Part shown: positions 1 through 64,000 of the stretch, piece after piece | Numbering within the stretch: position 1 is the first letter of the stretch | How the letters are laid out: each line of letters opens with the position of its first letter | Assembly: GCF_034344865.1 (NCBI RefSeq) | Contig: NZ_CP133774.1 | Location: forward strand, 4,464,001 to 4,528,000 | DNA from: Pseudomonas sp. 10S4 | Lineage (GTDB): Bacteria; Pseudomonadota; Gammaproteobacteria; Pseudomonadales; Pseudomonadaceae | Length of the DNA stretch: 64,000 nt | Direction of reading: 5' to 3' | Translations under genes and position numbers: made by a program | Notes under the pieces: model-generated | Databases searched by the model: none | What the model was told of the DNA's origin: nothing | The model's input: only the letters and a program-made list of their open reading frames with translations

Positions 1-59
1 GATTGGCGCAGAAAGTGGTGTTGCACCATGGTCGTCTGGCTGACGCGGGCGCGCATTGA
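1..59 (+). CDS. ABC transporter ATP-binding protein, C-terminal end (partial)
   Basis: An open frame enters from the left edge and ends at TGA 57-59. Its last 18 residues (LAQKVVLHHGRLADAGAH) have the usual ending of a LolD/MacB-type ATPase, where a strand such as 'rvvtLhdGrl' closes the nucleotide-binding domain. The following gene is an FtsX-like permease overlapping this end, which is the normal order for such exporters. Only the tail is present, so no Walker motif can be checked. Confidence 0.6.
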   Translation, partial: LAQKVVLHHGRLADAGAH

Positions 60-2532
60 CGTGCGGGTCTTTCGCGAAACCTTACGCGCGCTGCTGAGCC
101 ATTGGCGGCAGCACCCGGTGCAGTTTTTCAGTGTGTTGACCGGGTTGTGGCTGGCTACCAGCCTGCTGACTGGGGTGCAGGCGCTGAATAGCCACGCGCG
201 GGAAAGCTACGCTCGGGCCAGCCAATTGATCGGCGGTGAACCCCAAGCCAGCCTGAGTGCGCCCGGTGGCGGGGTGTTCTCCCAGCAACTGTTTGTCGAT
301 CTGCGTCTGGCGGGCTGGCCAGTGTCGCCGGTGCTGCAAGGCCGGTTGACGCTCAAGGGCCACGACGATCAGCGCTTGCAACTGATGGGCATCGAACCGG
401 TGTCGTTGCCTGCCGGTTCGGCAGTGGCGGGGCAGGCGTTGGCGATCGGTCGAATCGTCGAGTTTTTCAGTCCGCCAGGCAGTACCTGGATCGCGCCGCC
501 GACCTTGCAGGCCTTGGGTTTGCATGACGGCGACACACCCATTTCCGAGAACGGGCAGACCTTGCCGCCGCTGCGCGCCCAGCCCGACATGGCCCCCGGC
601 GTGCTGCTGGTGGACATTGGTTTTGCCCAGCAGATACTCGGCCTGCCGAATCAGCTGTCACGCTTGCTGTTGCCCAAGGATTTCAGCGCAGTATTGCCGG
701 ATCAATTCAAAGGCCAACTGCAGCTCAAAACCAGCGGCGAAGAAAACAACCTCGCTCGCCTCACCGAAAGCTTTCATCTGAACCTGGATGCCTTGGGTTT
801 TCTGTCCTTCGTGGTCGGCTTGTTCATCGTCCACGCGGCGATTGGCCTGGCGCTGGAACAACGCCGGGGTTTGCTTCGAACCCTGCGAGCCTGCGGGGTC
901 AGCGCTCGGATGTTGATTGGCTGCCTCGCCGTCGAACTGGGCGGCCTGGCACTGATTGGCGGGATCGTCGGCGTCGCCAGCGGCTATCTGCTGGCCAGCG
1001 TGTTGTTGCCGGACGTCGCTACCAGCCTGCGCGGGTTGTACGGCGCCGAAGTGGCGGGGCAGTTGAACTTGAGTCCTTGGTGGTGGCTGAGTGGTATTGG
1101 CCTGAGCCTGCTCGGCGCGTTACTGGCCGGTGCCAACAGCCTGCTACGGGCGGCGCGTTTGCCATTGCTGGCCCTGGCCAATCCGCAGGCCTGGCATCAG
1201 ACTCACGCGCGGTGGTTGCGACGTCAGGGTTGGGTCGCCGCCATTGCAGCCGTGATCGCGCTGCTGGCGTTGATCTGGGGCGACAGCCTGGCCGCCGGTT
1301 TTGTGTTGATGGCGGCGCTGTTGCTCGGCGCTGCGCTGGCGCTGCCGGTGTTGCTCAACACGGTGCTCAATCTGCTGTTGCTGCGCAGTCGTTCGGTGCT
1401 CGGCCAATGGTTTATCGCCGATTGCCGTCAACAACTGCCGGCCCTGAGCCTGGCCCTGATGGCGCTGCTGTTGGCGCTGGCGGCGAACATCGGTGCCGGC
1501 AGCATGACCGCCGGTTTCCGCCAGACCTTCAGCGACTGGCTCGAACAACGCCTGACTGCCGAGCTCTACCTCAACCCGCAAAACCCGGCCCAGGCCCGCG
1601 AGATGCAAACCTGGCTCCAACAGCAACCGCAGGTCACGGCGGTGCTGCCCAGCTGGCAAGTGTCGATCCAGTTGCAAGGCTGGCCAGCGGACCTCTACGG
1701 TGTGATCGACCACCCGGCCTATCGCCAACACTGGCCGTTGCTCGAGGCCTTGGGTGACAACCCTTGGGATCGCCTGGCGAAGGACGACGCGTTGATGCTC
1801 AGCGAACAACTGGCGCGGCGGCTGAAGGTGCGTTTGGGGGATCACCTGACGATCCCCACGCCCAACGGCTCGTGGTCGCCGCAAGTGGTCGGGATCTACG
1901 CCGACTACGGCAACCCCAAGGGCCACGTGCTGGTCAACGCCAATCACTTGCTGCGTGGCTGGCCGCAACTCACGCCCAACCGGTTCAATCTACGCATCGA
2001 CCCGGCGGCGATCCCGTCGTTCCTCACGGCGCTGCAAACCCGCTTCGCCCTCGACGACAGTCGTATCGTCGATCAGGCCCGGCTCAAGGGCTGGTCCACC
2101 CAAGTCTTCGAACGCACCTTCGCCGCCACCGCTGCCCTCAACAGCCTGACCCTTGGCGTGGCCGGTGTGGCGCTGTTTATCAGCCTGCTGACCCAGAGCC
2201 AGAGTCGTCTCGGCCAACTCGCACCGCTATGGGCGCTGGGCGTGACGCGCCGGCAACTGATGCTGCTGAACCTCGGGCAGACCTGGTTGCTGGCGTTGCT
2301 GACGCTGATTCTGGCGTTGCCCTTGGGTATCGCGCTGGCCTGGTGCCTGGACACAGTGATCAACGTCCAGGCCTTCGGCTGGCGCCTGCCATTGCGGGTG
2401 TTCCCGCTGCAACTGTTGCAGTTGATGGGGCTGGCATTGCTCGCCACATTGCTGGCATCGGCGTGGCCGTTGTACAGCTTGTATCGCACCCAACCGGCGG
2501 ATCTGCTGAGGACGTTTGCTCATGAAGATTAA
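28..2532 (+). CDS. FtsX-like ABC transporter permease (AttF/AttG-type fusion)
   Basis: This 834-residue inner-membrane protein has the layout of large FtsX/MacB-type permeases. It has an N-terminal helix (about residues 28-50), a periplasmic domain, three helices near 255-385, more helices near 400-490, a second periplasmic domain, and a final set of three helices near 700-830. With the upstream ATPase and downstream AttH-like lipoprotein it resembles the Agrobacterium attEFGH exporter; the substrate is unknown. ATG 28 overlaps the ATPase gene by 32 bases. GTG 61, just after the ATPase stop, is an alternative start giving a shorter N-terminus that better matches related proteins; neither has a strong Shine-Dalgarno. 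The reading frame is intact. Confidence 0.85.
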   Translation: MVVWLTRARIDVRVFRETLRALLSHWRQHPVQFFSVLTGLWLATSLLTGVQALNSHARESYARASQLIGGEPQASLSAPGGGVFSQQLFVDLRLAGWPVSPVLQGRLTLKGHDDQRLQLMGIEPVSLPAGSAVAGQALAIGRIVEFFSPPGSTWIAPPTLQALGLHDGDTPISENGQTLPPLRAQPDMAPGVLLVDIGFAQQILGLPNQLSRLLLPKDFSAVLPDQFKGQLQLKTSGEENNLARLTESFHLNLDALGFLSFVVGLFIVHAAIGLALEQRRGLLRTLRACGVSARMLIGCLAVELGGLALIGGIVGVASGYLLASVLLPDVATSLRGLYGAEVAGQLNLSPWWWLSGIGLSLLGALLAGANSLLRAARLPLLALANPQAWHQTHARWLRRQGWVAAIAAVIALLALIWGDSLAAGFVLMAALLLGAALALPVLLNTVLNLLLLRSRSVLGQWFIADCRQQLPALSLALMALLLALAANIGAGSMTAGFRQTFSDWLEQRLTAELYLNPQNPAQAREMQTWLQQQPQVTAVLPSWQVSIQLQGWPADLYGVIDHPAYRQHWPLLEALGDNPWDRLAKDDALMLSEQLARRLKVRLGDHLTIPTPNGSWSPQVVGIYADYGNPKGHVLVNANHLLRGWPQLTPNRFNLRIDPAAIPSFLTALQTRFALDDSRIVDQARLKGWSTQVFERTFAATAALNSLTLGVAGVALFISLLTQSQSRLGQLAPLWALGVTRRQLMLLNLGQTWLLALLTLILALPLGIALAWCLDTVINVQAFGWRLPLRVFPLQLLQLMGLALLATLLASAWPLYSLYRTQPADLLRTFAHED

Positions 2533-3574
2533 GGTCGGCGTGTTGATTTTGGCGTTGTTGAGCGGTTGCGATAACTCGGCACCGGTCGAAAAAGGCTTCG
2601 CGGGGCTCGGCGGCGAGGCTTCGGCGTTTACACCGGTGGTGCCGGGTCGGGTGTTCAGTTTTCCGGCGGATCATGGGCCGCATGATGGATTTCGCATCGA
2701 GTGGTGGTACGTCACCGCCAATCTCAAGGACGATCAAGGGCATGAGTTTGGCGTGCAGTGGACGTTGTTCCGCAGCGCCTTGAAAGCGACGCCAGAGGTG
2801 CCGGGTTGGAGCAATCAAACAATCTGGCTCGGGCACGCGGCCGTCACGTCTGCAACGGTTCATCACGCCGCCGAACGCTATGCCCGTGGCGGCGTGGGTC
2901 AGGCAGGTGTGAGTGTGGCGCCGTTCAACGCGTGGATCGATGATTGGCGGTTTAGCGGTCCTTTGGCCGATATGCAACTCAGCGCCCGGGACAAGGGTTT
3001 CAGCTATCAACTGCGGCTGACGTCGACCCGTCCGCTGGTGCTTCAAGGCGATCAGGGCTTCAGTCAAAAATCCGAACAAGGCCAGGCGTCGTACTACTAC
3101 AGCCAGCCGTTTTTCCAGGCCAACGGTTCGCTAGAGATTGACGGCAAAACCTACACCGTCAGCGGCCCCGCGTGGCTCGACCGCGAATGGAGCAGCCAAC
3201 CCCTGACCGCCAACCAGACCGGCTGGGACTGGTTCTCTCTGCACCTGGACAGTGGCGAGAAAGTGATGCTCTACCGCATGCGACAAAAGGACGGCGCGCC
3301 GTATCTGACCGGCACCTGGATCGACCCCCAAGGGCAAACGCAGTTGCTGCACGGCGACGACATCAGCCTCACGCCCCAGGAAACCGCCAAGGTCGCTGGC
3401 CGGGCGATGCCGGTGCGCTGGTCGATCAAAATCCCCGGCAAACACCTCGACATCACTACCACCGCACTGAACCCGAACGCGTGGATGGATTTGCGGATTC
3501 CGTATTGGGAAGGGCCGGTGCGGTTGAGCGGCAGTCATGCGGGGCAGGGGTATCTGGAAATGACTGGGTATTAA
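2522..3574 (+). CDS. AttH/CrtC-like lipocalin-fold lipoprotein
   Basis: The 350-residue protein starts at ATG 2522, preceded by GAGGA at 2507-2511, and overlaps the permease stop. A lipobox (LLSGC) at residues 14-18 predicts a lipid-anchored periplasmic protein. The mature part carries AttH/carotenoid 1,2-hydratase-type features: an early 'EWWYVTANL' segment (about 60), 'GPAWLDREW' (about 218) and 'GWDWFSLHLDSG' (about 235). Family members fold as two lipocalin-like barrels and bind hydrophobic ligands. The overlap with the exporter permease suggests it works with that transporter; enzymatic activity is not implied. Confidence 0.85.
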   Translation: MKIKVGVLILALLSGCDNSAPVEKGFAGLGGEASAFTPVVPGRVFSFPADHGPHDGFRIEWWYVTANLKDDQGHEFGVQWTLFRSALKATPEVPGWSNQTIWLGHAAVTSATVHHAAERYARGGVGQAGVSVAPFNAWIDDWRFSGPLADMQLSARDKGFSYQLRLTSTRPLVLQGDQGFSQKSEQGQASYYYSQPFFQANGSLEIDGKTYTVSGPAWLDREWSSQPLTANQTGWDWFSLHLDSGEKVMLYRMRQKDGAPYLTGTWIDPQGQTQLLHGDDISLTPQETAKVAGRAMPVRWSIKIPGKHLDITTTALNPNAWMDLRIPYWEGPVRLSGSHAGQGYLEMTGY

Positions 3575-3582
3575 TGCATCCC

Positions 3583-3615
3583 GGAGCTGCCGAAGGCTGC
3601 GATCTTTTGACCTTA
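3583..3615. repeat. REP element, 'GGAGCTGCCGAAGGCTGCGA' type (single copy)
   Basis: The sequence GGAGCTGCCGAAGGCTGC followed by GATCTTTTGA is the same element found as facing pairs near 54.4, 60.6 and 62.6 kb. Here only one arm is present, directly after the AttH-like gene. Confidence 0.8.
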
Positions 3616-3696
3616 ATCTTGTCACTTACCCAACCCACCGGAACTCCAACCGCAACCCACCGCTCTACCGTACGAACGCCCCCGCAGGAGTCCGTC

Positions 3697-3939
3697 ATGA
3701 GCGACGACCTCAAACCCCCAGACCTCGCCACCTGGCAACGCCTGTTCGACGACACGGCCTACTGGCAACAATCCCCCGACGCCCATTACACCGAACTGCA
3801 GCGGGTGGCCGACGACTTGCTGGGGCAGGGCGCCATCGACCTCGAACAATGGCAAACCCTGAAAGCCAGGGCCGAGCAATCCCACAAGGACTCGCCCGCC
3901 ATCAACGTCGCGCAGGAAGTCGACGACCCCCAAGCCTGA
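3697..3939 (+). CDS. Hypothetical small acidic protein
   Basis: An 80-residue protein starts at ATG 3697 with a good GCAGGAG Shine-Dalgarno at 3684-3690. It is rich in Asp, Glu and Gln, has no signal peptide or membrane helix, and looks helical throughout ('YTELQRVADDLL', 'LEQWQTLKARAEQ'). I do not recognise a domain. A second small gene follows 24 bases downstream, so the two probably share a transcript. Confidence 0.75.
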   Translation: MSDDLKPPDLATWQRLFDDTAYWQQSPDAHYTELQRVADDLLGQGAIDLEQWQTLKARAEQSHKDSPAINVAQEVDDPQA

Positions 3940-3963
3940 GGAGCATCCCCTGAGGACCATTCC

Positions 3964-4131
3964 ATGAAACCCATCACCGAAACCGAACACCCCGACGAAC
4001 CCCGGCCACCCGGCGAAGTTGAGCGCGACAACGACGCCCTGCGTCCCACCGACCCGAAAAAACGAGAGGAAAACAGCCAAGGCACCGACAGCGGCGACTC
4101 CACCGCGCAAGAAACTGCAAAGACTCCCTGA
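3964..4131 (+). CDS. Hypothetical 55-residue hydrophilic protein
   Basis: ATG 3964 is preceded by TGAGGA at a suitable distance and the frame runs 55 codons to TGA 4129-4131. The product is very hydrophilic (Pro, Glu, Asp, Thr rich; ends ETAKTP), has no hydrophobic segment and is probably disordered. The close spacing after the previous small gene and the good ribosome site are the main support. Function unknown. Confidence 0.6.
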   Translation: MKPITETEHPDEPRPPGEVERDNDALRPTDPKKREENSQGTDSGDSTAQETAKTP

Positions 4132-4211
4132 ACAGCGTCTATGCTCATTGGCACGCACGGAGCGGACCCTTGATCCAGAGCCGTGCGCTGCCGCCAATCA
4201 CAGGGAATGTA

Positions 4212-4802
4212 ATGCATATGAAGCTCAACGCACTGGCCCAGGCCATCACCCTCGCAACCCTCCTGTCCGCCGCCAGCCTCAGCGCCCTCGCAGCCGATAT
4301 TCCACTGTCTGCGGCTGTAGAAGCCGATCAAGTCACCACCAAAGTCCTGGCCGTTGACGCCGCCAAACACCAGGTTGTCCTGGAAGGCGCCGAAGGCCGG
4401 CAGGTGCATGTACAACTCAGCGACAAAGCCAAAGACCTCGCCAACCTGAAAGTCGGCGACCAGGTGAACGTCGAAGTGACCCACTCGGTGGCTGCCTACC
4501 TCGACACCGACGTCGACAAAGGCCTGCCAGGCTCTACCGAACGCACCGGCGACATCCGCGCCACCAAAGACAACCCGAACCCCGGCGGCGAAGCCTTCCG
4601 CCAAGTGCAAGTCCAGCTGAAAATCACCCACATCGACGTGAAGAAAAACCAGGTCACCTTCGAAAACCCGGCCGGCCAATCGAAGACCGTCGATGTTTTG
4701 AAGCCTGAAGTTCAGGCGAAGTTGAAGGATTTGAAAGTCGGTCAGAGCGTTGTCGTGACCTACACCGATATCCTGAAAGTGACCAGCCAACACGAAAGTT
4801 GA
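4212..4802 (+). CDS. Periplasmic protein with two repeated beta-rich domains
   Basis: Starting at ATG 4212 (CAGGGA just upstream; ATG 4218 is also possible), the 196-residue product has a Sec signal peptide ending in SALA|AD near residue 29. The mature part contains two related units: 'KVLAVDAAKHQVVLEG...LKVGDQVNVEVT' (about 39-95) and 'KITHIDVKKNQVTFEN...LKVGQSVVVTYT' (about 137-188). Each has a beta strand with 'VxxxxQV', a Leu/Lys-rich stretch and a closing 'LKVG(D/Q)xVxVxxT'. This suggests a duplicated small beta-barrel. I know no assigned function; periplasmic location is inferred from the signal peptide. Confidence 0.8.
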   Translation: MHMKLNALAQAITLATLLSAASLSALAADIPLSAAVEADQVTTKVLAVDAAKHQVVLEGAEGRQVHVQLSDKAKDLANLKVGDQVNVEVTHSVAAYLDTDVDKGLPGSTERTGDIRATKDNPNPGGEAFRQVQVQLKITHIDVKKNQVTFENPAGQSKTVDVLKPEVQAKLKDLKVGQSVVVTYTDILKVTSQHES

Positions 4803-4821
4803 GTATTGGCTCTATATGGAG

Positions 4822-4859
4822 TGATTATTCTTGTACAGTTTCTTGTATAAGAATAATCA
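4822..4859. repeat. AT-rich inverted repeat (16-bp arms)
   Basis: TGATTATTCTTGTACA at 4822-4837 pairs with TGTATAAGAATAATCA at 4844-4859 with one mismatch and a six-base loop (GTTTCT). It lies 20 bases after the stop of the two-domain periplasmic protein. It could form a strong RNA hairpin but lacks a following T-run, so a typical intrinsic terminator is not clear. The rest of 4860-5079 is AT-rich with no convincing gene. Confidence 0.6.
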
Positions 4860-5079
4860 GCTTTGCTGGCCGAGTTGGTGGGTTTGATGTATGTAAGTCT
4901 GATGTCGATAAATATCTATTAATGTTGTATCCATAAATTTCATGTTTATGTATACGGACATATTCATCGACTTCAATTAAAATGCTTCCCGTTCGCCCAG
5001 TGTCAGGGCTCTTTACCGGTGCATGGATTGCCAGGCCATTACACTGGGCGAACACCTTCTTTAAGTGCAAGACGTTAAG

Positions 5080-5961
5080 ATGCGCGGCATTTTCAACTCA
5101 AGCATGAAAACCGCCGCCTCCGTTCTGACACGGATGAAACCACTCTCCCTCTACCACCCTGCTCTCTACTGGCTGCGCGTGTGGCAAAAACGACTGTTTC
5201 GCCAATTGGCCTGGCGGTTCTCTCGCAAGCAATACGCCGTCTCGCTGAATGCCGCTTCTCGGTTACCACTTCGCTACCTCAAACACACTTCTAAACTGAT
5301 TCGTAAACTTGGCGACTCCGATATTGCGCTGCAACATAACAAAGTCATTAACCTGAAATTGGCCGTGGCTGCTATCGATGGCGTCGTCATCGTGCCAAGT
5401 GAATATTTTTCCTTTTGCTGGTTGGTGGGGCGGCCGACTCGAAAGCGTGGGTATGTTGAAGGCATGGAATTGTCCTTCGGTGAAGAGCGTACGGATGTTG
5501 GCGGCGGGATCTGCCAGCTGAGCAATTTGATTCACTGGATGGCGATTCACTAGCCGTTGGTGCTGGTTGAGCGGTCAAACCACAGCTTTGATCCGTTTCC
5601 TGATGAGGGGCGAGTACTGCCATTCGGCTCCGGGGCGGCGACTTTTTATAACTATGTGGATTTGGTGCTGCACAACCCGACGGATCTTCATTTTCAGTTG
5701 AAGCTGAATGTGGGCAAGCAACAACTGGAAGGGGAGTTGTTGTGTGAACAGGCGAGGGCGTTTCGGTATCACGTTTATCAACGTGGGCATCGGTTTGTAC
5801 GGGAGGGTGGGAGAGTGTTTCGGGAGTATGAGATTTGGTGGGATGTACGCACGAAAGGGCAGGACAGTCAGGTAGTTAGGAGTGAACGGCTTTATCGGAA
5901 TCGGGTGGTGGTCAAGTATGTGGTGAATGAGGCGTTAGTTGAAATGCCGGTCGAAATATAA
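5080..5961 (+). pseudogene. VanW family protein interrupted by an in-frame TAG
   Basis: Two consecutive open segments in the same frame (5080-5550 and 5554-5961) form one VanW-family protein. The VanW motif 'GGGICQLSNLIHWM' is at the end of the first segment; the second begins 'PLVLVERSNHSFDPFPD', the expected continuation. The only break is TAG at 5551-5553, where relatives usually have Ser; TCG to TAG is one base change. ATG 5080 or 5104 may be the start. VanW proteins occur in vancomycin-resistance clusters but are widespread and of unknown function. Unlike most other breaks in this window this is a substitution, not an indel, so it may be real. Confidence 0.75.
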
Positions 5962-5997
5962 AGAACGTCGATCTTGAAATCGCCCGTTCAGTTCCTG

Positions 5998-6562
5998 AAG
6001 TACAGCTCATCCAGTTGCCGCCTCCGAATCAGCAGGTATTCGTCCCACACCTTGGGAAATCCTCATCTTTAGTGAATGGGAAGGTCAGATAAATGTACTT
6101 CCCCGTCACGCTTATATACTGGCGAGCCCGTTTGAAGGCAGGTTGTTCGTAGATCGAGATGCTTTCATCGTAACGGTCGTGGCTGTGATAAATGTCTACC
6201 CGGTGTGGAGCAATCATGGCTCTTGCGAAATCCAGCACCCAGCCATTACCCGTACCCGTGGTCAGGTAGCCGTAAACGCCGTCGCTGGATAAACGGATAC
6301 ACGATTGAGACTGAGCACCGTCGTCGTCATTCACGACGATAATTTTGTCTTTAAAATATTCAATGCTTTTTTGGCCCGGACCTCGCAAAACAAGATCCCA
6401 GCCTTCGGCCGACATTCGGAATTCGCCCTTGTTTTCGAATTCGGCGATCCAGCCGTTTGGCAGGGTGGTCGTGTGTTTGTTCACATGGAATCCTGATCGT
6501 CGAATAGGCAAGGATACCCAGTGTAGATCATCGTTTTTAGATGTTTTATGTGGCTGTACCAC
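5998..6562 (-). pseudogene. Hypothetical protein with C-terminal frameshift (candidate immunity-type protein)
   Basis: Read from GTG 6562, the frame is open to TGA at 6029, giving an unnatural Cys-rich end. Adding one base in the A-run at 6057-6059 lets it continue as 'DEDFPKVWDEYLLIRRRQLDELYFRN' pieces to TGA 5998-6000, a much more plausible ending. The product (about 188 residues) is soluble, beta-rich in its middle ('WIAEFENKGEFRMS', 'IIVVNDDD') and has no signal peptide. It overlaps the preceding gene's end by 17 bases. I do not recognise the family; small soluble proteins in such islands are often immunity proteins, which here is only inference. Confidence 0.6.
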
Positions 6563-6809
6563 GATCTGACCCTGGTTTGAAAATTAGTAACTCATCCGAC
6601 TCGCGCCTTTTGCCGCGTTCAAAAAATTCCAACGCGGCGGTTGAGTCGGTCAGGTAAAGATCATAGGAAGCTTTATCTATCTGATAGTACTCCTCGTAAT
6701 CCACCATGAGATTGCTCACGGAGATTGAAACGTAATGCCTGCCTGAGATCTCTTCGATGCCAAGGGTGAAACGTTCGGCTGCATTGACTTGCTTGTTGTT
6801 GAATTTCAT
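6546..6809 (-). CDS. Hypothetical 87-residue protein
   Basis: ATG 6809 gives MKFNNKQVNAAERF and is preceded by CTGGAG about 12 bases upstream; an in-frame TTG at 6830 is less likely. The product is soluble and acidic, alternating predicted strands ('HYVSISVSNLMVDYEEYY') and a helix ('STAALEFFERGKRR'). Its end overlaps the following gene's start, so the pair is probably co-translated. Family not recognised. Confidence 0.65.
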   Translation of the reverse strand: MKFNNKQVNAAERFTLGIEEISGRHYVSISVSNLMVDYEEYYQIDKASYDLYLTDSTAALEFFERGKRRESDELLIFKPGSDRGTAT

Positions 6810-6908
6810 TTTTTCAAGAGCTCCAGTCAATATTCATGGTTGTCTTCAATGCAAAGGGGGAGTGCATTCGCGCGTCATCGACGGTAAAAACGCCGACCGG
6901 ATAGAAGC

Positions 6909-7244
6909 TTATTGTTCGTCAGTCACCCGGTAATGAGCCGGGCGAGCCCAGGCAATCCGTTTGAATCCTCCACTCAGTAGTCCGATGTCTCTCAGGTACA
7001 GGAAAACTTCAGCAGGACACCACTCTCGACCGGCGGAAAAGCAGACGTCCAGCTGTCGAAGTTGAGCGAAGATATTTGCTTTGGTGGTGTTGTCCGAACA
7101 TGACATTTCGTACTCATCGGTCTGAGTAGTGGAGGAAAAACCGAGGTTGATCAAAGCGGTTTCGACGCAGGCATCAAGTACTTTTATGCGGACGTAATCG
7201 CCATCTGCCTGGGTCACGTAGGCGTTGACCGAATGATTGTCCAT
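6909..7244 (-). CDS. Hypothetical 111-residue protein
   Basis: ATG 7244 is chosen over upstream in-frame starts because AAGGA lies nine bases before it and the protein begins cleanly (MDNHSVNAY). The product is soluble with five Cys residues and mixed strands and helices ('IKVLDACVETALINLGF', 'EVFLYLRDIGLLSGGF'). It is first in a minus-strand set with the two genes that follow. Family not recognised. Confidence 0.65.
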   Translation of the reverse strand: MDNHSVNAYVTQADGDYVRIKVLDACVETALINLGFSSTTQTDEYEMSCSDNTTKANIFAQLRQLDVCFSAGREWCPAEVFLYLRDIGLLSGGFKRIAWARPAHYRVTDEQ

Positions 7245-7535
7245 TTTCGTTTTCCTTCTTCTGAGCGAGTTTCTTCCGGACGACGTTCGAGTCTGACGGC
7301 TGTCGAGAGGTTTCAATATTGTCGTCACGCAGGGCAGGGGGACTGCCGTAAAACCTGATGCCGAAGGGTGGCAGATTTGTTTTCGAGTGTGAAACATCAA
7401 AAATAAATCTGTTCCCCTCTATGGACTGGCGCCTGCGGGTAAACTGCACAGCCTGCCATGCAGCACCTAGTTTTTTGCCAGTGACGAGCCACGTTGAAAA
7501 GACACGGCTCGGCAGATTGATACGGATATCTGAAG

Positions 7536-7964
7536 ATGAAAAAACTGACCCGCCGCCAACGTTTTTGGCTCGGTTTGCCTCTACTTTGCGGCGGGCTGTG
7601 GGCCGCGTCGCAGTGGTGGGAGAAGGACCTGGCGAAACCCGTCGGCGCCCCTGACATAAGCCCCAACGGTTGCTACCGGGTCCAGGAGTTCCAACCCTTC
7701 TGGGTGCTGCCCGCATTCTTGCACCCGATGGTTTTCCCGGACCCGGAGGCCGGAGTCTATTGGTTCCCCCGGTGGGAAATCCCGGCCTTTTTTCGCCTGT
7801 ACGATCATCGTAATGGCCAGTTGATCGGCGAAAGCGAGATCTACGACCTGGTCAACGCGGGTGGACCCCTGGACTGGGGTTTCCGCTCCCTCCCCAGGGT
7901 GTCCGCGGCCATGATCGATATCGGCCCCAATCTGCCGGACTGCATAGGTGATCAACCGGGCTAG
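7536..7964 (+). CDS. Membrane-anchored hypothetical protein (DUF6201-like?)
   Basis: This 142-residue protein starts at ATG 7536 with a basic N-terminus (MKKLTRRQR) and one hydrophobic helix (residues 12-27), predicting an N-terminal anchor or uncleaved signal. The rest is rich in Trp, Phe and Pro with 'SPNGCYRVQEFQPFWVLP' and 'LYDHRNGQLIGESEIYDL'. From memory this resembles the DUF6201 family, which I cannot verify. It is transcribed opposite to the small genes on its left. Confidence 0.65.
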   Translation: MKKLTRRQRFWLGLPLLCGGLWAASQWWEKDLAKPVGAPDISPNGCYRVQEFQPFWVLPAFLHPMVFPDPEAGVYWFPRWEIPAFFRLYDHRNGQLIGESEIYDLVNAGGPLDWGFRSLPRVSAAMIDIGPNLPDCIGDQPG

Positions 7965-8081
7965 GCGCCCAGACGCAGACCACAGATTGCCCCGTTGTCT
8001 TAGCTCAACCATGTAACCATCCGCCGCTGCGCACCCGTGTGGGTATCGGCGGCAATGGATTCCCCATTTTTAAGGATCAAG

Positions 8082-8498
8082 ATGAGCTCTTCCCCTGCAA
8101 ACATCATCGGCATGAAAGTCCACTGCAACGCCTGTGAAAAGGAATTCCCCATCGGCAAGAAACAGCAGGCGCTGTTGCGTGAAGACCAGCCCATCGCGTG
8201 CAAAGGCTGCAAGGCCGAACTGGTGATATCGGCCGTAGAAAAACAGCGCTTCCTGGGTTTCGACAACCCGGCCAAACCCATGATGCTGGCCATGATGATC
8301 AGCGGCTTGCTATCGGTGTGTGTATTCGGCGGTACCTTTCTCGGTCTCCTGAAGTCCGATGGCCTGGTGCTGGTCGCCGTGGTGGTGCTGATCGGCAGTA
8401 ACCTGGTGTTGGGGCCGATGATCAGAAGTGCGACCAAATCCCTGATGGTGAATCTTGACCCCAAGGGAGCCCCGGTCGCAGCGCCAGCGGCGCCTTGA
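8082..8498 (+). CDS. Zinc-ribbon membrane protein
   Basis: ATG 8082 follows TAAGGATCAAG, a good ribosome site. The 138-residue product has CNAC at about residues 14-17 and CKGC at about 38-41, a CxxC...CxxC zinc-ribbon pattern. Two hydrophobic helices follow (about 65-88 and 93-115). The ribbon is probably cytoplasmic, ahead of a two-helix membrane anchor. Function unknown; regulatory or adaptor roles are common for such domains, but nothing here fixes one. Confidence 0.7.
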   Translation: MSSSPANIIGMKVHCNACEKEFPIGKKQQALLREDQPIACKGCKAELVISAVEKQRFLGFDNPAKPMMLAMMISGLLSVCVFGGTFLGLLKSDGLVLVAVVVLIGSNLVLGPMIRSATKSLMVNLDPKGAPVAAPAAP

Positions 8499-8583
8499 TA
8501 TTTGGGCTTGCCAGTCTGCTATGGGGCAGGCTGGCAAGCGGAACGCTGGTCGGCGATCTACCCATCTCGTCGCTTTTTGTGCA

Positions 8584-8949
8584 CTACGATTTGCTGTGTT
8601 CTTCTGCCAAAAATAGACTCTGCAAGTCACCCGTCAGTGCTTCGTTGTCTATGCCGTAAGTAAGAAGAAACTCAGCGTTTACGCCATTGATTGTGCTAAC
8701 TCCATCCATGATTCCCAGAATGTTAGATGTGGTGTCGACCATTGTCTGTCTTATGACTTCAAAGAAAACTTCTCGCTGTTCGGTAGGTAGCGAGTTGAAC
8801 AGGGTTAAAGCTCGCTTCCAGGATTCATCGGCTGCATCTTTAATGGTCGTGTTGGAGAAAAGCTGTTTGTAAATACCAATATTCTCGTCCACGACAGTCG
8901 TTTTAAGTCCAATGACAAAGTCTTTCGGGGTGATTTGGTTGCTGCTCAC
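8584..8949 (-). CDS. Hypothetical alpha-helical protein
   Basis: GTG 8949 (MSSNQITPKDF) is preceded by TGAGG at about ten bases. The 121-residue product looks entirely helical and soluble ('IYKQLFSNTTIKDAADESW', 'REVFFEVIRQTMVDTTSNI'). Lower GC than its neighbours fits the island around it. Family not recognised. Confidence 0.65.
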   Translation of the reverse strand: MSSNQITPKDFVIGLKTTVVDENIGIYKQLFSNTTIKDAADESWKRALTLFNSLPTEQREVFFEVIRQTMVDTTSNILGIMDGVSTINGVNAEFLLTYGIDNEALTGDLQSLFLAEEHSKS

Positions 8950-9052
8950 TTGGAGAAGGCCTCAGGATAAGAGTCTTTGTTCATTGATGGCGGGATAGGG
9001 TCGTCTGCCCTCAGATCCCCAATCTCCACTGCTACCGGCGCGTCGTCCAACC

Positions 9053-10901
9053 CTACCAGGACAACGCTTGCGCAATCTGATTCGCCTCTTTCCTAGTTTG
9101 CTCACCGTCCGTAATCGGTGCCCGCAGCAACGATCGTTCCCCCTCGCGATCGACAATCCAGAACGCCATCTTTATGGGTGTTTTCCGCTGGACGCCAGCA
9201 ACGAAGTCGTCGGATACGGCACCTTTGTCGCCAGGCAGCTTCGTCACGTCGAACTCCCATTTTTGGCCGGTTGCTTGCGACTTTCCTGGTTCGGCCGACT
9301 TGGGCGAAAACTTCGTCCTGTGCATATCTGCGGCTTGTAGCCCCAGCTTTTCCGCCATGAAGGAGCGCAGTAATGACTCAAGATTTTCGTCTGATGTCTG
9401 AGCCGAACTTACCGTGAGACCAAGTTGCGCCCCTGTTTGCAAATTTTCGTAGTAGAAACGATATTCCGTGTCCGTTCTCAGGCGGTAGTCGCCCACGCGT
9501 AAGGGCAGATGAATGCCTTTCCAACTGTTCACCAACGCATTTTCATCCTTCGGTACTACCCAGCCGAGCGTAGCATCGCCTTTCTGCCATTCGATGAGCG
9601 TGCGGTTCAGGGCGACGGCCTCTTGAGTTCTGCTCTGGCGGTAGGCGATATCCGCGGCATAATCCAGTGCAGTGCTATAGAGAAGTTGATAGGTAAAGCC
9701 ACTCTCCCAGACAGGCACAGCTAAACCCAGTGATCGCCGGGCGGCATCCAGGTCGCCGTGTCGGTACTGCGACACGCCGATAAGTGTCTGCACACGTGCA
9801 ACTTCCTCCGGGAAAAAGGCGTCAGGCAGCGCCTTTTCCGCCAGCTCAGCGGCCTTCGACCAGCCGCCCGGAAGCTCCCAGGTTGAATCCATGTCTTGGG
9901 TCTGCTCGGCCATAGTGCGTTGGCGGAACAGCGGTGGTGCGCTTTGCCATTTCAGTGCCGCGAACAACTTGTGCATCTGCTCAACGGCTTGGGCCTCGTC
10001 TCGCGATTTGAACATCACATCAATGTCCATACGCCAGTCGCCGCGTAGCGCCGTCCAACGAATATTGGTGCATTGTTCGCCGTCACATTCTTCTTGCCTG
10101 CCCAGTTTTACGGCTGCCAGCCCGTCGAAGGGCAGATCGGGCATGGCCGATGCAAACGCCGTTGCTTCACGCTGCTCCTGATAGGGTTTGAGCCATTCCT
10201 GGCGTTGCGATACCGTGTACTTGCGTTGCGTTTCGTCATAAGACAGCGAAATCTCGGCGCTCAGGCGGCTGCCCGCCAAATCCTGCGTATAGAGGAGGCG
10301 GGTGCTGGAATCGCGTTTTTTGCGGGCTCAAACTTTGTCAGTTTCCACTTCCCCAACAGGAGTGGCATCGAGAAGTCAGCCAGTTCGTAACGCAAGCGCG
10401 GCTCGTCCGGCGATAAACTCCAAAGACCGGGCTCGGGGCTGGTGATCGTGAAGAGTTTTTCCTGCAGGCGTGCGACCTCTGCTCGTTCCTCCGCCATTAT
10501 GCTTGCCTCGATGGCTAGGCCCAGCATGTTCGTGATGCGGGGATCGCGCCTGCTCGTCGACCCAGCAGAAGCTGCCTGTTGCTCCCAGTAAGCAATCTGC
10601 TCTTCCGCGGCTTTCCGGGCCTCGTCGTATCTCCCTTGCTGATGCAGTAGGTTGACGAGCAAGACGCCCGCCTCGAGATCCGTGAAATCCATGGCGCCGC
10701 CCTTGCGGCCCGGGCTGCGACCGTGGCCTCTGCCAATGATGATGTCTCGCTGCTCAGGCGTTGTGCCTCGTGCATCAACTGCGTAGCACTGAGTGGCCGA
10801 GCTTTTGCCTGATCCGCCTGCACCGCCGAGGCGGCGGTACAGGTCAACAGCAGGATCGCGGCAAAGAAGGCGCAGTGTTGGCGTTGTATCGAATTCTTCA
10901 T
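9053..10901 (-). pseudogene. Secreted or periplasmic tetratricopeptide-like protein, broken by two frameshifts
   Basis: Three overlapping frames join into one protein of about 615 residues. The first starts at ATG 10901 with a Sec signal peptide (AASAVQA|DQ). The frame changes near 10690-10710, giving helical repeats ('LVNLLHQQGRYDEARKAAEEQ'). It changes again at the T-run 10316-10321; restoring a seventh base continues as 'RDSSTRLLYTQDLAGSRLS' to the stop at 9053. A helical-repeat part and a C-terminal domain can be seen but I recognise no family. The second break is a typical homopolymer error site. It lies downstream of another signal-peptide protein on the same strand. Confidence 0.6.
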
Positions 10902-11022
10902 TGTTGTCTCTCTGGCACATGTCCAAAGGGCGGACCCCACAGACATGTAAAAACGCGCAGCTCGGCGCGAAGGCGCCTCGCAATCTAAATGAACCCAACT
11001 CTCAGGGCGACGAGCCCCGCAC

Positions 11023-11707
11023 TCACAGGGGCCGCTTGATCACCCATTTTTTTATCGCGGGATCAATAGGCTTGTCCGCTTCAACCTCCGCCGGAGTTTG
11101 ATTGAACGCCATGCCATTGCCACAGAACGCAGTGAACACATCCCCGTTGAAACTGTAGAGCTCGACACTCGTGACGGTCTCACAGGCATCGCTTGCCACT
11201 ACTTTTCGCGCGAGTTTGACCCGAGAGGACTGGTAGGTGTCGTACCAGTCCTTGAAATAGGCTTTGGATCGGGCCGCCGACGCACCGGGATTCAGAATAT
11301 TGCTGGCAACCCTGGCATCGAGGGGCTCGCGGCGAGATTCGAATAAGGTTGGATATCCTGGAGGCTGACGGGATAGACACGCGCATACCCTTTTTTATGT
11401 CGAGTTTAACCACCTGCAACTGGGCTTCTTCTGGATAGACCTTATAGACAACATCCAAAACTCCCAGGGATGGAAAGGGTATTTCTTTGCCCGCGTAGAT
11501 GAACTTCTCGTCAACTTTCAGATTGAAGCGCCGGATTATCGAGTCAATTCGATCGAGCCGCTGCTGTTCCTCCACGCCACTTTCCGCGATGGCGACAGGC
11601 TTCAGGTTTTTTAGTTGTTCGGGTACTGGGGATACATGGGCCAGGATATCTGCGTGTGCGCTAAAGGCGGCCGCTGCCATGACCAAGGGAATAATGGGTT
11701 TCAACAT
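11023..11707 (-). pseudogene. Periplasmic hypothetical protein broken by two homopolymer indels
   Basis: ATG 11707 follows GAGCAGGACGC and begins a Sec signal peptide (SAHA|DI at about residue 19). The frame fails at the T-run 11391-11396 and again at the G-run 11322-11325. Adding one base to each gives a continuous protein of about 228 residues ('KKGYARVYPVSLQDIQPYSN', 'LDARVASNILNPGASAARSK') ending ..VIKRPL at TGA 11023-11025. The C-terminal half holds two Cys (DACE, TAFCGNG) that may form a disulphide. It probably shares a transcript with the gene at 9053-10901. Family not recognised. Confidence 0.6.
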
Positions 11708-11817
11708 GCGTCCTGCTCCTTGTAAAAAATCTTCCGATTCGTGCTTTGTGTGTTCTGAGGCAAAGAGGGAGGCCTTGGGCAGTCAGTCTAAAGAAAATAA
11801 ATTTGTCTGCTATACGC

Positions 11818-13045
11818 TCAACCGCGATGAACTTCATCAAAGTCATCGGCCTTCGGTGTCGCCTGGATGCCTTTAGCTTCTTGAGCGTAGTAGTAAGCTT
11901 CGATGCTCAGAGACGGATCAATGCGAGCCTTGATGATGCAGGGTTGTTTTTGCCAAGGGTATTGCTGCAACTGTTGGGTCAGTTGCTTGAGACCTGTTGT
12001 CAGCCAGCCCTTTTCCGACTGGTCGCGCCAGCGTCGTGGGTTACGGCCCGTTTTGGCGTCGAAGGCGGCGGTTACCGGGTCGAGGTGACGACTTTGCTCA
12101 AGCACTGGTAGGTCCGGCAGCGGTTGTGTGACGTCCATGTAGCGTTGCAGGCAATCCCAGAAGGCAGCGCATTCGGCTGGTCGAGGCCCAGGGCGTGGAC
12201 TTTGGTGGCCAGACAAATCTTATTGTCGGTGTAGCGGTGATGAAGCCACAGGGCATAGTCATGGGAGCCATAACCGCTGGGCAGCAGTTGCAGTACCGGG
12301 TCAAACTCTTCAAAAGGTGCAACGAAGAGTCGACGGAAACGCCGCTTGAAGCGAAGCATGCCGTCTATGCGGTTGAACTCGCTGCCGTCATAGATGCTGA
12401 TTTTGCTGTGGAGCCAGAGCAGAGCACCTGATCCGATGGTCGCGATGAAGTACAGGAAAGCACCGGCCCATAACGCAATCTGCAAACGGCTGTTGCCCAA
12501 GAGAGACCCCTTAAGCCAAAGCACAATGGTGGCACTGGCAATAAATCCACTAACCTGTAGGTAGTGGACTATTTTTTTCCTGTCATATATAGCGTTAGAG
12601 AAGTTAGCATTAAAGCAACAGCGAGAAGCGCAATTAGAAGTGCGAGGCCACTTTCAGGTGCTCCATGGCCAAGCTCCGGCTTGATTGATCCGAAGATCCA
12701 AACGGTCCACGGTACCCATATAAACGAAATACACACTACCTTAAGTACGAATAGTAGATGTGGGATCTTACTTGAGTTTTGAAAGCACCAACGCCTAGCA
12801 TCGCAATATACCTCTTCCCTTTGTCCTTGCTCCTGCTGTCGCTGGTAAATCGTCTGCTCTTCACCTTGAACCTGGGTGGTGACCTCCATCGCCGGTTCCA
12901 AGTTGGCATAATTACCAAAAGCAAGGTGGGTATCAAATGCCCCTGAGCGATTCGAATCTTCCGGCCACTTTGGAGGAGGCAAGGGCTCATGACTGTTGCT
13001 GCGGTAGGCACCGACAGCGTAAGGAGTATCCATTTTTGTGGTCAT
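11818..13045 (-). pseudogene. Membrane protein of a T6SS effector locus (DUF6708-like?), two frameshifts
   Basis: Restoring one base at the T-run 12572-12578 and one at about 12165 fuses three frames into a 409-residue protein. Residues 1-90 are hydrophilic and Gln/Glu rich. Two helix pairs follow (about 98-120, 130-155, 165-180 and 185-205), then a soluble domain beginning 'SKISIYDGSEFNRIDGMLRF', with 'GYGSHDYALWLHHRYTDN' and a C-terminal 'EKGWLTTGLKQLTQQLQQY'. From memory this matches the DUF6708 type found beside T6SS effectors; I cannot confirm it. It lies downstream of the effector and its putative immunity gene. Confidence 0.6.
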
Positions 13046-13146
13046 ACTAAGAGCTCAGGGGGGCGATTTACAACAGGATGGGGCGGTATCCGGTTGCATC
13101 AGTAGCGACTAAATGTTCGGATTTCCCAAGGTTGAGTGACTGTTCG

Positions 13147-13412
13147 TCATTGTTTCTTCGAAGCATAAAATTTTCCTAACTCCGCAATCGCAAGAGTTAA
13201 CGCATCATTGCGGTTGGTTTTCTTCACTACTAGTTGAGAGGTACTCAAACCGTCAGTTTTGGTTTTGCCTTTTTGTCGAGCTTTAGCTGATATAGCCAAA
13301 AGGGGCAGATAGCTTGTAGGTACTGGTTTGGGGGTAAGTAAACTACCTCAATGTCAGGGTCTTTTTCGTAGTCTCCAGCAAGCGGCAATCGTGCGTATTT
13401 GGTTTTTAGCAT
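13147..13412 (-). pseudogene. Small hypothetical protein, one frameshift
   Basis: From ATG 13412 (MLKTKYARLPLAGDY) the frame is open for about 50 codons. Restoring one base at the T-run 13327-13329 lets it run to TGA 13147-13149, giving an 88-residue basic protein ('TSYLPLLAISAKARQKGK', ending FYASKKQ). There is no strong ribosome site. It lies between the putative immunity gene and the larger membrane protein on the same strand. The shift to a smooth C-terminus after one added base is the main support. Function unknown. Confidence 0.4.
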
Positions 13413-13553
13413 TAGGCGCTTCTATTTGATGTTGGGCCTTTTAAAAGTTAGTTAGGCTTAGTTTGCTTTTAATTAGTAGGGGCTGTCGGTTAGATGATAG
13501 TGTGTTGAGGGTGTGCCCCGTATTATCAATAGGTTTGGATGAAATCGTTGTAT

Positions 13554-14301
13554 TCACCACTTCCATTCGGCTTCTGTAAATATTGCATCCTGTGGAAGTA
13601 AGGTGTGAAGTGTACTTAGGTACTGATCAAATATTTCTTTAGGCAGTCGTGCCTCGAAACCAACCATTTTACTGGTTTGGTGCGCTACGATAATTTTTCT
13701 TTTTCTATCGACTGTTACAAATTTGTATTTTTTCCAGTTGGAAGTTGTTTCGATCTGCGGGGTGTTATCCCAGCTTAGAAAGAATTCTTGCCGCTACTAC
13801 CGCCATGCCGGCGGGCCCAGCAATCATCAAGATTAAAGATTTTTCAAATATCGCTAGTCCAACTATAAAGATTAAAAATGCTACAGAGATAGTTTTGAAT
13901 GTTGTGCCGGCGATTTTTGGAAAGTGGAGTTTTGACTCTTGTGTGCCAAAATGATTCCGTAATCGTATAGTGATAAATTTTCTTCTGGCGGACTACCAGT
14001 GCCCATAAATAGATAGACATTAATGTCAAGTGACGGTGCCGAAGCGAAGGCTGAGGAATACAGACTGATCTGCTTCTTGTAAATTTAGGATGTAGTTTTC
14101 ATAGAGGCCATTGGCGATTGCTATGTAGGCTAGCGGTGTCATTATTGCCATGCCGATATCCATATGGAAGGTGTTTTTAGGTAACGCCTTTATTGTCCAT
14201 TCCATAAGTTTTCTTTGATTGATCGTATTTGTTGCTTCTTTTGATATTTTATGGGCGGTAAGATGGCTGTCGGTGTTCATCGTATATTTGGTATCCGTCA
14301 T
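13554..14301 (-). pseudogene. Multi-helix membrane protein, probable immunity partner of the VasX-like effector (several frameshifts)
   Basis: ATG 14301 overlaps the effector's end. The first frame runs 91 codons, then 'PSLDINVYLFMGTGSPPEE', 'KIAGTTFKTISVAFLIFIVG' and 'SWDNTPQIETTSNWKKYKF' follow in other frames, with switches near 14033, 13895 and 13775. Joined, they make about 249 residues ending ..AEWKW at TGA 13554-13556. Helices are visible at about 45-65 and in 'VAFLIFIVGLAIF' and 'LILMIAGPAGMAVVAA'. An inner-membrane protein encoded immediately after a pore-forming VasX-type toxin is the expected place for its immunity protein (compare TsiV2); this is inferred from position and topology. 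Confidence 0.6.
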
Positions 14302-17300
14302 TCATGGATAGGAAGCACGGCTGCATTTTCACGGCCTCCAAGTTGCTGTACGACTAAGGTACTGCTGTCCAACGCGCTAATGCGCGTATCTTTTTGATCT
14401 TGTGTACCTTCTGCCGAAAGTTCTAGTTGATAACGATAACCTCTGTCGTCCCCTCACCGCTGGCGAGAATTTCAGTAGGATACCAGATTTGCAGTTCGAT
14501 ATTTTGAGCATCTTTGGTGAGAGGAACCTAAGTTTGCCATACAAGTGATTCGCCTTCGGTAGGTAAAGAAGGAATCGAGCTAAGGCGTATGTTAGGTGTT
14601 GGGTGTGTGTCCAGTGTTTTTCCAAATAATCCAGCTTTGACGACCTCTCCGTTATTCAAGAAAGGTGGCTGAAGTTGATCATCTAATTTTGCTATTGGTA
14701 GCATGTAAAATGGTCTGTGGCTCGCAACTAGATTGGTTCTGGTTGTTGAACCTCTTAACTCTGCTGGGAAGTGTATTCGGATCCATGCGCCATCTTGGAT
14801 ATTGTCTTCAATTCGTCCAAGGCGTGGGCTGTATCGACATATTTTAGTGAATGTCGGTTTTACAAATAGAGATGGGCTCATTTGTATTTCCAGTAGAGAT
14901 CTATTTTCTTCGATTTGATTGTTTATTTTTTCGCTGGGTATTCTACCCCACGTGGATTTATGTAGCCAGCTTTCCAATGGCATCTCGCTTGAAGTAATTT
15001 AATGTAATAGATGCCAGTAGGTGATGCAACCCCTGCTATTAACGCAGCTGCGGAAAACCACGGGTTCATAGCCAGCGCTATCAATTCGGCGCTTCCCACT
15101 AAACCGGAAATACCTGCTACTAATTGAAATAATCCGATAATTGCCATAGATGCAACTGCTACCTGCTTTACTACAAGAGCCCCTCGTTCATCACTATTTG
15201 TCGTCCCTTTCAGATCGTCTTGAATGTCCCAGTATTCAAAACCTGTCGCTAACAATGAAAATGCACCCAAACCAATAAGGCGCCCACTAAACCCTTTGAT
15301 TATTTTCCCCCAGCTTTTTCTTGGCGAATCTACGCTTTCCCAGTAAGAAGCGGCATTATCTGTTATTTTTATCGTCTTACTGTCAATGATGATTTTCAAC
15401 CCTTTCATTGAAGCCCATTTAGCCTCAATGACTACCGCCATTATAGCGTTAACAGTATACCCAGCACTAGGAATGACTTTTGCTTGGTCTTTTCTATTAA
15501 AATCGCCATCTTTGGTTATGTTGTTATAAGTTACCGCTGTATTAAATAAATTGATAATTGCCACGCCCCAAGTAATGGCGGCTGCGTCAATACCATATTT
15601 TTCACTCCAGGCTTGGCGCGCTGCTGCCATTGGCTTGCTGCGAGACCACCTTTTTTAGGAGTTGGTTATTTCGTCCCTAAGGATTTGTGCATACTTGTTG
15701 GCTTGATAATCCAGCGAACTCGGCAGTTCTTGAATAACAAGCTGAACATCATTTTGAAGTTTTAGTATCGTACGGCCTATCGAGCGTCGGTCATAGCCAG
15801 CTTGTGGGAGGTACCAAGCCTTGAGATTTCGTTCTAGGTTTGTTTTCGCGAGAAGATAACGACGCTTCCATTCTATAAATTGTTGATTTCCAGATTTGTC
15901 AAACTCCAGTCGACCCTTATGGTCTGTTAGAAGATGTCCGACCCATACATTTCTAAGGAGTGCAGGCAAGTTCTGTTGTTTGCTTCGAGCAAGTCTGCTG
16001 TCAATAGGTAAAAGTGCCAAGAGGGTTTGTTCGAAAACAGCTTTTCCTGCACTTTTTGCTAGACCTTTCATAGCCTCTAATGTGAGTCGGGCCGGTTCGG
16101 TCAAAGCTTTACCCAAGGTTTATCTGCAATGGCGTCGTGAGTAATAAAACCGTTAAGTTCGCCGAGCCGACTAACGAGCGCTGTTGTATCGCTGGTATTT
16201 TGGATTAGATCATTGGCTTTTTTTGTGAGAATGAACTGAATTTCTAGTGAGAATCCGAATCGACTAAGTCCAAGTAGTGTGCTTGCTTTAAGATCCTGCT
16301 CGGTCAGCCACTTGGACGTAAGGTGGTCTTGTCCAAGTGATTTTAGAATTTCTGCGGTGATGGCCTGGAGATAAAGTAAAGAGGTGGGATTTGTAGTATC
16401 GATAAACAAGCGAAGAGGCTCGGCGCCAATATGCTGCGCTAGATCAGTGAGGTCTTTTTGGGTTTCTTTTACATTTTTTAGTAAAATCTCACCCTTGCTT
16501 TTATTAGTTGAAACGTAACCTCGTGCGCCTTCAAGATCAACTTGTCTACGCCATTTTGCTCGGGATTCCCACGCATCTCTAAGAGCTGATGAGGGAGTGC
16601 CGCCGTATTTGTTTTTGAGTTCCGCTGCCATTTTTTCTGACGGTAAGTTTGGTGCCATGATAATACTGTCAGTGCCATTGGCTACCTGCTCTTCGACTTT
16701 CAGTTGCTCAAAATAGGCCTCGACCTCACTCGCATATTGCCTTGTTTTCGACTCATTGTTTGCCACGGACGCCGGAAGTAAATTTTTATCGTTACCCGTT
16801 CCGCAGAGGCTTTCCACGATTTCTGCAATGCTAATCTTATGTAGATGTTCATCCTGCCATTCAATATAGGCAGCTTGATCAGCCATCAGTTGTAGATTGA
16901 GTTCTTGCAGCATTGCCAAAGAGTCATCAAGTGCGATGAGTAATGCACTGGTTGGATCAGGCACACCTCCAGACCATACAACATCAGCAGCCAATGGCGT
17001 GATGTCGTCCTTGCTGCAAAACTTACTCTCTGGCGGATGTGCTGAATCCGCAAAGCGCTTATCTTTTGTTACAGCACCCTTGTCGATATCTGCGACAGCT
17101 TCAGCCAGTTGTGCAAGCGGCAGCACGTTTGGGCTTTTCATCGTCAAGCAGTATTCTTTGAGGTCAAGCGTCTGCATCCACGCCTTGCGGTTTCCGCCGT
17201 TGGATCGCATGTACTCACAAATGCGCCATGTCCATTGCAAGGTTGAATAAGCAATGCGGATTGTATTTTTCCGAGGGTAAAGCAGATGTGTCTTGGCTGA

Positions 17301-17678
17301 GCCCGAGCCAGCGCGCACGTCCTTGCCTGTTAGAGCGCCGTCCCATTTGATACGGGTCAGCATCGCCGTGTCGACGTTGTATTCATATTCGTGAAGGGTT
17401 TTTTCCGTTTCATCGAACACGTACACATAGCCACTGCGAAGCTGACGCAACGTATAACTCCGCGTTTTCAACGCAGGCAACGCCGTCCACTTGCCAGTTT
17501 TCAGCAGCGGTTTGAGTTTTTTCGGATTTTCATCGTAGCGAGAGCGATCCAGTGCGTAGCGCATCGGGATGATTGCGACATCTGGGCCGTTGAGGGAGCA
17601 TCCGCCGGTGGCATTGGCTGGGGTCGTCGGGAAGCAGGCGTTGCGCTGTTGTTGGGGGGTTCCGCTCTTGTCAGCCAT
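14298..17678 (-). pseudogene. T6SS effector, VasX/BTH_I2691 family, multiple frameshifts
   Basis: The first 525 codons from ATG 17678 match the VasX N-terminal region: 'CSLNGPDVAIIPMRYALD' near the start and 'YTLRQLRSGYVYVFDE' at about 75-95. Restoring a base at 16115-16116 continues it ('GKALTEPARLTLEAMKGLA'). It resumes at 15630 after a stop at 15655-15657, shifts at about 14986 and 14432, and carries TAG at 14528-14530 before ending ..VLPIHE. The full protein is about 1,120 residues. A region near 690-900 contains several hydrophobic helices ('VAVASMAIIGLFQLVAGISG'), as in pore-forming VasX. Its start overlaps the DUF4123 adaptor gene, which normally loads such effectors on VgrG. Confidence 0.75.
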
Positions 17679-18557
17679 TTGCAGTGTCCTTTGCTTCCAG
17701 CGCTAGCTGGCGGTAATCATCCAATGCTTCGATGCGTAATTCGGGGGCCAGGCTTCCATTTTCAGGGGCCTGGCTCAGCCAGTCCTGATAAGGGCTGTCG
17801 GGGCGTGTGGCGAAGTCTCGACCCCAATCAACACATGTTTCCACCCATGTTACCAGTCCTCTCTCGCTGACCAGTCCCCAGGCGCTGCCGCTGTCCAGGA
17901 CGTGCTCCAACCAGCGCTCGGTTTGATCGCTGTTGAGCAGTGAAAAGGTTTGCGGGTCGCGGGTGTTCAGCCAAGCGTACAGTCGCTCTTTGAACTGCCA
18001 TCGGTAAGCAAGTTCAAGGGCGCTGATTTGATTTTCGCCGAGCAAGGCGAAATTCTTGTCGCGAACGTCTGTTGAGTGAGGGCGTGAAAACTGAGTAATC
18101 GGTGCGTCGCCGGTGGACTGCCAAGTGTGTATTGGTGTCTTGACCCAAAGAGTTTCTATGGGGGCCAGGACCTGGCAAAGCTGCTCTGGCCCGTAACTCG
18201 TTAACCAGTAATGCGTGACCAGCGGATCTGCAAACCTTAGTAGGCCTGCGTTGCCATTAAGGTCGGGCGGACAGATGAAGTGGCGCAGGTGTTCAGCCAC
18301 GGTGCTGAGTGAGGCGCGACTGAACAAGGGACAGGAGTCGGATTGGACCAGTTGGTTTTGCTGCCACTCGCTGACTAGGGGGAGGAGCTTGGTAGCTTGA
18401 CCAATATCGGCCCCAAATCATGCAACTCTTTCCACCGCGTCCCAATGTACAGCGGCTCAATTTCCAGCGGTTCACCACGCTGGTACAGATGGGCAATTGC
18501 ATCAGGTCGCAATACACCGTCAATCAACAAGAAATTGGCTTGGGAAACATTGCTCAC
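17671..18557 (-). pseudogene. DUF4123 T6SS adaptor (Tap/TEC type), one frameshift
   Basis: GTG 18557 overlaps the vgrG stop (GTGA). The frame stops at TAG within 'PSSSP*'. Restoring one base in the G-run 18378-18382 continues it as '[19 protein letters not shown]' and then the 17671-18327 frame, giving about 295 residues. The N-terminus '[14 protein letters not shown]' and '[19 protein letters not shown]' are typical of DUF4123. These chaperones bind an effector and deliver it to the VgrG tip. The position between vgrG and a VasX-like effector fits exactly. Confidence 0.85.
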
Positions 18558-20608
18558 TTGGCGTTTTCCTTAGCGGCTAGCTCCTTGGCCGCGCGCTCAC
18601 AGATTTCACAGCGTGGCGTTCCGCGCATCAACGCCTGCCGCTGCGCCGGTACCAACAACTGCCCAGCCTTATCCGTATCCGCCTGCTTCAACGGCCCCGG
18701 CAACAAAGGTGCTGCGCCTGTGCCATTCCCCGGACTACCCCCGGAGTTCATATTGATCACCGGCCCGCTCAAGGTCACGCCCCCGGCATCGATCTTGATA
18801 AAGCTGCCGCCGCCCTTGAGGGTCAGTTCACTACCGGCTTCCAGTACCACTTTCAGGCCGCTGCTCAGGTGAATTTCCTGACCCGCTTCAATGAATTGCC
18901 CGGTGCCCACCTTGATGTGTTGGTTAACGCCCACGGTAAGGTGGTCGTTGGCACGGGTTTCGACTTTGCGGTCGGCGTAGACGGTGTGGTGTTCTTCGGC
19001 TTTGAATTCGCTGTAGCTGTTTTGCTCGACGGTGTCGTGGCGTTCGTTGCCGACCCGAATCTTCTGGTCGTGCTCGACGTTTTCGTCCCAGTCGCGCTGG
19101 GCGTGCAGGAAGATTTGTTCCTGGCCCTTTTTGTCTTCGATGCGCAGTTCGTTGTAGCCGCCGCCACCCTTGGAGCTCAGGGTTTTGAAAGTGCTGCGGG
19201 TTTTGTTCGCCGGCAGGTCGTAGGGGACGACGTTTTCCTTGTGGTACAGGCAGCCGCTGATCAGCGGTTGGTCGGGGTCGCCTTCAAGGAAGCTGACCAG
19301 CACTTCCATGCCAATGCGCGGGATGGCGATGCCGCCGTAGTGGGCACCGGCCCAGGCGGAGGAGACGCGCAGCCAGCAGCTGGTCTTGTCGTCGGCCTGG
19401 CCTTCGCGGTCCCAGTGGAACTGCACTTTGACGCGGCCGTATTGGTCGCAGTGGATCTCTTCACCTTTGGGGCCGGTGACTACGGCGCTTTGGCTGCCGA
19501 GGATCCGTGGTTTGGGGTGGTTCAGTGGCGGCCGATTCGGCACGTCCCACGGGGTGGCCTGGAAACGGTTGCGATAGCCTTGATGGAAGTCGTCTTTCAA
19601 CGCGGTGGTGTTGCTGGTCACCGACTCTTCCAGCACTTGCGGCTGTTTGCCTTCGTGGAGAATTTCGGTGAGCAGCCACAGGTCGTTCCATTTGGCTTTC
19701 GGGTGTTCGGTCAGGGCCAGGAAGTGGCCGCTGACCAGGATCGGCTGATCGCTTCGGCCTTCGGCCAACTGGAAGTCGCTGCGGTGACGTTCGAGGGCAC
19801 GTTTGGCCAAGTGTTTGCCGCGCTCGCGGTCGATGAAACGACCGGGATAGTCGTAGTCTTCGAGGTCAGGCAGGGCGTCGCCACGGTTTTCCGCTTCGAG
19901 GGTCAGGCGCGGTTTTTCGAAGTCGTAGTCGCGGCGGGTGGTGCGGCTGGTGCGGGTTTCCAGGCGCAGGTCGAAGCGCTTGATCACCGGGTTAGTCGCG
20001 ACCATGCCGGAGTCTTGCTGGTAGGCCACTGGCGCGAGTTTCGGGAACACCGTCTGGTCATCGCCGAACACCAGTTTGTGGGCCGTGGCGCTGTGCTGGA
20101 AGTGGTAGTGAATACCTTCTTCCTCGCACAGGCGCTGGATGAACTGCAGGTCCGATTCATCGTATTGAACGCAGTAGATGCGCTCGGGATAAATCGCCCC
20201 GACTTTGAATTCGTAGGCGTTGCTTTGAATGCCGTGCTCTTCGAGGACCATGCCGACGATTTTCGGTACGGTGAGGTTCTGGAAGATGCGTTGGTTGATG
20301 CGGTGCGCCAGGTAGGACAGTTGCGGACGCAGGGTCACCGCGTAGCGGGTCAGGCGTTTGCCGGAATCACCCTGGGCGGCGCGATAGATCTGGCCATGAA
20401 TGCCGCTGCCGTCAGGCGAGAGCTGCAAAAAGGCCGGTTTGTGCAGCAGCGTTTCGAGGTCCAGGGACGGCTGTTCACTGACCAGATCCACCTCAAACAC
20501 AAAAGGCTGGCTGATGGCTTCCCGACCTTGCAGGGCAAGAACCTGGAGATCGTTATCCAGACCTTCGATAGTCAGGGCAAAGTGAGTCTGATTGGCCGGC
20601 GCGAACAT
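18554..20608 (-). CDS. vgrG: T6SS spike protein VgrG/TssI
   Basis: The 684-residue protein has the gp27-like base (residues 1 to about 370, including '[22 protein letters not shown]'), the gp5 OB-fold ('[19 protein letters not shown]' near 395) and the conserved '[20 protein letters not shown]' segment. The gp5 beta-helix repeats and a DUF2345-like region follow, then a short Cys-containing tail (CEIC) near 670. It forms the puncturing tip on the Hcp tube. Its stop overlaps the adaptor gene. The tail after the needle may be where the adaptor-effector complex docks. The frame is intact. Confidence 0.95.
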
Positions 20609-20740
20609 CCCTTGTTCCTTGTGCAGTGCTTACTGCGTTCGTCGACACCCGAAAACCAGGTCAACGGACGCGAAATTCTGGGGGAGCGTAAACAACATCG
20701 ACCAGCAGAGCTGGCCGATGCGTGAAGCGGTCAGCCGCGA

Positions 20741-21256
20741 TTAAGCGACTGGCTGACGCCAGTCATCGGAACCCGAAGTACCGGATACTTCGTGGGTCCA
20801 GGTGATTTTGCGGTAGGTGAATTGCACTTCTTCCAGGTGCGTGAAGTGGGAGTTCGACGGATCCTGGCAGTTGTGCATTTTGTTGTTGATGGCGACGATG
20901 ATCGCGTCTTCCAGTTTGGTGGTGTAGTAGTGCTCTTGGGTCCCTTGGGCCGAAGTGCGGTACCACTGGATAACGATTTCGCTCATGCGCTCGCCGGAGG
21001 TCAGAGCCGCTTGCAGCAGTGGCGAAGCCTTGTCGTAGACCTTGGTGATCACAACTGGCTTGTGAACGCGCTGACCGGTTGGTTGGCCGGATTGCGGGTC
21101 ACGCGGGATGATCACGTCGTGGCTGAAAGCCTGAACCATGACTTGGTCTTCGTGACCTTCCTGGTAGGTGTTGCCAACCGAGTCGGCGGTGAAGGCGCCG
21201 GCAGTGATCAGACCTTGTTTTTCGCCAGTAACGGACATGTACGCTGGTGTAGCCAT
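20741..21256 (-). CDS. hcp: T6SS tube protein Hcp/TssD
   Basis: ATG 21256 is preceded by AAGGAG. The 171-residue product starts MATPAYMSVTGEKQG and has the Hcp features 'VMVQAFSHDVIIPRDPQSG' and 'ITKVYDKASPLLQAAL', with a C-terminal 'FTYRKITWTHE'. Hcp hexamers stack into the secreted tube and can carry small effectors. It heads the cassette 132 bases before vgrG. No core T6SS structural genes are in the window, so the main apparatus must be elsewhere. Confidence 0.95.
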   Translation of the reverse strand: MATPAYMSVTGEKQGLITAGAFTADSVGNTYQEGHEDQVMVQAFSHDVIIPRDPQSGQPTGQRVHKPVVITKVYDKASPLLQAALTSGERMSEIVIQWYRTSAQGTQEHYYTTKLEDAIIVAINNKMHNCQDPSNSHFTHLEEVQFTYRKITWTHEVSGTSGSDDWRQPVA

Positions 21257-21424
21257 GGATGTGCTCCTTGCTAAAAATTTAGGGTGCCCGGGAGGCGAAA
21301 TCGCCCGGTGGGTGCCTGACTGTTATCAAGGTTCGTGCCAGAAATGTTGAGGGCCAAGTAAACCGGGGGATGGCCGAGGTTTTTCAATTGCTTGAGTGAT
21401 TTTCAAGGGAAAACACCCCACAAA

Positions 21425-21466
21425 GTGCGCAAGAAGTTGCGCAGTACTGCGCAACTTCTTGCGCAC
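21425..21466. promoter_or_regulatory. Perfect 42-bp palindrome made of two facing 18-bp dyads, upstream of hcp
   Basis: Bases 21425-21466 equal their own reverse complement. Each half contains TGCGCAA-N4-TTGCGCA (21426-21443 and 21448-21465), itself an inverted repeat; the unit centres are 22 bases apart, about two helical turns. A third copy is at 21528-21545. The location between the end of the ArsR gene and hcp, about 170 bases before the hcp start, suits an operator, though a transcript of this DNA would also form a strong hairpin. Confidence 0.65.
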
Positions 21467-21527
21467 TCGGCTGGAGGCCACGGCGGGCTTGGCGCTTAGC
21501 GATATTGGAGGGGGTTTCGAAAAAAAG

Positions 21528-21545
21528 TGCGCAACTTCTTGCGCA
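21528..21545. promoter_or_regulatory. Third copy of the TGCGCAA-N4-TTGCGCA dyad
   Basis: TGCGCAACTTCTTGCGCA is identical to the second unit of the 42-bp palindrome 80 bases away. The rest of 21257-21565 holds the hcp leader and no gene. Confidence 0.6.
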
Positions 21546-21565
21546 TCAAGGCCATGCGCCATCAT

Positions 21566-21871
21566 TCAGAGGCTGGCGCCGATCTGCTCGACGAATTGAG
21601 TGATGGTGGTTTCGTTGCGCCGGTAATAGGTCCACGGCCCGATCCGCTGCGAGGTCACCAGGTTGGCTCGTTGCAGCGCGGTGAGGTACAGCGACACTGT
21701 GGACTGCGACAGGCCGACCTTTTCCTGAATGATGCTGACGCACACGCCGATTTCTTCCGGGTCGCGTTCCTGGGTCGGGAAGTGCACGCGCGGGTCCTTC
21801 AGCCACAGCATGATTTGCAGGCGTGTGGGGTTGGAAAGGGCTTTGATGATGTCGTTCAGATCAAGGGTCAT
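21566..21871 (-). CDS. ArsR-family transcriptional regulator
   Basis: This 101-residue protein has the ArsR/SmtB winged-helix pattern: 'IIKALSNPTRLQIMLWLKD' at the N-terminus, the recognition helix in 'KVGLSQSTVSLYLTALQRA' and the wing 'VTSQRIGPWTYYRRNE'. It lacks an obvious metal-binding ELCVCDL motif but contains 'EEIGVCVSIIQEKVG', with a single Cys. It lies 99 bases downstream of the Old Yellow Enzyme gene on the same strand and may control it or the adjacent DJ-1-like gene, possibly through the dyad at 23193-23214. Confidence 0.85.
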   Translation of the reverse strand: MTLDLNDIIKALSNPTRLQIMLWLKDPRVHFPTQERDPEEIGVCVSIIQEKVGLSQSTVSLYLTALQRANLVTSQRIGPWTYYRRNETTITQFVEQIGASL

Positions 21872-21969
21872 GGTCGAGCCTGGGAGCCTGTTTGCTGCGT
21901 CGAAATAAGCCGAAACCCTGAGGCCGGCAGATCGGCACCTTGAGTCGAAGGCCCGATCTGCCGCGCAGT

Positions 21970-23100
21970 TTACAGGCTCGGCTGGTAGCGCGGGTAATCG
22001 CTGTAACCGGCGGCGGTTCCACCGTAGAGGCTGGAGGCATCCAGTTCATTGAGCGGCCATTGATTCAGCAGGCGCGCCGGCAGGTCCGGGTTGGCGATAA
22101 ACCAGCGACCGAAACCGATCAGGTCGCCCCAATCAGCGTTCAATACTTTGTCGGCGCGTTCGCCCGAATACTTGCCGGCGTACATCAGCAACCCGCTGAA
22201 TGCCTCGCGTACGGCTTGGCGAAAGGTGATCGGCAGTTCGGGGGCATTGTCCCAGTCGGCTTCGGCCAAGGACACGTAGGCAATACCGATCTGTTCCATC
22301 AGTCTGACGGCTTCCAGGTAAGTTTCGTGCGGGTTCTCTTCTACCAATCCGAGGTAGACCCGCGCTTCATCGGTGCTGGCGAACAGCGGCGCAAACCGTA
22401 CGCCGACCCGATCCTTGCCAACCACCGTGGCCACGGCTTCAGTGATCTCATACAGAAAACGCAGGCGATTGCTCAGCGAGCCGCCGTATTCGTCGGTGCG
22501 CTGGTTGCTGTGGGCGGAGATGAACTGATTGACCAGATAACCATTGGCGCAGTGCAACTCGACGCCGTCGAAACCGGCTTCCATGGCATTGCGCGCCGCT
22601 TGGGCGTAAAGCTCAACGAGTTCTTTGACCTGTTCGGTGCTCAAGGCCTGGGGCATGGACGGTTCGGCCAGCGCGCCAGTGCCGGGGCCGGTTTCGATAA
22701 ACACGCTGACCGCCGTTGCAGGGACGGCCGAAGGTGCGATCGGCGCCGCGCCACCCGGTTGCAGGGAAGTGTGAGAAACCCGGCCAACATGCCACAACTG
22801 GGCGAAAATCGGCTTGCCTTCAAGGTGCACCGCTGCGGTGACTTGTTTCCAGCCGTCGATCTGTTCCTGGCTATGAATCCCCGGCGTCCAGGCGTAGCCC
22901 TGGCCGCGGGGTTCGATCTGGATGCCTTCGGTGATGAGCAAGCCGGCGTTGCTGCGCTGACGGTAGTACTCAGCCATCAGGGCGTTGGGAATGTTGCCGG
23001 GTTGAGTGCTGCGCGAGCGGGTCAGCGGCGGCAGTACCAGGCGGTTTTGCAGGGTGAACGGGCCGAGGCGGATGGGCGTGAAGAGGGTGGAACCGGTCAT
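21970..23100 (-). CDS. Old Yellow Enzyme family NADH:flavin oxidoreductase (NemA-like)
   Basis: ATG 23100 follows AGGACTTACCG, so the longer upstream frame is not used. The 376-residue protein begins 'LFTPIRLGPFTLQNRLVLPPLTRSR', the standard FMN-binding entry. It has 'FAQLWHVGRVSH', the 'FDGVELHCANGYLVNQF' strand with a His/Asn substrate pair, and 'NQRTDEYGGSLSNRLRF'. Such enzymes reduce activated alkenes, nitro compounds and quinones with NAD(P)H. The divergent DJ-1-like gene and the ArsR regulator suggest a reactive-electrophile stress unit. Confidence 0.9.
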   Translation of the reverse strand: MTGSTLFTPIRLGPFTLQNRLVLPPLTRSRSTQPGNIPNALMAEYYRQRSNAGLLITEGIQIEPRGQGYAWTPGIHSQEQIDGWKQVTAAVHLEGKPIFAQLWHVGRVSHTSLQPGGAAPIAPSAVPATAVSVFIETGPGTGALAEPSMPQALSTEQVKELVELYAQAARNAMEAGFDGVELHCANGYLVNQFISAHSNQRTDEYGGSLSNRLRFLYEITEAVATVVGKDRVGVRFAPLFASTDEARVYLGLVEENPHETYLEAVRLMEQIGIAYVSLAEADWDNAPELPITFRQAVREAFSGLLMYAGKYSGERADKVLNADWGDLIGFGRWFIANPDLPARLLNQWPLNELDASSLYGGTAAGYSDYPRYQPSL

Positions 23101-23192
23101 CGGTAAGTCCTGTAAAGCGGAATGAGTGCGTTCGTGCGCCGTCAGCCGTGGCTGAGCAGGGTGCGCTGTGAACGCCTTTATAGGAGTATCAC

Positions 23193-23214
23193 GATATTGC
23201 GATATATCAATATC
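23193..23214. promoter_or_regulatory. Candidate operator dyad between OYE and DJ-1 genes
   Basis: GATATTG (23193-23199) and CAATATC (23208-23214) form a perfect 7-bp inverted repeat around an AT-rich centre. It is 93 bases from the OYE start and 127 from the DJ-1-like start in the divergent intergenic region. An AT-rich dyad of this size is typical for ArsR-family operators; the neighbouring regulator is the natural candidate. Confidence 0.5.
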
Positions 23215-23340
23215 TAAATTCGAAACGGTCCCGTATGATCCGGCCACTCAGTGAAACGAACCACGCAACCGGGTGGTCAATGACTCAGTACCCACGCGCC
23301 GTTAAGCGTCCGAATATTCCTGAAATCAAGTGAGAACGAC

Positions 23341-24018
23341 ATGAAAGTCCTGATGGTTCTAACGTCCCACGATCAATTGGGAAACACCGGTAAGAAAACC
23401 GGCTTCTGGCTGGAAGAATTCGCCGCGCCGTATTACACGTTCAAGGACGCCGGTGCCCAGTTGACCCTGGCCTCGCCCAAGGGCGGCCAACCACCGCTGG
23501 ACCCGAAAAGCGACGAGCCAGACGCACAAACCGCCGCCACCGAACGCTTTCGCAAAGACTCGGCTGCGCAATCCGCACTGGCGTCGACCGTGCCGCTGAG
23601 CAGCGTGAAGGCTGAAGATTTCGACGCCGTGTTTTATCCGGGCGGCCACGGCCCACTGTGGGATTTGGCCGAAGATAAGCACTCGATCGCGCTGATCGAG
23701 GCGTTTTACAAGGCCGGCAAACCGGTCGCGACGGTCTGCCACGCGCCGGGTGTGCTGCGTCACGTCAAGGACGCGGACGGTCAGCCGTTGGTTAAAGGCA
23801 AGCGTGTGACCGGGTTCAGCAACAGTGAAGAAGAAGCGGTGCAGTTGACCGATGTGGTGCCGTTTTTGGTCGAGGATATGTTGAAGGCCAACGGTGGGAT
23901 TTACACAAAAGCCGATGATTGGGCCAGCTATGTGACCACCGATGGGTTGTTGCTGAGCGGGCAGAATCCGGCGTCTTCCGAGGCTACGGCTGAAGCGCTG
24001 TTGGCGAAGCTGGCTTAA
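23341..24018 (+). CDS. DJ-1/PfpI family protein (type 1 glutamine amidotransferase-like, HchA-type)
   Basis: The 225-residue protein starts 'MKVLMVLTSHDQLGNTGKKTG' pieces typical of the subfamily and carries 'DAVFYPGGHGPLWDL' and the nucleophile elbow 'VATVCHAPGVL' with Cys near residue 138. A conserved Glu lies in 'GFWLEEF'. Relatives act as glyoxalase III or protein/nucleotide deglycases. It is divergent from the Old Yellow Enzyme gene. Three 21-bp direct repeats begin eight bases after its stop. Confidence 0.88.
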   Translation: MKVLMVLTSHDQLGNTGKKTGFWLEEFAAPYYTFKDAGAQLTLASPKGGQPPLDPKSDEPDAQTAATERFRKDSAAQSALASTVPLSSVKAEDFDAVFYPGGHGPLWDLAEDKHSIALIEAFYKAGKPVATVCHAPGVLRHVKDADGQPLVKGKRVTGFSNSEEEAVQLTDVVPFLVEDMLKANGGIYTKADDWASYVTTDGLLLSGQNPASSEATAEALLAKLA

Positions 24019-24025
24019 ACATTGG

Positions 24026-24088
24026 TCGGCTGAGCACTTTCACTGTTTGGCTGACCACTTTAATGGTTTGGCTGAACACCTTCATGTG
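24026..24088. repeat. Three tandem 21-bp imperfect repeats
   Basis: Units at 24026-24046, 24047-24067 and 24068-24088 share the core GGCTGA-n-CAC-y-TT. They sit between the DJ-1-like gene stop and a REP pair. Confidence 0.75.
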
Positions 24089-24226
24089 GCGAGGGAGCTT
24101 GCTTGTGGCGAGGGGGCTTGCCCCCGTTGGGGTGCGAAGCGCCCCTCGTGGGTTCTTTCAGATAAACCGCGTTCGCAGGATTGACGACTGCTGCGCAGCC
24201 GAGCGGGAGCAAGCCCCCTCGCCACA
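24085..24226. repeat. REP pair (BIME), 'TGTGGCGAGGGAGCTTGCT' type, partly duplicated
   Basis: An outward arm TGTGGCGAGGGAGCTTGCT is followed directly by a second arm TGTGGCGAGGGGGCTTGCC. The facing arm GGAGCAAGCCCCCTCGCCACA closes at 24226. It fills the gap between convergent genes. Confidence 0.85.
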
Positions 24227-24242
24227 ATGATGTGCACGAACG

Positions 24243-25633
24243 TCAGGCCAAACTCGGCAATCCCAGAGAGTTGCAGCACTCATCAATCGAGCGCTGCTGC
24301 GTCTCGGCATACAACCCCAACTCATCAATCGTCGAGCGCCCCAGCGCTTTTTCGAACGCCTGCTGATTCGAATGCACGCCATAGTGGGTTTGCGCCGCAT
24401 CCCCCAGGTTCGACTGGAAAATCCCCGCCGCACTGACCGGTAAAAAGTCCTCGTACACCAGCGGTTCAACCCGCACGTATCCGCCGCTCAGCAAGTCATC
24501 CAGCGACCTCCCGCCAAGCCCATCCGCCGCCAGGCCTTTTTCCGTCACGAAGTAGCGAAAGTACGCGAGTTCCTGTTGGCGCATGCCCTCGATCGTGTCA
24601 GGGAATTCGCCAAAATGCTGAGCCATCAACTCGTTGTAGCGTGCGGCATTGGCTTCGTTCGGGAAGTCCTTCAACTCATCCCGAGCAGCGTTGAGCAAAC
24701 GATCGTAAAGCGCCCGGCCTTTAGGTGTGAGCGCCGCACCACGTTGCTCGATTTCACCGAAGCGAGCGCTGTGGCTGCCGCGTGTCTCGTCTTGGTCGGT
24801 GAAGGCAATCGGCTCGTCCAGCGCCTTGAAACTGGTTTGGCGCAGCAGGATCGGGCACTGCCGGCGCGGGGGCCTTCGATCACCGCTTTGGGGGTGATGC
24901 CGTGGGCCGGCATTTGCGCCTGGACGATGTCGATGTCCAGCGTGCGCGGCGTCAGGTGATTGATGTGCGGGCCTTTGAATGCCACCACGTCAGCGATCAG
25001 TCGATGCTGGGCGCTGAGTTGCTGGTATTGCGCGGCGGTGACGGTGGCGCTGTGGTGCCAGCGGAAGGTTTCCAGCGCCTGTTCGACAAACTCCCAGGCT
25101 TGTTGTTCTTCAAGCCCGCCCTGGGCTTCGGCCTGCTCGATCAACTCCAGCGCGGCCGGGGTGAAGATTTTGCGTTTATCCAGCACCGATTGGGCGAAGG
25201 TGCGCAATTCCAGGTCTTCGATCAGCTCCAGGCGCAGCAGCGAGGTGAACACCCGAAACGGGCTGACCTGCAACGCCGCTTCATGCACCGCGCGAAATGC
25301 CGTGGAATGCACCGGCACCCCGGCCGGGGTCAGGTCGTAGTAGCCCACCGGTTGCATGCCCATCACCGCGAACAGCCGGGCGAGGGTCGCCAGTTCAGCC
25401 GCGGTGCCGACGCGGATCGCGCCGTGGCGTTCCAGATCCAGGCGCTGGATTTCACCCGTGCTTTCCAATTGCCGGGCGATTTGCGGATCGCTGTCCAGCA
25501 CATGGCGGTTGGTTTGCTCCACCAGTTCCATCAGCGCGCCGTACAGCGGTACTTCTTCGCGGTACATGTCGGACATCGCTTTGGAGAAGCGTTGGCGGAT
25601 CAGGTCGGGGCTGACGAAGCTCGGGTGGCTCAT
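24243..25633 (-). pseudogene. hglS: 2-oxoadipate dioxygenase/decarboxylase (HglS, DUF1338/YdcJ family), one frameshift
   Basis: ATG 25633 (MSHPSFVSPDLIRQRF) starts a protein open to about codon 255. Restoring one base in the G-run 24868-24872 (Pro codons after 'VIEG') joins it to the 24243-24698 frame, giving about 464 residues. Typical family segments are 'VPVHSTAFRAVHEAAL', with the first metal-site His near 70-105, and 'KGPHINHLTPRTLDID', with the second His. HglS converts 2-oxoadipate to D-2-hydroxyglutarate in bacterial lysine catabolism. The break is one missing C in a run, so the gene is probably functional. Confidence 0.85.
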
Positions 25634-25721
25634 GAAAAAAATTCCTGGCACGGTGACAGAGAGGATGGGGGAAAAGATCGCAGCCTTCTGCCGTGCCGAC
25701 AAACGAAGATTCCTACGGACT

Positions 25722-26942
25722 TCATTCTCCCAGCGACTGGTCCACCAGTTCGATCCAATGCCTGACCGGTGTTCGTCCGGCGCTGGCGAGGTGGCTTTGG
25801 CAGCCGATGTTGGCGGTGACGATCAGTTCGGGGCGGCCGCTTTCCAGCGCGGTGAGCTTGTTATCGCGCAGTTGCCGGGCCAGTTCCGGTTGGGTCAGGG
25901 AATAGGTGCCGGCCGAGCCACAACATAAATGACTGTCGGGCACGGCAGTGAGGTTGAAACCCAGCCGGGTCAGCACCGCTTCTACAGCGCCGCCGAGTTT
26001 CTGGGCGTGCTGCAAGGTGCAGGGGCAATGAAAGGCAATCCGCCGGTCCGTCGCGGCGCACACTCGTTCCAACGGTTCGACGGCCAGCACTTGCACCAGA
26101 TCAAGCGCCAGTTCGCTGACCCGCAGAGCCTTGGCCGCGTAGACCGGATCGTCCTCCAGCAAATGCCCGTAGTCCTTGATGAACGCGCCGCAACCGCTGG
26201 CGGTTTGCACGATGGCTTCGGCGCCATTTTCCAGATGCGGCCACCACGCATCGATGTTGTGCCTGGCGCGATCCAGCCCTTTGGCCTGACCGTCGAGGTG
26301 ATAATCCAGCGCACCGCAGCAGCCGGCCTCAGGCGCCGCAATGACGCTGATCCCAAGGCGATCCAGCACCCGCGCCGCAGCGGCATTGGTGTTGGGCGAC
26401 AGCCCGGGTTGCACACAGCCTTCGAGCATCAACACGCGCCGCGCATGCCGAGGGGCAGGGCGCACACCGGTGGCGGGCAGGTCGTGGGGCAGCTTCGCTT
26501 CGACATCCCGTGACAAAAACGGACGGAACGTCGCGCCGATCTGCAGCAACGACTTGAACAGGTTCGGGTTCGGCGCCAATGCCCGCAACCCCTCGCGCAA
26601 CAACCGTTGACCGGCCGGACGCGGCACCGCTTGGTCGACCACAGCTCGGCCGATGTCCAGCAGGTTGTGATAATCGACCCCGGACGGGCAGGTGGTTTCG
26701 CAGTTGCGGCACGACAGGCAACGGTCCAGGTGCAATTGGGTCTGCGCGGTGGCGGGGGCGCCTTCGAGCACTTGTTTGATCAGGTAAATTCGCCCGCGCG
26801 GGCCGTCGAGTTCATCGCCCAGCAGTTGATAGGTCGGGCAGGTGGCGTTGCAGAAGCCGCAATGCACGCAGGTACGCAGGATCTTTTCTGCTTCGGCGGC
26901 CCGCGGTAATTTCCGGGATTGCTCGCTGAGGGTGGTTTGCAT
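25722..26942 (-). CDS. glcF: Glycolate oxidase iron-sulfur subunit GlcF
   Basis: ATG 26942 comes one base after the glcE stop; the longer open frame upstream lies inside glcE. The 406-residue protein has two ferredoxin-type clusters near the N-terminus ('CVHCGFCNATCP' about 22-33 and 'CLSCRNCETTCPSG' about 74-87). It also has two CCG-type motifs ('EAGCCGALDYH' and 'SHLCCGSAGTYS'). It transfers electrons from GlcD/GlcE toward the membrane quinone pool. It is last in glcDEF. Confidence 0.95.
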   Translation of the reverse strand: MQTTLSEQSRKLPRAAEAEKILRTCVHCGFCNATCPTYQLLGDELDGPRGRIYLIKQVLEGAPATAQTQLHLDRCLSCRNCETTCPSGVDYHNLLDIGRAVVDQAVPRPAGQRLLREGLRALAPNPNLFKSLLQIGATFRPFLSRDVEAKLPHDLPATGVRPAPRHARRVLMLEGCVQPGLSPNTNAAAARVLDRLGISVIAAPEAGCCGALDYHLDGQAKGLDRARHNIDAWWPHLENGAEAIVQTASGCGAFIKDYGHLLEDDPVYAAKALRVSELALDLVQVLAVEPLERVCAATDRRIAFHCPCTLQHAQKLGGAVEAVLTRLGFNLTAVPDSHLCCGSAGTYSLTQPELARQLRDNKLTALESGRPELIVTANIGCQSHLASAGRTPVRHWIELVDQSLGE

Positions 26943-26943
26943 G

Positions 26944-27993
26944 CTAGAGCTCCGCGTACATCCGGCCCGGGTTGAACAGCCCTTGCGGGTCCAGTTGCGC
27001 CTTGAGTTGCCGGTGGTAGCGCAGCAGCGCCGGGGCCAGCGGCTGGAACGGTGTTTCACTGGCGCCGTGGCTGAAACAGGTGGCATGGCCGCCCAGTTCA
27101 TGGGCCAACGACTGGATGTCGTATGCCTCGGATTTTAACCAGCGTTGTGCGCCGGCCCAGTCGATCAGTTGCTCGCCCGGCAGCGACAAAGGCCCGAGAT
27201 TATTGGGTAGCGACAGTCGCCACAACGAGGGTCCTTCATCAAAAAATGCCAAGCGTTGTTCATTCAGATCAGCCCAATAACACGAGTCCAGCGGCTCGCC
27301 GCCGAGTCGTTGATGGGCAGCCGTCACCGAACCTTCGCCACCCTCCAGCCGCAAATACAAACGCTGACCATCGTGACTCGCGGCGCTGATTGGCAGCGGC
27401 TGCTGGCCCCATTCGGCGAGTTTGCTCAGGGCGCGGTCGCTGTCGATTTCCAGGCTGATGCTCAAGCATTGCCGGGGTTTTGGCAGCACTTTGAGCGAGA
27501 CTTCCGTCAGCACGCCGAGGCAGCCGTAACTGCCCACCAGCAAGCGCGACAGGTCATACCCGGCGACGTTTTTCATCACTTCGCCGCCAAAGCGCAGGTG
27601 TTTGCCGAGGCCGGTGATCACCCGCGTGCCGAGGACAAAATCCCGCACCGAACCCGACCATGGTCGCCGTGGCCCGGATAACCCCGTCGCGATCATCCCG
27701 CCCACCGTGGCGCCTTCGCCGAATGACGGCGGCTCGCAGGGCAGCATTTGCCCGGCGGCATCGAGTGCCGCCACCAGTTCGCTCAGCGGCGTGCCGGCGC
27801 GAACACTGACCACCAGTTCCGTCGGGTCGTAGCTGACAATACCGCGATGGGCGCGGGTGTCGAGCACTTCCCCGGCCACCTCGCGGCCGAGAAACGCTTT
27901 GCTGTTGCTGCCCTGAATCCGCAGCGGCGTGGCGTTCTCCCGGGCCTGATTGACCTGCGCGAGCAGCGCCTCGCTGGCATCGAACTCCAGCAT
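26944..27993 (-). CDS. glcE: Glycolate oxidase FAD-binding subunit GlcE
   Basis: The 349-residue protein contains the FAD-linked oxidase PCMH core: 'PLRIQGSNSKAFLG', 'GATVGGMIATGLSGPRRPWSG' pieces and 'KNVAGYDLSRLLVGSYG'. Its ATG at 27993 overlaps the glcD stop by one base. GlcE pairs with GlcD in the oxidase complex that converts glycolate to glyoxylate. Confidence 0.93.
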   Translation of the reverse strand: MLEFDASEALLAQVNQARENATPLRIQGSNSKAFLGREVAGEVLDTRAHRGIVSYDPTELVVSVRAGTPLSELVAALDAAGQMLPCEPPSFGEGATVGGMIATGLSGPRRPWSGSVRDFVLGTRVITGLGKHLRFGGEVMKNVAGYDLSRLLVGSYGCLGVLTEVSLKVLPKPRQCLSISLEIDSDRALSKLAEWGQQPLPISAASHDGQRLYLRLEGGEGSVTAAHQRLGGEPLDSCYWADLNEQRLAFFDEGPSLWRLSLPNNLGPLSLPGEQLIDWAGAQRWLKSEAYDIQSLAHELGGHATCFSHGASETPFQPLAPALLRYHRQLKAQLDPQGLFNPGRMYAEL

Positions 27994-29492
27994 CAGAAGC
28001 GCTCCAGTTCAGGGAACGGCAGTTGCCCGGCGTGAATGTGCATCGCGCCGAATTCGGCACAGCGGTGCAGGGTGGGGATGTTCTTGCCGGGGTTGAGCAA
28101 GCCTTGAGGGTCGAACGCGGCTTTCACCGCATGAAACAGGGTCAGCTCGTCGCTGTTGAACTGCGCGCACATCTGATTGATTTTCTCCCGGCCGACGCCG
28201 TGCTCGCCGGTGATGCTGCCGCCGACCTTCACGCACAACTCGAGGATCTGCCCGCCCAATGCTTCGGCACGGGCCAGTTCGCCGGGCTGGTTGGCATCGA
28301 ACAGGATTAGCGGATGCATGTTGCCGTCGCCGGCATGGAATACGTTGGCGACCCGCAAGCCATGCTCGGCGGCGAGACGGGCGATGCCCTCAAGCACGCC
28401 GGGCAGTTCGCGCCGGGGGATGGTGCCGTCCATGCAGTAGTAATCCGGCGACAGGCGACCGATGGCCGGGAAGGCATTTTTGCGTCCGGCCCAGAAGCGC
28501 ACTCGTTCGGCTTCGTCTCGGGCCTGGCGCACTTCGCTGGCGCCGGCCTGTTGCAGGACTTCGCGCACCCGCTGGCATTCGTCGTGGACATCGGCTTCGA
28601 CGCCGTCGAGTTCGCACAGCAGAATCGCCTCGGCGTCCACCGGGTAGCCGGCGTGGATGAAGTCCTCGGCGGCGCGAATCGCCAGGTTATCCATCATCTC
28701 CAGGCCTGCGGGAATAATCCCGGCGGCGATGATCTCGGCCACGGCGCGGCCGGCCTTTTCCACCGAATCGAAACTGGCCAGCAAAACCTTGGCGACCTGG
28801 GGTTTGGGCAGCAGTTTGACGGTGACTTCGGTGATGATTCCGAGCAAACCTTCAGAACCGGTGAACAGCGCCAGCAGGTCGAAACCCGGTGAATCCAGGG
28901 CTTCAGAACCCAATGTCAGGCGTTCGCCTTCGACGGTGAGCACTTCCAGTTTCAGCAAGTTGTGCACGGTCAGGCCGTATTTGAGGCAATGCACGCCGCC
29001 AGCGTTTTCCGCGACGTTGCCACCGATGGAACAGGCGATTTGTGAGGATGGGTCCGGCGCGTAATACAAACCGAAGGGCGCGGCAGCCTGGGAAATCGCG
29101 AGGTTACGCACGCCCGGTTGGACCCGAGCGGTGCGGGCGGCGGGGTCGATGTGCAGGATGTTGTTGAAACGCGCCATCACTAGCAGCACGCCTTTTTCCA
29201 GCGGCAAGGCACCGCCGGACAACCCGGTACCGGCGCCTCGAGCCACTACGGGCACCTGTTCTGCGTGACAGATTTCGAGCAGTTTTTGCACTTGTTCCAG
29301 CCGCCGGGGCAGGGCCACCAGCATTGGCGTGGTGCGGTAGGCCGAGAGGCCGTCGCATTCATAGGGCTTGAGTTCTTCCTCGCGCCAGAGCAGGTCGAGG
29401 TCGGGGACATGCTGGTGCAGCAGGTTGAGCAGGGCGGCTTTGTCCACGTTTGGCAGAACGCCGTCGACGCGCTCGTCGTACAGAATGTTCAT
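27993..29492 (-). CDS. glcD: Glycolate oxidase subunit GlcD
   Basis: The 499-residue flavoprotein has the FAD-binding signature 'VARGAGTGLSGGALP' (about 85-99), 'IGGNVAENAGGVHCLKYG' (about 153-170), and C-terminal 'NVFHAGDGNMHPLI' and 'SITGEHGVGREKI', typical of the GlcD/LldE-type oxidase cap. It is first in the operon; no GlcC regulator is next to it. The adjoining intergenic DNA is a REP pair. It is closely related to D-2-hydroxyglutarate dehydrogenases, so the hglS gene just downstream of the operon is notable. Confidence 0.94.
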   Translation of the reverse strand: MNILYDERVDGVLPNVDKAALLNLLHQHVPDLDLLWREEELKPYECDGLSAYRTTPMLVALPRRLEQVQKLLEICHAEQVPVVARGAGTGLSGGALPLEKGVLLVMARFNNILHIDPAARTARVQPGVRNLAISQAAAPFGLYYAPDPSSQIACSIGGNVAENAGGVHCLKYGLTVHNLLKLEVLTVEGERLTLGSEALDSPGFDLLALFTGSEGLLGIITEVTVKLLPKPQVAKVLLASFDSVEKAGRAVAEIIAAGIIPAGLEMMDNLAIRAAEDFIHAGYPVDAEAILLCELDGVEADVHDECQRVREVLQQAGASEVRQARDEAERVRFWAGRKNAFPAIGRLSPDYYCMDGTIPRRELPGVLEGIARLAAEHGLRVANVFHAGDGNMHPLILFDANQPGELARAEALGGQILELCVKVGGSITGEHGVGREKINQMCAQFNSDELTLFHAVKAAFDPQGLLNPGKNIPTLHRCAEFGAMHIHAGQLPFPELERF

Positions 29493-29534
29493 TGCGCTGC
29501 TCCGTTTCTGCCTTCACTGCCAACCACAGTCCCC

Positions 29535-29666
29535 TGTGGCGAGGGAGCTTGCTCCCGCTCGGCTGCGAAGCAGTCGCAACCCGGAAAACGCGCACTGACT
29601 GAGTAACCGTGGTGTCTGGTTTGGGGGCTGCTGCGCAGCCTAGCGGGAGCAAGCTCCCTCGCCACA
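29535..29666. repeat. REP pair (BIME), 'TGTGGCGAGGGAGCTTGCTC' type
   Basis: Facing arms at 29535-29556 and about 29645-29666 flank a loop containing secondary arms (CTCGGCTGCGAAGCAG and GGCTGCTGCGCAGCC). The right arm overlaps the 3-prime end of the next coding region. Confidence 0.9.
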
Positions 29667-30635
29667 AAAGTGGTCCTCGCTCCAATAACTTCCATCACTA
29701 CAAGAATGCTCACCGCCGCGGTCCCAAAAATCCCGATACAACCGCGCCGCCCTCGTCGGTTGCTCGACCATCGGCATGTGGCCAATCCCTTCCCAGATGT
29801 CCACGCGCAAATTGGCAATGCCCTTGCTCCACACCGCCACGCTGCTGACATCGATCAACCGATCCTTGCGCCCCCACAGCAGCAGTGCCGGGCATTTGAT
29901 GTCGGCGAGTTTCGGCTCCATCGGCGGGCTGGCGCGAAAGTCCTGGAAAATTTCCGCCAGTTCGTCGCGGCATTGTTCATAGCGCTGGGCGACGGCGTCC
30001 AGTACGACGCCGGGTACCCACGGCGGGTTGGCCATGGTCATGGCGTAGAACTGCTGGAATTCTTCCTTGGTGTGAATCAGAAACGGGTTATGGCCCTTGG
30101 ACAGTTGACGCTCCAGGTCGCTGACTTCCGGGGCGCTGACGCCCGCCGGGTCGATCAGCGCCACCGAGATAATCCGCTCGGGGTAGGTGGCGGCCAGCCA
30201 TGCCGCGATGTAGCCGCCCATCGAGTTGCCGATCACGTGCACCTTCTCGACTCCGCATACGTCAAGCAACTGGATCATCCGCTTGGCCTGCAGGGCGATG
30301 TCGTAGCCGCCACCGGCCTTGAAGCCGGTTTCACCATGGCCGGCGAGGTCGGGGATGATCACCCGGTAGTCGCCGACAAAATGCCGGGCAAAGCGCAGCC
30401 AGAGGTTTTTGTCGGCGCTGTAGCCGTGCAGCATCAGTATCCCGCTGGTGGCTTCATACGGCCCGCCTTGCCAGGTCGAGACGGTCATCTCGCTGATCGG
30501 CACGACGATCTTGTGCAGCCGATACAGCTTGGCCTCCAGCGCCATGCTCAAGTCATACAGCCAGCGGCCGATGGCCGGGTAACTCAACCAGCTCCAGGCC
30601 ACGAAAACCGCGATTGCGACAACCAACACAAGCAT
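29640..30635 (-). CDS. Membrane-anchored alpha/beta hydrolase
   Basis: The 331-residue protein has one N-terminal helix (about 1-15) and then an alpha/beta-hydrolase core: oxyanion 'LMLHGYSADKNLW' at about 73, nucleophile elbow 'VIGNSMGGY' (GNSMG, Ser near 143), an acid in 'LLLWGRKDRLIDV' (near 270) and the His in 'EGIGHMPMVEQP' (near 300). It is probably an esterase or lipase. The last eight codons and the stop lie inside a REP arm ('CGEGACSR'), so the C-terminus has been set by REP insertion. It is followed on the same strand by the monooxygenase start 23 bases upstream, suggesting a shared operon. Confidence 0.88.
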   Translation of the reverse strand: MLVLVVAIAVFVAWSWLSYPAIGRWLYDLSMALEAKLYRLHKIVVPISEMTVSTWQGGPYEATSGILMLHGYSADKNLWLRFARHFVGDYRVIIPDLAGHGETGFKAGGGYDIALQAKRMIQLLDVCGVEKVHVIGNSMGGYIAAWLAATYPERIISVALIDPAGVSAPEVSDLERQLSKGHNPFLIHTKEEFQQFYAMTMANPPWVPGVVLDAVAQRYEQCRDELAEIFQDFRASPPMEPKLADIKCPALLLWGRKDRLIDVSSVAVWSKGIANLRVDIWEGIGHMPMVEQPTRAARLYRDFWDRGGEHSCSDGSYWSEDHFCGEGACSR

Positions 30636-30657
30636 CAGGCGTGTTCCTTCTACGTGA

Positions 30658-32113
30658 TCAGGACAGAATGTGGTCGGCGGGTTTCAACGCCCGGGTCAAG
30701 CGGTGATAGCTGAAACTGAACCCCGGAAACATGGCGATCACATGACCGCTCTTGCTTTGATACCAACTGTGGCAGCCCCCGGACTTCCACACCGTGCGTT
30801 CCATTTCCCGGTGGATCATTTCAGTGTAGGTACGTTCTGCTTCGGGGCGCACTTCAATGCTGCGCAGACCCTGTTCTTTTAGTGTGCGGATGCAACCGAG
30901 GATGTAGTTCATCTGGGATTCGATGATGAACAGCGCCGAAGTGTGGCCAATGCCGGTGTTGGGGCCGGTGACGATAAACAGGTTGGGGAAGTCCGGCAGG
31001 CTGGTGCCCAGATAGGCCCGGGGGTACTGGGCCCAAACGTCCTTCAGCTGCCTGCCGTTCTTGCCGGTGACCGGGTAGGAAATGACCCCGTCGGTGGCGT
31101 CGTAACCGGTGGACCAGACGATCAGGTCGACGTCGATGTGCTGACCGTCCAAAGTGTTGATGCCGGTTTCGTCGAGGGAAGCGATGCCTTGTTCGCGGCT
31201 GTGCAGCGTCACGTTCGGCCGACCCAGCGCCGGGTACAGGGTGCTGGAAACCACCACTCGCTTGCAGCCGATGGTGAAATCCGGCGTCAACTTGCGCCGC
31301 AGTTCCGGGTCAGGCACCTGGCGTTTAAGGAAGCGCAGGGCATGTTGCTGAACCATATGAATCGCCGGTTTTGAATATTTGAAGGCGATCACCCGGGTTT
31401 CGAATTGCCAGTAGATCATCCAGCGCAGTAGCTTGTAGGCCGGTTTCAGCCCCAGCAACCAACGCTGAAATTTCCCGAACGTTCGATCGGCGCGGGGCAG
31501 TACCCAGTGGGCCGAGCGCTGAAACACGTGCAGGTGTCCGACGTTCGGGGCAATCGCCGGAATCACCTGGGCCGCACTGGCGCCGCTGCCGACGATGGCG
31601 ACCCGTTTACCGCTGTAGTCGTAGGAATGATCCCAATTATTGGTGTGAAAGGTTTTGCCCTGGAAGCGCTCCTGGCCTTCGAAGTGAGGGACCACCGGCT
31701 GGCTCAGCGGCCCCGTCGCGTTAATCAGGAACTGCGCGTAGAACGTGCCTTTGGTGCCGGTGTGCACCGCCCAGCGTTTGCCGGCCTCGTCCCATTCGAT
31801 GCCCTCGACGTTGGCTTCCAGTTCCACTTTGTCCCGCAGGCCAAAGTGCTCCACCACGTACTGGGTGTAGCGGTGCAGTTCGGCCTGTTCGGCGAACATC
31901 TGCGTCCACCGGTACGGCGCGAAGGACAGCGAATACAGCGAGCGACGGGCACGTCGACGGCCGCACGGGGTAGGTGTTCTGGCACCAGGTGCCGCCGAAA
32001 AAGTCCCGCCGTTCCAGCAGGCGAAAATCGCTGATCCCTGCCTTGAGCAAATTGATCGCCGCGCACTGGCCGCCAAAGCCGCTGCCGATGATCAACACTT
32101 CAAAGGTCTGCAT
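30658..32113 (-). pseudogene. Flavin-containing (Baeyer-Villiger type) monooxygenase, frameshifted near the N-terminus
   Basis: ATG 32113 starts 'VLIIGSGFGGQCAAINLLKAG', a clear FAD-binding GxGxxG, and continues to 'FFGGTWCQNTYP'. Relatives then have 'GAAVDVPS.LYSLSFAPY'; the sequence leaves frame near 31966 and re-enters near 31944 before 'LYSLSFAPYRWTQMF'. The rest is intact, with the NADPH site 'RVAIVGSGASAAQVIPAIA', the 'FQRSAHW' segment (part of the BVMO fingerprint region) and 'DLIVWSTGYDATDG'. Length is about 485 residues. Two small indels within 25 bases separate the frames. Substrate unknown; the adjacent hydrolase is a common partner because it can cleave the ester product. Confidence 0.85.
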
Positions 32114-32190
32114 GGGCCTCCTTTTTGCCGTTGTTTATCAAATCCTCCCATCATGTATAGCCAAACTGTAGGTGCGCTGCTTCCGCTTTC

Positions 32191-32314
32191 GTAGGAGCGA
32201 GGCTTGCCCGCGATGCTTTCGCTTTTGTGGGAGCCGAGCTTGCTCGCGATACAGGCGCTGCGGTCTATCAGTTCTACCGCGTTATCGTTCTTCGCGGGCA
32301 AGCCTCGCTCCTAC
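32191..32314. repeat. REP pair, 'GTAGGAGCGAGGCTTGCCCGCG' type with an inner arm
   Basis: GTAGGAGCGAGGCTTGCCCG at 32191 faces GGGCAAGCCTCGCTCCTAC ending at 32314. A related single arm (TGTGGGAGCCGAGCTTGCTC) begins at about 32226. The remaining 32114-32430 is the leader of the GGDEF gene with no coding signal. Confidence 0.8.
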
Positions 32315-32430
32315 AGATAGCAAGCTATTCACCGCTAGTCGGTGATGGCTATTTGAGGTTGCCCTGATAGACTGCGTTCACACCCGTAACCCTCGGTGTA
32401 ATCAGATTCCGTTAGGTGGCAGAGGCCTCT

Positions 32431-33506
32431 ATGGCAAAAACGGGAGGAAAGGGACTTTCACTGGCCAGGAGGCTCTATACGTCGCGAACCTTGGGGTTGG
32501 CCCTTGGGTTGTTGTGCGTGAGTGTGGCGATGTACCCGCTCAACCCTGCGCCCTGGGTTTGGGTGGTTATGTTGCTCAATGGCGTGCTCTGGCCGCACCT
32601 CGCGTACCAATGGGCCCGCCGCGCCACCATTCCCTACCATGCCGAACACCGCAACTTGCTGGTGGACGCCTTTCTCGGCGGCTTCTGGGTCGCAGCGATG
32701 CAGTTCAATCCATTGCCCAGTGCGACCACCATTTCCATGATGGCGATGAACAACGTGGCCATCGGCGGCTTGCGTTTTCTCTTGGCCGGCAGCGTGGCGC
32801 AAGTCCTTGGGATCGGCGTCGGATTTTTGATTTTTACCCCTGCGTTCATTCCGCAAACCAGTCCATTGCAGCTGTATGCCTGCTTGCCCTTGATGTGCCT
32901 GTACCCTCTGGCTCTCGGCTGGATCTGCTTTCGCCAGGCCCATGTCCTTGGCCGGCAAAAACGTGAATTACTGGCCCTGAGCCGCACTGACAGCCTCACC
33001 GGTTTGCTGAACCACGGCACCTGGAAGGATCAACTGGACGTCGAATTCCAGCGTTGTCAGCGACAGAACCAGGGCGGGGCGATTGCGCTGATCGACATCG
33101 ATCACTTCAAAACCATCAACGACACCTACGGCCACGTCGCCGGGGACATCGTCCTGCGGCAGTTGAGCAAAATGCTCAAGCAAAACCTGCGGGCAGCGGA
33201 TGTCGCCGGGCGTTACGGCGGCGACGAGTTCTGCGTGATCCTTCCGGACTTGGCGCTCAACAGTGCCGCCGCCACGATGGACGCCTTGCGCGATCGCTTT
33301 GCGACGTTGGGCTATGAGCAAAACCCGGCGCTGAAAGTCAGCCTGAGCATTGGCCTGGCGGCCTTCAACCCGACGCACACCGATGCGACCCTGTGGCCTC
33401 AACGACGCCGACGAGGTCGCTCTACGAGGCTAAGACCACCGGACGCAATCGCGTTATCTGTTGCAGTGACGGCAAGCCCCGTCGTGAGATGCTGGATTCG
33501 GTTTGA
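32431..33506 (+). pseudogene. MASE2-GGDEF diguanylate cyclase, frameshifted near the C-terminus
   Basis: ATG 32431 has AGAGG upstream. Residues 1 to about 180 form a MASE2 membrane domain ('WVVMLLNGVLWPHLAYQWAR', 'LLVDAFLGGFWVAAMQFNPLP'). A GGDEF domain follows with 'IDIDHFKTINDTYGHVAGD', the I-site RAAD and the active site 'RYGGDEF' five residues later. Toward the end, 'FNPTHTDATLW' should continue as 'LNDADEALYEAKTTGRNR'; two extra bases near 33397 and 33416 break this. Restored, the gene ends at TGA 33504-33506. The catalytic residues lie before the break, so this is probably an active c-di-GMP synthase in the organism. Confidence 0.85.
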
Positions 33507-33525
33507 CTGATTCACAGCAAATCCC

Positions 33526-33616
33526 TGTGGGAGCGGGCTTGCTCGCGAAAGCGGTGTGTCAGTCGACATCAATGCTGGATATCAGGGCCCCCTTCGCGAG
33601 CAAGCCCGCTCCCACA
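33526..33616. repeat. REP pair (BIME), 'TGTGGGAGCGGGCTTGCTCG' type
   Basis: Facing arms at 33526-33551 and 33591-33616. A single diverged arm (TATGGGAGCGAGACTGCTCG) occurs at about 33661-33690 before the M20 peptidase gene. Confidence 0.9.
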
Positions 33617-33795
33617 TTTGACCGAGGTTGAACACAAAATCTGTGTAGTACACAGTTCCCTATGGGAGCGAGACTGCTCGCGATGGCCGCACCTCGGTCC
33701 AAAGCCGAACGCTCAGTGTCGCATCCGGTATAGAGCCTTGCGCCGCAGTCAGGTAGGGTGTTTTTCACCCCCCGACACGAAACAAGGATTGATTC

Positions 33796-35036
33796 ATGAC
33801 GTTCAAACTCTCTCGCTCCCCACTGGCCACCAGCCTCGCCCTGACCCTCGCCCTCGGCGCTTTCGCCCCCGCAGCCTTCGCCGAACCCCACAAGCAAGTT
33901 CTTGCCGACTCCGAGCAATACAAGGCTGAAGCCCTGCAGCTGCTGGAAAAACTGGTCAACATCGACTCAGGCTCCGGCTATGAACCTGGCTTGACCCAGG
34001 TCCGCGATATCGCCGTCGACGAGCTGAAAAAACTCGGCTTCAGCATCGAACTGATACCGAACACCCCGGATAAAAGCAGCCATGTGATCGCCACGCTCAA
34101 AGGCACCGGCAAGGCAAAAATCCTGTTGATGGCGCACATGGACACCGTGTTCAAGGAAGGCTCGGCCGCTGAGCGTCCGTTCCACATCAAGGACGGTCGC
34201 GCCTACGGGCCGGGCGTGATGGACGACAAGGGCGGCATCGTCGCCGGGATCTACGCGCTGAAAGTCCTGAAAAATCTCGACTTCAAGGACTATGCCCAGA
34301 TCACTTTCCTGCTGGATGCCAGTGAAGAAACCGGCTCTGAGGTCGCTACCGACCTGATCAAGAAAACCGCCAAGGCCCACGACGTGACCCTCAACCTCGA
34401 ACCGGGCCGCCCGGCCGATGGCCTGGTGGTGTGGCGCAAAGGCAGCGCCACCGCAGTGGTCGAAGTGAAGGGCAAAGCCGCCCACGCTGGCGTCGCGCCG
34501 GAGCTGGGCCGCAACGCCGCGATGGAAGCGGCGCACCAGATTCTGCAACTGGGCAAATTGGGCGACGAAGCGAAAAAACCACCATCAACTTCACCGTGAT
34601 CAAGGCCGGTGACCGCACCAACGTGATCCCGGATCAAGCCACGGCCAAGGCCGATGTGCGCGCGGCGGTGCCGGAAGAGTTCGACCGGATCGAGAAGGAC
34701 CTGGCGCGGGTGTCCCAGGACAAGTTGATTCCGGATACCGAAGTCACCACCACCCTGCAACGCGGCTTGCCGCCTATGCCGCAGACGAAAGAGTCGGATC
34801 GCTTGATGGCCATGGCTCAGGGGATCTACGGCGAAATTGGCCGCAAGTTGACCGAAGAAGGTAGCGGCGGGGCGGCGGACGCGAGCCTCTCCGCGGGTGT
34901 GGGGACGCCGACGCTGGATGGGTTCGGGATCGTCGGCGGCGGTATTCATACGCCGGAGGAATATGCCGAGGTGGAGAGCGTGACGCCACGGATTTACTTG
35001 TTGTCGCGGATGATTATGGAGTTGGCGAAGCGGTAA
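33796..35036 (+). pseudogene. M20-family metallopeptidase, carboxypeptidase G2 type, one frameshift
   Basis: ATG 33796 has AAGGA upstream and starts a signal peptide ending FAPAAFA|EP. Metal and catalytic residues are present: 'LLMAHMDTVF' (His, Asp), 'GPGVMDDKGG' (bridging Asp) and 'LLDASEETGS' (Glu pair). The frame stops after 'GDEAKKPPSTSP'; adding one A to the run 34573-34578 gives 'AKKTTINFTVIKAGDRTNVI' and continues to 35036, for about 413 residues. This is a periplasmic or secreted zinc peptidase that cleaves C-terminal glutamate-like residues in its best known member. The missing A is a typical homopolymer error. Confidence 0.88.
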
Positions 35037-35068
35037 GTGGGCGCAGGTCATTCAGGCAAACACTGACC

Positions 35069-35196
35069 TGTGGCGAGCGAGCTTGCTCCGGGCGGCGATC
35101 CGACGCTGGGCTGCGTAGCGGCCCCAAAATTCTGACCATCAGCGCAGATTTTTGTGAGTGCTGCGCACTCAAGCGGGAGCAAGCTCCCTCGCCACA
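35069..35196. repeat. REP pair, 'TGTGGCGAG(C/G)GAGCTTGCTC' type
   Basis: Facing arms near 35069-35090 and 35174-35196 with a diverged loop. The gap 35037-35433 is otherwise filled by the next REP pair and contains no gene. Confidence 0.85.
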
Positions 35197-35299
35197 GGGA
35201 TTTGTGGTGTTGGTGAATTAGAACGGATGTGGTTCAAGCGCGGGCGGTGCAGCGGGAGGCGGGGTTTAAAACTTCGGCTTAGCGGTGTTGCGGCTGACG

Positions 35300-35397
35300 C
35301 TTTCGCGAGCAAACCCGCTCCCACATGGAGTCAGTGTTGATCACAAAATGTATGTTCAACATTAATTCACTGTGGGAGCGGGCTTGCTCGCGAAGGC
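35300..35397. repeat. REP pair, 'TGTGGGAGCGGGCTTGCTCG' type, inward order reversed
   Basis: Here the arm TTTCGCGAGCAAACCCGCTC comes first (35301) and TGTGGGAGCGGGCTTGCTCG second (35371), the reverse of the order at 33.5 kb. Similar head order is seen at 45.56 and 55.88 kb. Confidence 0.8.
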
Positions 35398-35433
35398 GTC
35401 CTGTCAGTTCACCCCGGCATACCCGCCAAACGG

Positions 35434-36303
35434 TCACTCTTTAACGCGCATAAACTCTTCCGCCCAGCGGATGTAATCCTCTGGCTGCGTATAGGTATGC
35501 GTTAACTCGGTCGCGCTCAAATCCGACGCCTGGGTAAAGATCTGTCGCTGTTCACGCAAGCTGTCGTAAGTCGCCTTGATCGCCGCAAAGTACGCGCCAT
35601 GGCCATCGATGGTGACCCGCACGCCCAATTCCGCCAGGCGTTTATCGTCACGCAGCGCTGGGTTGCCGTAGGTGACCAGCATCAGTGGCACGCTCAGGTG
35701 TTCGGCGATTTTTTCCAGTTGGTCGAAGTCCTGGACGCCGACCATGCAAATCCCGTCGGCCCCGGCGTTTTGATATTGCTGGGTGCGGCTGATGATTTCC
35801 TGGATCGGCAGGATCCCCGCATTGGTGCGGGCGATGATCGCCATTTCCTTGTCGACCCGGGCTTCCAGCGCTGCGCGAATCTTGCCGACGCCTTCAGCGA
35901 CGCCGATCAAATCGGTGGACTTGCGGCCGAATTGGGCCGGCAGCAAGGTGTCTTCGATGGTCAGCGCGGCGATGCCGGCGCGTTCGAGTTCGACGATGGT
36001 GCGCATCACGTTCAGGGCGTTGCCGTAGCCGTGGTCAGCGTCGGCGATGACCGGCAGTTGGGCCACGCGGCCAATACGGGTGGCCTGTTCAGCGAATTCG
36101 CTGAGGGTGATCAGTGCGAAATCCGGGGCGCCCAGTACCTGCAACGATGCGACCGAGCCACCGAGGATCCCGACTTCAAAACCCAGGTCTGCGGCGATAC
36201 GCGCCGACATCGGGTCGAACACCGAAGCGGTGTGGTAGCACGTGTCGGAAGCCAGCAATTGGCGAAAGTTACGGCGCAAATCTTGATGGGAAAGCCTGGA
36301 CAT
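35434..36303 (-). CDS. Isocitrate lyase/PEP mutase superfamily enzyme, oxaloacetate decarboxylase type
   Basis: ATG 36303 ([13 protein letters not shown]) is preferred over upstream in-frame codons. The 289-residue protein has the superfamily pattern: '[18 protein letters not shown]', '[20 protein letters not shown]' with Asp pairs for Mg2+, and '[14 protein letters not shown]' where ICL/PEP mutases have the catalytic loop. It lacks the KKCGH motif of isocitrate lyase. It matches the oxaloacetate decarboxylase subgroup (P. aeruginosa PA4872-like), which yields pyruvate and CO2. It stands alone between REP regions. Confidence 0.9.
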
Positions 36304-36491
36304 ATGAGTTCCACCACTGCATTGGAATGGAAGGGCTTGAGCAAAAGTGTCAACGCCGAAGGAACAAAAGGCTATCACGCTGGCGGGGTCAGGAGGATGA
36401 CGAATTTTTAGACAGGTGAAACGATACCGCTCCTTGTGGCACGGGAGCTTGTGCTAATGCCGGTCACTAAAGAGATGAGCGACGCATGACC

Positions 36492-36623
36492 TGTGGCGAG
36501 GGAGCTTGCTCCCGCTCGGCTGCGCAGCAGTCGTAAATTCAGCAAACGCGGTGTGTCTGAAAAATGGGGTGGCAGGTTTTGGGGCCGCTTCGCAGCCCAG
36601 CGGGAGCAAGCTCCCTCGCCACA
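36492..36623. repeat. REP pair (BIME), 'TGTGGCGAGGGAGCTTGCTC' type
   Basis: Arms at 36492-36513 and 36602-36623 face each other around GGCTGCGCAGCAG / GCCGCTTCGCAGCCC sub-arms. The 36304-36634 gap holds nothing else recognisable. Confidence 0.9.
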
Positions 36624-36634
36624 AAGGCGGGGGA

Positions 36635-37669
36635 TCAGGCCGCCACCGCCTGCTGCGCCTGATTCAACAGCGTCACTGCCCGCACCGAATTCCCCGGTTG
36701 CAGCTGCAGACGCTTGGCAGTGAGGCGGTCGACGATCAGGCTGTTGCCCACCAGCCGCGCCTTGGCGGTGGTGATGCGGCAGTTTTCCATGCGTTGGTTG
36801 TGGATCAGCCACACCGGGGCCTGTTCATCAGGGGTGCCAATGCCCAGCACCAGCGACTGGCTGTCACGCACGGTGCGGATTTTCGAGACCTGCGCTTCAA
36901 TCACCGGTCCGCCATCAAAGATGTCGATGTAGTCCTTGTGGGCAAAACCTTCGGCATTGAGGATCTTCAGCGCCGTCTGCGTGTTCGGGTGAGCCTTGCC
37001 GATCACTGCCTGAGCCTGTTCGGTAAGCAGGCAGGTGTACAGCGGTTGACGGGGCATCAGTTCGGCGATGAACGATTTGTTGCCCAGCCCCGACAGGTGG
37101 TCGGCGTGGCTGAAATCCATCTTGAAAAAGTGCCGGCCCAGACTGTCCCAAAACGGCGAGCAGCCTTGCTCGTCGGCACTGCCGCGCAGTTCGGCGATGA
37201 GCTTGTCGCCAAACAGCTGCGGGAATTCGGCGACGAACAGCAACCGCCCCAGCGACAGCAATCGACCGTTGTTGCCATAGCGCTGATCGGGGCGCAGGAA
37301 CAGCGAGCAGAGTTCCGATTGGCCGGTCATTTCGTTGTTCAGGAACAAGGTCGGAATATGCTTCTGGATACCCAGGTCCGGCGACGAACTGACCGTCAGC
37401 CCGACCCGGTAGTTGTACCAGGGCTCTCGCATGCCGACGGCCCCCGTCAGGGCACTGACCCCGACCACGCGTTGCTCGTCGTCCTCCAGCACGAACAGAT
37501 AATCGGCGTCGGCACGTTCGACCTGTTCGGCGAAGGTCCGCTGGGACCAGCGCACGCGGTGGGCCAGGCGATCTTCGTTCGCCGGCAGGGTGGTGAACCC
37601 GGGGCCTGCCTGTTGCACCAGCGTCAGCAAGGCGGGCAGGTCGGTGATGTGAACCGGGCGGACAATCAT
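36635..37669 (-). CDS. Arginine/ornithine N-succinyltransferase beta-subunit-like (AruG-like)
   Basis: The 344-residue protein aligns by eye with AruG: 'MIVRPVHITDLPALL', 'FTTLPANEDRL', 'REPWYNYRVGLTVSSS', 'SPFWDSLGRHFFKMDFSHAD', 'FIAELMPRQPLY' and 'EGFAHKDYIDIFDGGPVIEA'. AruF/AruG catalyse succinyl-CoA-dependent N-succinylation of arginine or ornithine at the start of the AST pathway. The rest of aruCDBE is absent; the gene ends an unusual operon, so it is probably a paralogue with another substrate. It follows the AruF-like gene by 61 bases. Confidence 0.88.
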   Translation of the reverse strand: MIVRPVHITDLPALLTLVQQAGPGFTTLPANEDRLAHRVRWSQRTFAEQVERADADYLFVLEDDEQRVVGVSALTGAVGMREPWYNYRVGLTVSSSPDLGIQKHIPTLFLNNEMTGQSELCSLFLRPDQRYGNNGRLLSLGRLLFVAEFPQLFGDKLIAELRGSADEQGCSPFWDSLGRHFFKMDFSHADHLSGLGNKSFIAELMPRQPLYTCLLTEQAQAVIGKAHPNTQTALKILNAEGFAHKDYIDIFDGGPVIEAQVSKIRTVRDSQSLVLGIGTPDEQAPVWLIHNQRMENCRITTAKARLVGNSLIVDRLTAKRLQLQPGNSVRAVTLLNQAQQAVAA

Positions 37670-37730
37670 GATGCAGCTCCTTTTGCGCGCGTGCTCGGGC
37701 GCTGTCGTTGGGCACGGGTCCCGGTGATGC

Positions 37731-38747
37731 TCACAGGGCGATCAGCCGGATCGGGCTGCCGTCGGTGACGTTCAGGGCGGCGCACAGGTCGGCGCTCAAG
37801 CCCACCGGTTGTCCGGCGGTGTAGTCCAGTTCGGTGATGATGGCCCGGTAATCCTTGAGCGAATCGTTGCTCACCAGGTAACTGCCACGGGCGTCGATGG
37901 TCTCAACGGGCTGCGCGGTGCCGGTGTGGCTGTGGGCAATAGAGCGAATGTTCGCGGTACGCGCATACAGCGTCGGGCCGCCGTCGAACAGGTCGATGTA
38001 GCTGTTGGTTTCAAAGCCTTCGCGCTCCAGGATGTCGAACGCTTCCTGGCCGTCGGGGTGAATCCGGCCAATGCACTCTTGCGCCGCTTTAGGCAGCATC
38101 GGCACGTAGATCGGGTATTGCGGCATCAGTTCGGCGAGGAAGGTCCGGCTCTCCAGGCCACAGAGTCGCTCGGCCTCGACGTAAGGCAGGTCAAAAAAGT
38201 GTTTGCCCAGGGCATCCCAGAACGGCGACTGGCCCTGATCGTCGCTGTACCCGACGATTTCGGTGATCACCGCCTCTGAAAAACGCGCGGAGTGAGCCGC
38301 GATAAACAGCAGCCGGGCCCGTGACAACAACTCGGAAAACGGCGTGCGCACCAGTGCCGCATCAATGTGAAAGCCGCGCAGCAAGGTGTGGCCGCTGAGG
38401 TCGTGGCACAACGACAGCGCCGGCACGCCGTGCTCGATGTTCAGTTCCCGTGAGGTGCTGGTGAAGTGGCGGTTGCGCAAGCTGTAGAACGGCTCACTGA
38501 AACCGGCGGTGGCAAGGATTTCCGAGCACCCGGTCAGACGTTGGCTGGCCAGGTCTTCGAGGACGAAAAAGTAGTTCTCCGGGCCGTTGCCTTGTACGTC
38601 TTTGTCGAACGAGGCGCAGGAGTCGAGAATTTTCTCGCGCAGGCGTTCGCTATCGTCCGGCAGCGACGTGACGCCCACCAGGCTGTCGCGGGCCAGTTGT
38701 TGCAACTGGGGCAGGTCGGTTAACTCGACTGGGCGTAAGACCAGCAT
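37731..38747 (-). CDS. Arginine/ornithine N-succinyltransferase alpha-subunit-like (AruF-like)
   Basis: The 338-residue product matches AruF: 'MLVLRPVELTDLPQLQQLA', 'GVTSLPDDSERL', 'ENYFFVLED', 'FSEPFYSLRNRHF', 'SPFWDALGKHFFDLPYVEAERLC' pieces and 'FETNSYIDLFDGGPTL'. AruF and AruG are homologous subunits of a heteromeric acyltransferase. The operon places it behind an APC permease and a gamma-glutamyl-ligase-type enzyme, so the natural acceptor may be a modified amino acid or amine rather than arginine. Confidence 0.88.
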   Translation of the reverse strand: MLVLRPVELTDLPQLQQLARDSLVGVTSLPDDSERLREKILDSCASFDKDVQGNGPENYFFVLEDLASQRLTGCSEILATAGFSEPFYSLRNRHFTSTSRELNIEHGVPALSLCHDLSGHTLLRGFHIDAALVRTPFSELLSRARLLFIAAHSARFSEAVITEIVGYSDDQGQSPFWDALGKHFFDLPYVEAERLCGLESRTFLAELMPQYPIYVPMLPKAAQECIGRIHPDGQEAFDILEREGFETNSYIDLFDGGPTLYARTANIRSIAHSHTGTAQPVETIDARGSYLVSNDSLKDYRAIITELDYTAGQPVGLSADLCAALNVTDGSPIRLIAL

Positions 38748-38867
38748 GGATGTACTCCTGTATCAAAGGGTTCGGCGGTTTGCCGTCGAACCTGACTATC
38801 ACTGTCGGTGTCCACGCGTTAAAGCAGCGGTCGCCTGATTTGTTGTCAGACGCCGCCCTTTTTGTTG

Positions 38868-40217
38868 TCAGACGTTGCTCGGGTCCGGCAACGACGTGCT
38901 GGCGCCCAGCTTGTTCAGGAAGAACAAATAGACCAGACCCAGAGCAATCCAGATCAAACCGAGCTTTTGTGCATCGACGCCCATGTTGTACATGATGGCC
39001 GCGACGATGATGAAGCCGACCACCGGGCAGAGCAGGTGACGGATCACCTGGCCGGATTTCTGCCGGCGCCAGTAGTAGTTGATCACGGTCAGGTGCAGCA
39101 GCATGAAGCCACTCAACGCGCCGAAGTTCACCAGGGAGGTGAGGGTGTCCACCGAGTTGATGAACAGGTAGCAAATCACCAGCGACAGCACGGCCACCAG
39201 GTAAATGCTGATGTGCGGCGTGTTGTATTTTGGATGGACCTTGGCCAGCACTTTCGGCAGTTTACCGTCCCGTGCCATGCCGAATATCAGCCGCGATACC
39301 GCCGATTGCGAAGTGATGGCCACCGCCACACCCCAGGACAGGGCCGTGGCCACGGCGGTAAGGGTTGCCAGCCAGCTGCCAGCGGCAATTTCAGCAATTT
39401 CATAAAACGCGGTGTCAGCGGATTTGAAACCCATGCCGGCAGCCAGATCGGTGGCGATCCAGGTCTGCACCACGAAGATCACGCCCATCACCACCAGGGT
39501 AATCAGCGCAGCCTTGCCAACACTGCGGCCCGGGTCCTCTTTGATCTCTTCGGCCAGGGTGGAAATCGCATCGAAGCCAAGGAACGACAGTACTGCAATC
39601 GACACCGCTTGCATCAGCAGCGCGAAGTTGAACGTTTCGGGGTTGTACAGCGGCGCCAAGGTCAACTCACCGTGACCGCCGCCGTTGTGCAGGGCATTCC
39701 AGGCGTAGAACAGGAAGATCCCCAGCACCACCAGTTGCGCCAGCAGAAAGACGATGTTCATCCGTGCGGTGAAGGTGATGCCCCGCAGGTTTACAAACGT
39801 CGCACTGACCAGGAACGCCAGGATGAAACCGACTTTCGGAATATCCGGGTACAGGTGATTCAGCGCCATGGCCGCGTACACGTACAGCAGCGGCGGGATC
39901 AGCAGGTAATCAAGCAGCATCAACCAACCGGCAATAAAGCCGACATGTTGATTCAAGCCGCGTTGTGCGTAGGAATACACCGAGCCGGCAATCGGAAAAG
40001 CCTTGGCCATGCTGCCGTAGCTGAGGGCGGTAAACAGCATCGCCACCATGCCGATAATGTAGGCCAGCGGCACCATCCCGGGCGCCTCGGCGTTGACGTA
40101 GCCATAAACACCGAACGGGGCGATGGGGACCATGAAGATCATCCCGTACACCACCAGATCCGTCAGTGTCAGGCTACGTTTCAACTCCTGCTTGTAGCCG
40201 AATTCTTCTATTTCCAT
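38868..40217 (-). CDS. APC-family amino acid/amine permease (PuuP-like)
   Basis: The 449-residue protein has about twelve membrane helices. It begins 'LKRSLTLTDLVVYGMIFMVPIAPFG' pieces (first helix of APC carriers) and has 'AFPIAGSVYSYAQRGLNQHVGF', 'LSFLGFDAISTLAEEIKEDPG' and 'SQSAVSRLIFGMARDGKLP'. The pattern resembles E. coli PuuP more than the LysP/AroP group. It probably imports the substrate for the operon. It sits between the amidohydrolase-like gene and the AruF-like gene. Confidence 0.88.
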   Translation of the reverse strand: MEIEEFGYKQELKRSLTLTDLVVYGMIFMVPIAPFGVYGYVNAEAPGMVPLAYIIGMVAMLFTALSYGSMAKAFPIAGSVYSYAQRGLNQHVGFIAGWLMLLDYLLIPPLLYVYAAMALNHLYPDIPKVGFILAFLVSATFVNLRGITFTARMNIVFLLAQLVVLGIFLFYAWNALHNGGGHGELTLAPLYNPETFNFALLMQAVSIAVLSFLGFDAISTLAEEIKEDPGRSVGKAALITLVVMGVIFVVQTWIATDLAAGMGFKSADTAFYEIAEIAAGSWLATLTAVATALSWGVAVAITSQSAVSRLIFGMARDGKLPKVLAKVHPKYNTPHISIYLVAVLSLVICYLFINSVDTLTSLVNFGALSGFMLLHLTVINYYWRRQKSGQVIRHLLCPVVGFIIVAAIMYNMGVDAQKLGLIWIALGLVYLFFLNKLGASTSLPDPSNV

Positions 40218-40294
40218 GAAGCGTCTCTCCTGGTCATTCCATCGGGCAACTTTTAGTTTTTATTCCGCTACAGCGCACAACGTTTACTTTTTTC

Positions 40295-41056
40295 CTACAG
40301 CAAGGGGGCGAGGTATCCGCTCCAGCGTTCAATTGCCTCGGGCGTGCGCAGCAGATCGTTGCGCACCTCGATCAACACCGATTCCAGCTCGCGAGCATCG
40401 CCGTGCACCGGCACGGTCATGTCCCCCAGAGGGTCTATCTTGTACGGCTGATTGCCGGCCACTTTCTTCGAATGCCGGCTCAACCCGTCGATCACCCGTT
40501 GGGCGTAATTCCGGGCCCCGCCAAACAGCACGCCGGCTTCCAGCAACCGGGGCTGACCGTAATAAATCGGGGTGAAACTGTGAATCCCCACCACTCGAAC
40601 TGCTCGCCCTTGCGCCACGCGCTCGTCGATCAGGCTTTGCAAGCGGGTGTGAAACGGCTTGAACAACGTTTCCCGGCGGTACTCCCGGGTGGCTTCACTC
40701 AGTTGCTGGTTGCCCGGCACCTGATAAATCTCGCTCTGACCCGGAATGCTGTCCGGGGCATGGCGTGGGCGATTGAGGTCAATCAACAGCCGTGAGTAGT
40801 TGGCCGCCAGCAGCGTCACGCCGAGTGTTTCGGACAAGCGCTCAGCCAGCGCCAGGGCACCGATGTCCCAGGCGATGTGCTCACGGGCGGCTTCAAAGCT
40901 CAAACCCAGATCATTCAACGCCGGCGGAATAAAACGGCTGGCGTGTTCGCACACCAGAATCAGCGGGTGCTCGGAGGCTTCCCGGATCAAGGTGTACGGG
41001 GGCTTGGTGTAGAGCCCAAGTTCAGCAGGTTCAGTACAGACGGGCATAGTGCTCAC
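40295..41056 (-). CDS. N-formylglutamate amidohydrolase family protein
   Basis: The 253-residue protein has the family features 'LILVCEHASRFIPP', with a metal-binding Glu-His, 'HIAWDIGALALAERLSETL', 'NYSRLLIDLNRP' and 'VRVVGIHSFTPIYYG'. Members are HutG-like zinc hydrolases removing an N-formyl group from formylglutamate; relatives act on other N-acyl compounds. It starts at GTG 41056 or ATG 41047, overlapping the end of the glutamine-synthetase-like gene, so it is translationally coupled. No hut genes are nearby, so a substrate other than formylglutamate is likely. Confidence 0.85.
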   Translation of the reverse strand: MSTMPVCTEPAELGLYTKPPYTLIREASEHPLILVCEHASRFIPPALNDLGLSFEAAREHIAWDIGALALAERLSETLGVTLLAANYSRLLIDLNRPRHAPDSIPGQSEIYQVPGNQQLSEATREYRRETLFKPFHTRLQSLIDERVAQGRAVRVVGIHSFTPIYYGQPRLLEAGVLFGGARNYAQRVIDGLSRHSKKVAGNQPYKIDPLGDMTVPVHGDARELESVLIEVRNDLLRTPEAIERWSGYLAPLL

Positions 41057-42362
41057 AAAGGTCGGCGGGCGAGAGCTGTTCCGTCAGCGTCAGTTCCTCG
41101 GTTTTCAGGGCGAAATAAGAGTCGAGCAGTGCCTTGGGCAACGCTTCGATCAGCGCCTCACTGTTGCGCAGGCAGTCCAGGGCCTGGGGCAGAGAGGCGG
41201 GTAGGGCAACAATGCCCCGGGCCTGGCGTTGTTCTTCATTCAGGGCATCGGGGATTTCATCAGTGATTGCATTCAGTGCCAGGCGTTGTTCGATGCCCAG
41301 GCGTCCGGCAATCAGCAGTGCGGCCATGGCCAGGTGCGGCGAGGCGGTGGCGTCCATGGCACGAAATTCGAGGTTGTACTGCGCGGCTACGGATTTACTG
41401 CCCAGGGTTACCGTCGGGCAGATCCGCAGCGCCGCTTCGCGGTTGCGCTGGCCGAGGCAGGCATAGGAAGCGCTCCAGTGATGGGGCAGCAAGCGCTTGT
41501 AGGACACCGGCGTCGGCGCGGTTATGGCGCAGAGAGCCGGCAAGTAATGCAGGATCCCGGCGGCCCAGTGCTGGCCGAGGGTCGACAGGCCATTGGTGGT
41601 GCCGGCGTCGTACAGCAGCGGTTGCCCGGCGAGGTCTTGCAGGCTGATGTGCAAATGCACACCGTTGCACATTGCATGTTCGGTGGTCTTCGGCGCGAAG
41701 CTCAGGTCCACGCCCATTTGCCGAGCGACTTCCCGGGTGATTTCGCGCACGTTCACCGCACGGTCGGCGGCGGCGACACCGAGCGCCGGGCGGCAGGTGA
41801 TTTCGTATTGATGCTTGCCGTATTCCGGCAGGAACATCTCCGGCTCCACGCCACCCGCGCGCAAAGCGCTGAGCAACCAGCCGCCGAATTCGGCACCCTG
41901 GCGCTGGGCTTCAAGGGAGAACGCCCGACAATCGGCATCGCCGCTGTCCAGGTTGAATTCGTGTTCGAACGCGGCGTTGACCTGCACCCCCAACTCGGCC
42001 CTATAACGTTCCACTTCGTTGCGCAGCAGGGTGCGCGGGCATGTGGCCCACGGCCGGCCATCGGTTTCGCAGAGGTCGCCATGGATGAAGTCCAGAGGCG
42101 GGGCATTGGCGTCCGGGCCGTTGCTGACGGTCACCCGGCTGCCCATGTCCGGAATCAATCGCAAGTCACCGTAAGCGCCCCACGGACTGGCCGAGGCGAT
42201 GACGTCTTGCGGGGTCAGTGCGCTGTTGGCGGGCACCCAGCCGATACCGGCGGCTTGATAGTGCTCCAGCTCATCGGTGGGAAAGGAGCGACCGCGGGTC
42301 ACGCCGATCAGGTCGGTGGTGACAATCGTGGTCATCGGGACGGGCAGCAGGCGCGCGCTCAT
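41031..42362 (-). CDS. Glutamine synthetase family protein (gamma-glutamyl ligase type)
   Basis: ATG 42362 overlaps the preceding stop (ATGA). The 443-residue protein retains GS catalytic segments: 'AAFEHEFNL' (metal Glu), 'CNGVHLHISL' (His loop), 'WSASYACLGQRNREAALRIC' (ATP/Glu-binding Arg) and 'NLEFRAMDATASPHLAMAAL'. It lacks the adenylylation-site Tyr region of GlnA type I. PuuA and other catabolic ligases of this family join glutamate to amines. With a PuuP-like permease in the operon, gamma-glutamylation of an imported amine is a reasonable guess. Confidence 0.88.
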   Translation of the reverse strand: MSARLLPVPMTTIVTTDLIGVTRGRSFPTDELEHYQAAGIGWVPANSALTPQDVIASASPWGAYGDLRLIPDMGSRVTVSNGPDANAPPLDFIHGDLCETDGRPWATCPRTLLRNEVERYRAELGVQVNAAFEHEFNLDSGDADCRAFSLEAQRQGAEFGGWLLSALRAGGVEPEMFLPEYGKHQYEITCRPALGVAAADRAVNVREITREVARQMGVDLSFAPKTTEHAMCNGVHLHISLQDLAGQPLLYDAGTTNGLSTLGQHWAAGILHYLPALCAITAPTPVSYKRLLPHHWSASYACLGQRNREAALRICPTVTLGSKSVAAQYNLEFRAMDATASPHLAMAALLIAGRLGIEQRLALNAITDEIPDALNEEQRQARGIVALPASLPQALDCLRNSEALIEALPKALLDSYFALKTEELTLTEQLSPADLCEHYARLY

Positions 42363-43003
42363 GGCTGCATCTCCTGCAGACGGGCGAGCACGGTTTGCGT
42401 GTCCGTAATCCAGCAATAACCTTTGATCGCGTTGAGGCAGGCCTGATGCCGTTCCGGGGTGTAAGTGGCGCAGGCGTCTTCCACCAGCGTCACCAGGTAG
42501 CCACGGTCGGCGGCGTCACGCACCGCCATGTCGACGCACTGGTCGGTGACGATGCCGGCGATGACCAGATGCCGCGCCCCGAGGTTGCGCAACACGTAGT
42601 CGATGTTGGTGGAGTTGAAGACCCCCGAGGAGCTTTTCGGCAGCACGACTTCGTTTTCTTCCGGGGTCAGGTCCTCGATGATTCGCGCCTGCGGGCATCC
42701 TTTGGGCAGGTGCATGTCCGAGAGTTTGTGGTCCAGGGAACGGTCGCGGCCATCGGCGGTGAGGCTTTCGATCAGGGTATGTACTACGTTCTGCCGGGCG
42801 CTGCGAAAGGCGCTGAGCAACCGCCGCTGATTGGGCACTACCTGCATGTGAGTGCGAGTCAGGAAATATTCGGCGTCGGGGTCGTTGAGGTGCGGGTCGA
42901 ACTGCGGTTCGAGCCAGGCCCGCTGCATGTCGACCAGCAACAGCGCGGTGTGGTCAGTGACAAAAGGCAGGTCGCGCGGCGAGCGGTGGGGGAGCGTAAA
43001 CAT
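42359..43003 (-). CDS. Isochorismatase-family cysteine hydrolase
   Basis: The 214-residue product carries the full triad: Asp in 'ALLLVDMQRAW' (near 25), Lys in 'VVLPKSSSGVF' (near 123) and Cys in 'IVTDQCVDMAVRDAADRG' (near 157). The family includes isochorismatases, nicotinamidases and carbamoyl/ureido hydrolases such as RutB. Its start is two bases after the rpiR stop and its end overlaps the GS-like gene. An amidase or carbamoylase role in the operon is likely; isochorismate chemistry has no support here. Confidence 0.9.
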   Translation of the reverse strand: MFTLPHRSPRDLPFVTDHTALLLVDMQRAWLEPQFDPHLNDPDAEYFLTRTHMQVVPNQRRLLSAFRSARQNVVHTLIESLTADGRDRSLDHKLSDMHLPKGCPQARIIEDLTPEENEVVLPKSSSGVFNSTNIDYVLRNLGARHLVIAGIVTDQCVDMAVRDAADRGYLVTLVEDACATYTPERHQACLNAIKGYCWITDTQTVLARLQEMQP

Positions 43004-43005
43004 CC

Positions 43006-43860
43006 TTATTTTTCCTCCAGTAGATGGGTGTCGAATTCAGAACGCAGGGCATCGATGCCTTCCAGGCGATCGGCCAGATCGGGGCTGCGCAAGGTCAGGC
43101 AAGCAATCAGTGCTTCAACCTGCGCCAGCGCCGGGACCAGGGTGTCGAACGCCGAGACCGACTCCACCGGCGAGCTGATGATCAAATCGGCCATTTCCCG
43201 CAACGGCGAGGTATAGATGTCGGTGAACAGCACTACCCGCGCATAGCGATTTTTCGCGGCACTGGCCACCCGCAAGGCCTGGGACTGGTAGCGGCGATAA
43301 TCGAACACCAGCACCACGTCCTGGCGCTGTACGTCGAACAGTCGGTCCGGCAACTGGGCGTTGTCTTCCAGGGCAAAACAGCCGGGGCGCAGCAGGCGCA
43401 AATGGTTGAGCAAATAGTGGGCGAGGAAACTGCTGAAACGCCCGCCGAAGCAATGCACTTGATGGCGAGCGTCGAGCAACCATTCCACCAGAATCCGTAC
43501 ATCTTCAGGTTGCGTCAGGGCCTGGGTTTCCACCATGGAGCGATGGGTTTCCGCCAGATAATGGCTCCACGGATCATCTTTTTGCAGGTGGGCGCGGGGT
43601 TGCAACAGGGTGCTTGGGGAGCGCAAGCGGTGGTCCATGTCGCTGAGCAACGCGTCCTGGAACTCGGCGTAACCGCTAAAGCCAAGTTTTTTGACCAGTC
43701 GCACAATGGTCGGATCGCTGACACCGGCGTGCTCGGCCAATCGCGACATCGGGCCCAGTCCGTTACGCGGGTACTGGTCCAGCAAGGCGCGGATGACTTT
43801 GCGTTCCGAAGGCGTAAGGTCCAGGCCGGGATCGGTGATCAGGTCTCTAAGAGGGGGCAT
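43006..43860 (-). CDS. MurR/RpiR-family transcriptional regulator
   Basis: The 284-residue protein has an N-terminal HTH_6 domain ('LTPSERKVIRALLDQYP', 'VSDPTIVRLVKKLGFSGYAEF') and a C-terminal SIS domain ('VHCFGGRFSSFLAHYLLNHL', 'LVFDYRRYQSQALRVASAAK'). It is the first gene of the seven-gene operon and presumably controls it. The inverted repeat at 43901-43948, 40 bases upstream of its start, is the best operator candidate. Confidence 0.9.
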   Translation of the reverse strand: MPPLRDLITDPGLDLTPSERKVIRALLDQYPRNGLGPMSRLAEHAGVSDPTIVRLVKKLGFSGYAEFQDALLSDMDHRLRSPSTLLQPRAHLQKDDPWSHYLAETHRSMVETQALTQPEDVRILVEWLLDARHQVHCFGGRFSSFLAHYLLNHLRLLRPGCFALEDNAQLPDRLFDVQRQDVVLVFDYRRYQSQALRVASAAKNRYARVVLFTDIYTSPLREMADLIISSPVESVSAFDTLVPALAQVEALIACLTLRSPDLADRLEGIDALRSEFDTHLLEEK

Positions 43861-43900
43861 CCGGGCTCCTGCTGGATGGGTGTGTCGGTTTCATTTCACA

Positions 43901-43948
43901 ATTCACTAAAACAGTATTTATGTAACTCACACTACATGTCTAGTGAAT
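43901..43948. promoter_or_regulatory. Candidate RpiR operator: separated 8-bp inverted repeat
   Basis: ATTCACTA (43901-43908) and TAGTGAAT (43941-43948) are perfect inverted copies, 32 bases apart. The AT-rich stretch between them would suit the operon promoter. The remaining 43949-44202 is the divergent leader before the histidine phosphatase gene; I see only the hairpin at 44001-44033 in it. Confidence 0.5.
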
Positions 43949-44000
43949 TTTTGCACGCCAGTGTCAGGCCCCAAAACGGGGCGAAACCCCCGTGCCATGG

Positions 44001-44033
44001 GTCCTACGTGGATGTCGACAGGGCTTGTAGGAC
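44001..44033. repeat. Hairpin GTCCTAC...GTAGGAC upstream of the cob genes
   Basis: GTCCTAC (44001-44007) and GTAGGAC (44027-44033) form a 7-bp stem, extendable by GGG/CCC. A similar CTGTAGG...CCTACAG stem occurs at 48086-48122. I see no cobalamin riboswitch features around it. Confidence 0.4.
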
Positions 44034-44202
44034 ATTGCCCATAGCGGTGTCGGAGATTACCGTTTTTCATGATTGAAATAGGCTGTCTGCCCGAGGCAAT
44101 TGAGCCAAATGAAACGCCCTCAAAGGCCCGTCTTACAGCACAATTGGCCGATTGTTTGCGGCGTTTTGCCGTTTCACATATTCAACAACAGGGTGATTTT
44201 CC

Positions 44203-44775
44203 GTGCAGGTGACCCGTTTGACCTTGATTTGCCACGCGCGAACCGTCGCACAAAAACTGGCGCGTTTTCCTACAGATGAGCCAGTGGAAATGGTTTGGCA
44301 ATCGGCGAAGTGTTCCCGTCGCGGATCTTCCAAGGTCGCGCCGCGCCTGCTGTGTGGTCCCGAAGCCCGAACCCGCCAGACCGCTGAACTGTTTGGCAGT
44401 GATGCGCAAGTGGTCGAGGCCTTGAGGGACTGCGATTTTGGCCGCTGGCAAGGTGTGCGAATCACCGATCTGCAAAAAACCGAACCCGATACGCTCGTGG
44501 CATGGCTGGAAGACCCGCATTCTGCCCCCCACGGCGGCGAATCGGTGGTGCAACTCGGTGAGCGGGTGGCGGCGTGGCTGGCAACGTTGGAGGCGACACC
44601 GGGCCACATCGTCGCCATCACCCACCCTTACGTGGTTCGCGCCGCGCTGGCGCATGTGCTGCAGAGCACCGCATTCAACCTGATCGACGTTGAGCCGTTG
44701 TCGACCATCGAGTTGCGGTTCACCGGGCGCTGGCGGCTACGCTTGATGAGCACTGAGGCTGAAGGAGCGTTTTGA
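44203..44775 (+). CDS. Histidine phosphatase family protein with altered RHG motif
   Basis: Starting at GTG 44203, the 190-residue protein has the phosphoglycerate-mutase-like fold: 'LTLICHARTVAQ' near residue 10, where RHGxT is expected, 'GPEARTRQTAELFG' (second Arg), 'DFGRWQGVRITDL' and 'GHIVAITHPYVVRAAL' (second His). The first catalytic Arg of RHG is Cys here, while the His remains, so activity may differ from typical CobC-like phosphatases. Its stop overlaps the cobF start (TGATG), so the two are translationally coupled and a role in cobalamin synthesis is suggested. Confidence 0.85.
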   Translation: MQVTRLTLICHARTVAQKLARFPTDEPVEMVWQSAKCSRRGSSKVAPRLLCGPEARTRQTAELFGSDAQVVEALRDCDFGRWQGVRITDLQKTEPDTLVAWLEDPHSAPHGGESVVQLGERVAAWLATLEATPGHIVAITHPYVVRAALAHVLQSTAFNLIDVEPLSTIELRFTGRWRLRLMSTEAEGAF

Positions 44776-45530
44776 TGAAAACTTTGTTGGTGATCGGCAT
44801 TGGCGCCGGCAACCCGGACTACATCACGATGCAGGCGGTAAAGGCGCTGAATCGGGCGGACGTGTTTTTCCTCATGGACAAGGGCCAGAGCAAAGACAAG
44901 TTGATCGATCTGCGGCGTGACATCTGTGAGCGCTACATCACCGATCGCGACTACCGCTTCGTCGAAGCCCACAGCCCGGAACGCGAGCGTGGCGACGTAG
45001 ACTACAAGGCCAGTGTCGAGGATCTGAACCTGGCCAAGCAGAACACCTTCGAACGGCTGATCAACGAGGAAATGACTGACGGCCAGTGCGCCGGTTTCCT
45101 GGTGTGGGGCGACCCCGCGTTGTACGACAGCACCGTGCGTATCTTGCAGGCGATTCTGGCCTCGAGGCACTGCGAGTTTGAGTTCGAAGTGATCCCCGGA
45201 ATCACCAGCGTTCAGGCGTTGGCGGCGCAACATAAGGTGTCGTTGAATCGCATCGGGCGCTCGATTGAAATCACCACGGGCCGGCGGCTGGCGGCGGGGC
45301 AGGTGAGTGATGCGGATAGCCTGGTGGTGATGCTCGATGCGGAAGATTCCTACCATCGGGTGGCGGATCAGGAGACGGAGATTTACTGGGGGGCTTACTT
45401 GGGCACGCCGGATGAAATCCTTATCAGCGGCAAGCTCAAGGATGTGGCGGATGAGATTGAACGGGTGCGCAAGGCGGCGCGGTTGGCGAATGGGTGGATT
45501 ATGGATACCTATTTGTTGCGCAAGCCTTGA
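44775..45530 (+). CDS. cobF: Precorrin-6A synthase (deacetylating) CobF
   Basis: ATG 44775 follows GGAG and overlaps the previous stop. The 251-residue protein has the precorrin methyltransferase pattern 'VIGIGAGNPDYITMQAVKALNRADV' pieces, 'GFLVWGDPALYDSTVRILQ' and 'EFEVIPGITSVQALAAQHK'. CobF uses SAM to methylate C-1 of precorrin-5 with loss of acetate in the aerobic cobalamin pathway. Other cob genes are not in the window. A REP pair follows. Confidence 0.93.
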   Translation: MKTLLVIGIGAGNPDYITMQAVKALNRADVFFLMDKGQSKDKLIDLRRDICERYITDRDYRFVEAHSPERERGDVDYKASVEDLNLAKQNTFERLINEEMTDGQCAGFLVWGDPALYDSTVRILQAILASRHCEFEFEVIPGITSVQALAAQHKVSLNRIGRSIEITTGRRLAAGQVSDADSLVVMLDAEDSYHRVADQETEIYWGAYLGTPDEILISGKLKDVADEIERVRKAARLANGWIMDTYLLRKP

Positions 45531-45556
45531 GTTTGGCGGTGTCTGGTTGGACGCCA

Positions 45557-45632
45557 TCGCGAGCAAGCCCGCTCCCACATTGGTTTTGTGAACGACACAG
45601 ACCTAATGTGGGAGCGGGTTTGCTCGCGAAGA
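45557..45632. repeat. REP pair, 'GCGAGCAAGCCCGCTCCCACA' type, between convergent genes
   Basis: The arm ATCGCGAGCAAGCCCGCTCC ends near 45579 and TGTGGGAGCGGGTTTGCTCG starts at 45606. It occupies the whole gap between cobF and ftrA ends and may act as a bidirectional terminator. Confidence 0.85.
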
Positions 45633-45648
45633 GGCCCGCAAGAACACC

Positions 45649-46623
45649 TCAAAAAACGGCTTGTACCCCGCGCCCAAACCGCTCCCGATACACCGACGGC
45701 GGCACCCCGACCACGCTGCGAAACGCCACCCGGAAACTCTCCACCGAACGATACCCGCAATGCTCGGCAATCTGCTCGGTGTTCTGGCGGGTGCTTTCCA
45801 GCAACTCCCGGGCCCGGGCCAGGCGTTGATGCTGCAACCAGGTCTTCGGCGACTGGCCGCTGGCTTCGGTGAAGCGGCGCAGAAAGGTGCGTTCACTCAT
45901 TGCCGCCTCACTGGCGAGGTCGCGCACCTCCAGCGGTTCATGCAAACGCTCCCGCGCCCACTGCATGACACGTGACAAATCACTGCGCGGCGTTGGACTG
46001 ACCGGTGTAGGAATAAACTGCGCCTGACCGCCGGTGCGCTGCGGCGACATCACCAGTCGCCGCGCCACCGAGTTGGCCACCTGAGTGCCAAAGTCCCGCG
46101 CCACCAAATGCAGACAGGCGTCGATACCGGCAGCGCTGCCGGCCGAGGTGATCAACTGACCCGAATCGACATACAGCACGTCCGGGTCGACTTGAATGTT
46201 CGGAAAGCGCTCGGCCAGTTCCGTGGTGTAGCGCCAATGGGTAGTGGCGCGGTGACCGTCCAGCAGGCCAGTGGCCGCCAGCACGAACACCCCGGAGCAG
46301 ATCGACAACAACCGCGCGCCTCGGGCATGGGCCTGACGGAGTGCGCCGAGCAGCGCCTCAGGCACCGGTGCCTGACGATCGCGCCAACCGGGCACGATGA
46401 CGGTTCGGGCGCGTTCCAGCAGTGGCATGCCACCGTCCGCCAGCACCTGAATGCCACCCATGGCGCGCATCGGGCCTTCATCCACGGCGACGATCTGATG
46501 TTCATACCAAGGGAAATCGAACTCCGGCCGGGCCAGGCCGAAGATCTCCACGGCAATGCCGAACTCGAAAGTGCAGAGGCCGTCGTAGGCAAGAATCGCG
46601 ACTAATCCAGGGTTGGGCAGCAT
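45649..46623 (-). CDS. ftrA: GlxA/FtrA-type AraC-family regulator with DJ-1 domain
   Basis: ATG 46623 (MLPNPGLVAILAYDG) is chosen because relatives start here. The N-terminal DJ-1/PfpI-like domain (about 1-190) carries 'LLSICSGVFVLAATGLLDGH', with a Cys in the elbow. The C-terminal AraC HTH (about 225-320) shows 'LASEAAMSERTFLRRFTEASG' and 'IAEHCGYRSVESFRVAFRSVVG'. The divergent rhodanese gene starts 101 bases away, the usual FtrA arrangement, so it probably regulates that gene. Confidence 0.9.
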   Translation of the reverse strand: MLPNPGLVAILAYDGLCTFEFGIAVEIFGLARPEFDFPWYEHQIVAVDEGPMRAMGGIQVLADGGMPLLERARTVIVPGWRDRQAPVPEALLGALRQAHARGARLLSICSGVFVLAATGLLDGHRATTHWRYTTELAERFPNIQVDPDVLYVDSGQLITSAGSAAGIDACLHLVARDFGTQVANSVARRLVMSPQRTGGQAQFIPTPVSPTPRSDLSRVMQWARERLHEPLEVRDLASEAAMSERTFLRRFTEASGQSPKTWLQHQRLARARELLESTRQNTEQIAEHCGYRSVESFRVAFRSVVGVPPSVYRERFGRGVQAVF

Positions 46624-46724
46624 TTGGCGGAAAGTTCCCGGTAGGTGTCTTGTACGCCACTTTAGCGGCAAGTGACGGATAGATAAAGTCTGCCTACACC
46701 CACCGAGACTTTGGAGTACAGCCC

Positions 46725-47150
46725 ATGACCAGCCTTGTTCGCGAGATTTCTGCAGCCCCGTCGGCCATTGCCCTGATGCATTTCAGCAATCGCCTGACCT
46801 TTGAAACCGATTGTTCCGACGTCTATGGCAGCCAACAGGCCGGCGAGGTGGATTTTGTGTTGGTGGACACGCGCGGCCCGCTGGCTTTTGAGCGGGGGCA
46901 TGTGCCGGGGGCGATCAATATTCCGGGGCGTTTGATGAAGGCTGATGGTTTGGCGGTTTATCCGAAAAACACTTTGTTTGTGGTGTATTGCGCCGGACCA
47001 CATTGCAACGGTGCCAACAAGGCCGCGGTGAAACTGGCGGCGTTGGGCTACCCGGTCAAAGAGATGATTGGCGGGGTGACGGGGTGGCTGGATGAGGGGT
47101 TTGAGTTGAGTGTCGAGGGGGTGCCGACGTCAATCGGTTGTGAATGCTGA
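46725..47150 (+). CDS. Rhodanese-like domain protein
   Basis: This 141-residue cytoplasmic protein is a single rhodanese domain: 'FVLVDTRGPLAFERGHVPGAIN' pieces and the active-site loop 'VVYCAGPHCNGANKAAVKL', with Cys near residue 89, ending 'MIGGVTGWLDEGFELS'. It may transfer sulfane sulfur. It is divergent from ftrA and likely its target. Confidence 0.9.
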   Translation: MTSLVREISAAPSAIALMHFSNRLTFETDCSDVYGSQQAGEVDFVLVDTRGPLAFERGHVPGAINIPGRLMKADGLAVYPKNTLFVVYCAGPHCNGANKAAVKLAALGYPVKEMIGGVTGWLDEGFELSVEGVPTSIGCEC

Positions 47151-47189
47151 TCATCAAATACCGCTAATCAATTGTGGATAGAGAGCTTC

Positions 47190-47304
47190 TGTGGCGAGGG
47201 GCTTGCCCCCGTTGGGTGGCGAAGCCGCCCCAAAAATCTCGGTAACGGTCCAGGATTTTTGGGGAGCGCTGCGCACTCCAACGGGGGCAAGCCCCCTCAC
47301 CACA
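47190..47304. repeat. REP pair, 'TGTGGCGAGGGGCTTGCCCCCG' type
   Basis: Facing arms at 47190-47211 and 47280-47304 flank a loop with two further complementary segments (GCGAAGCCGCCCC, GCGCTGCGCACTCC). It lies between convergent genes. Confidence 0.85.
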
Positions 47305-47321
47305 AGGGTTTGATCGTGGGT

Positions 47322-47966
47322 TTAGCGTTGGGTTGATGAGTCAGCCCACCAGCCATCCAGCGCCCCCCGCAACCACTCAAACACCGCCGCATGCGCAGCA
47401 CTGTCATCCTGATCCCGTGGCAACGGCGATTCCTCGCCAAAATGCTGATTGAGCATCACCACCGACTCGGCATCCCACTCCGGGTGAAACTGCAACCCCA
47501 CTCGCGTCGGCCCGACCCGATACATCTGCTGCTCACACGCCTCACTGCTGGCCAGTAACTGCGCGCCGGGCGGCAAATCGATTGCATCTTCGTGCCATTC
47601 CAGCACCTTCAGCACCTGGCCATCAGTGAACGTCACCAACGTCCAGCCCGTTTCCGTGTCGGCCATGCGCCGCACCTTCCCGCCCAGGTTCAAGGCCAAT
47701 AACTGTGCCCCCAGGCAAATCGCAAACACCGCCGCGCCTTGATCCAGACTGGCCGCCAGCCACTGTCGTTCATTCTCCAGCCACTCTGGCCCAGCGTTGG
47801 ATTCGTATGGCCCGCCCAACAGAACCACCGGCCCCGCACTCACCGACGGCAACTGCCCAAGATCGGCGCGAAAAACCTTCAGCGTGATCCCGCGCAGCTT
47901 CGCCCATTCGGCAATCGCACCGGGACCTTCGGCAGGGTGGTGCTGGATCAGGTTCAATTCGGGCAT
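47322..47966 (-). CDS. Class I glutamine amidotransferase-like protein
   Basis: ATG 47966 (MPELNLIQHHPAEGP) is preferred to the longer frame. The 214-residue protein has the GATase triad: Cys in 'AVFAICLGAQLLALNLGG' (near 98), His in 'GLQFHPEWDAES' (near 172) and the following Glu. It resembles the stand-alone YfeJ/GuaA-like amidotransferases whose partner enzyme is not known. It is divergent from the ABC binding-protein gene at 48310. Confidence 0.88.
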   Translation of the reverse strand: MPELNLIQHHPAEGPGAIAEWAKLRGITLKVFRADLGQLPSVSAGPVVLLGGPYESNAGPEWLENERQWLAASLDQGAAVFAICLGAQLLALNLGGKVRRMADTETGWTLVTFTDGQVLKVLEWHEDAIDLPPGAQLLASSEACEQQMYRVGPTRVGLQFHPEWDAESVVMLNQHFGEESPLPRDQDDSAAHAAVFEWLRGALDGWWADSSTQR

Positions 47967-48309
47967 CACAGTTCTCTTAAGCGGGGGCAGGTGGCGCTCA
48001 ATGTGCCGCAAAACAGCCTTCATCGCCAGTGACACTCAGCGCCGGTTTTCTTTGCGACTATTCAGTCGGATCAGAGCCAAAATTCTGTAGGTTTTATCCA
48101 AAATCGGGTCTTGTCCTACAGTCCTTGCACCGCAGTGGCGCACGCTTCTAAACAGTCCAATCGACGAACCACTTTTCTATAAATATTTGTCGCTTAGGAA
48201 CAATTTGCCCTGCGGCAGCCGCAATAGACTGCCGGCCACTTCGGTTCTCACACACCGAAACTGCCAATCGAAAGCTGCCAATAAAAGCCTCCGCACACAG
48301 GAGTTATAA
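47967..48309. promoter_or_regulatory. Divergent leader region before the binding-protein gene
   Basis: This 343-base gap has no gene. It contains a CTGTAGG...CCTACAG stem at 48086-48122 and the CAGGAG ribosome site (48298-48303) for the binding-protein gene. Promoter elements were not clear enough to place. Confidence 0.4.
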
Positions 48310-49092
48310 ATGAAGAAGCTAGTGATGTTCGGTGCCCTGGCACTGTCGATGTTGTCCCTGACCGCCGTGGCCGAAGACGCCAAGCCGATCCGCATCGGTA
48401 TCGAAGCCGGTTACCCGCCATTCTCGATGAAAACCCCTGACGGCAAACTCACCGGTTTCGACGTGGACATCGGCGACGCGCTGTGCGAGCAGATGAAAGT
48501 GAAGTGCGTGTGGGTCGAGCAAGAGTTCGACGGCCTGATCCCGGCCCTGAAAGTGAAGAAAATCGACGCGATCCTGTCGTCCATGACCATCACTGACGAC
48601 CGCAAGAAAAACGTCGACTTCACCATCAAGTACTATCACACCCCGGCGCGCTTCGTGATGAAGGCAGGCACCGACGTGAAGGACCCGCTGACCGAACTCA
48701 AGGGCAAGAAAGTCGGTGTGCTGCGTGCCAGTACCCACGACCGCTTCGCCACTGAAGTGCTGCAACCGGCCGGGATTGTCCTGGTGCGTTACGGCTCCCA
48801 GCAGGAAGCCAACCTGGACATGGTCTCCGGCCGCCTCGACGCGATGCTGGCTGATTCGGTCAACCTGGACGACGGTTTCCTGAAAACCGACGCCGGTAAA
48901 GGTTTCGCGTTCGTCGGCCCGACCTACGAAGACGCCAAGTACTTCGGTGGCGGCGCCGGTATCGCTGTGCGCAAGGGTGACAAGGAGCTGGCTGACAAAT
49001 TCAGCACCGCTATCACCGAGATCCGTGCCAACGGCAAGTACAAGCAAGTGCAGGACAAGTACTTCAACTTTGATGTGTACGGCGGCGAGTAA
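48310..49092 (+). CDS. ABC transporter periplasmic binding protein for basic amino acids (HisJ/ArtJ/AotJ-like)
   Basis: ATG 48310 follows CAGGAG. The 260-residue protein has a signal peptide ending TAVA|ED and the family-3 SBP signature: '[19 protein letters not shown]', '[22 protein letters not shown]' pieces with the Cys pair near 58-65, '[20 protein letters not shown]' and '[11 protein letters not shown]'. It probably binds lysine/arginine/ornithine/histidine. No permease or ATPase follows; an efficient terminator comes directly after, so it is an orphan receptor sharing another transporter. Confidence 0.9.
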
Positions 49093-49103
49093 CCCAGCCG
49101 TTT

Positions 49104-49141
49104 AAAAAAGTGGCCACCGTTGACGCGGTGGCCACTTTTTT
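49104..49141 (+). terminator. Intrinsic terminator of the binding-protein gene
   Basis: A 16-bp perfect stem (AAAAAAGTGGCCACCG at 49104-49119 and its complement at 49126-49141) with a six-base loop ends in TTTTTT. It begins 12 bases after the stop codon. Confidence 0.9.
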
Positions 49142-49168
49142 ATGCCAATCTTCCTCAGAAGAGGAACC

Positions 49169-49258
49169 TGTGGGAGCGGGCTTGCTCGCGAAAGCGGTGT
49201 GTCAGGCAACATCAATACTGACTGACACGACGCCTTCGCGAGCAAGCCCGCTCCCACA
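49169..49258. repeat. REP pair (BIME), 'TGTGGGAGCGGGCTTGCTCG' type
   Basis: Facing arms at 49169-49193 and 49235-49258, located between the terminator and the next gene. Confidence 0.9.
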
Positions 49259-49291
49259 GTGGATCTCATCGTTCTGACTATCGGAGTTCCC

Positions 49292-50404
49292 ATGCAACGC
49301 ATCGACCATCCACTGCCCTGGAGTCATCTGGGCACCGAGCGCAGCCTCAGCGTGTTTCGTTATGGCGCGGGCGCCCGCAAGGTTTACATCCAGGCCAGCC
49401 TGCACGCCGACGAACTGCCGGGCATGCGCACGGCCTGGGAGCTGAAGAAGCGCCTGGCCGAACTCGAAGCCCAGGGCCAGTTGCAGGGCGTAATCGAATT
49501 GGTGCCGGTGGCCAACCCGATCGGCCTCGATCAGCATTTGCAAGGCGCCCATATGGGCCGTTTCGAACTGGGCAGCGGCAAGAATTTCAACCGTGCGTTC
49601 GTCGAATTGAGTGCTCCGGTGGCCGCGTTGATCGGTGCTCAGTTGGGCGACGATGCCGAAGCCAACATCGCGCTGATTCGCCAGACCATGGGCCAGGTGC
49701 TCGACGACTTGCCGGCACCGGCGTCGCAACTGGAAGCCATGCACCGCTTGCTGCTGCGCCATGCTTGCGATGCCGATATCACTCTGGATTTGCATTGCGA
49801 CTTCGATGCAGCGATTCACATCTACGCCTTGCCGCAACACTGGCCGCAGTGGCAATCCCTGGCGGCGCGCTTGAAGGCGGGCGTGGCATTGTTGTGCGAA
49901 GACTCGGGCGGCAGCTCGTTCGATGAATCCTGTTCGACGCCATGGCTGCGTTTGGCACGGGCCTTCCCTGAGGCGGCGATCCCACCCGCCAACCTGGCGA
50001 CGACGCTGGAACTGGGCAGCATGGGCGACACCCGGGTCGATCAGGCCCAGGCCAATTGCGAGGCGATTCTGGGGTTCCTCGCCGAGCACGACTTCATCAA
50101 AGGCACCTGGCCTGCAGCCCCGAGCGAGTGCTGCGAAGGTATGCCGTTCGCCGGCACCGAGTACCTGTTCGCCCCGCACCACGGCGTGGTCAGCTTCCTG
50201 CGCGAGGCCGGTGAATGGGTGGAGCAGGGCGATGCGCTGTTTGAAGTGGTCGACCCGTTGAACGACCGGGTAACGACCGTGAAGGCCGGGACCAGTGGCG
50301 TGCTGTTTGCGATTGATCGGGGGCGCTACACCGAGCCGGGGACGTGGCAGGCGAAAGTTGCCGGGCGTGAGCCGTTTCGGGTTGGGAAGTTGACTAACGA
50401 CTGA
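49292..50404 (+). CDS. Succinylglutamate desuccinylase/aspartoacylase family protein
   Basis: ATG 49292 follows CGGAGTTCCC. The 370-residue zinc hydrolase has 'VYIQASLHADELPGMRTAW' (the HxxE metal ligands near 38-41), 'VPVANPIGLDQ', 'NFNRAF', and 'DITLDLHCDFDAAIHIY' (third ligand His). A C-terminal beta domain carries a biotinyl-like 'GVVSFLREAGEWVEQGDALF'. The long C-terminus matches the AGR/'M14-like' deacylase subgroup rather than AstE. Proximity to a basic amino-acid receptor suggests hydrolysis of an N-acyl amino acid; the substrate is uncertain. Confidence 0.88.
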   Translation: MQRIDHPLPWSHLGTERSLSVFRYGAGARKVYIQASLHADELPGMRTAWELKKRLAELEAQGQLQGVIELVPVANPIGLDQHLQGAHMGRFELGSGKNFNRAFVELSAPVAALIGAQLGDDAEANIALIRQTMGQVLDDLPAPASQLEAMHRLLLRHACDADITLDLHCDFDAAIHIYALPQHWPQWQSLAARLKAGVALLCEDSGGSSFDESCSTPWLRLARAFPEAAIPPANLATTLELGSMGDTRVDQAQANCEAILGFLAEHDFIKGTWPAAPSECCEGMPFAGTEYLFAPHHGVVSFLREAGEWVEQGDALFEVVDPLNDRVTTVKAGTSGVLFAIDRGRYTEPGTWQAKVAGREPFRVGKLTND

Positions 50405-50433
50405 TCCAGCATCTTCGCTGTTTGTCCCGGCCT

Positions 50434-50500
50434 CTTCGCGGGCAAGCCCGCTCCCACAGTTGATCGCGTTCCAATGTGGGGGCAGGCTTGCTCGCGAAGA
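50434..50500. repeat. REP pair, 'GCGGGCAAGCCCGCTCCCACA' type
   Basis: Arms at 50434-50459 and 50475-50500 are close together with a short spacer, upstream of the esterase gene. Confidence 0.85.
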
Positions 50501-50585
50501 CGGCATCCGTAACACCGAAAATCCCCAGGCTCGCCGCTCGATGTTAGGGTATCCCCCGAATCCTGCGCCCTGTGAAGGAAGATTT

Positions 50586-51305
50586 ATGCTTAAGTTTCTC
50601 GCTCTGTTCATGCTCCTGGCGTCCGCCACGGTCCACGCTGAAACCCCGTTGCACACTGATCTGCCGCTCAAATACCTGGAGCAAGCCAACCCTGATTCGC
50701 ACAACCAGCCGTTGGTGATTTTTCTCCACGGTTACGGCAGTAACGAGCGGGACCTGTTCGGGATCAAGGATGACTTGCCGGCGCAGTACAACTACCTGTC
50801 GGTGCAGGCACCGGTGGCGTTGGATGAGGACAGTTATCAGTGGTTTCGCAAAAAGGGCGAAGGCGCCTACAACGGTGAGACCGATGATCTGAAGACCAGC
50901 GGCCAGGTGTTGCTGGATTTCATCGCTCAAGCGGCGAAGAAGTATCACACCGACGCCAACAAGGTGTTTCTGGTGGGGTTCAGCCAGGGCGCGATCATGT
51001 CCTACGAGGTGGGTTTGCGTCATCCGGAGGCCGTGGGCGGGATTGCCGCGTTGAGCGGGCGGATTCTGCCGGTGCTCAAATCCGAGCTCAAAAAACCGGA
51101 TGAAAAACGCCAACAACTGGCGATTTTCATCGGTCATGGCACCGTGGACAAACGCTTGCCTTACGTCGACGGCACTGACGCCGACAGCCTGTTGCAGCAC
51201 CTGTCACTCAAGCCAGAATTCCATGGCTACGAAGGCTTGGGCCACAACATCAGCGCTGCCGAGATTCAGGACTTGAACGCCTGGTTGCTGCGGCTCAACC
51301 CCTGA
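50586..51305 (+). CDS. Exported alpha/beta hydrolase (phospholipase/carboxylesterase type)
   Basis: ATG 50586 has GAAGGA upstream; earlier in-frame codons lie in a REP arm. The 239-residue protein has a signal peptide (ATVHA|ET) and the hydrolase motifs 'LVIFLHGYGSNERDLFG' (oxyanion), 'VFLVGFSQGAIMSYEVGL' (GFSQG, Ser near 138), 'IFIGHGTVDKRLPY' (Asp) and 'YEGLGHNISAAEI' (His). Similar to the cytoplasmic carboxylesterase YpfH/EstB but exported. Substrates likely short acyl esters. Confidence 0.88.
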   Translation: MLKFLALFMLLASATVHAETPLHTDLPLKYLEQANPDSHNQPLVIFLHGYGSNERDLFGIKDDLPAQYNYLSVQAPVALDEDSYQWFRKKGEGAYNGETDDLKTSGQVLLDFIAQAAKKYHTDANKVFLVGFSQGAIMSYEVGLRHPEAVGGIAALSGRILPVLKSELKKPDEKRQQLAIFIGHGTVDKRLPYVDGTDADSLLQHLSLKPEFHGYEGLGHNISAAEIQDLNAWLLRLNP

Positions 51306-51316
51306 TTCGAACGGGT

Positions 51317-51880
51317 TTACTTGCCGGTGATCTGGTTGACCAGTGTGTCGTGAGCCGCCTTGTCGTTCGGGCGCGAGATGATCTGAATCACCGCCATTCG
51401 GCTGCCGGACCCGGCCATCAGCGTGGAGGTGAGGGTCTTGCCGCCGCCCTGAGTGGCGGTGCTGTCAACCTGGCGTAAACCCAGGCCGGTACTTTTCTGG
51501 GTCAGGCTTTTTTCGCTCAACTTGTTGAAGTCCGGCAGGGCCTTGCGTTGTGCCGCATCGAATTCGGACGCCGTGTTGTCGAGGAAATCGCCGTCGTTGT
51601 CCTTGACGGTGACACCAGGGGGCAGATTGTTTTCAGCCGCGATCACCACGGTTTTGGTGGCCTCGTTGGCGTACATGGTGCCCGTTGCGCCGGTCGCGCC
51701 GGACGGCAGCGGGTTGGCCACGAAGCCCTTGGGCAGGGTGAACGTGAACTTGCCGCCGAGCATCGAAACCTTGGCGGGCGCCGCGTCGCCGGTGGCCTTG
51801 GCGGCATAAGCAGTCACGGCCCCCAGGCTGGCAACCGCCGTCAGCAACAGGACAACGGCTTTTTTACTGAACAATGACAT
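51317..51880 (-). CDS. Periplasmic DcrB-like protein
   Basis: The 187-residue protein has a signal peptide ending AYA|AK. The mature part shows 'SMLGGKFTFTLPKGF', 'ATKTVVIAAENNLPPGVTV' and 'MAVIQIISRPNDKAAHDTLVNQ', which parallels E. coli DcrB ('LDGKLSFSLP...' and a closing 'MTLQITLP' strand). DcrB is an envelope lipoprotein used by some phages; this one has no lipobox. It is convergent with the esterase gene, 11 bases apart. Function inferred only by resemblance. Confidence 0.7.
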   Translation of the reverse strand: MSLFSKKAVVLLLTAVASLGAVTAYAAKATGDAAPAKVSMLGGKFTFTLPKGFVANPLPSGATGATGTMYANEATKTVVIAAENNLPPGVTVKDNDGDFLDNTASEFDAAQRKALPDFNKLSEKSLTQKSTGLGLRQVDSTATQGGGKTLTSTLMAGSGSRMAVIQIISRPNDKAAHDTLVNQITGK

Positions 51881-51982
51881 CGGAACTCTCCAGGGATGGT
51901 CGCGCTAGGTGGCGATCATCCCATGGAGGTTGTGGGTCACTCCAGCCCGAATTCCGCAGCTGTCTGTTCAAACGCAAAAACC

Positions 51983-52072
51983 TGTGGGAGCGGGCTTGCT
52001 CGCGAAGGCGTCGTGTCAGTCAATGCCCATGTTGACTGAACCACCGATTTCGCGAGCAAGCCCGCTCCCACA
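51983..52072. repeat. REP pair (BIME), 'TGTGGGAGCGGGCTTGCTCG' type
   Basis: Facing arms at 51983-52007 and 52049-52072 upstream of the DcrB-like gene and after the GST gene. Confidence 0.9.
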
Positions 52073-52100
52073 GGGGATGTAACTGATCAGCTCAATCGGG

Positions 52101-52775
52101 TTATTGCACCTGATTTTGCGGAAACAGATTGCGGCGGGTTTCTTCATCGAACTCAGCCTTGAGCACCAGTTGTTCCTTCAACCCGTGAGCACGCTGGGCC
52201 GCCGGGCGGGCGCTGATTTCGTCGAACAGGCGCTTGACGTTCGGGTACGCCGCCAGACCGTTTTCGCCGAGGACGTACGGCGCGTAGTTGGCCCAGCCCC
52301 AGAGCGCCATGTCGGCGATGCTGTAGCTGTCGCCGGCCAGGTATTGATGATCGGTCAGGCGCTGGTCGAGCACGCGGTAGTGGCGTTCGACTTCTTTCAG
52401 ATAACGGTTTTTCGCGTAGGCCAGGTCTTCCGGCGCGTGGTGCAGGAAGTGCACGGCTTGACCGGAGAACGGCGACAGGCCGGTGCCGATGAACATCAGC
52501 CAGGACAGCAGCTCAGCCTGACCCGCCACCGAGGTCGGCAGGAAGCGCTGATGTTTTTGCGCCAGGTGCAGCAGGATCGCCTGGGAGTCGAACACCGTGG
52601 CGTCGCCGTCCACCAGGGCCGGGACCTTCGCGTTCGGGTTGATCGCCAGGAACCCCGGCAGGTGTTGTTCGCCTTTGAAGGTATCAACGCCGATCAACTC
52701 ATAGGGCGTTTGCAGCTCTTCCAGCAGCAGGGCGACTTTCATCGGGTTGGGCGAAGGGTGGAAAAAGAATTTCAT
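52101..52775 (-). CDS. Glutathione S-transferase family protein
   Basis: The 224-residue protein has a thioredoxin-like N-domain ('MKFFFHPSPNPMKVALLLEEL', 'FLAINPNAKVPALVDGDATVFDS' pieces with the cis-Pro and Ser-Glu/Asp-Ser glutathione site) and a helical C-domain with 'YSIADMALWGWANY' (N-capping motif). It resembles the bacterial Nu/YghU-YfcG-like GSTs. Role in detoxification or disulfide reduction is inferred from family. Confidence 0.92.
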   Translation of the reverse strand: MKFFFHPSPNPMKVALLLEELQTPYELIGVDTFKGEQHLPGFLAINPNAKVPALVDGDATVFDSQAILLHLAQKHQRFLPTSVAGQAELLSWLMFIGTGLSPFSGQAVHFLHHAPEDLAYAKNRYLKEVERHYRVLDQRLTDHQYLAGDSYSIADMALWGWANYAPYVLGENGLAAYPNVKRLFDEISARPAAQRAHGLKEQLVLKAEFDEETRRNLFPQNQVQ

Positions 52776-52855
52776 GGGTCAGGCCTCAGTCAGTGGGTTT
52801 GAACTGAGGCTGATGGTGGGCGAAACCCGTTCGATTGACGTACGAGGTTGTTGGT

Positions 52856-53635
52856 CTACTCGTTCGAAGTCATCGAACGAGTGGTGGGTGCCGGTTTCGC
52901 CAACAAACGCCGGGTCACCCCGAGCATGCCCACGGACACCGCCACCCCAAGGGCAAATGCGCTCAAACCGAGGCGGGGTAATGTCAGCGCCAGCACCAGG
53001 CAGAACGCCGCGAACGAGTACATGCCAGTGGCGGTGGCGCGCAACAGTGCGGCAGTGAAGGCCGGACCGCGGGTTTGTTGGGAGAACACCGCCATCACGC
53101 TGCCGAGTACCGGGAACACCGCGAGCAATCCGCTCCAGCGCTCGCCCACGGTACTGGCCAGTAACGTGACGGCCAACGTCAGCAAAGCCCCGGCGACCAT
53201 GCGCAGCAGCAGTTTGTCGGACTTGGGCTTTACCCCTGAAACAATCGGTTGGACCGACGGAAACAGGTACGGCGCCGCCAGCAGGGCAGTGGCGGCGGCG
53301 ATGACCGAGAACGTCAGGGACGGCGGGATCAGCGACAGCACGATGGCCGCCGTGGCCCACACCAGCATGGACGTCGCCAGCGCCCACGGCCAACCGGTTC
53401 GTTGAGCGACTTGGGCGTACGTCACGCAGAAGGCAATCATCGCGAACATCGCTGAGAGCGCGGCGGTCGCGGCCTGGGCGGCAAACACCTGGCCTTGTTC
53501 AATGGCGAGGAAAAACAGAATCGGCCCGACCACCACCGGCAGCCCCGACAACCAACCGGCCACGCTCGGCCCCCAACGTTTGCCCGCCAAGGAAATCAGC
53601 AGCAGAAACCCGGGAATCACCAGCAGTTTGAGCAT
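52856..53635 (-). CDS. Polytopic inner-membrane protein of unknown function
   Basis: ATG 53635 (GTG 53641 is possible) begins a 259-residue protein with about eight hydrophobic helices ('LLVIPGFLLLISLAG', 'GWLSGLPVVVGPILFFLAIEQ', 'MYSFAAFCLVLALTLPRLG'). No transporter signature is clear. It lies 80 bases upstream of the GST gene on the same strand and could be co-transcribed with it. Confidence 0.8.
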   Translation of the reverse strand: MLKLLVIPGFLLLISLAGKRWGPSVAGWLSGLPVVVGPILFFLAIEQGQVFAAQAATAALSAMFAMIAFCVTYAQVAQRTGWPWALATSMLVWATAAIVLSLIPPSLTFSVIAAATALLAAPYLFPSVQPIVSGVKPKSDKLLLRMVAGALLTLAVTLLASTVGERWSGLLAVFPVLGSVMAVFSQQTRGPAFTAALLRATATGMYSFAAFCLVLALTLPRLGLSAFALGVAVSVGMLGVTRRLLAKPAPTTRSMTSNE

Positions 53636-53805
53636 CAGCACGCACGCACCTCCGACCTGTGTGAGGCGGCCACGTTAGCATCGCGGGCGATGGATTGCTC
53701 TAGGGGTTTATGGGTTTTGTATACAAAAATAGGTTTTCAGAAATTGTCCAGAACAGCCTTTAGCGTATAAGTTTTAAAGAGGTCTTCAACGTACATCGAG
53801 CCATC

Positions 53806-54339
53806 ATGAACAGATCACCATCGCGCCTTCGTCACAGTCTCTGGCTGCTCGTGTTGCTCGGCACGCACGCGCTGGCCAGTTGGCAAGACGCACTGCCCGG
53901 CGCGCAGATCGTGGGTGCCGGTGAGTTTCGGGTGTTCGGTTTTGACGTCTACAACGCCCGGCTCTGGAGTGCGGCGCGGCCCTTGGCACCGGACCAGCCA
54001 TTTGCTCTGGAGCTGATCTACCAGCGCAACATTTCCCGGGACGATCTGGTGAAGGCCAGCGTCGATGAAATCAAACGGTTGTCCGGCTCCTCGGTCAGCG
54101 CTGAACAACTGGCCGGCTGGCAGATCCAGATGCAGCAGTCGTTCGTCGATGTCCAGGCGGGCACCCGCATCACCGGCGTGTATTTGCCGGGGCAGGGCGC
54201 ACGCTTCTTTGTCGGCCAGCAGTTGCAACACGAAGTGAAAGACCCGCAATTCGCCCGAGCCTTCTTTGACATCTGGCTCGACCCGCGCACCCGCAATCCC
54301 GAGTTGCGCCAGCAATTATTGGGCACCGCCAAGCCTTGA
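53806..54339 (+). CDS. Exported chalcone-isomerase-like protein
   Basis: The 177-residue protein has a signal peptide (HALA|SW) and the chalcone isomerase-like pattern 'VGAGEFRVFGFDVYNARLWS', 'ALELIYQRNISRDDLVKAS' and 'YLPGQGARFFVGQQL', ending 'FFDIWLDPRTRNPELRQQLLG'. Bacterial members are secreted proteins of unknown role; flavonoid chemistry is not implied. Confidence 0.88.
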   Translation: MNRSPSRLRHSLWLLVLLGTHALASWQDALPGAQIVGAGEFRVFGFDVYNARLWSAARPLAPDQPFALELIYQRNISRDDLVKASVDEIKRLSGSSVSAEQLAGWQIQMQQSFVDVQAGTRITGVYLPGQGARFFVGQQLQHEVKDPQFARAFFDIWLDPRTRNPELRQQLLGTAKP

Positions 54340-54356
54340 GGAAATCGTGATCCCCA

Positions 54357-54456
54357 AGGAGCTGCCGAAGGCTCGGGCCGCGTTCGGACGATCTTTTGAT
54401 CTTGATCTTTGGCGAGATTGAAATGGCCGAAGATCGCAGCCTTCGGCAGCTCCTAC
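54357..54456. repeat. REP pair, 'GGAGCTGCCGAAGGCTGCGA' type
   Basis: AAGGAGCTGCCGAAGGCT faces GCAGCCTTCGGCAGCTCCTA ending at 54456; inner arms GATCTTTTGATCTTGATC and surrounding sequence are partly complementary. It sits between the chalcone-isomerase-like gene and mntH. Confidence 0.85.
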
Positions 54457-54529
54457 GCCGGGTGGTGTATAGCCTGGGAGTGGTCGGAACGTCTAAGCTG
54501 CGCCTTTCCACCTGTCGACGGATGTTTGC

Positions 54530-55852
54530 GTGAACTTCAGTTTTTTGCCCAAAGTCGCCACGGCGCCGTTTTGCCCGCCGGAAGTGGCCGGCAGTGTTGC
54601 CGTTGACCCCAGCGCTACGTTCTTCAAGCGCCTGCTGCGCTTTGCCGGCCCGGGCTTGCTGGTGTCGATCGGCTACATGGACCCGGGCAACTGGGCGACG
54701 GCCATCGAGGCCGGTTCGCGCTTTGGCTACAGCTTGTTGTTCGTGGTGTTGCTGGCGAGCCTGGCGGGGATGGTCGTGCAGTGTTTGTGTTCGCGACTGG
54801 GCATTGCCACCGGGCGTGACCTGGCGCAATTATCCCGCGAGCGCTACAGCACTCGCACCGCCCGCACGCAATGGGTGCTGGCGGAAATCTCGATCATCGC
54901 CACGGATCTGGCCGAAGTGCTTGGCTGCGCCCTGGCATTCCATTTGTTGCTCGGCTGCTCGCTGACCTTCGGCATCGCGCTGACCGCGTTCGACACGCTG
55001 CTGGTGCTGGCCTTGCAGAACCGTGGCTTCCGCCGGCTCGAAGCGATCATGCTGGTACTGGTCGCCACCATTGGCGTGTGTTTCTTCGTCGAGCTGATGC
55101 TGATCAAACCCTACTGGCCGGACGTCGCCCGTGGCTTCACGCCGTCATTGTCGGCCATCGGCGATGCGGCGCCGCTGTACATCGCTATCGGCATTCTCGG
55201 GGCCACGGTGATGCCGCATAACTTGTACTTGCACACCTCGATCGTCCAAACCCGGATGATCGGCCACGACCTGGCCAGCAAGCAGGACGCGGTCAAACTG
55301 GCGCGCATCGACACCATCGGCTCCCTGGCCCTGGCGTTGCTGGTCAACGCGGCGATTCTGATTCTGGCGGCGGCTGCGTTTCACGCCACCGGGCATGGCG
55401 ATGTGGTGGACATCCAGGACGCCTATCACCTGCTCGATCCGCTGGTGGGCGGGGCCTTGGCCAGCGTGCTGTTTGGCGTCGCGCTGCTGGCCTCGGGGCA
55501 GAGCTCGACCTTCACCGGGACCATCGCCGGGCAGGTGATCATGGAGGGTTACCTGAACCTGCGGATTCCTTGCTGGCAGCGGCGTTTGATTACTCGCGGG
55601 CTGGCGCTGATCCCGGCGTTCATCGGCGTGTGGCTGATGGGCGACAACGCGATTGGCAAGCTGTTGGTGTTGAGTCAGGTGGTGCTGAGCCTGCAACTGC
55701 CGTTTGCGTTGTACCCGTTGATCAGCATGACCAACGACCAGAAACTGATGGGGCCGTTTGTGAATCGGCTGCCGACGCGGGTGTTGGCGTGGGGGTTGTT
55801 TGGGGTGATCAGTGCAGCGAATGCCTGGTTGATTTTGCAGTTGGTGGTTTGA
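54530..55852 (+). CDS. mntH: Nramp-family divalent metal (Mn2+/Fe2+) transporter MntH
   Basis: The 440-residue protein starts at GTG 54530 and has eleven hydrophobic helices. The metal site is clear: 'GYMDPGNWAT' in helix 1 (DPGN) and 'GATVMPHNLYLHTS' in helix 6 (MPHN). It also has the 'FGVALLASGQSSTFTGTIAGQ' Nramp signature. It imports Mn2+ with protons. No MntR or Fur site is evident in the short leader, which is a REP region. Confidence 0.95.
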   Translation: MNFSFLPKVATAPFCPPEVAGSVAVDPSATFFKRLLRFAGPGLLVSIGYMDPGNWATAIEAGSRFGYSLLFVVLLASLAGMVVQCLCSRLGIATGRDLAQLSRERYSTRTARTQWVLAEISIIATDLAEVLGCALAFHLLLGCSLTFGIALTAFDTLLVLALQNRGFRRLEAIMLVLVATIGVCFFVELMLIKPYWPDVARGFTPSLSAIGDAAPLYIAIGILGATVMPHNLYLHTSIVQTRMIGHDLASKQDAVKLARIDTIGSLALALLVNAAILILAAAAFHATGHGDVVDIQDAYHLLDPLVGGALASVLFGVALLASGQSSTFTGTIAGQVIMEGYLNLRIPCWQRRLITRGLALIPAFIGVWLMGDNAIGKLLVLSQVVLSLQLPFALYPLISMTNDQKLMGPFVNRLPTRVLAWGLFGVISAANAWLILQLVV

Positions 55853-55881
55853 CGCTGAAAGTGTGTTGACTGGGCTGACCT

Positions 55882-55977
55882 CTTCGCGAGCAAGCCCGCT
55901 CCCACATTGGATTGGGGTGTACACAGATTTTGTGTTCGCTGGAGATCCACTGTGGGAGCGGGCTTGCTCGCGAAGAA
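55882..55977. repeat. REP pair, reversed order, between convergent genes
   Basis: TTCGCGAGCAAGCCCGCTCC at 55883 precedes TGTGGGAGCGGGCTTGCTCG at 55951; the pair fills the gap between mntH and the LysR gene end. Confidence 0.88.
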
Positions 55978-55989
55978 CGATAACGCGGT

Positions 55990-56883
55990 TTACCCACCAA
56001 ACGCTTCAACCACAAAATCGATAAACCCCCGGGTCTTGGCCGGCATCAGCGTGCGGCTCGGGTAGTACAGCGAGATCGGCCCCGCATCCGCGTGCCAGCC
56101 CGGCAGCAAGCGCACCAACTCACCGCGCTGGATCTGCGTGACCACATCGGGCAGCACCAGCAGCGTCACTCCCAGCCCAAGCAGAGCAGCTTCGCGCATC
56201 GCCGCCGGGTCGTTGAGGACGATGTTTTCGTTCAGCACAGCGCTCTCTTCACGACCGGCCCCATCGCGCATCACCCACTGACGAATCCGCCCGGTGCGCA
56301 TGCCGCGCATCACGATGCCGGCGTGTTCGAGCAAGTCCGCCGGGTTGGCGGGCAGGGTGCGCCCGGCCAGGTAAGCCGGTGAGGCGACGGCGACGATATC
56401 CGCCGTCGCCAGCCGGCGAGAGATGACCCCGGGCGTCAGTTCAAAACCACCGCCAATGGCCGCGTCATAACCTTCGGCAATCAGGTTCACCTGGCGATTT
56501 TCGAAGTGCCATTCCGGCCGGATCAACGGATAACGCGCCAGAAAAACCGGCAGCAGCGGCAACACATGGCCGATCCCAAAGGTCGGCGCCAGGCTGACCT
56601 TGAGTACCCCCGCCGGCTCGCCGCGATCACTGCTCACCGCGCTGATCGCTGCCTGCAATGCCTCCAGATTGCCGCCGATGCTTGCCAGAAAGCTGTCCCC
56701 GGCCTCGGTCAGGGACAGCTTGCGCGTCGAGCGCTGGAACAGCCGCACGCCCATGTTGCGTTCGAGCGTCGCCACGTTGCGGCTGACGGCGGCGGGGGTC
56801 AGTGCGAGCAATCGCGCAGCGGCAGAAAAGCTGCCGGTTTCGGCGCTGCGCACAAAGGATTCGAGGTTGGCGAGGGTTTCCAT
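55990..56883 (-). CDS. LysR-family transcriptional regulator
   Basis: ATG 56883 (METLANLESFVRSAETGSF) starts a 297-residue LTTR with the HTH 'SFSAAARLLALTPAAVSRNVATLE' pieces and a periplasmic-binding-like effector domain from about residue 90 ('VLKVSLAPTFGIGHVLPLLP'). It is divergent from the NADP-dependent oxidoreductase gene at 56996 (112 bases), its likely target. Confidence 0.93.
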   Translation of the reverse strand: METLANLESFVRSAETGSFSAAARLLALTPAAVSRNVATLERNMGVRLFQRSTRKLSLTEAGDSFLASIGGNLEALQAAISAVSSDRGEPAGVLKVSLAPTFGIGHVLPLLPVFLARYPLIRPEWHFENRQVNLIAEGYDAAIGGGFELTPGVISRRLATADIVAVASPAYLAGRTLPANPADLLEHAGIVMRGMRTGRIRQWVMRDGAGREESAVLNENIVLNDPAAMREAALLGLGVTLLVLPDVVTQIQRGELVRLLPGWHADAGPISLYYPSRTLMPAKTRGFIDFVVEAFGG

Positions 56884-56995
56884 GGCAGGCACCTGTTAGC
56901 AATGCTTGAAAATGATTCAAGCCATTACCGGCTAATCAAGTGCTAATGGCAAGCGCAGTATCGACTCCAACGACAACCCCTTGGAGTGAACAATC

Positions 56996-57598
56996 ATGAG
57001 CACTATTGGAATCATCGGCGCTGGCGCTATCGGTACAGTCTTCGCCAAAGCGCTGTCCCGTCAAGGCATCGAATTTGTCATCGCGAACAGCCGTGGCCCG
57101 CATACCCTGACGTCGCTGGTGGAAGAACTAGGACCAACCGCCCGTGCCGGCACTCGCGAAGAAGCGGCTGCGCAAGACATCGTGTTGGTCGCGGTGAACT
57201 GGCCGAAACTGCCAACGGCGCTGGCAGGCCTGCCGGACTTTGCCGGACGGATCGTGATCGATGCCAACAACTCGATTGAGGTGCCGTCGTATAAAGCGGG
57301 GGATTTGCAGGGTCGCGCGTCCAGCGAAGTGTTTGCCGAATGGGTGCCGGGGGCGCGGGTGGTGAAGGCGTTCAATCACTTGGTGGCTCGGTTGCTGGAT
57401 CGCGATCCGGCAGCGGAGGGCGGCAAGCGCGTGCTGTTTTTCTCGGGCGATGATGCCGAGGCGAAAGCTCAGGTGGCGGAGTTGATTGAGCGGCTGGGGT
57501 TCTGCGGGATCGACCTCGGGACGCTGAGTGTCGGGGCACGGCTGGCGCAGTTCCCGGGTGGGCCGTTGCCGATTTTGAATCTGGTGAAGTTTGGCTGA
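56996..57598 (+). CDS. NADPH-dependent F420-reductase-like oxidoreductase
   Basis: The 200-residue protein begins with a Rossmann motif 'IGIIGAGAIGTVFAKAL' and has 'EFVIANSRGPHTL' (NADP 2-prime phosphate site), 'DIVLVAVNWPKLPTALAGL' and 'VVKAFNHL', as in the NADP oxidoreductase/F420-dependent family (COG2085). Pseudomonas lacks F420, so it probably acts on another substrate with NADPH. A good ribosome site (TTGGAGTG) precedes ATG 56996. Confidence 0.88.
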   Translation: MSTIGIIGAGAIGTVFAKALSRQGIEFVIANSRGPHTLTSLVEELGPTARAGTREEAAAQDIVLVAVNWPKLPTALAGLPDFAGRIVIDANNSIEVPSYKAGDLQGRASSEVFAEWVPGARVVKAFNHLVARLLDRDPAAEGGKRVLFFSGDDAEAKAQVAELIERLGFCGIDLGTLSVGARLAQFPGGPLPILNLVKFG

Positions 57599-57660
57599 AT
57601 GCCAGACAAAAAGAACCCGGTGCATCTGAAGCTACACCGCTCTCACAGACGCTGATCACT

Positions 57661-57808
57661 TGTGGCGAAGGAGCTTTTGTGGCGAGGGGGCTTGCCTCCG
57701 TTGGGTTGCGCAGCAGCCCCAAAATCTCCGTAATAGTCGAAGATTTTTGGGAGCGCTACGCACTCCAACGGGGGCAAGCCCCTCGCCACAGCAAGCTCCC
57801 TCGCCACA
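57661..57808. repeat. Nested REP pair: one BIME inside another
   Basis: Outer arms TGTGGCGAAGGAGCTT (57661) and GCAAGCTCCCTCGCCACA (ends 57808) enclose a complete inner pair whose arms are TGTGGCGAGGGGGCTTGCC (57679) and GGCAAGCCCCTCGCCACA (ends 57790). The outer element appears to have been interrupted by the inner one. Confidence 0.85.
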
Positions 57809-57895
57809 AAAAGCTAATCAGCGGCTCAGAAGCACCGGGGTGTTGCCAGACGGCGAACGGATATTCGTGGGTCCCCGCGCCGTCTGTTGAACGCT

Positions 57896-59076
57896 TTAAG
57901 TCCGTTCGATCGCCAGTGCCACGCCTTGACCACCACCGATGCACAGGGTGGCGAGGCCTTTTTTGCGTCACGCTTGATCATTTCATGCAGCAAAGTCACC
58001 AGCACTCGGCAACCCGACGCGCCGATAGGGTGGCCCAGCGCGATGGCGCCGCCGTTGACGTTGACCTTGTTCAAGTCCCATTCCAGGTCCTTGGCCACTG
58101 CCAGGGATTGCGCGGCGAAGGCTTCGTTGGCTTCGATCAGGTCCAGTTGGTCAATCGACCAGCCGGCCTTGCTCAGGCAACGACGGGTAGCCGATACCGG
58201 ACCGATGCCCATGATCGCCGGGTCGACGCCCGCGTTGGCGTAAGCAGCGATTTTCGCCAGTACCGGCAGGCCGAGGGCCTTGGCTTTTTCGGCGCTCATC
58301 AGGATCACCGCAGCGGCGCCGTCGTTCAGCGACGAGGCGTTGCCGGCGGTCACCGAACCGTCCTTCTTGAAGGCCGGTTTCAGTTTGCCCAAGGACTCGG
58401 CTGTGGTGCCGGCCCGTGGCTGTTCGTCGGTGGCGAAGGACAGTGGATCGCCCTTGCGCTGCGGGATCAGGATCGGCGTGATCTCATCGACAAAACGCCC
58501 GGCTTCGATGGCTGCCGTGGCTTTTTGCTGGGAGGCCGCGGCGAAAGCGTCCTGTTGCTCGCGGGTCAGGTTGTACTTGTCCGCCAGGTTCTCAGCAGTG
58601 ATGCCCATGTGGTAATCGTTGAACGCATCCCACAGACCGTCGCTGATCATGGTGTCGACGATTTGCGCGTGACCCATGCGCAGACCGGTGCGAGCGCCGG
58701 GCATCACGTAGTTGGACAGGCTCATGTTTTCCTGGCCGCCGGCAATGATCACGTCGGCATCGCCGCAGCGAATCGCCTGGGTCGCCAGGTGCAGGGCTTT
58801 CAAACCCGAGCCGCAGACCTTGTTCAACGTCATGGCCGGCACGGTGAACGGCAGGCCAGCCTTGATCGCCGACTGACGCGCAGGGTTTTGCCCGGCACCG
58901 GCGGTCAGCACCTGGCCCATGATCACTTCATCAACTTGAGTCGGGTCCAGCCCGGTTTGCGCCAGCAACTGACGGATCACCGCAGCGCCCAGATCAACGG
59001 CGGACACACCCGCCAGGGCACCCTGGAAACTGCCAATGGCGGTACGGGTGGCGGCAACAATAACGACGTCTTGCAT
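57896..59076 (-). pseudogene. atoB: Acetyl-CoA acetyltransferase AtoB, frameshifted close to the C-terminus
   Basis: ATG 59076 has TGAGGA upstream. The thiolase carries '[17 protein letters not shown]', the nucleophile Cys in '[15 protein letters not shown]' (near 88), '[21 protein letters not shown]' pieces and the C-terminal Cys region. After 'MIKRDAKK' one base is missing from the T-run 57959-57964; restoring it gives '[20 protein letters not shown]' and a stop at 57896-57898, making 393 residues, the normal length. It condenses or cleaves acetoacetyl-CoA. Third gene after dhcA-dhcB. Confidence 0.9.
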
Positions 59077-59087
59077 GGAAAAATTCC

Positions 59088-59753
59088 TCACTGGGCAGCG
59101 AATTGCATTTCCGGAACGTGATCCGGCACGATCAGTTTACCGGCGGTCTTGGCGACAATTTCTTCGACGCTAACGCCCGGCGCACGTTCTTTGAGAATGA
59201 ACGCGCCGTCCTTGATTTCGAGGTAGGCGAGGTCGGTCAGCACACGCTTGATGCAGCCGGCGCCGGTCAGCGGCAGGCTGCATTTGGACAACAGCTTGGA
59301 CTCACCGTCCTTGGACGCGTGGGTCATGATGACAATGATGTTGTCTGCGCCGGCCACCAGGTCCATCGCGCCGCCCATGCCCTTGACCAGTTTGCCGGGG
59401 ATCATCCACGAGGCGATATTGCCTTCCACGTCTACTTCAAAGGCGCCCAGTACGGTCAGGTCGACATGGCCTCCGCGGATCATCGCGAAGGACTCGGCCG
59501 AGGAGAAAATCGAAGCGCCAATACGTGCTGTCACGGTTTGTTTGCCGGCGTTGATCATGTCGGCATCGATGGTTTCTTCGGTCGGAAAAGGACCCATGCC
59601 GAGCAAGCCGTTTTCCGACTGCAGCATGACTTCCATGCCTTCAGGGATGTAGTTGGCGACCAGGGTCGGGATGCCGATGCCCAGGTTCACGTAAAAGCCG
59701 TCTTGCATTTCGCGGGCGACGCGTTGAGCCATTTGTTCGCGGGAAAGTGCCAT
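59088..59753 (-). CDS. dhcB: 3-oxoacid CoA-transferase subunit B (DhcB/AtoA/ScoB)
   Basis: The 221-residue protein shows the beta-subunit features '[19 protein letters not shown]', the catalytic Glu in '[14 protein letters not shown]' (near 51) and '[21 protein letters not shown]' pieces. With subunit A it moves CoA from succinyl-CoA or acetyl-CoA to a 3-oxoacid. The order LysR / A / B / thiolase matches P. aeruginosa PA1998-PA2001, where the transferase acts on dehydrocarnitine. Confidence 0.9.
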
Positions 59754-59789
59754 TGTTGTTATTCCTTCATTCGGGCCGGGGGCTGGGGA

Positions 59790-60488
59790 TCACTTACGCA
59801 CGGTGCGCTGTTCGATGCGCTTCTCGAACGTGCCGCAAATGATCCGGTCGACGTAGATGCCAGGGGTGTGGATCTGCGACGGCTCCAGCTCGCCGGGTTC
59901 GACGATTTCTTCGACTTCGACCACGGTGATCTTGCCGGCAGTGGCGGCCAGCGGATTGAAGTTCTGGGCGGTGTGGCGATAGATCACGTTGCCGAAGTGG
60001 TCGGCTTTCCAGCCTTTGACGATGGCGAAATCACCGGTGATGGATTCTTCCATCAGATACTTGCGACCGTGGAATTCGCGCACTTCCTTGCCTTCGGCAA
60101 CCGGGGTGCCGACGCCAGTGGCAGTAAAGAAGGCAGGGATGCCGGCGCCGCCCGCGCGCATTTTTTCAGCGAGGGTGCCTTGAGGGGTCAGGTCGACTTC
60201 GATGGCGCCGCTGAGCAGTTGCTCTTCGAACATCTTGTTCTCGCCCACATACGAGGCGACAACCTTGCGAATCTGCCGGTCTTCCAGCAGTACGCCGAGG
60301 CCGAAACCGTCGACGCCGCAGTTGTTGGAGACGACCCGGAGGTCGCGGGTGCCTTTGCGCTTGATCTCGGCGATGAGGTTTTCCGGGATGCCGCACAGGC
60401 CGAAGCCGCCGGAGATCACGGTCATGCCGTCTTCAAGACCTGCAAGGGCTTCCTCGTAGGAACTCACGCGCTTGTCGAAACCTGCCAT
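59790..60488 (-). CDS. dhcA: 3-oxoacid CoA-transferase subunit A (DhcA/AtoD/ScoA)
   Basis: ATG 60488 follows GAGG. The 232-residue protein has the alpha-subunit motif '[19 protein letters not shown]' (near 20-40), '[19 protein letters not shown]' and '[21 protein letters not shown]' pieces. It forms the enzyme with subunit B 36 bases downstream. The divergent LysR gene lies across a REP pair. Whether its substrate is dehydrocarnitine or acetoacetate cannot be told from sequence. Confidence 0.9.
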
Positions 60489-60613
60489 ATGCACCTCTTT
60501 TATTCTTTATGGGCGGCTGGCTAGCCGTAGTGGGGATGAGTGTCTCGCCAGAGTATTCATTTGTTAAGTTGATTTTTAAGGTTGATTGATAGATAAAACT
60601 CACCAATACCTCT

Positions 60614-60715
60614 GTAGGAGCTGCCGAAGGCTGCGATCTTTTGACGTTGATCTTTTGTGATCTTCAAGCCGCCGAAAATCAAGATCAAAAGATCGCAGCC
60701 TACGGCAGCTCCTAC
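60614..60715. repeat. REP pair, 'GTAGGAGCTGCCGAAGGCTG' type
   Basis: Nearly perfect facing arms (GTAGGAGCTGCCGAAGGCTG at 60614 and its counterpart ending 60715, differing at one base) with complementary GATCTTTTGA/TCAAAAGATC. It lies in the divergent dhcA-LysR promoter region, which is unusual for REP pairs. Confidence 0.9.
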
Positions 60716-60735
60716 GCAACTGGAGCAAAGCGACG

Positions 60736-61638
60736 ATGACAGTCAAGCAGATCCGAGCCTTTCTGGCCGTGGCCCAGAGCCTGAGTTTTGCCGTGGCCTG
60801 TGAGCGGTTGCACTTGTCGCAATCGGCGTTGAGCCTGACCATCAAGGCCCTGGAAGAAGGCCTGGGCGGACGCCTGTTTAGCCGCAACACACGCAACGTG
60901 GCGCTGACGCCTGAGGGTGAATCGCTGCTGCCGCTGGCCCGTCGGCTGATCGCCGATTGGGACAATGCCGAAGATGAACTGCGTCAACGTTTCACTCTGC
61001 AGCGCGGTCGCGTGACGGTGGCGGCGATGCCTTCGTTTGCCGGCAACCTGCTGCCGCCGATCCTCAAGACCTTCCGCGCGCGTTACCCGAAAGTCAACGT
61101 CACGGTGAATGACGTGATCAACGAGCAGGTGCTGGAAATGGTCCGCGATCGGCAAGTGGAGCTAGGCGTTTCGTTTGAGCCGGCTCATAGCTCGTCGCTG
61201 GAGTTCACGCCGTTGTACATCGACCGGTTTGTGGCGGTGGTGCCGCATGATTCGGCGTTGACGCAATTGGAGGAGATCGACTGGCAGACCTTGTTGATGG
61301 AGCCGTTTATCACTTTGCAGCGACCGTCCACAGTGCGGGTGATGCTCGAAGAACACTTGCAGGCTCGCGGTATGAAGTTGCCGGTGGAGTTTGAAAGTCA
61401 TCAACTGGCGACGGTGGGACGGATGGTCGCCAGCGGGTTGGGCGTGAGCGCGGTGCCGGCGCTGTGCCGGCAGCAAATGCAGGAGTCGGGCGCGCACTGC
61501 ATTACTTTGCGTGACCCGGTGGTGGAGCGGGCGATTGGCGTGTTGACCAAGCCGGGGCATGAACTGTCGGCGGCGGCGCAGGCGTTGTTTGATATTTTCA
61601 AGGAAGCAAACCTGGGCCAACGCCTGTCTGCCGGATAA
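60736..61638 (+). CDS. LysR-family regulator of the dhc/ato locus (DhcR-like)
   Basis: The 300-residue LTTR has the HTH 'SFAVACERLHLSQSALSLTIKALEE' pieces and an effector domain starting 'GRVTVAAMPSFAGNLLPPIL'. Divergence from dhcA and the match in order to P. aeruginosa PA1998 suggest it activates dhcA-dhcB-atoB. ATG 60736 is 20 bases after a REP arm, so the promoter must lie within or beyond the REP pair. Confidence 0.9.
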   Translation: MTVKQIRAFLAVAQSLSFAVACERLHLSQSALSLTIKALEEGLGGRLFSRNTRNVALTPEGESLLPLARRLIADWDNAEDELRQRFTLQRGRVTVAAMPSFAGNLLPPILKTFRARYPKVNVTVNDVINEQVLEMVRDRQVELGVSFEPAHSSSLEFTPLYIDRFVAVVPHDSALTQLEEIDWQTLLMEPFITLQRPSTVRVMLEEHLQARGMKLPVEFESHQLATVGRMVASGLGVSAVPALCRQQMQESGAHCITLRDPVVERAIGVLTKPGHELSAAAQALFDIFKEANLGQRLSAG

Positions 61639-61673
61639 ACACATAACCCTGTGGGAGCGGGTTTCGTCAGTTT

Positions 61674-62517
61674 TTAAGTGGTCAGTCGTTGGGTCAGCAA
61701 GGGCAGGAGTTTTTCGCAGGACGCCTCGATTTTCATCTCCAAAATGTCATCCGCCCGGGTCTTGCCCAGGTTAATCGCAATCAACGGCTTGCCCTGATCC
61801 ACCACCGCCCGACACAACCGAAACGCCGAATACGCCATCAACGACGACCCCACCACCAGCAACCCCGCCGCTTGCTCCACCGCCGCCATGGCCTTGGCCG
61901 CCGTTACCTGAGCGACGTTCTCGCCGAAAAACACCACGTCCGGCTTCATCCGCGCCTCGCCGCAATGCGGACAGTGTGGCACCTGAAACCGCGCTTCAAA
62001 CGCCGGGTCGAGCAGGGTGTCGCCATCCGGCGCTTGCACCGCATCGACCCCGGCCAGGTACGGGTTTTGCGCTTCCATCAGCTGTTGAATCGCATCCCGC
62101 TCGCTGCGCTGGCCGCAGTCCAGGCACAGCACCCGGTGCAGGCTGCCGTGGAGTTCGATGACGTCATGACTGCCAGCCTGGTCGTGCAGCCCGTCGACGT
62201 TCTGGGTGATCACGCCCGCCGATCTGCCGCGAACTCTGCAAACTGGCCAGCGCCTCGTGGGCCGCGTTCGGGTTGGCCAGGCGCACTCGCGGCCAACCGA
62301 GCATTGCCCGTGCCCAATAGCGGCGCCGGGACTCGGGGGCGGCGAGGAACTCCTGATACATCATCGGTTGCCGGCCACGGCGCACGCCCTGGTTGTCACG
62401 GTAGTCCGGAATGCCCGACGAGGTGCTGATGCCGGCACCGGTCAGGACCGCGAACGGCTGGTCGGCCATTAACTGCTGAAGGCGGTCGAGTTGTTCGCGG
62501 ATGGGGCGGTCGAGCAT
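61674..62517 (-). pseudogene. SIR2-family NAD-dependent protein deacetylase, one frameshift
   Basis: ATG 62517 (MLDRPIREQLDRLQQ) starts 'FAVLTGAGISTSSGIPDYRD', the NAD-binding motif. The frame slips at 62215-62217, where one extra base turns 'QIGGVITQNVDGLHDQAGS' out of frame; the rest has 'ELHGSLHRVLCLDCGQRS' (catalytic His and first zinc Cys pair), 'VPHCPHCGEARMKPDVVFFGE' pieces (second Cys pair) and 'LLVVGSSLMAYSAFRL'. Reconstructed length about 280 residues, a class II/III-like bacterial sirtuin. Confidence 0.88.
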
Positions 62518-62598
62518 GTTCAACACTCCGCAGGGCCTTTGAGTGTTTGCAAGATAGCATTTGCCGATCACCCCGACGGATCAAACGCTGGTCCCCCC

Positions 62599-62681
62599 GT
62601 AGGAGCTGCCGAAGGCCGCGATCTTTTGACTTTGTTTTTTAAGATCAAGATCAAAAGAACGCAGCCTTCGGCAGCTCCTAC
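62599..62681. repeat. REP pair, 'GTAGGAGCTGCCGAAGGC' type
   Basis: GTAGGAGCTGCCGAAGGC at 62599 faces GCCTTCGGCAGCTCCTAC ending at 62681. It is between the sirtuin start and the methyltransferase end, both on the minus strand. Confidence 0.9.
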
Positions 62682-62693
62682 GGGGTGCGGTAG

Positions 62694-63740
62694 TTATTTA
62701 CGCGCCTCCAGAATCAGGTTGAACGGCGTTTCCGTGGCCCGGCGGAAATGCTTGAACCCGGCCTCGGTGAACACCTTGCGCAACCGCGCCTCGCCGGCCT
62801 GGGCGCCGAGCCCGAGGCCGACTTCCTGGGACAGTGAGTTCGGGGTGCAGATGAACGTTGAGGCCGCGTAGAACAGTCGACCAATCGGGTTGATGTTGTC
62901 GTCGAGGGTATCGTTGGCGTAGGGCTCCACGAGCAGCACCGTGCCGTCCGGTTTCAGCGAGTCAAAGGCGTGCCGTGCTGCACCCACCGGGTCGCCCATG
63001 TCATGCAGGCAATCGAAATAGCAGACCAGGTCATAGTCGGTGCCAGGGTAACTTTTGGCAGTGCCCTGGAAGAACCGCGCGCGTCCGGCCACACCACCTT
63101 CTCCGGCGCGCTGGGTGGCCACGGTGACGGAGGGCGCGTGGTAATCAAACCCGACGAACCGCGAATTAGGGAACGCCTGGGCCATGATCACGGTGGACGC
63201 GCCGTGGCCGCAGCCGACGTCCGCCACTTTGGCGCCATCCTCCAGTTTGGCGACCACGCCTTCTAGCGCCGGCAACCACTCGGCCACCAGGTGCGCCTTG
63301 TAGCCGGGACGGAAGAACCGTTCCGTGCCGCTGAACATGCACGGATGGTGCTCGCCCCACGGCAGGGCACCGTTGCCGCGCATGGCTTTGACCAGTTTGT
63401 CCTTGTCATGGAAAAACGACGCGACCACCCCGATACCGCCGGCGATGTACACCGGGGAGTCTTCGATCGCCAACGCCAGGGCTTGCTCTTCGGGCAGGCG
63501 GAACTGGCCGTCACGGTGTTCCATGTAGCCGGAGGCGGCGTGGGCACTGAGCCACTCGCGTAATAGGCGCGGGTTGCATCCGGTCTTGTCGGCGAGGGTT
63601 TCGGGGCTGATTGGCTGGCTGTCGGCCATGGCCCGATAGAGGCCGAGTTCTTCGCCGAGAATGACATTGGCCAGCATCGCCGCGCCGCCCATGTCGTTGA
63701 CCAGTTTGCCCATGAAATCGTTAAGTCTGGCCTCGTCCAT
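62694..63740 (-). CDS. Class I SAM-dependent methyltransferase with N-terminal winged-helix domain (Rv2258c-like)
   Basis: ATG 63740 follows AGGAGCACACGTG, so the longer frame is not used. The 348-residue protein has an N-terminal winged-helix/dimerisation part ('SPETLADKTGCNPRLLREWLS'), then a methyltransferase core: 'AKVADVGCGHGASTVIMAQAFP' pieces (SAM motif I, near 175), 'FVGFDYHAPSV' and 'YDLVCYFDCLHDMGDPVGAAR' pieces. Relatives include O-methyltransferase-like regulators of unknown substrate. The C-terminus ends within 20 bases of a REP pair. Confidence 0.9.
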   Translation of the reverse strand: MDEARLNDFMGKLVNDMGGAAMLANVILGEELGLYRAMADSQPISPETLADKTGCNPRLLREWLSAHAASGYMEHRDGQFRLPEEQALALAIEDSPVYIAGGIGVVASFFHDKDKLVKAMRGNGALPWGEHHPCMFSGTERFFRPGYKAHLVAEWLPALEGVVAKLEDGAKVADVGCGHGASTVIMAQAFPNSRFVGFDYHAPSVTVATQRAGEGGVAGRARFFQGTAKSYPGTDYDLVCYFDCLHDMGDPVGAARHAFDSLKPDGTVLLVEPYANDTLDDNINPIGRLFYAASTFICTPNSLSQEVGLGLGAQAGEARLRKVFTEAGFKHFRRATETPFNLILEARK

Positions 63741-63893
63741 CACGTGTGCTCCTGTGAAAGGATCAGGGTCCAGAGGCAGTGTTTTTCGAGGCGTACGCCT
63801 CTGGGCGGTGGTCGTGGGAATGAACCCCTGCGGGGTAATCATTAAGTCTAGTTCGCAGCGTGTGCAGCGCTGTGGGAGGCGACGAAGTCCCCT

Positions 63894-63983
63894 TGTGGGA
63901 GCGGGCTTGCTCGCGAAAGCGGACTGTCAGTTAACCAATATGTTGGATGAGATGCCGTCTTCGCGAGCAAGCCCGCTCCCACA
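63894..63983. repeat. REP pair (BIME), 'TGTGGGAGCGGGCTTGCTCG' type
   Basis: Facing arms at 63894-63918 and 63959-63983 at the right end of the window. No coding signal is seen in 63741-64000. Confidence 0.9.
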
Positions 63984-64000
63984 GGGAATGTGCAGACTTT

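Follow-up and report, generated by a model that had tools for sequence, protein, structure and literature searches.

Seven consecutive genes combine gamma-glutamyl ligation with subunits resembling AruF/AruG, which raises the question of whether they form one operon serving one pathway. The locus consists of a five-gene core module (REG-ISO-GS-FG-PERM) and a semi-independent N-succinyltransferase-like pair; it is not clearly one transcript and it is not ordinary arginine degradation. We consider it rather probable that the whole is a two-part catabolic locus for amines and amino acids, in which an old gamma-glutamylation module stands beside a semi-independent, diverged N-succinyltransferase pair. 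No paper on this combination or on the pair was found in a literature search that lacked most subscription journals.

Gene layout and conservation

As the first-pass annotation had stated, all seven ORFs lie on the minus strand at 36635..43860 of the window (the whole 64-kb stretch of DNA that was analysed), and their domain matches are far above the Pfam cut-offs (Table 1). REG and ISO are separated by 2 bp, ISO and GS overlap by 4 nt with the GS start at ATG 42362 (the listed start, TTG at 42416, probably lies too far upstream), and the GS/FG overlap is 17-26 nt. These are followed by gaps of 77 bp (FG/PERM), 120 bp (PERM/AruF) and 61 bp (AruF/AruG). Thus, the several stop/start overlaps claimed earlier exist at ISO/GS and GS/FG and are restricted to the first four genes. 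The PEP-mutase/isocitrate-lyase-family gene outside the module is a frequent immediate downstream neighbour; it was not found beside the seven genes in the fetched stretches L155-L157, L162 (from P. fluorescens FW300-N2E3), L163, L179 and L180.

Table 1. Features of the locus (positions in the 64-kb window).
Feature	Position	Strand	Basis
REG, RpiR/MurR-type regulator (HTH_6 + SIS)	43006..43860	-	PF01418, PF01380
ISO, isochorismatase-family cysteine hydrolase	42359..43003	-	PF00857
GS, GS-like gamma-glutamyl-amine ligase, PA5508/PauA7 type	41031..42362	-	PF00120 + PF16952
FG, PF05013 hydrolase	40295..41056	-	PF05013, 139 bits
PERM, APC-family amino-acid/amine permease	38868..40217	-	PF13520/PF00324
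Leader of AruF	38745..38837	-	conserved element + covarying hairpin
AruF-like subunit, diverged N-succinyltransferase pair	37731..38747	-	PF04958, 379 bits
AruG-like subunit, diverged N-succinyltransferase pair	36635..37669	-	PF04958, 416 bits
PEP-mutase/isocitrate-lyase-family neighbour, outside module	35434..36378	-	PF13714
Putative REG promoter, TAGACA-18-AATACT	43913..43942	-	promoter-like match, conserved in alignment

Conserved synteny had been proposed as a check, and the seven-gene order and strand are indeed conserved in the genus. The order REG-ISO-GS-FG-PERM is kept in 38/38 fetched genus loci, with AruF and AruG next after PERM in 35 of them. The core is present in all 80 named loci and is followed directly by AruF and AruG in 79; the exception, L171, is on a contig that ends just past AruF. 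The two sets overlap, as 18 of the 38 fetched loci have exact sequence in common with a named locus. Synteny with ordinary arginine degradation was looked for and not found. For the five-gene core, chance neighbourhood is ruled out by the order conserved in all 38 genus loci and by relatives beyond the genus.

The five-gene core module

GS is identical to chain A of 4HPP (PA5508/PauA7) at 290 of 439 positions (66%). All 11 residues checked at positions taken from PMC5403932 are the same as in 4HPP, including G40, A147 and W296; among them, the metal and glutamate residues of GS are kept and the ammonium-site substitutions are those of PauA7. Uptake and gamma-glutamylation of an amine, the function first proposed, is well supported by homology. 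Polyamines are reported to induce all of seven ligases except PA5508, which is described as favouring bulky amines, e.g. catecholamines, over linear ones (PMC6478659); substrates listed for it elsewhere include spermidine and putrescine (PMC11335346). Among solved proteins, those closest to ISO in sequence are cysteine, biuret and RutB hydrolases.

FG had been read as an N-formylglutamate-amidohydrolase or deformylase-like enzyme. Against the HutG model TIGR02017 it scores 35.6 bits and does not reach the cut-off of 278.75, while the HutG of this genome lies elsewhere (C1:2223649) and scores 393.6. FG is 41-44% identical to relatives in the ethanolamine-type clusters L211-L214 (GS/Fe-ADH content checked by Pfam in L211), compared with 22-24% to three HutG rows. 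These values rule out FG as HutG, and FG is better read, on sequence grounds, as probably a gamma-glutamyl-amide hydrolase. The PF05013 family comprises the proposed gamma-glutamylglycine amidohydrolase of the described ethanolamine pathway. 'Deformylases' of PF05013 that adjoin GS-like ligases may accordingly be recast as probable gamma-glutamyl hydrolases.

The first-pass annotation knew no described pathway with this gene set. However, REG-ISO-GS-FG-PERM is a known kind of module, since PA5506-PA5510 of P. aeruginosa contain the same five gene kinds, judged by content; their gene order is presumed here. Five genes in this order on one strand were met in the window, in the 38 genus loci and in L206 and L207 from another genus of the family, which differ from the window in that the 19.5 kb retrieved around the core showed no AruF/AruG. 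A GS-like ligase, a PF05013 hydrolase and a transporter also make up the arrangement described for ethanolamine gamma-glutamylation (PMC9397018, PMC10132767, PMC6529630). As far as these sources describe them, ligase and hydrolase are shared by the clusters of S. coelicolor (SCO1610-1615), C. salexigens and the marine MED193_10021-10056, the last of which also has a transporter and an RpiR gene numbered next to the PF05013 gene. In contrast to the window, the described ethanolamine clusters carry alcohol and aldehyde dehydrogenases and the marine one uses a TRAP transporter; an isochorismatase-type hydrolase was not seen in the available descriptions. GS is only 27-30% identical to the ligases of the similar clusters L211-L214. 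Neither a Pfam scan of the locus genes nor inspection by eye of the ORFs at 34-47 kb found alcohol or aldehyde dehydrogenase genes.

Outside the genus, the core was found in order in 6 of 18 fetched loci, with PERM in L206-L208 and without it in L209, L210 and L221. These relatives belong to a second genus in the family, to a different family within the order and to a different class, presumably the Alphaproteobacteria. The core of L209 and L221 has a DAO (FAD) oxidase and a class III aminotransferase as neighbours, and L210 encodes both (92-93% identity); they would supply the oxidation step there. PA5506-PA5509 were over-expressed with all tested plasmids except one in a plasmid-cost study that describes the operon as glutamine synthesis (PMC6246594), for which gamma-glutamylation would be a likelier job. 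In an nrdR mutant, PA5507 and PA5509 are reported as changed (log2 3.21 and 2.99; PMC4409342), and a gene table of a Crc-regulon paper includes PauA7 and PA5510.

REG is the first module gene in all 38 fetched genus loci. Its putative promoter is a weak match when taken alone, as the scan gave 2 matches against 1.9 expected in shuffles. Between the hexamers, starting at 43920, lies the palindrome ATGTA-N8-TACAT, which occurs once in the window, in 38 of 43 regulator upstream regions, and in none of 49 AruF or 43 PERM upstream regions. It is a candidate operator of REG.

In the reading we favour, the permease would import an amine, which the ligase would join to the gamma-carboxyl of glutamate using ATP. 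Because the locus encodes no oxidase or dehydrogenase, ligase and hydrolase of the core would by themselves run a futile cycle; unlinked oxidases and dehydrogenases may oxidise the masked amine. FG would then release glutamate, ISO might at some step cleave an amide or carbamoyl bond, and the SIS-domain regulator is expected to repress the promoter of its own gene as long as no ligand from the pathway is bound. The order of these steps is likewise a proposal.

The AruF/AruG-like pair and its leader

The AruF-like protein scores 423.1 bits against TIGR03245, under the equivalog cut-off of 458.8, and the AruG-like protein 446.1 bits against TIGR03244, over its cut-off of 391; the latter is compatible with plain arginine succinylation. 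The former is 58% identical to the AST AruF of the same genome, the latter 63-65% to AST AruG in the genomes searched. The pairs form a single clade with branches longer than those of the AST pairs. The pair is a fast-evolving sister pair of AruF/AruG that joined the module later, within the genus. It shares family and order of subunits with the AST pathway (aruCFGDBE) and differs in its divergence and in its setting: ORFs and a Pfam scan revealed no aruC, D, B or E beside it, as had been noted earlier, and they are found in a distinct AST operon located at roughly C1 64-72 kb. An ordinary AST operon is thus ruled out.

The pair might be a spare arginine/ornithine succinyltransferase that adds to AST gene dosage and adjoins the amine module by chance, a reading we regard as plausible without favouring it. 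Both subunits match the AOST families, AruG above the equivalog cut-off, and AstA paralogs can feed ornithine use, as reported for the CtlX-AruG citrulline loci, another non-AST use of such paralogs in Pseudomonas (PMC9007349). An orphan lysine/arginine/ornithine-type binding protein nearby (48310-49092) would also fit. Examples of CtlX-AruG loci in our set are L008 and L097; they differ in that CtlX adjoins AruG, and no core genes were found in the fetched stretches L097-L101. Against a spare enzyme speaks a rate and constraint different from those of the AST copies: the pair is under purifying selection, with a median dN/dS of 0.12-0.13 with or without the core versus 0.04-0.05 in the AST copies. 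Of the family-invariant positions, 64/74 in AruF and 60/74 in AruG are kept in at least 95% of the paralogs, the remaining 10 and 14 falling below this retention, as judged from a small AST comparison set (42 genus proteins and two others). One glutamate (Glu44/Glu43) that never varies in the AST/AstA set is replaced in 50/50 AruF and 49/49 AruG paralogs. The arginine annotation of this conserved Pseudomonas pair may mislead.

The AruF leader contains the element TGG..CGACAGTGAT.GTC in 49/49 loci, including nine without the core. A hairpin 5' of the ribosome-binding site has 8 pairs, of which 7 are changed on both sides; 92.8% of cells are paired, a value reached in 0/500 shuffles and by no slid version. 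A near-match (TGTCGG/TGTCGA) to TGTCGC, which we take to be the ArgR half-site, is present in 49/49 leaders and would suit a spare AST enzyme, but exact TGTCGC occurs in 0/49 leaders and three times upstream of the genome's aruC. Scans found neither a sigma-70-like promoter in the leader nor a terminator-like site between PERM and AruF, so that read-through from the core is possible. Conservation of the leader without the core argues for an AruFG unit of its own. A cmscan of 36300-44300 (E up to 1) yielded a single hit, to an animal microRNA model (32.9 bits, cut-off 142), read as chance; the hit spans an inverted repeat at 36498-36618.

In the favoured two-part reading, the pair was gained within the genus, and its own leader would drive at least part of its expression. 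Its most likely substrate would be a basic amino acid, either in place of arginine and ornithine or in addition to them, which it would succinylate at the alpha-amino group, leaving the remaining steps to AST enzymes encoded elsewhere.

Relation between the two parts

Somewhat more doubtful than a spare enzyme is a pathway that runs through both parts, placing a gamma-glutamyl group on an amine and an N-succinyl group on the resulting amino acid or gamma-glutamyl amide, with flux between them. The position of the pair directly after PERM and the missing terminator-like site agree with it, and the seven genes occur together without their usual neighbours in L157 and, within the extent of a 10.7-kb contig, in L160/L074. 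Core/pair co-occurrence is 36/3/9/101 across 149 genomes; the linkage mostly reflects vertical inheritance at one site, so this count is not independent evidence. Moreover, the regulator palindrome does not extend to AruF, the pair is retained at the site without the core in nine genomes, and it is absent from three genus core loci; the two parts may thus have no connection with each other. Gene order and possible read-through thus agree with the seven-gene operon first described, but the late addition of the pair, its own leader and its retention without the core leave 'one operon, one pathway' unproven. A double masking, in which a gamma-glutamyl-amine or the amino acid derived from it receives an N-succinyl group from the pair at its alpha-amino position and the PF05013 hydrolase or AstE splits N-succinyl-glutamate-type products, is improbable; if true, it would link gamma-glutamylation to N-succinylation in a new way and add a new AstA-family substrate.

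A biosynthetic or detoxifying use, in which the hydrolases recycle a tag that the ligase places on bulky or aromatic amines, is unlikely: the reported amine preference of PA5508 and the stress-like settings of the plasmid and nrdR responses would fit, but the Crc-regulon entry fits catabolism and relatives of the module adjoin oxidase, aminotransferase, EutB or aldehyde dehydrogenase genes.

Composition of the seven-gene locus

The first-pass annotation had described seven open reading frames on one strand as a single operon, and these were recovered at exactly the positions assigned. Pfam identified HTH_6 and SIS domains in an RpiR-type regulator (REG), an isochorismatase-type hydrolase (ISO), a GS-like ligase, a PF05013 hydrolase (FG), an amino-acid permease (PERM) and two AstA proteins (the AruF/AruG-like pair); the gene set is real and unusual. 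The stop/start overlaps that had been reported exist within the first four genes, but not at PERM, AruF or AruG, which are preceded by gaps of 77, 120 and 61 bp read from the sequence. Although all seven genes adjoin, two parts are more likely than one operon, since AruF has its own leader and the pair is kept without the core (REG-ISO-GS-FG-PERM). The locus combines an amine module of a known type with a succinyltransferase-like pair that is lineage-specific and semi-independent. The host genome evidently belongs to Pseudomonas: its ligase matches that of Pseudomonas sp. TH15 at 100% identity, and the named relatives were all from this genus (80/80, the best 80 of 105 loci).

Function and spread of the core

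The ligase shares 290 of 439 residues with PA5508 (PauA7) of P. aeruginosa and agrees with its structure 4HPP in all 11 residues that a section of PMC5403932 lists for the metal, the glutamate and the modified ammonium site. FG had been read as deformylase-like. It scores 35.6 bits, below the 278.75 needed for the HutG model TIGR02017, so its assignment as the N-formylglutamate deformylase HutG was rejected and a different hydrolase is more likely; the HutG of the genome lies elsewhere (393.6 bits). FG is 41-44% identical to relatives in four loci outside the genus (L211-L214) and 22-24% to three HutG entries. By Pfam, L211 further contains a GS-like gene and an alcohol dehydrogenase of the iron type; its TRAP-like and aldehyde-dehydrogenase-like ORFs were named by eye. 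This set resembles the ethanolamine gamma-glutamylation route, for which passages of PMC9397018, PMC6529630 and PMC10132767 describe PF05013 as the proposed gamma-glutamylglycine amidohydrolase. L209 and L221 carry an oxidase of the DAO type and a class III aminotransferase next to the core, as does L210, where both were assigned by identity; in L217, aminotransferase, aldehyde dehydrogenase and EutB genes lie nearby. Taken together, the ligase residues, the FG relationship and these oxidase, aminotransferase and dehydrogenase neighbours point to a putative role of the core in amine catabolism via a glutamylated intermediate.

For PA5508, an extract of PMC6478659 reports that catecholamines are preferred and that polyamines do not induce it, whereas one of PMC11335346 names spermidine and putrescine as substrates. 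Portions of further studies include PauA7 and PA5510 in a Crc-regulon gene table (PMC6235884), report PA5506-PA5509 as up with every tested plasmid except one (PMC6246594) and give log2 changes of 3.21 (PA5507) and 2.99 (PA5509) for an nrdR mutant under anaerobic conditions (PMC4409342).

The core is an old module and well conserved. Close relatives of the ligase, with E no higher than 1e-120, occurred in 39 of 149 genus genomes, the window's own included, and the gene order was kept in all 38 other loci as well as in 80/80 named loci (best 80 of 105); the two sets overlap, as 18 of the 38 have exact sequence in common with a named locus. Class-wide, 2 of 369 genomes yielded a ligase match with E no higher than 1e-70, one being the genome of the window and the other that of L217 (38% identity), while FG matched at E at most 1e-25 in 101 of 398 genomes of the phylum. 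Seventeen loci from FG matches and L217 were sampled outside the genus; as this sample was drawn toward FG-bearing genomes, its counts are not frequencies. Six of these 18 have REG-ISO-GS-FG in order: L206 and L207 from a second genus of the family, L208 from a different family of the order, with a contig that stops inside PERM, and L209, L210 and L221 from a different class of the phylum, presumably Alphaproteobacteria, the last three having no PERM match in the fetched loci. L217 has the order GS-FG-ISO. Six loci (L211-L215, L220) showed a weak GS match after FG on the same strand and, except L215, a divergent RpiR-type gene; five (L216, L218, L219, L222, L223) matched FG and no other core gene.

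Upstream of REG lies a promoter-like TAGACA-18-AATACT. The scan gave 2 matches against 1.9 expected, so this putative promoter rests on conservation. It contains the palindrome ATGTA-N8-TACAT, single-copy in the window and present in 38 of 43 REG upstream regions (missing from L050, L052, L056, L084 and L085), but in 0/43 for PERM and 0/49 for AruF. We infer that REG represses its own expression through this candidate operator.

Origin, leader and separability of the pair

Elsewhere in the genome, a separate AST (arginine succinyltransferase) operon encodes aruF and aruG (PF04958) as well as aruD, aruB, astE and, in part, an aruC whose frame is broken (NCBIfam). The pair forms one clade with longer branches, separate from 21 AST pairs. 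In the core tree, pair-bearing loci group together with L083 as the only member without the pair, which is also missing from L084, L085, L206, L207, L209, L210 and L221 (L208 being uninformative). The most parsimonious history is a single gain with at least one loss, although the node joining all AruFG loci has a support of 0.51. Median dN/dS was 0.127-0.133 in core-less loci, 0.124-0.128 in core-bearing loci and 0.044-0.048 in AST copies. Across 42 AST proteins and two other AstA proteins, 74 positions do not vary; 64 (AruF) and 60 (AruG) of these were kept in at least 95% of the paralogs, and Glu44/Glu43 was replaced in every one, which would fit an altered specificity.

The AruF leader is conserved in 49/49 loci, including core-less ones. 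Of the eight pairs in its hairpin, seven have changed on both sides; the share of paired cells is 92.8%, a value reached by 0/500 shuffles, and slid versions give 23-45%. No Rfam match (E up to 1) was obtained over the leader, and simple scans gave no promoter-like site within it and no terminator-like site between PERM and AruF. Conservation of the leader makes a separate transcript for the pair likely. Exact TGTCGC, which we take to be the ArgR half-site, occurred in 0/49 leaders; since the near-match TGTCGG or TGTCGA is present in 49/49, the pair may be under arginine control.

The pair is linked to the core, but separable. The survey covered every genus genome that lacks the ligase and has three or more AstA matches (17 genomes), together with five ligase-bearing ones. 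Nine of the 17 contained the window-type pair (AruF 73-88%, AruG 79-88%), while G006 had only pieces of this pair and G079 an AruG fragment of 76 residues (62%) and ambiguous type. In the nine, the pair precedes a PEP-mutase-type gene, the usual upstream neighbours were seen in eight (L091 starts too near), no core gene lay in the fetched 15-19 kb, and the genomes as a whole gave no ligase match with E as low as 1e-120. As core-less loci are interspersed with core-bearing ones in the pair tree, the core has probably been lost repeatedly. Co-occurrence in the 149 genomes was 36/3/9/101 (both/core only/pair only/neither), assuming that two AstA matches represent the AST pair alone and with relatedness inflating the association. 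Against separation speaks L157, with all seven genes and none of the usual neighbours; L160/L074, one record on a short contig, also has seven genes without them. In L081 the split AruF match and late AruG start suggest that the pair may be damaged.

Surroundings and related loci

Features and their positions
Feature	Sequence	Position
Seven genes, minus strand	window	36635-43860
AruF leader	window	38745-38837
HutG gene	host contig C1	2223649
Type VI secretion island, unnamed cargo	window	12000-21300
VgrG gene	window	18554-20608
Hcp gene	window	20741-21256
M20 carboxypeptidase-like gene	window	33796-35036
Long REP-like inverted repeat directly downstream of AruG	window	36498-36618
Orphan lysine/arginine/ornithine-type binding protein and M14-like deacylase-type ORF, upstream	window	48310-50402
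CtlX and AruG-like gene	L008	7689-9870
CtlX/AruC-type fusion and AruF/AruG pair	L097	7904-12220

Next to the VgrG and Hcp genes, the GC content drops to 0.43-0.50 between 12 and 18 kb. The binding protein and the M14-like ORF (named by eye) are often kept together with the locus. The M20 gene is frame-broken and its counterpart in a close relative (L102) is open over 467 codons; as aruC (L007) and a third AruG copy (L008) of this 7.27 Mb single-contig genome also look broken, base-level assembly errors are possible. The AruG-like gene in L008, split across two frames, adjoins CtlX (411 bits), the citrulline locus type described in part of PMC9007349. In L097, CtlX and an AruC-type transaminase are fused in a single 748-aa ORF that precedes an AruF/AruG pair of its own; this arrangement may be a compact route for citrulline or ornithine.
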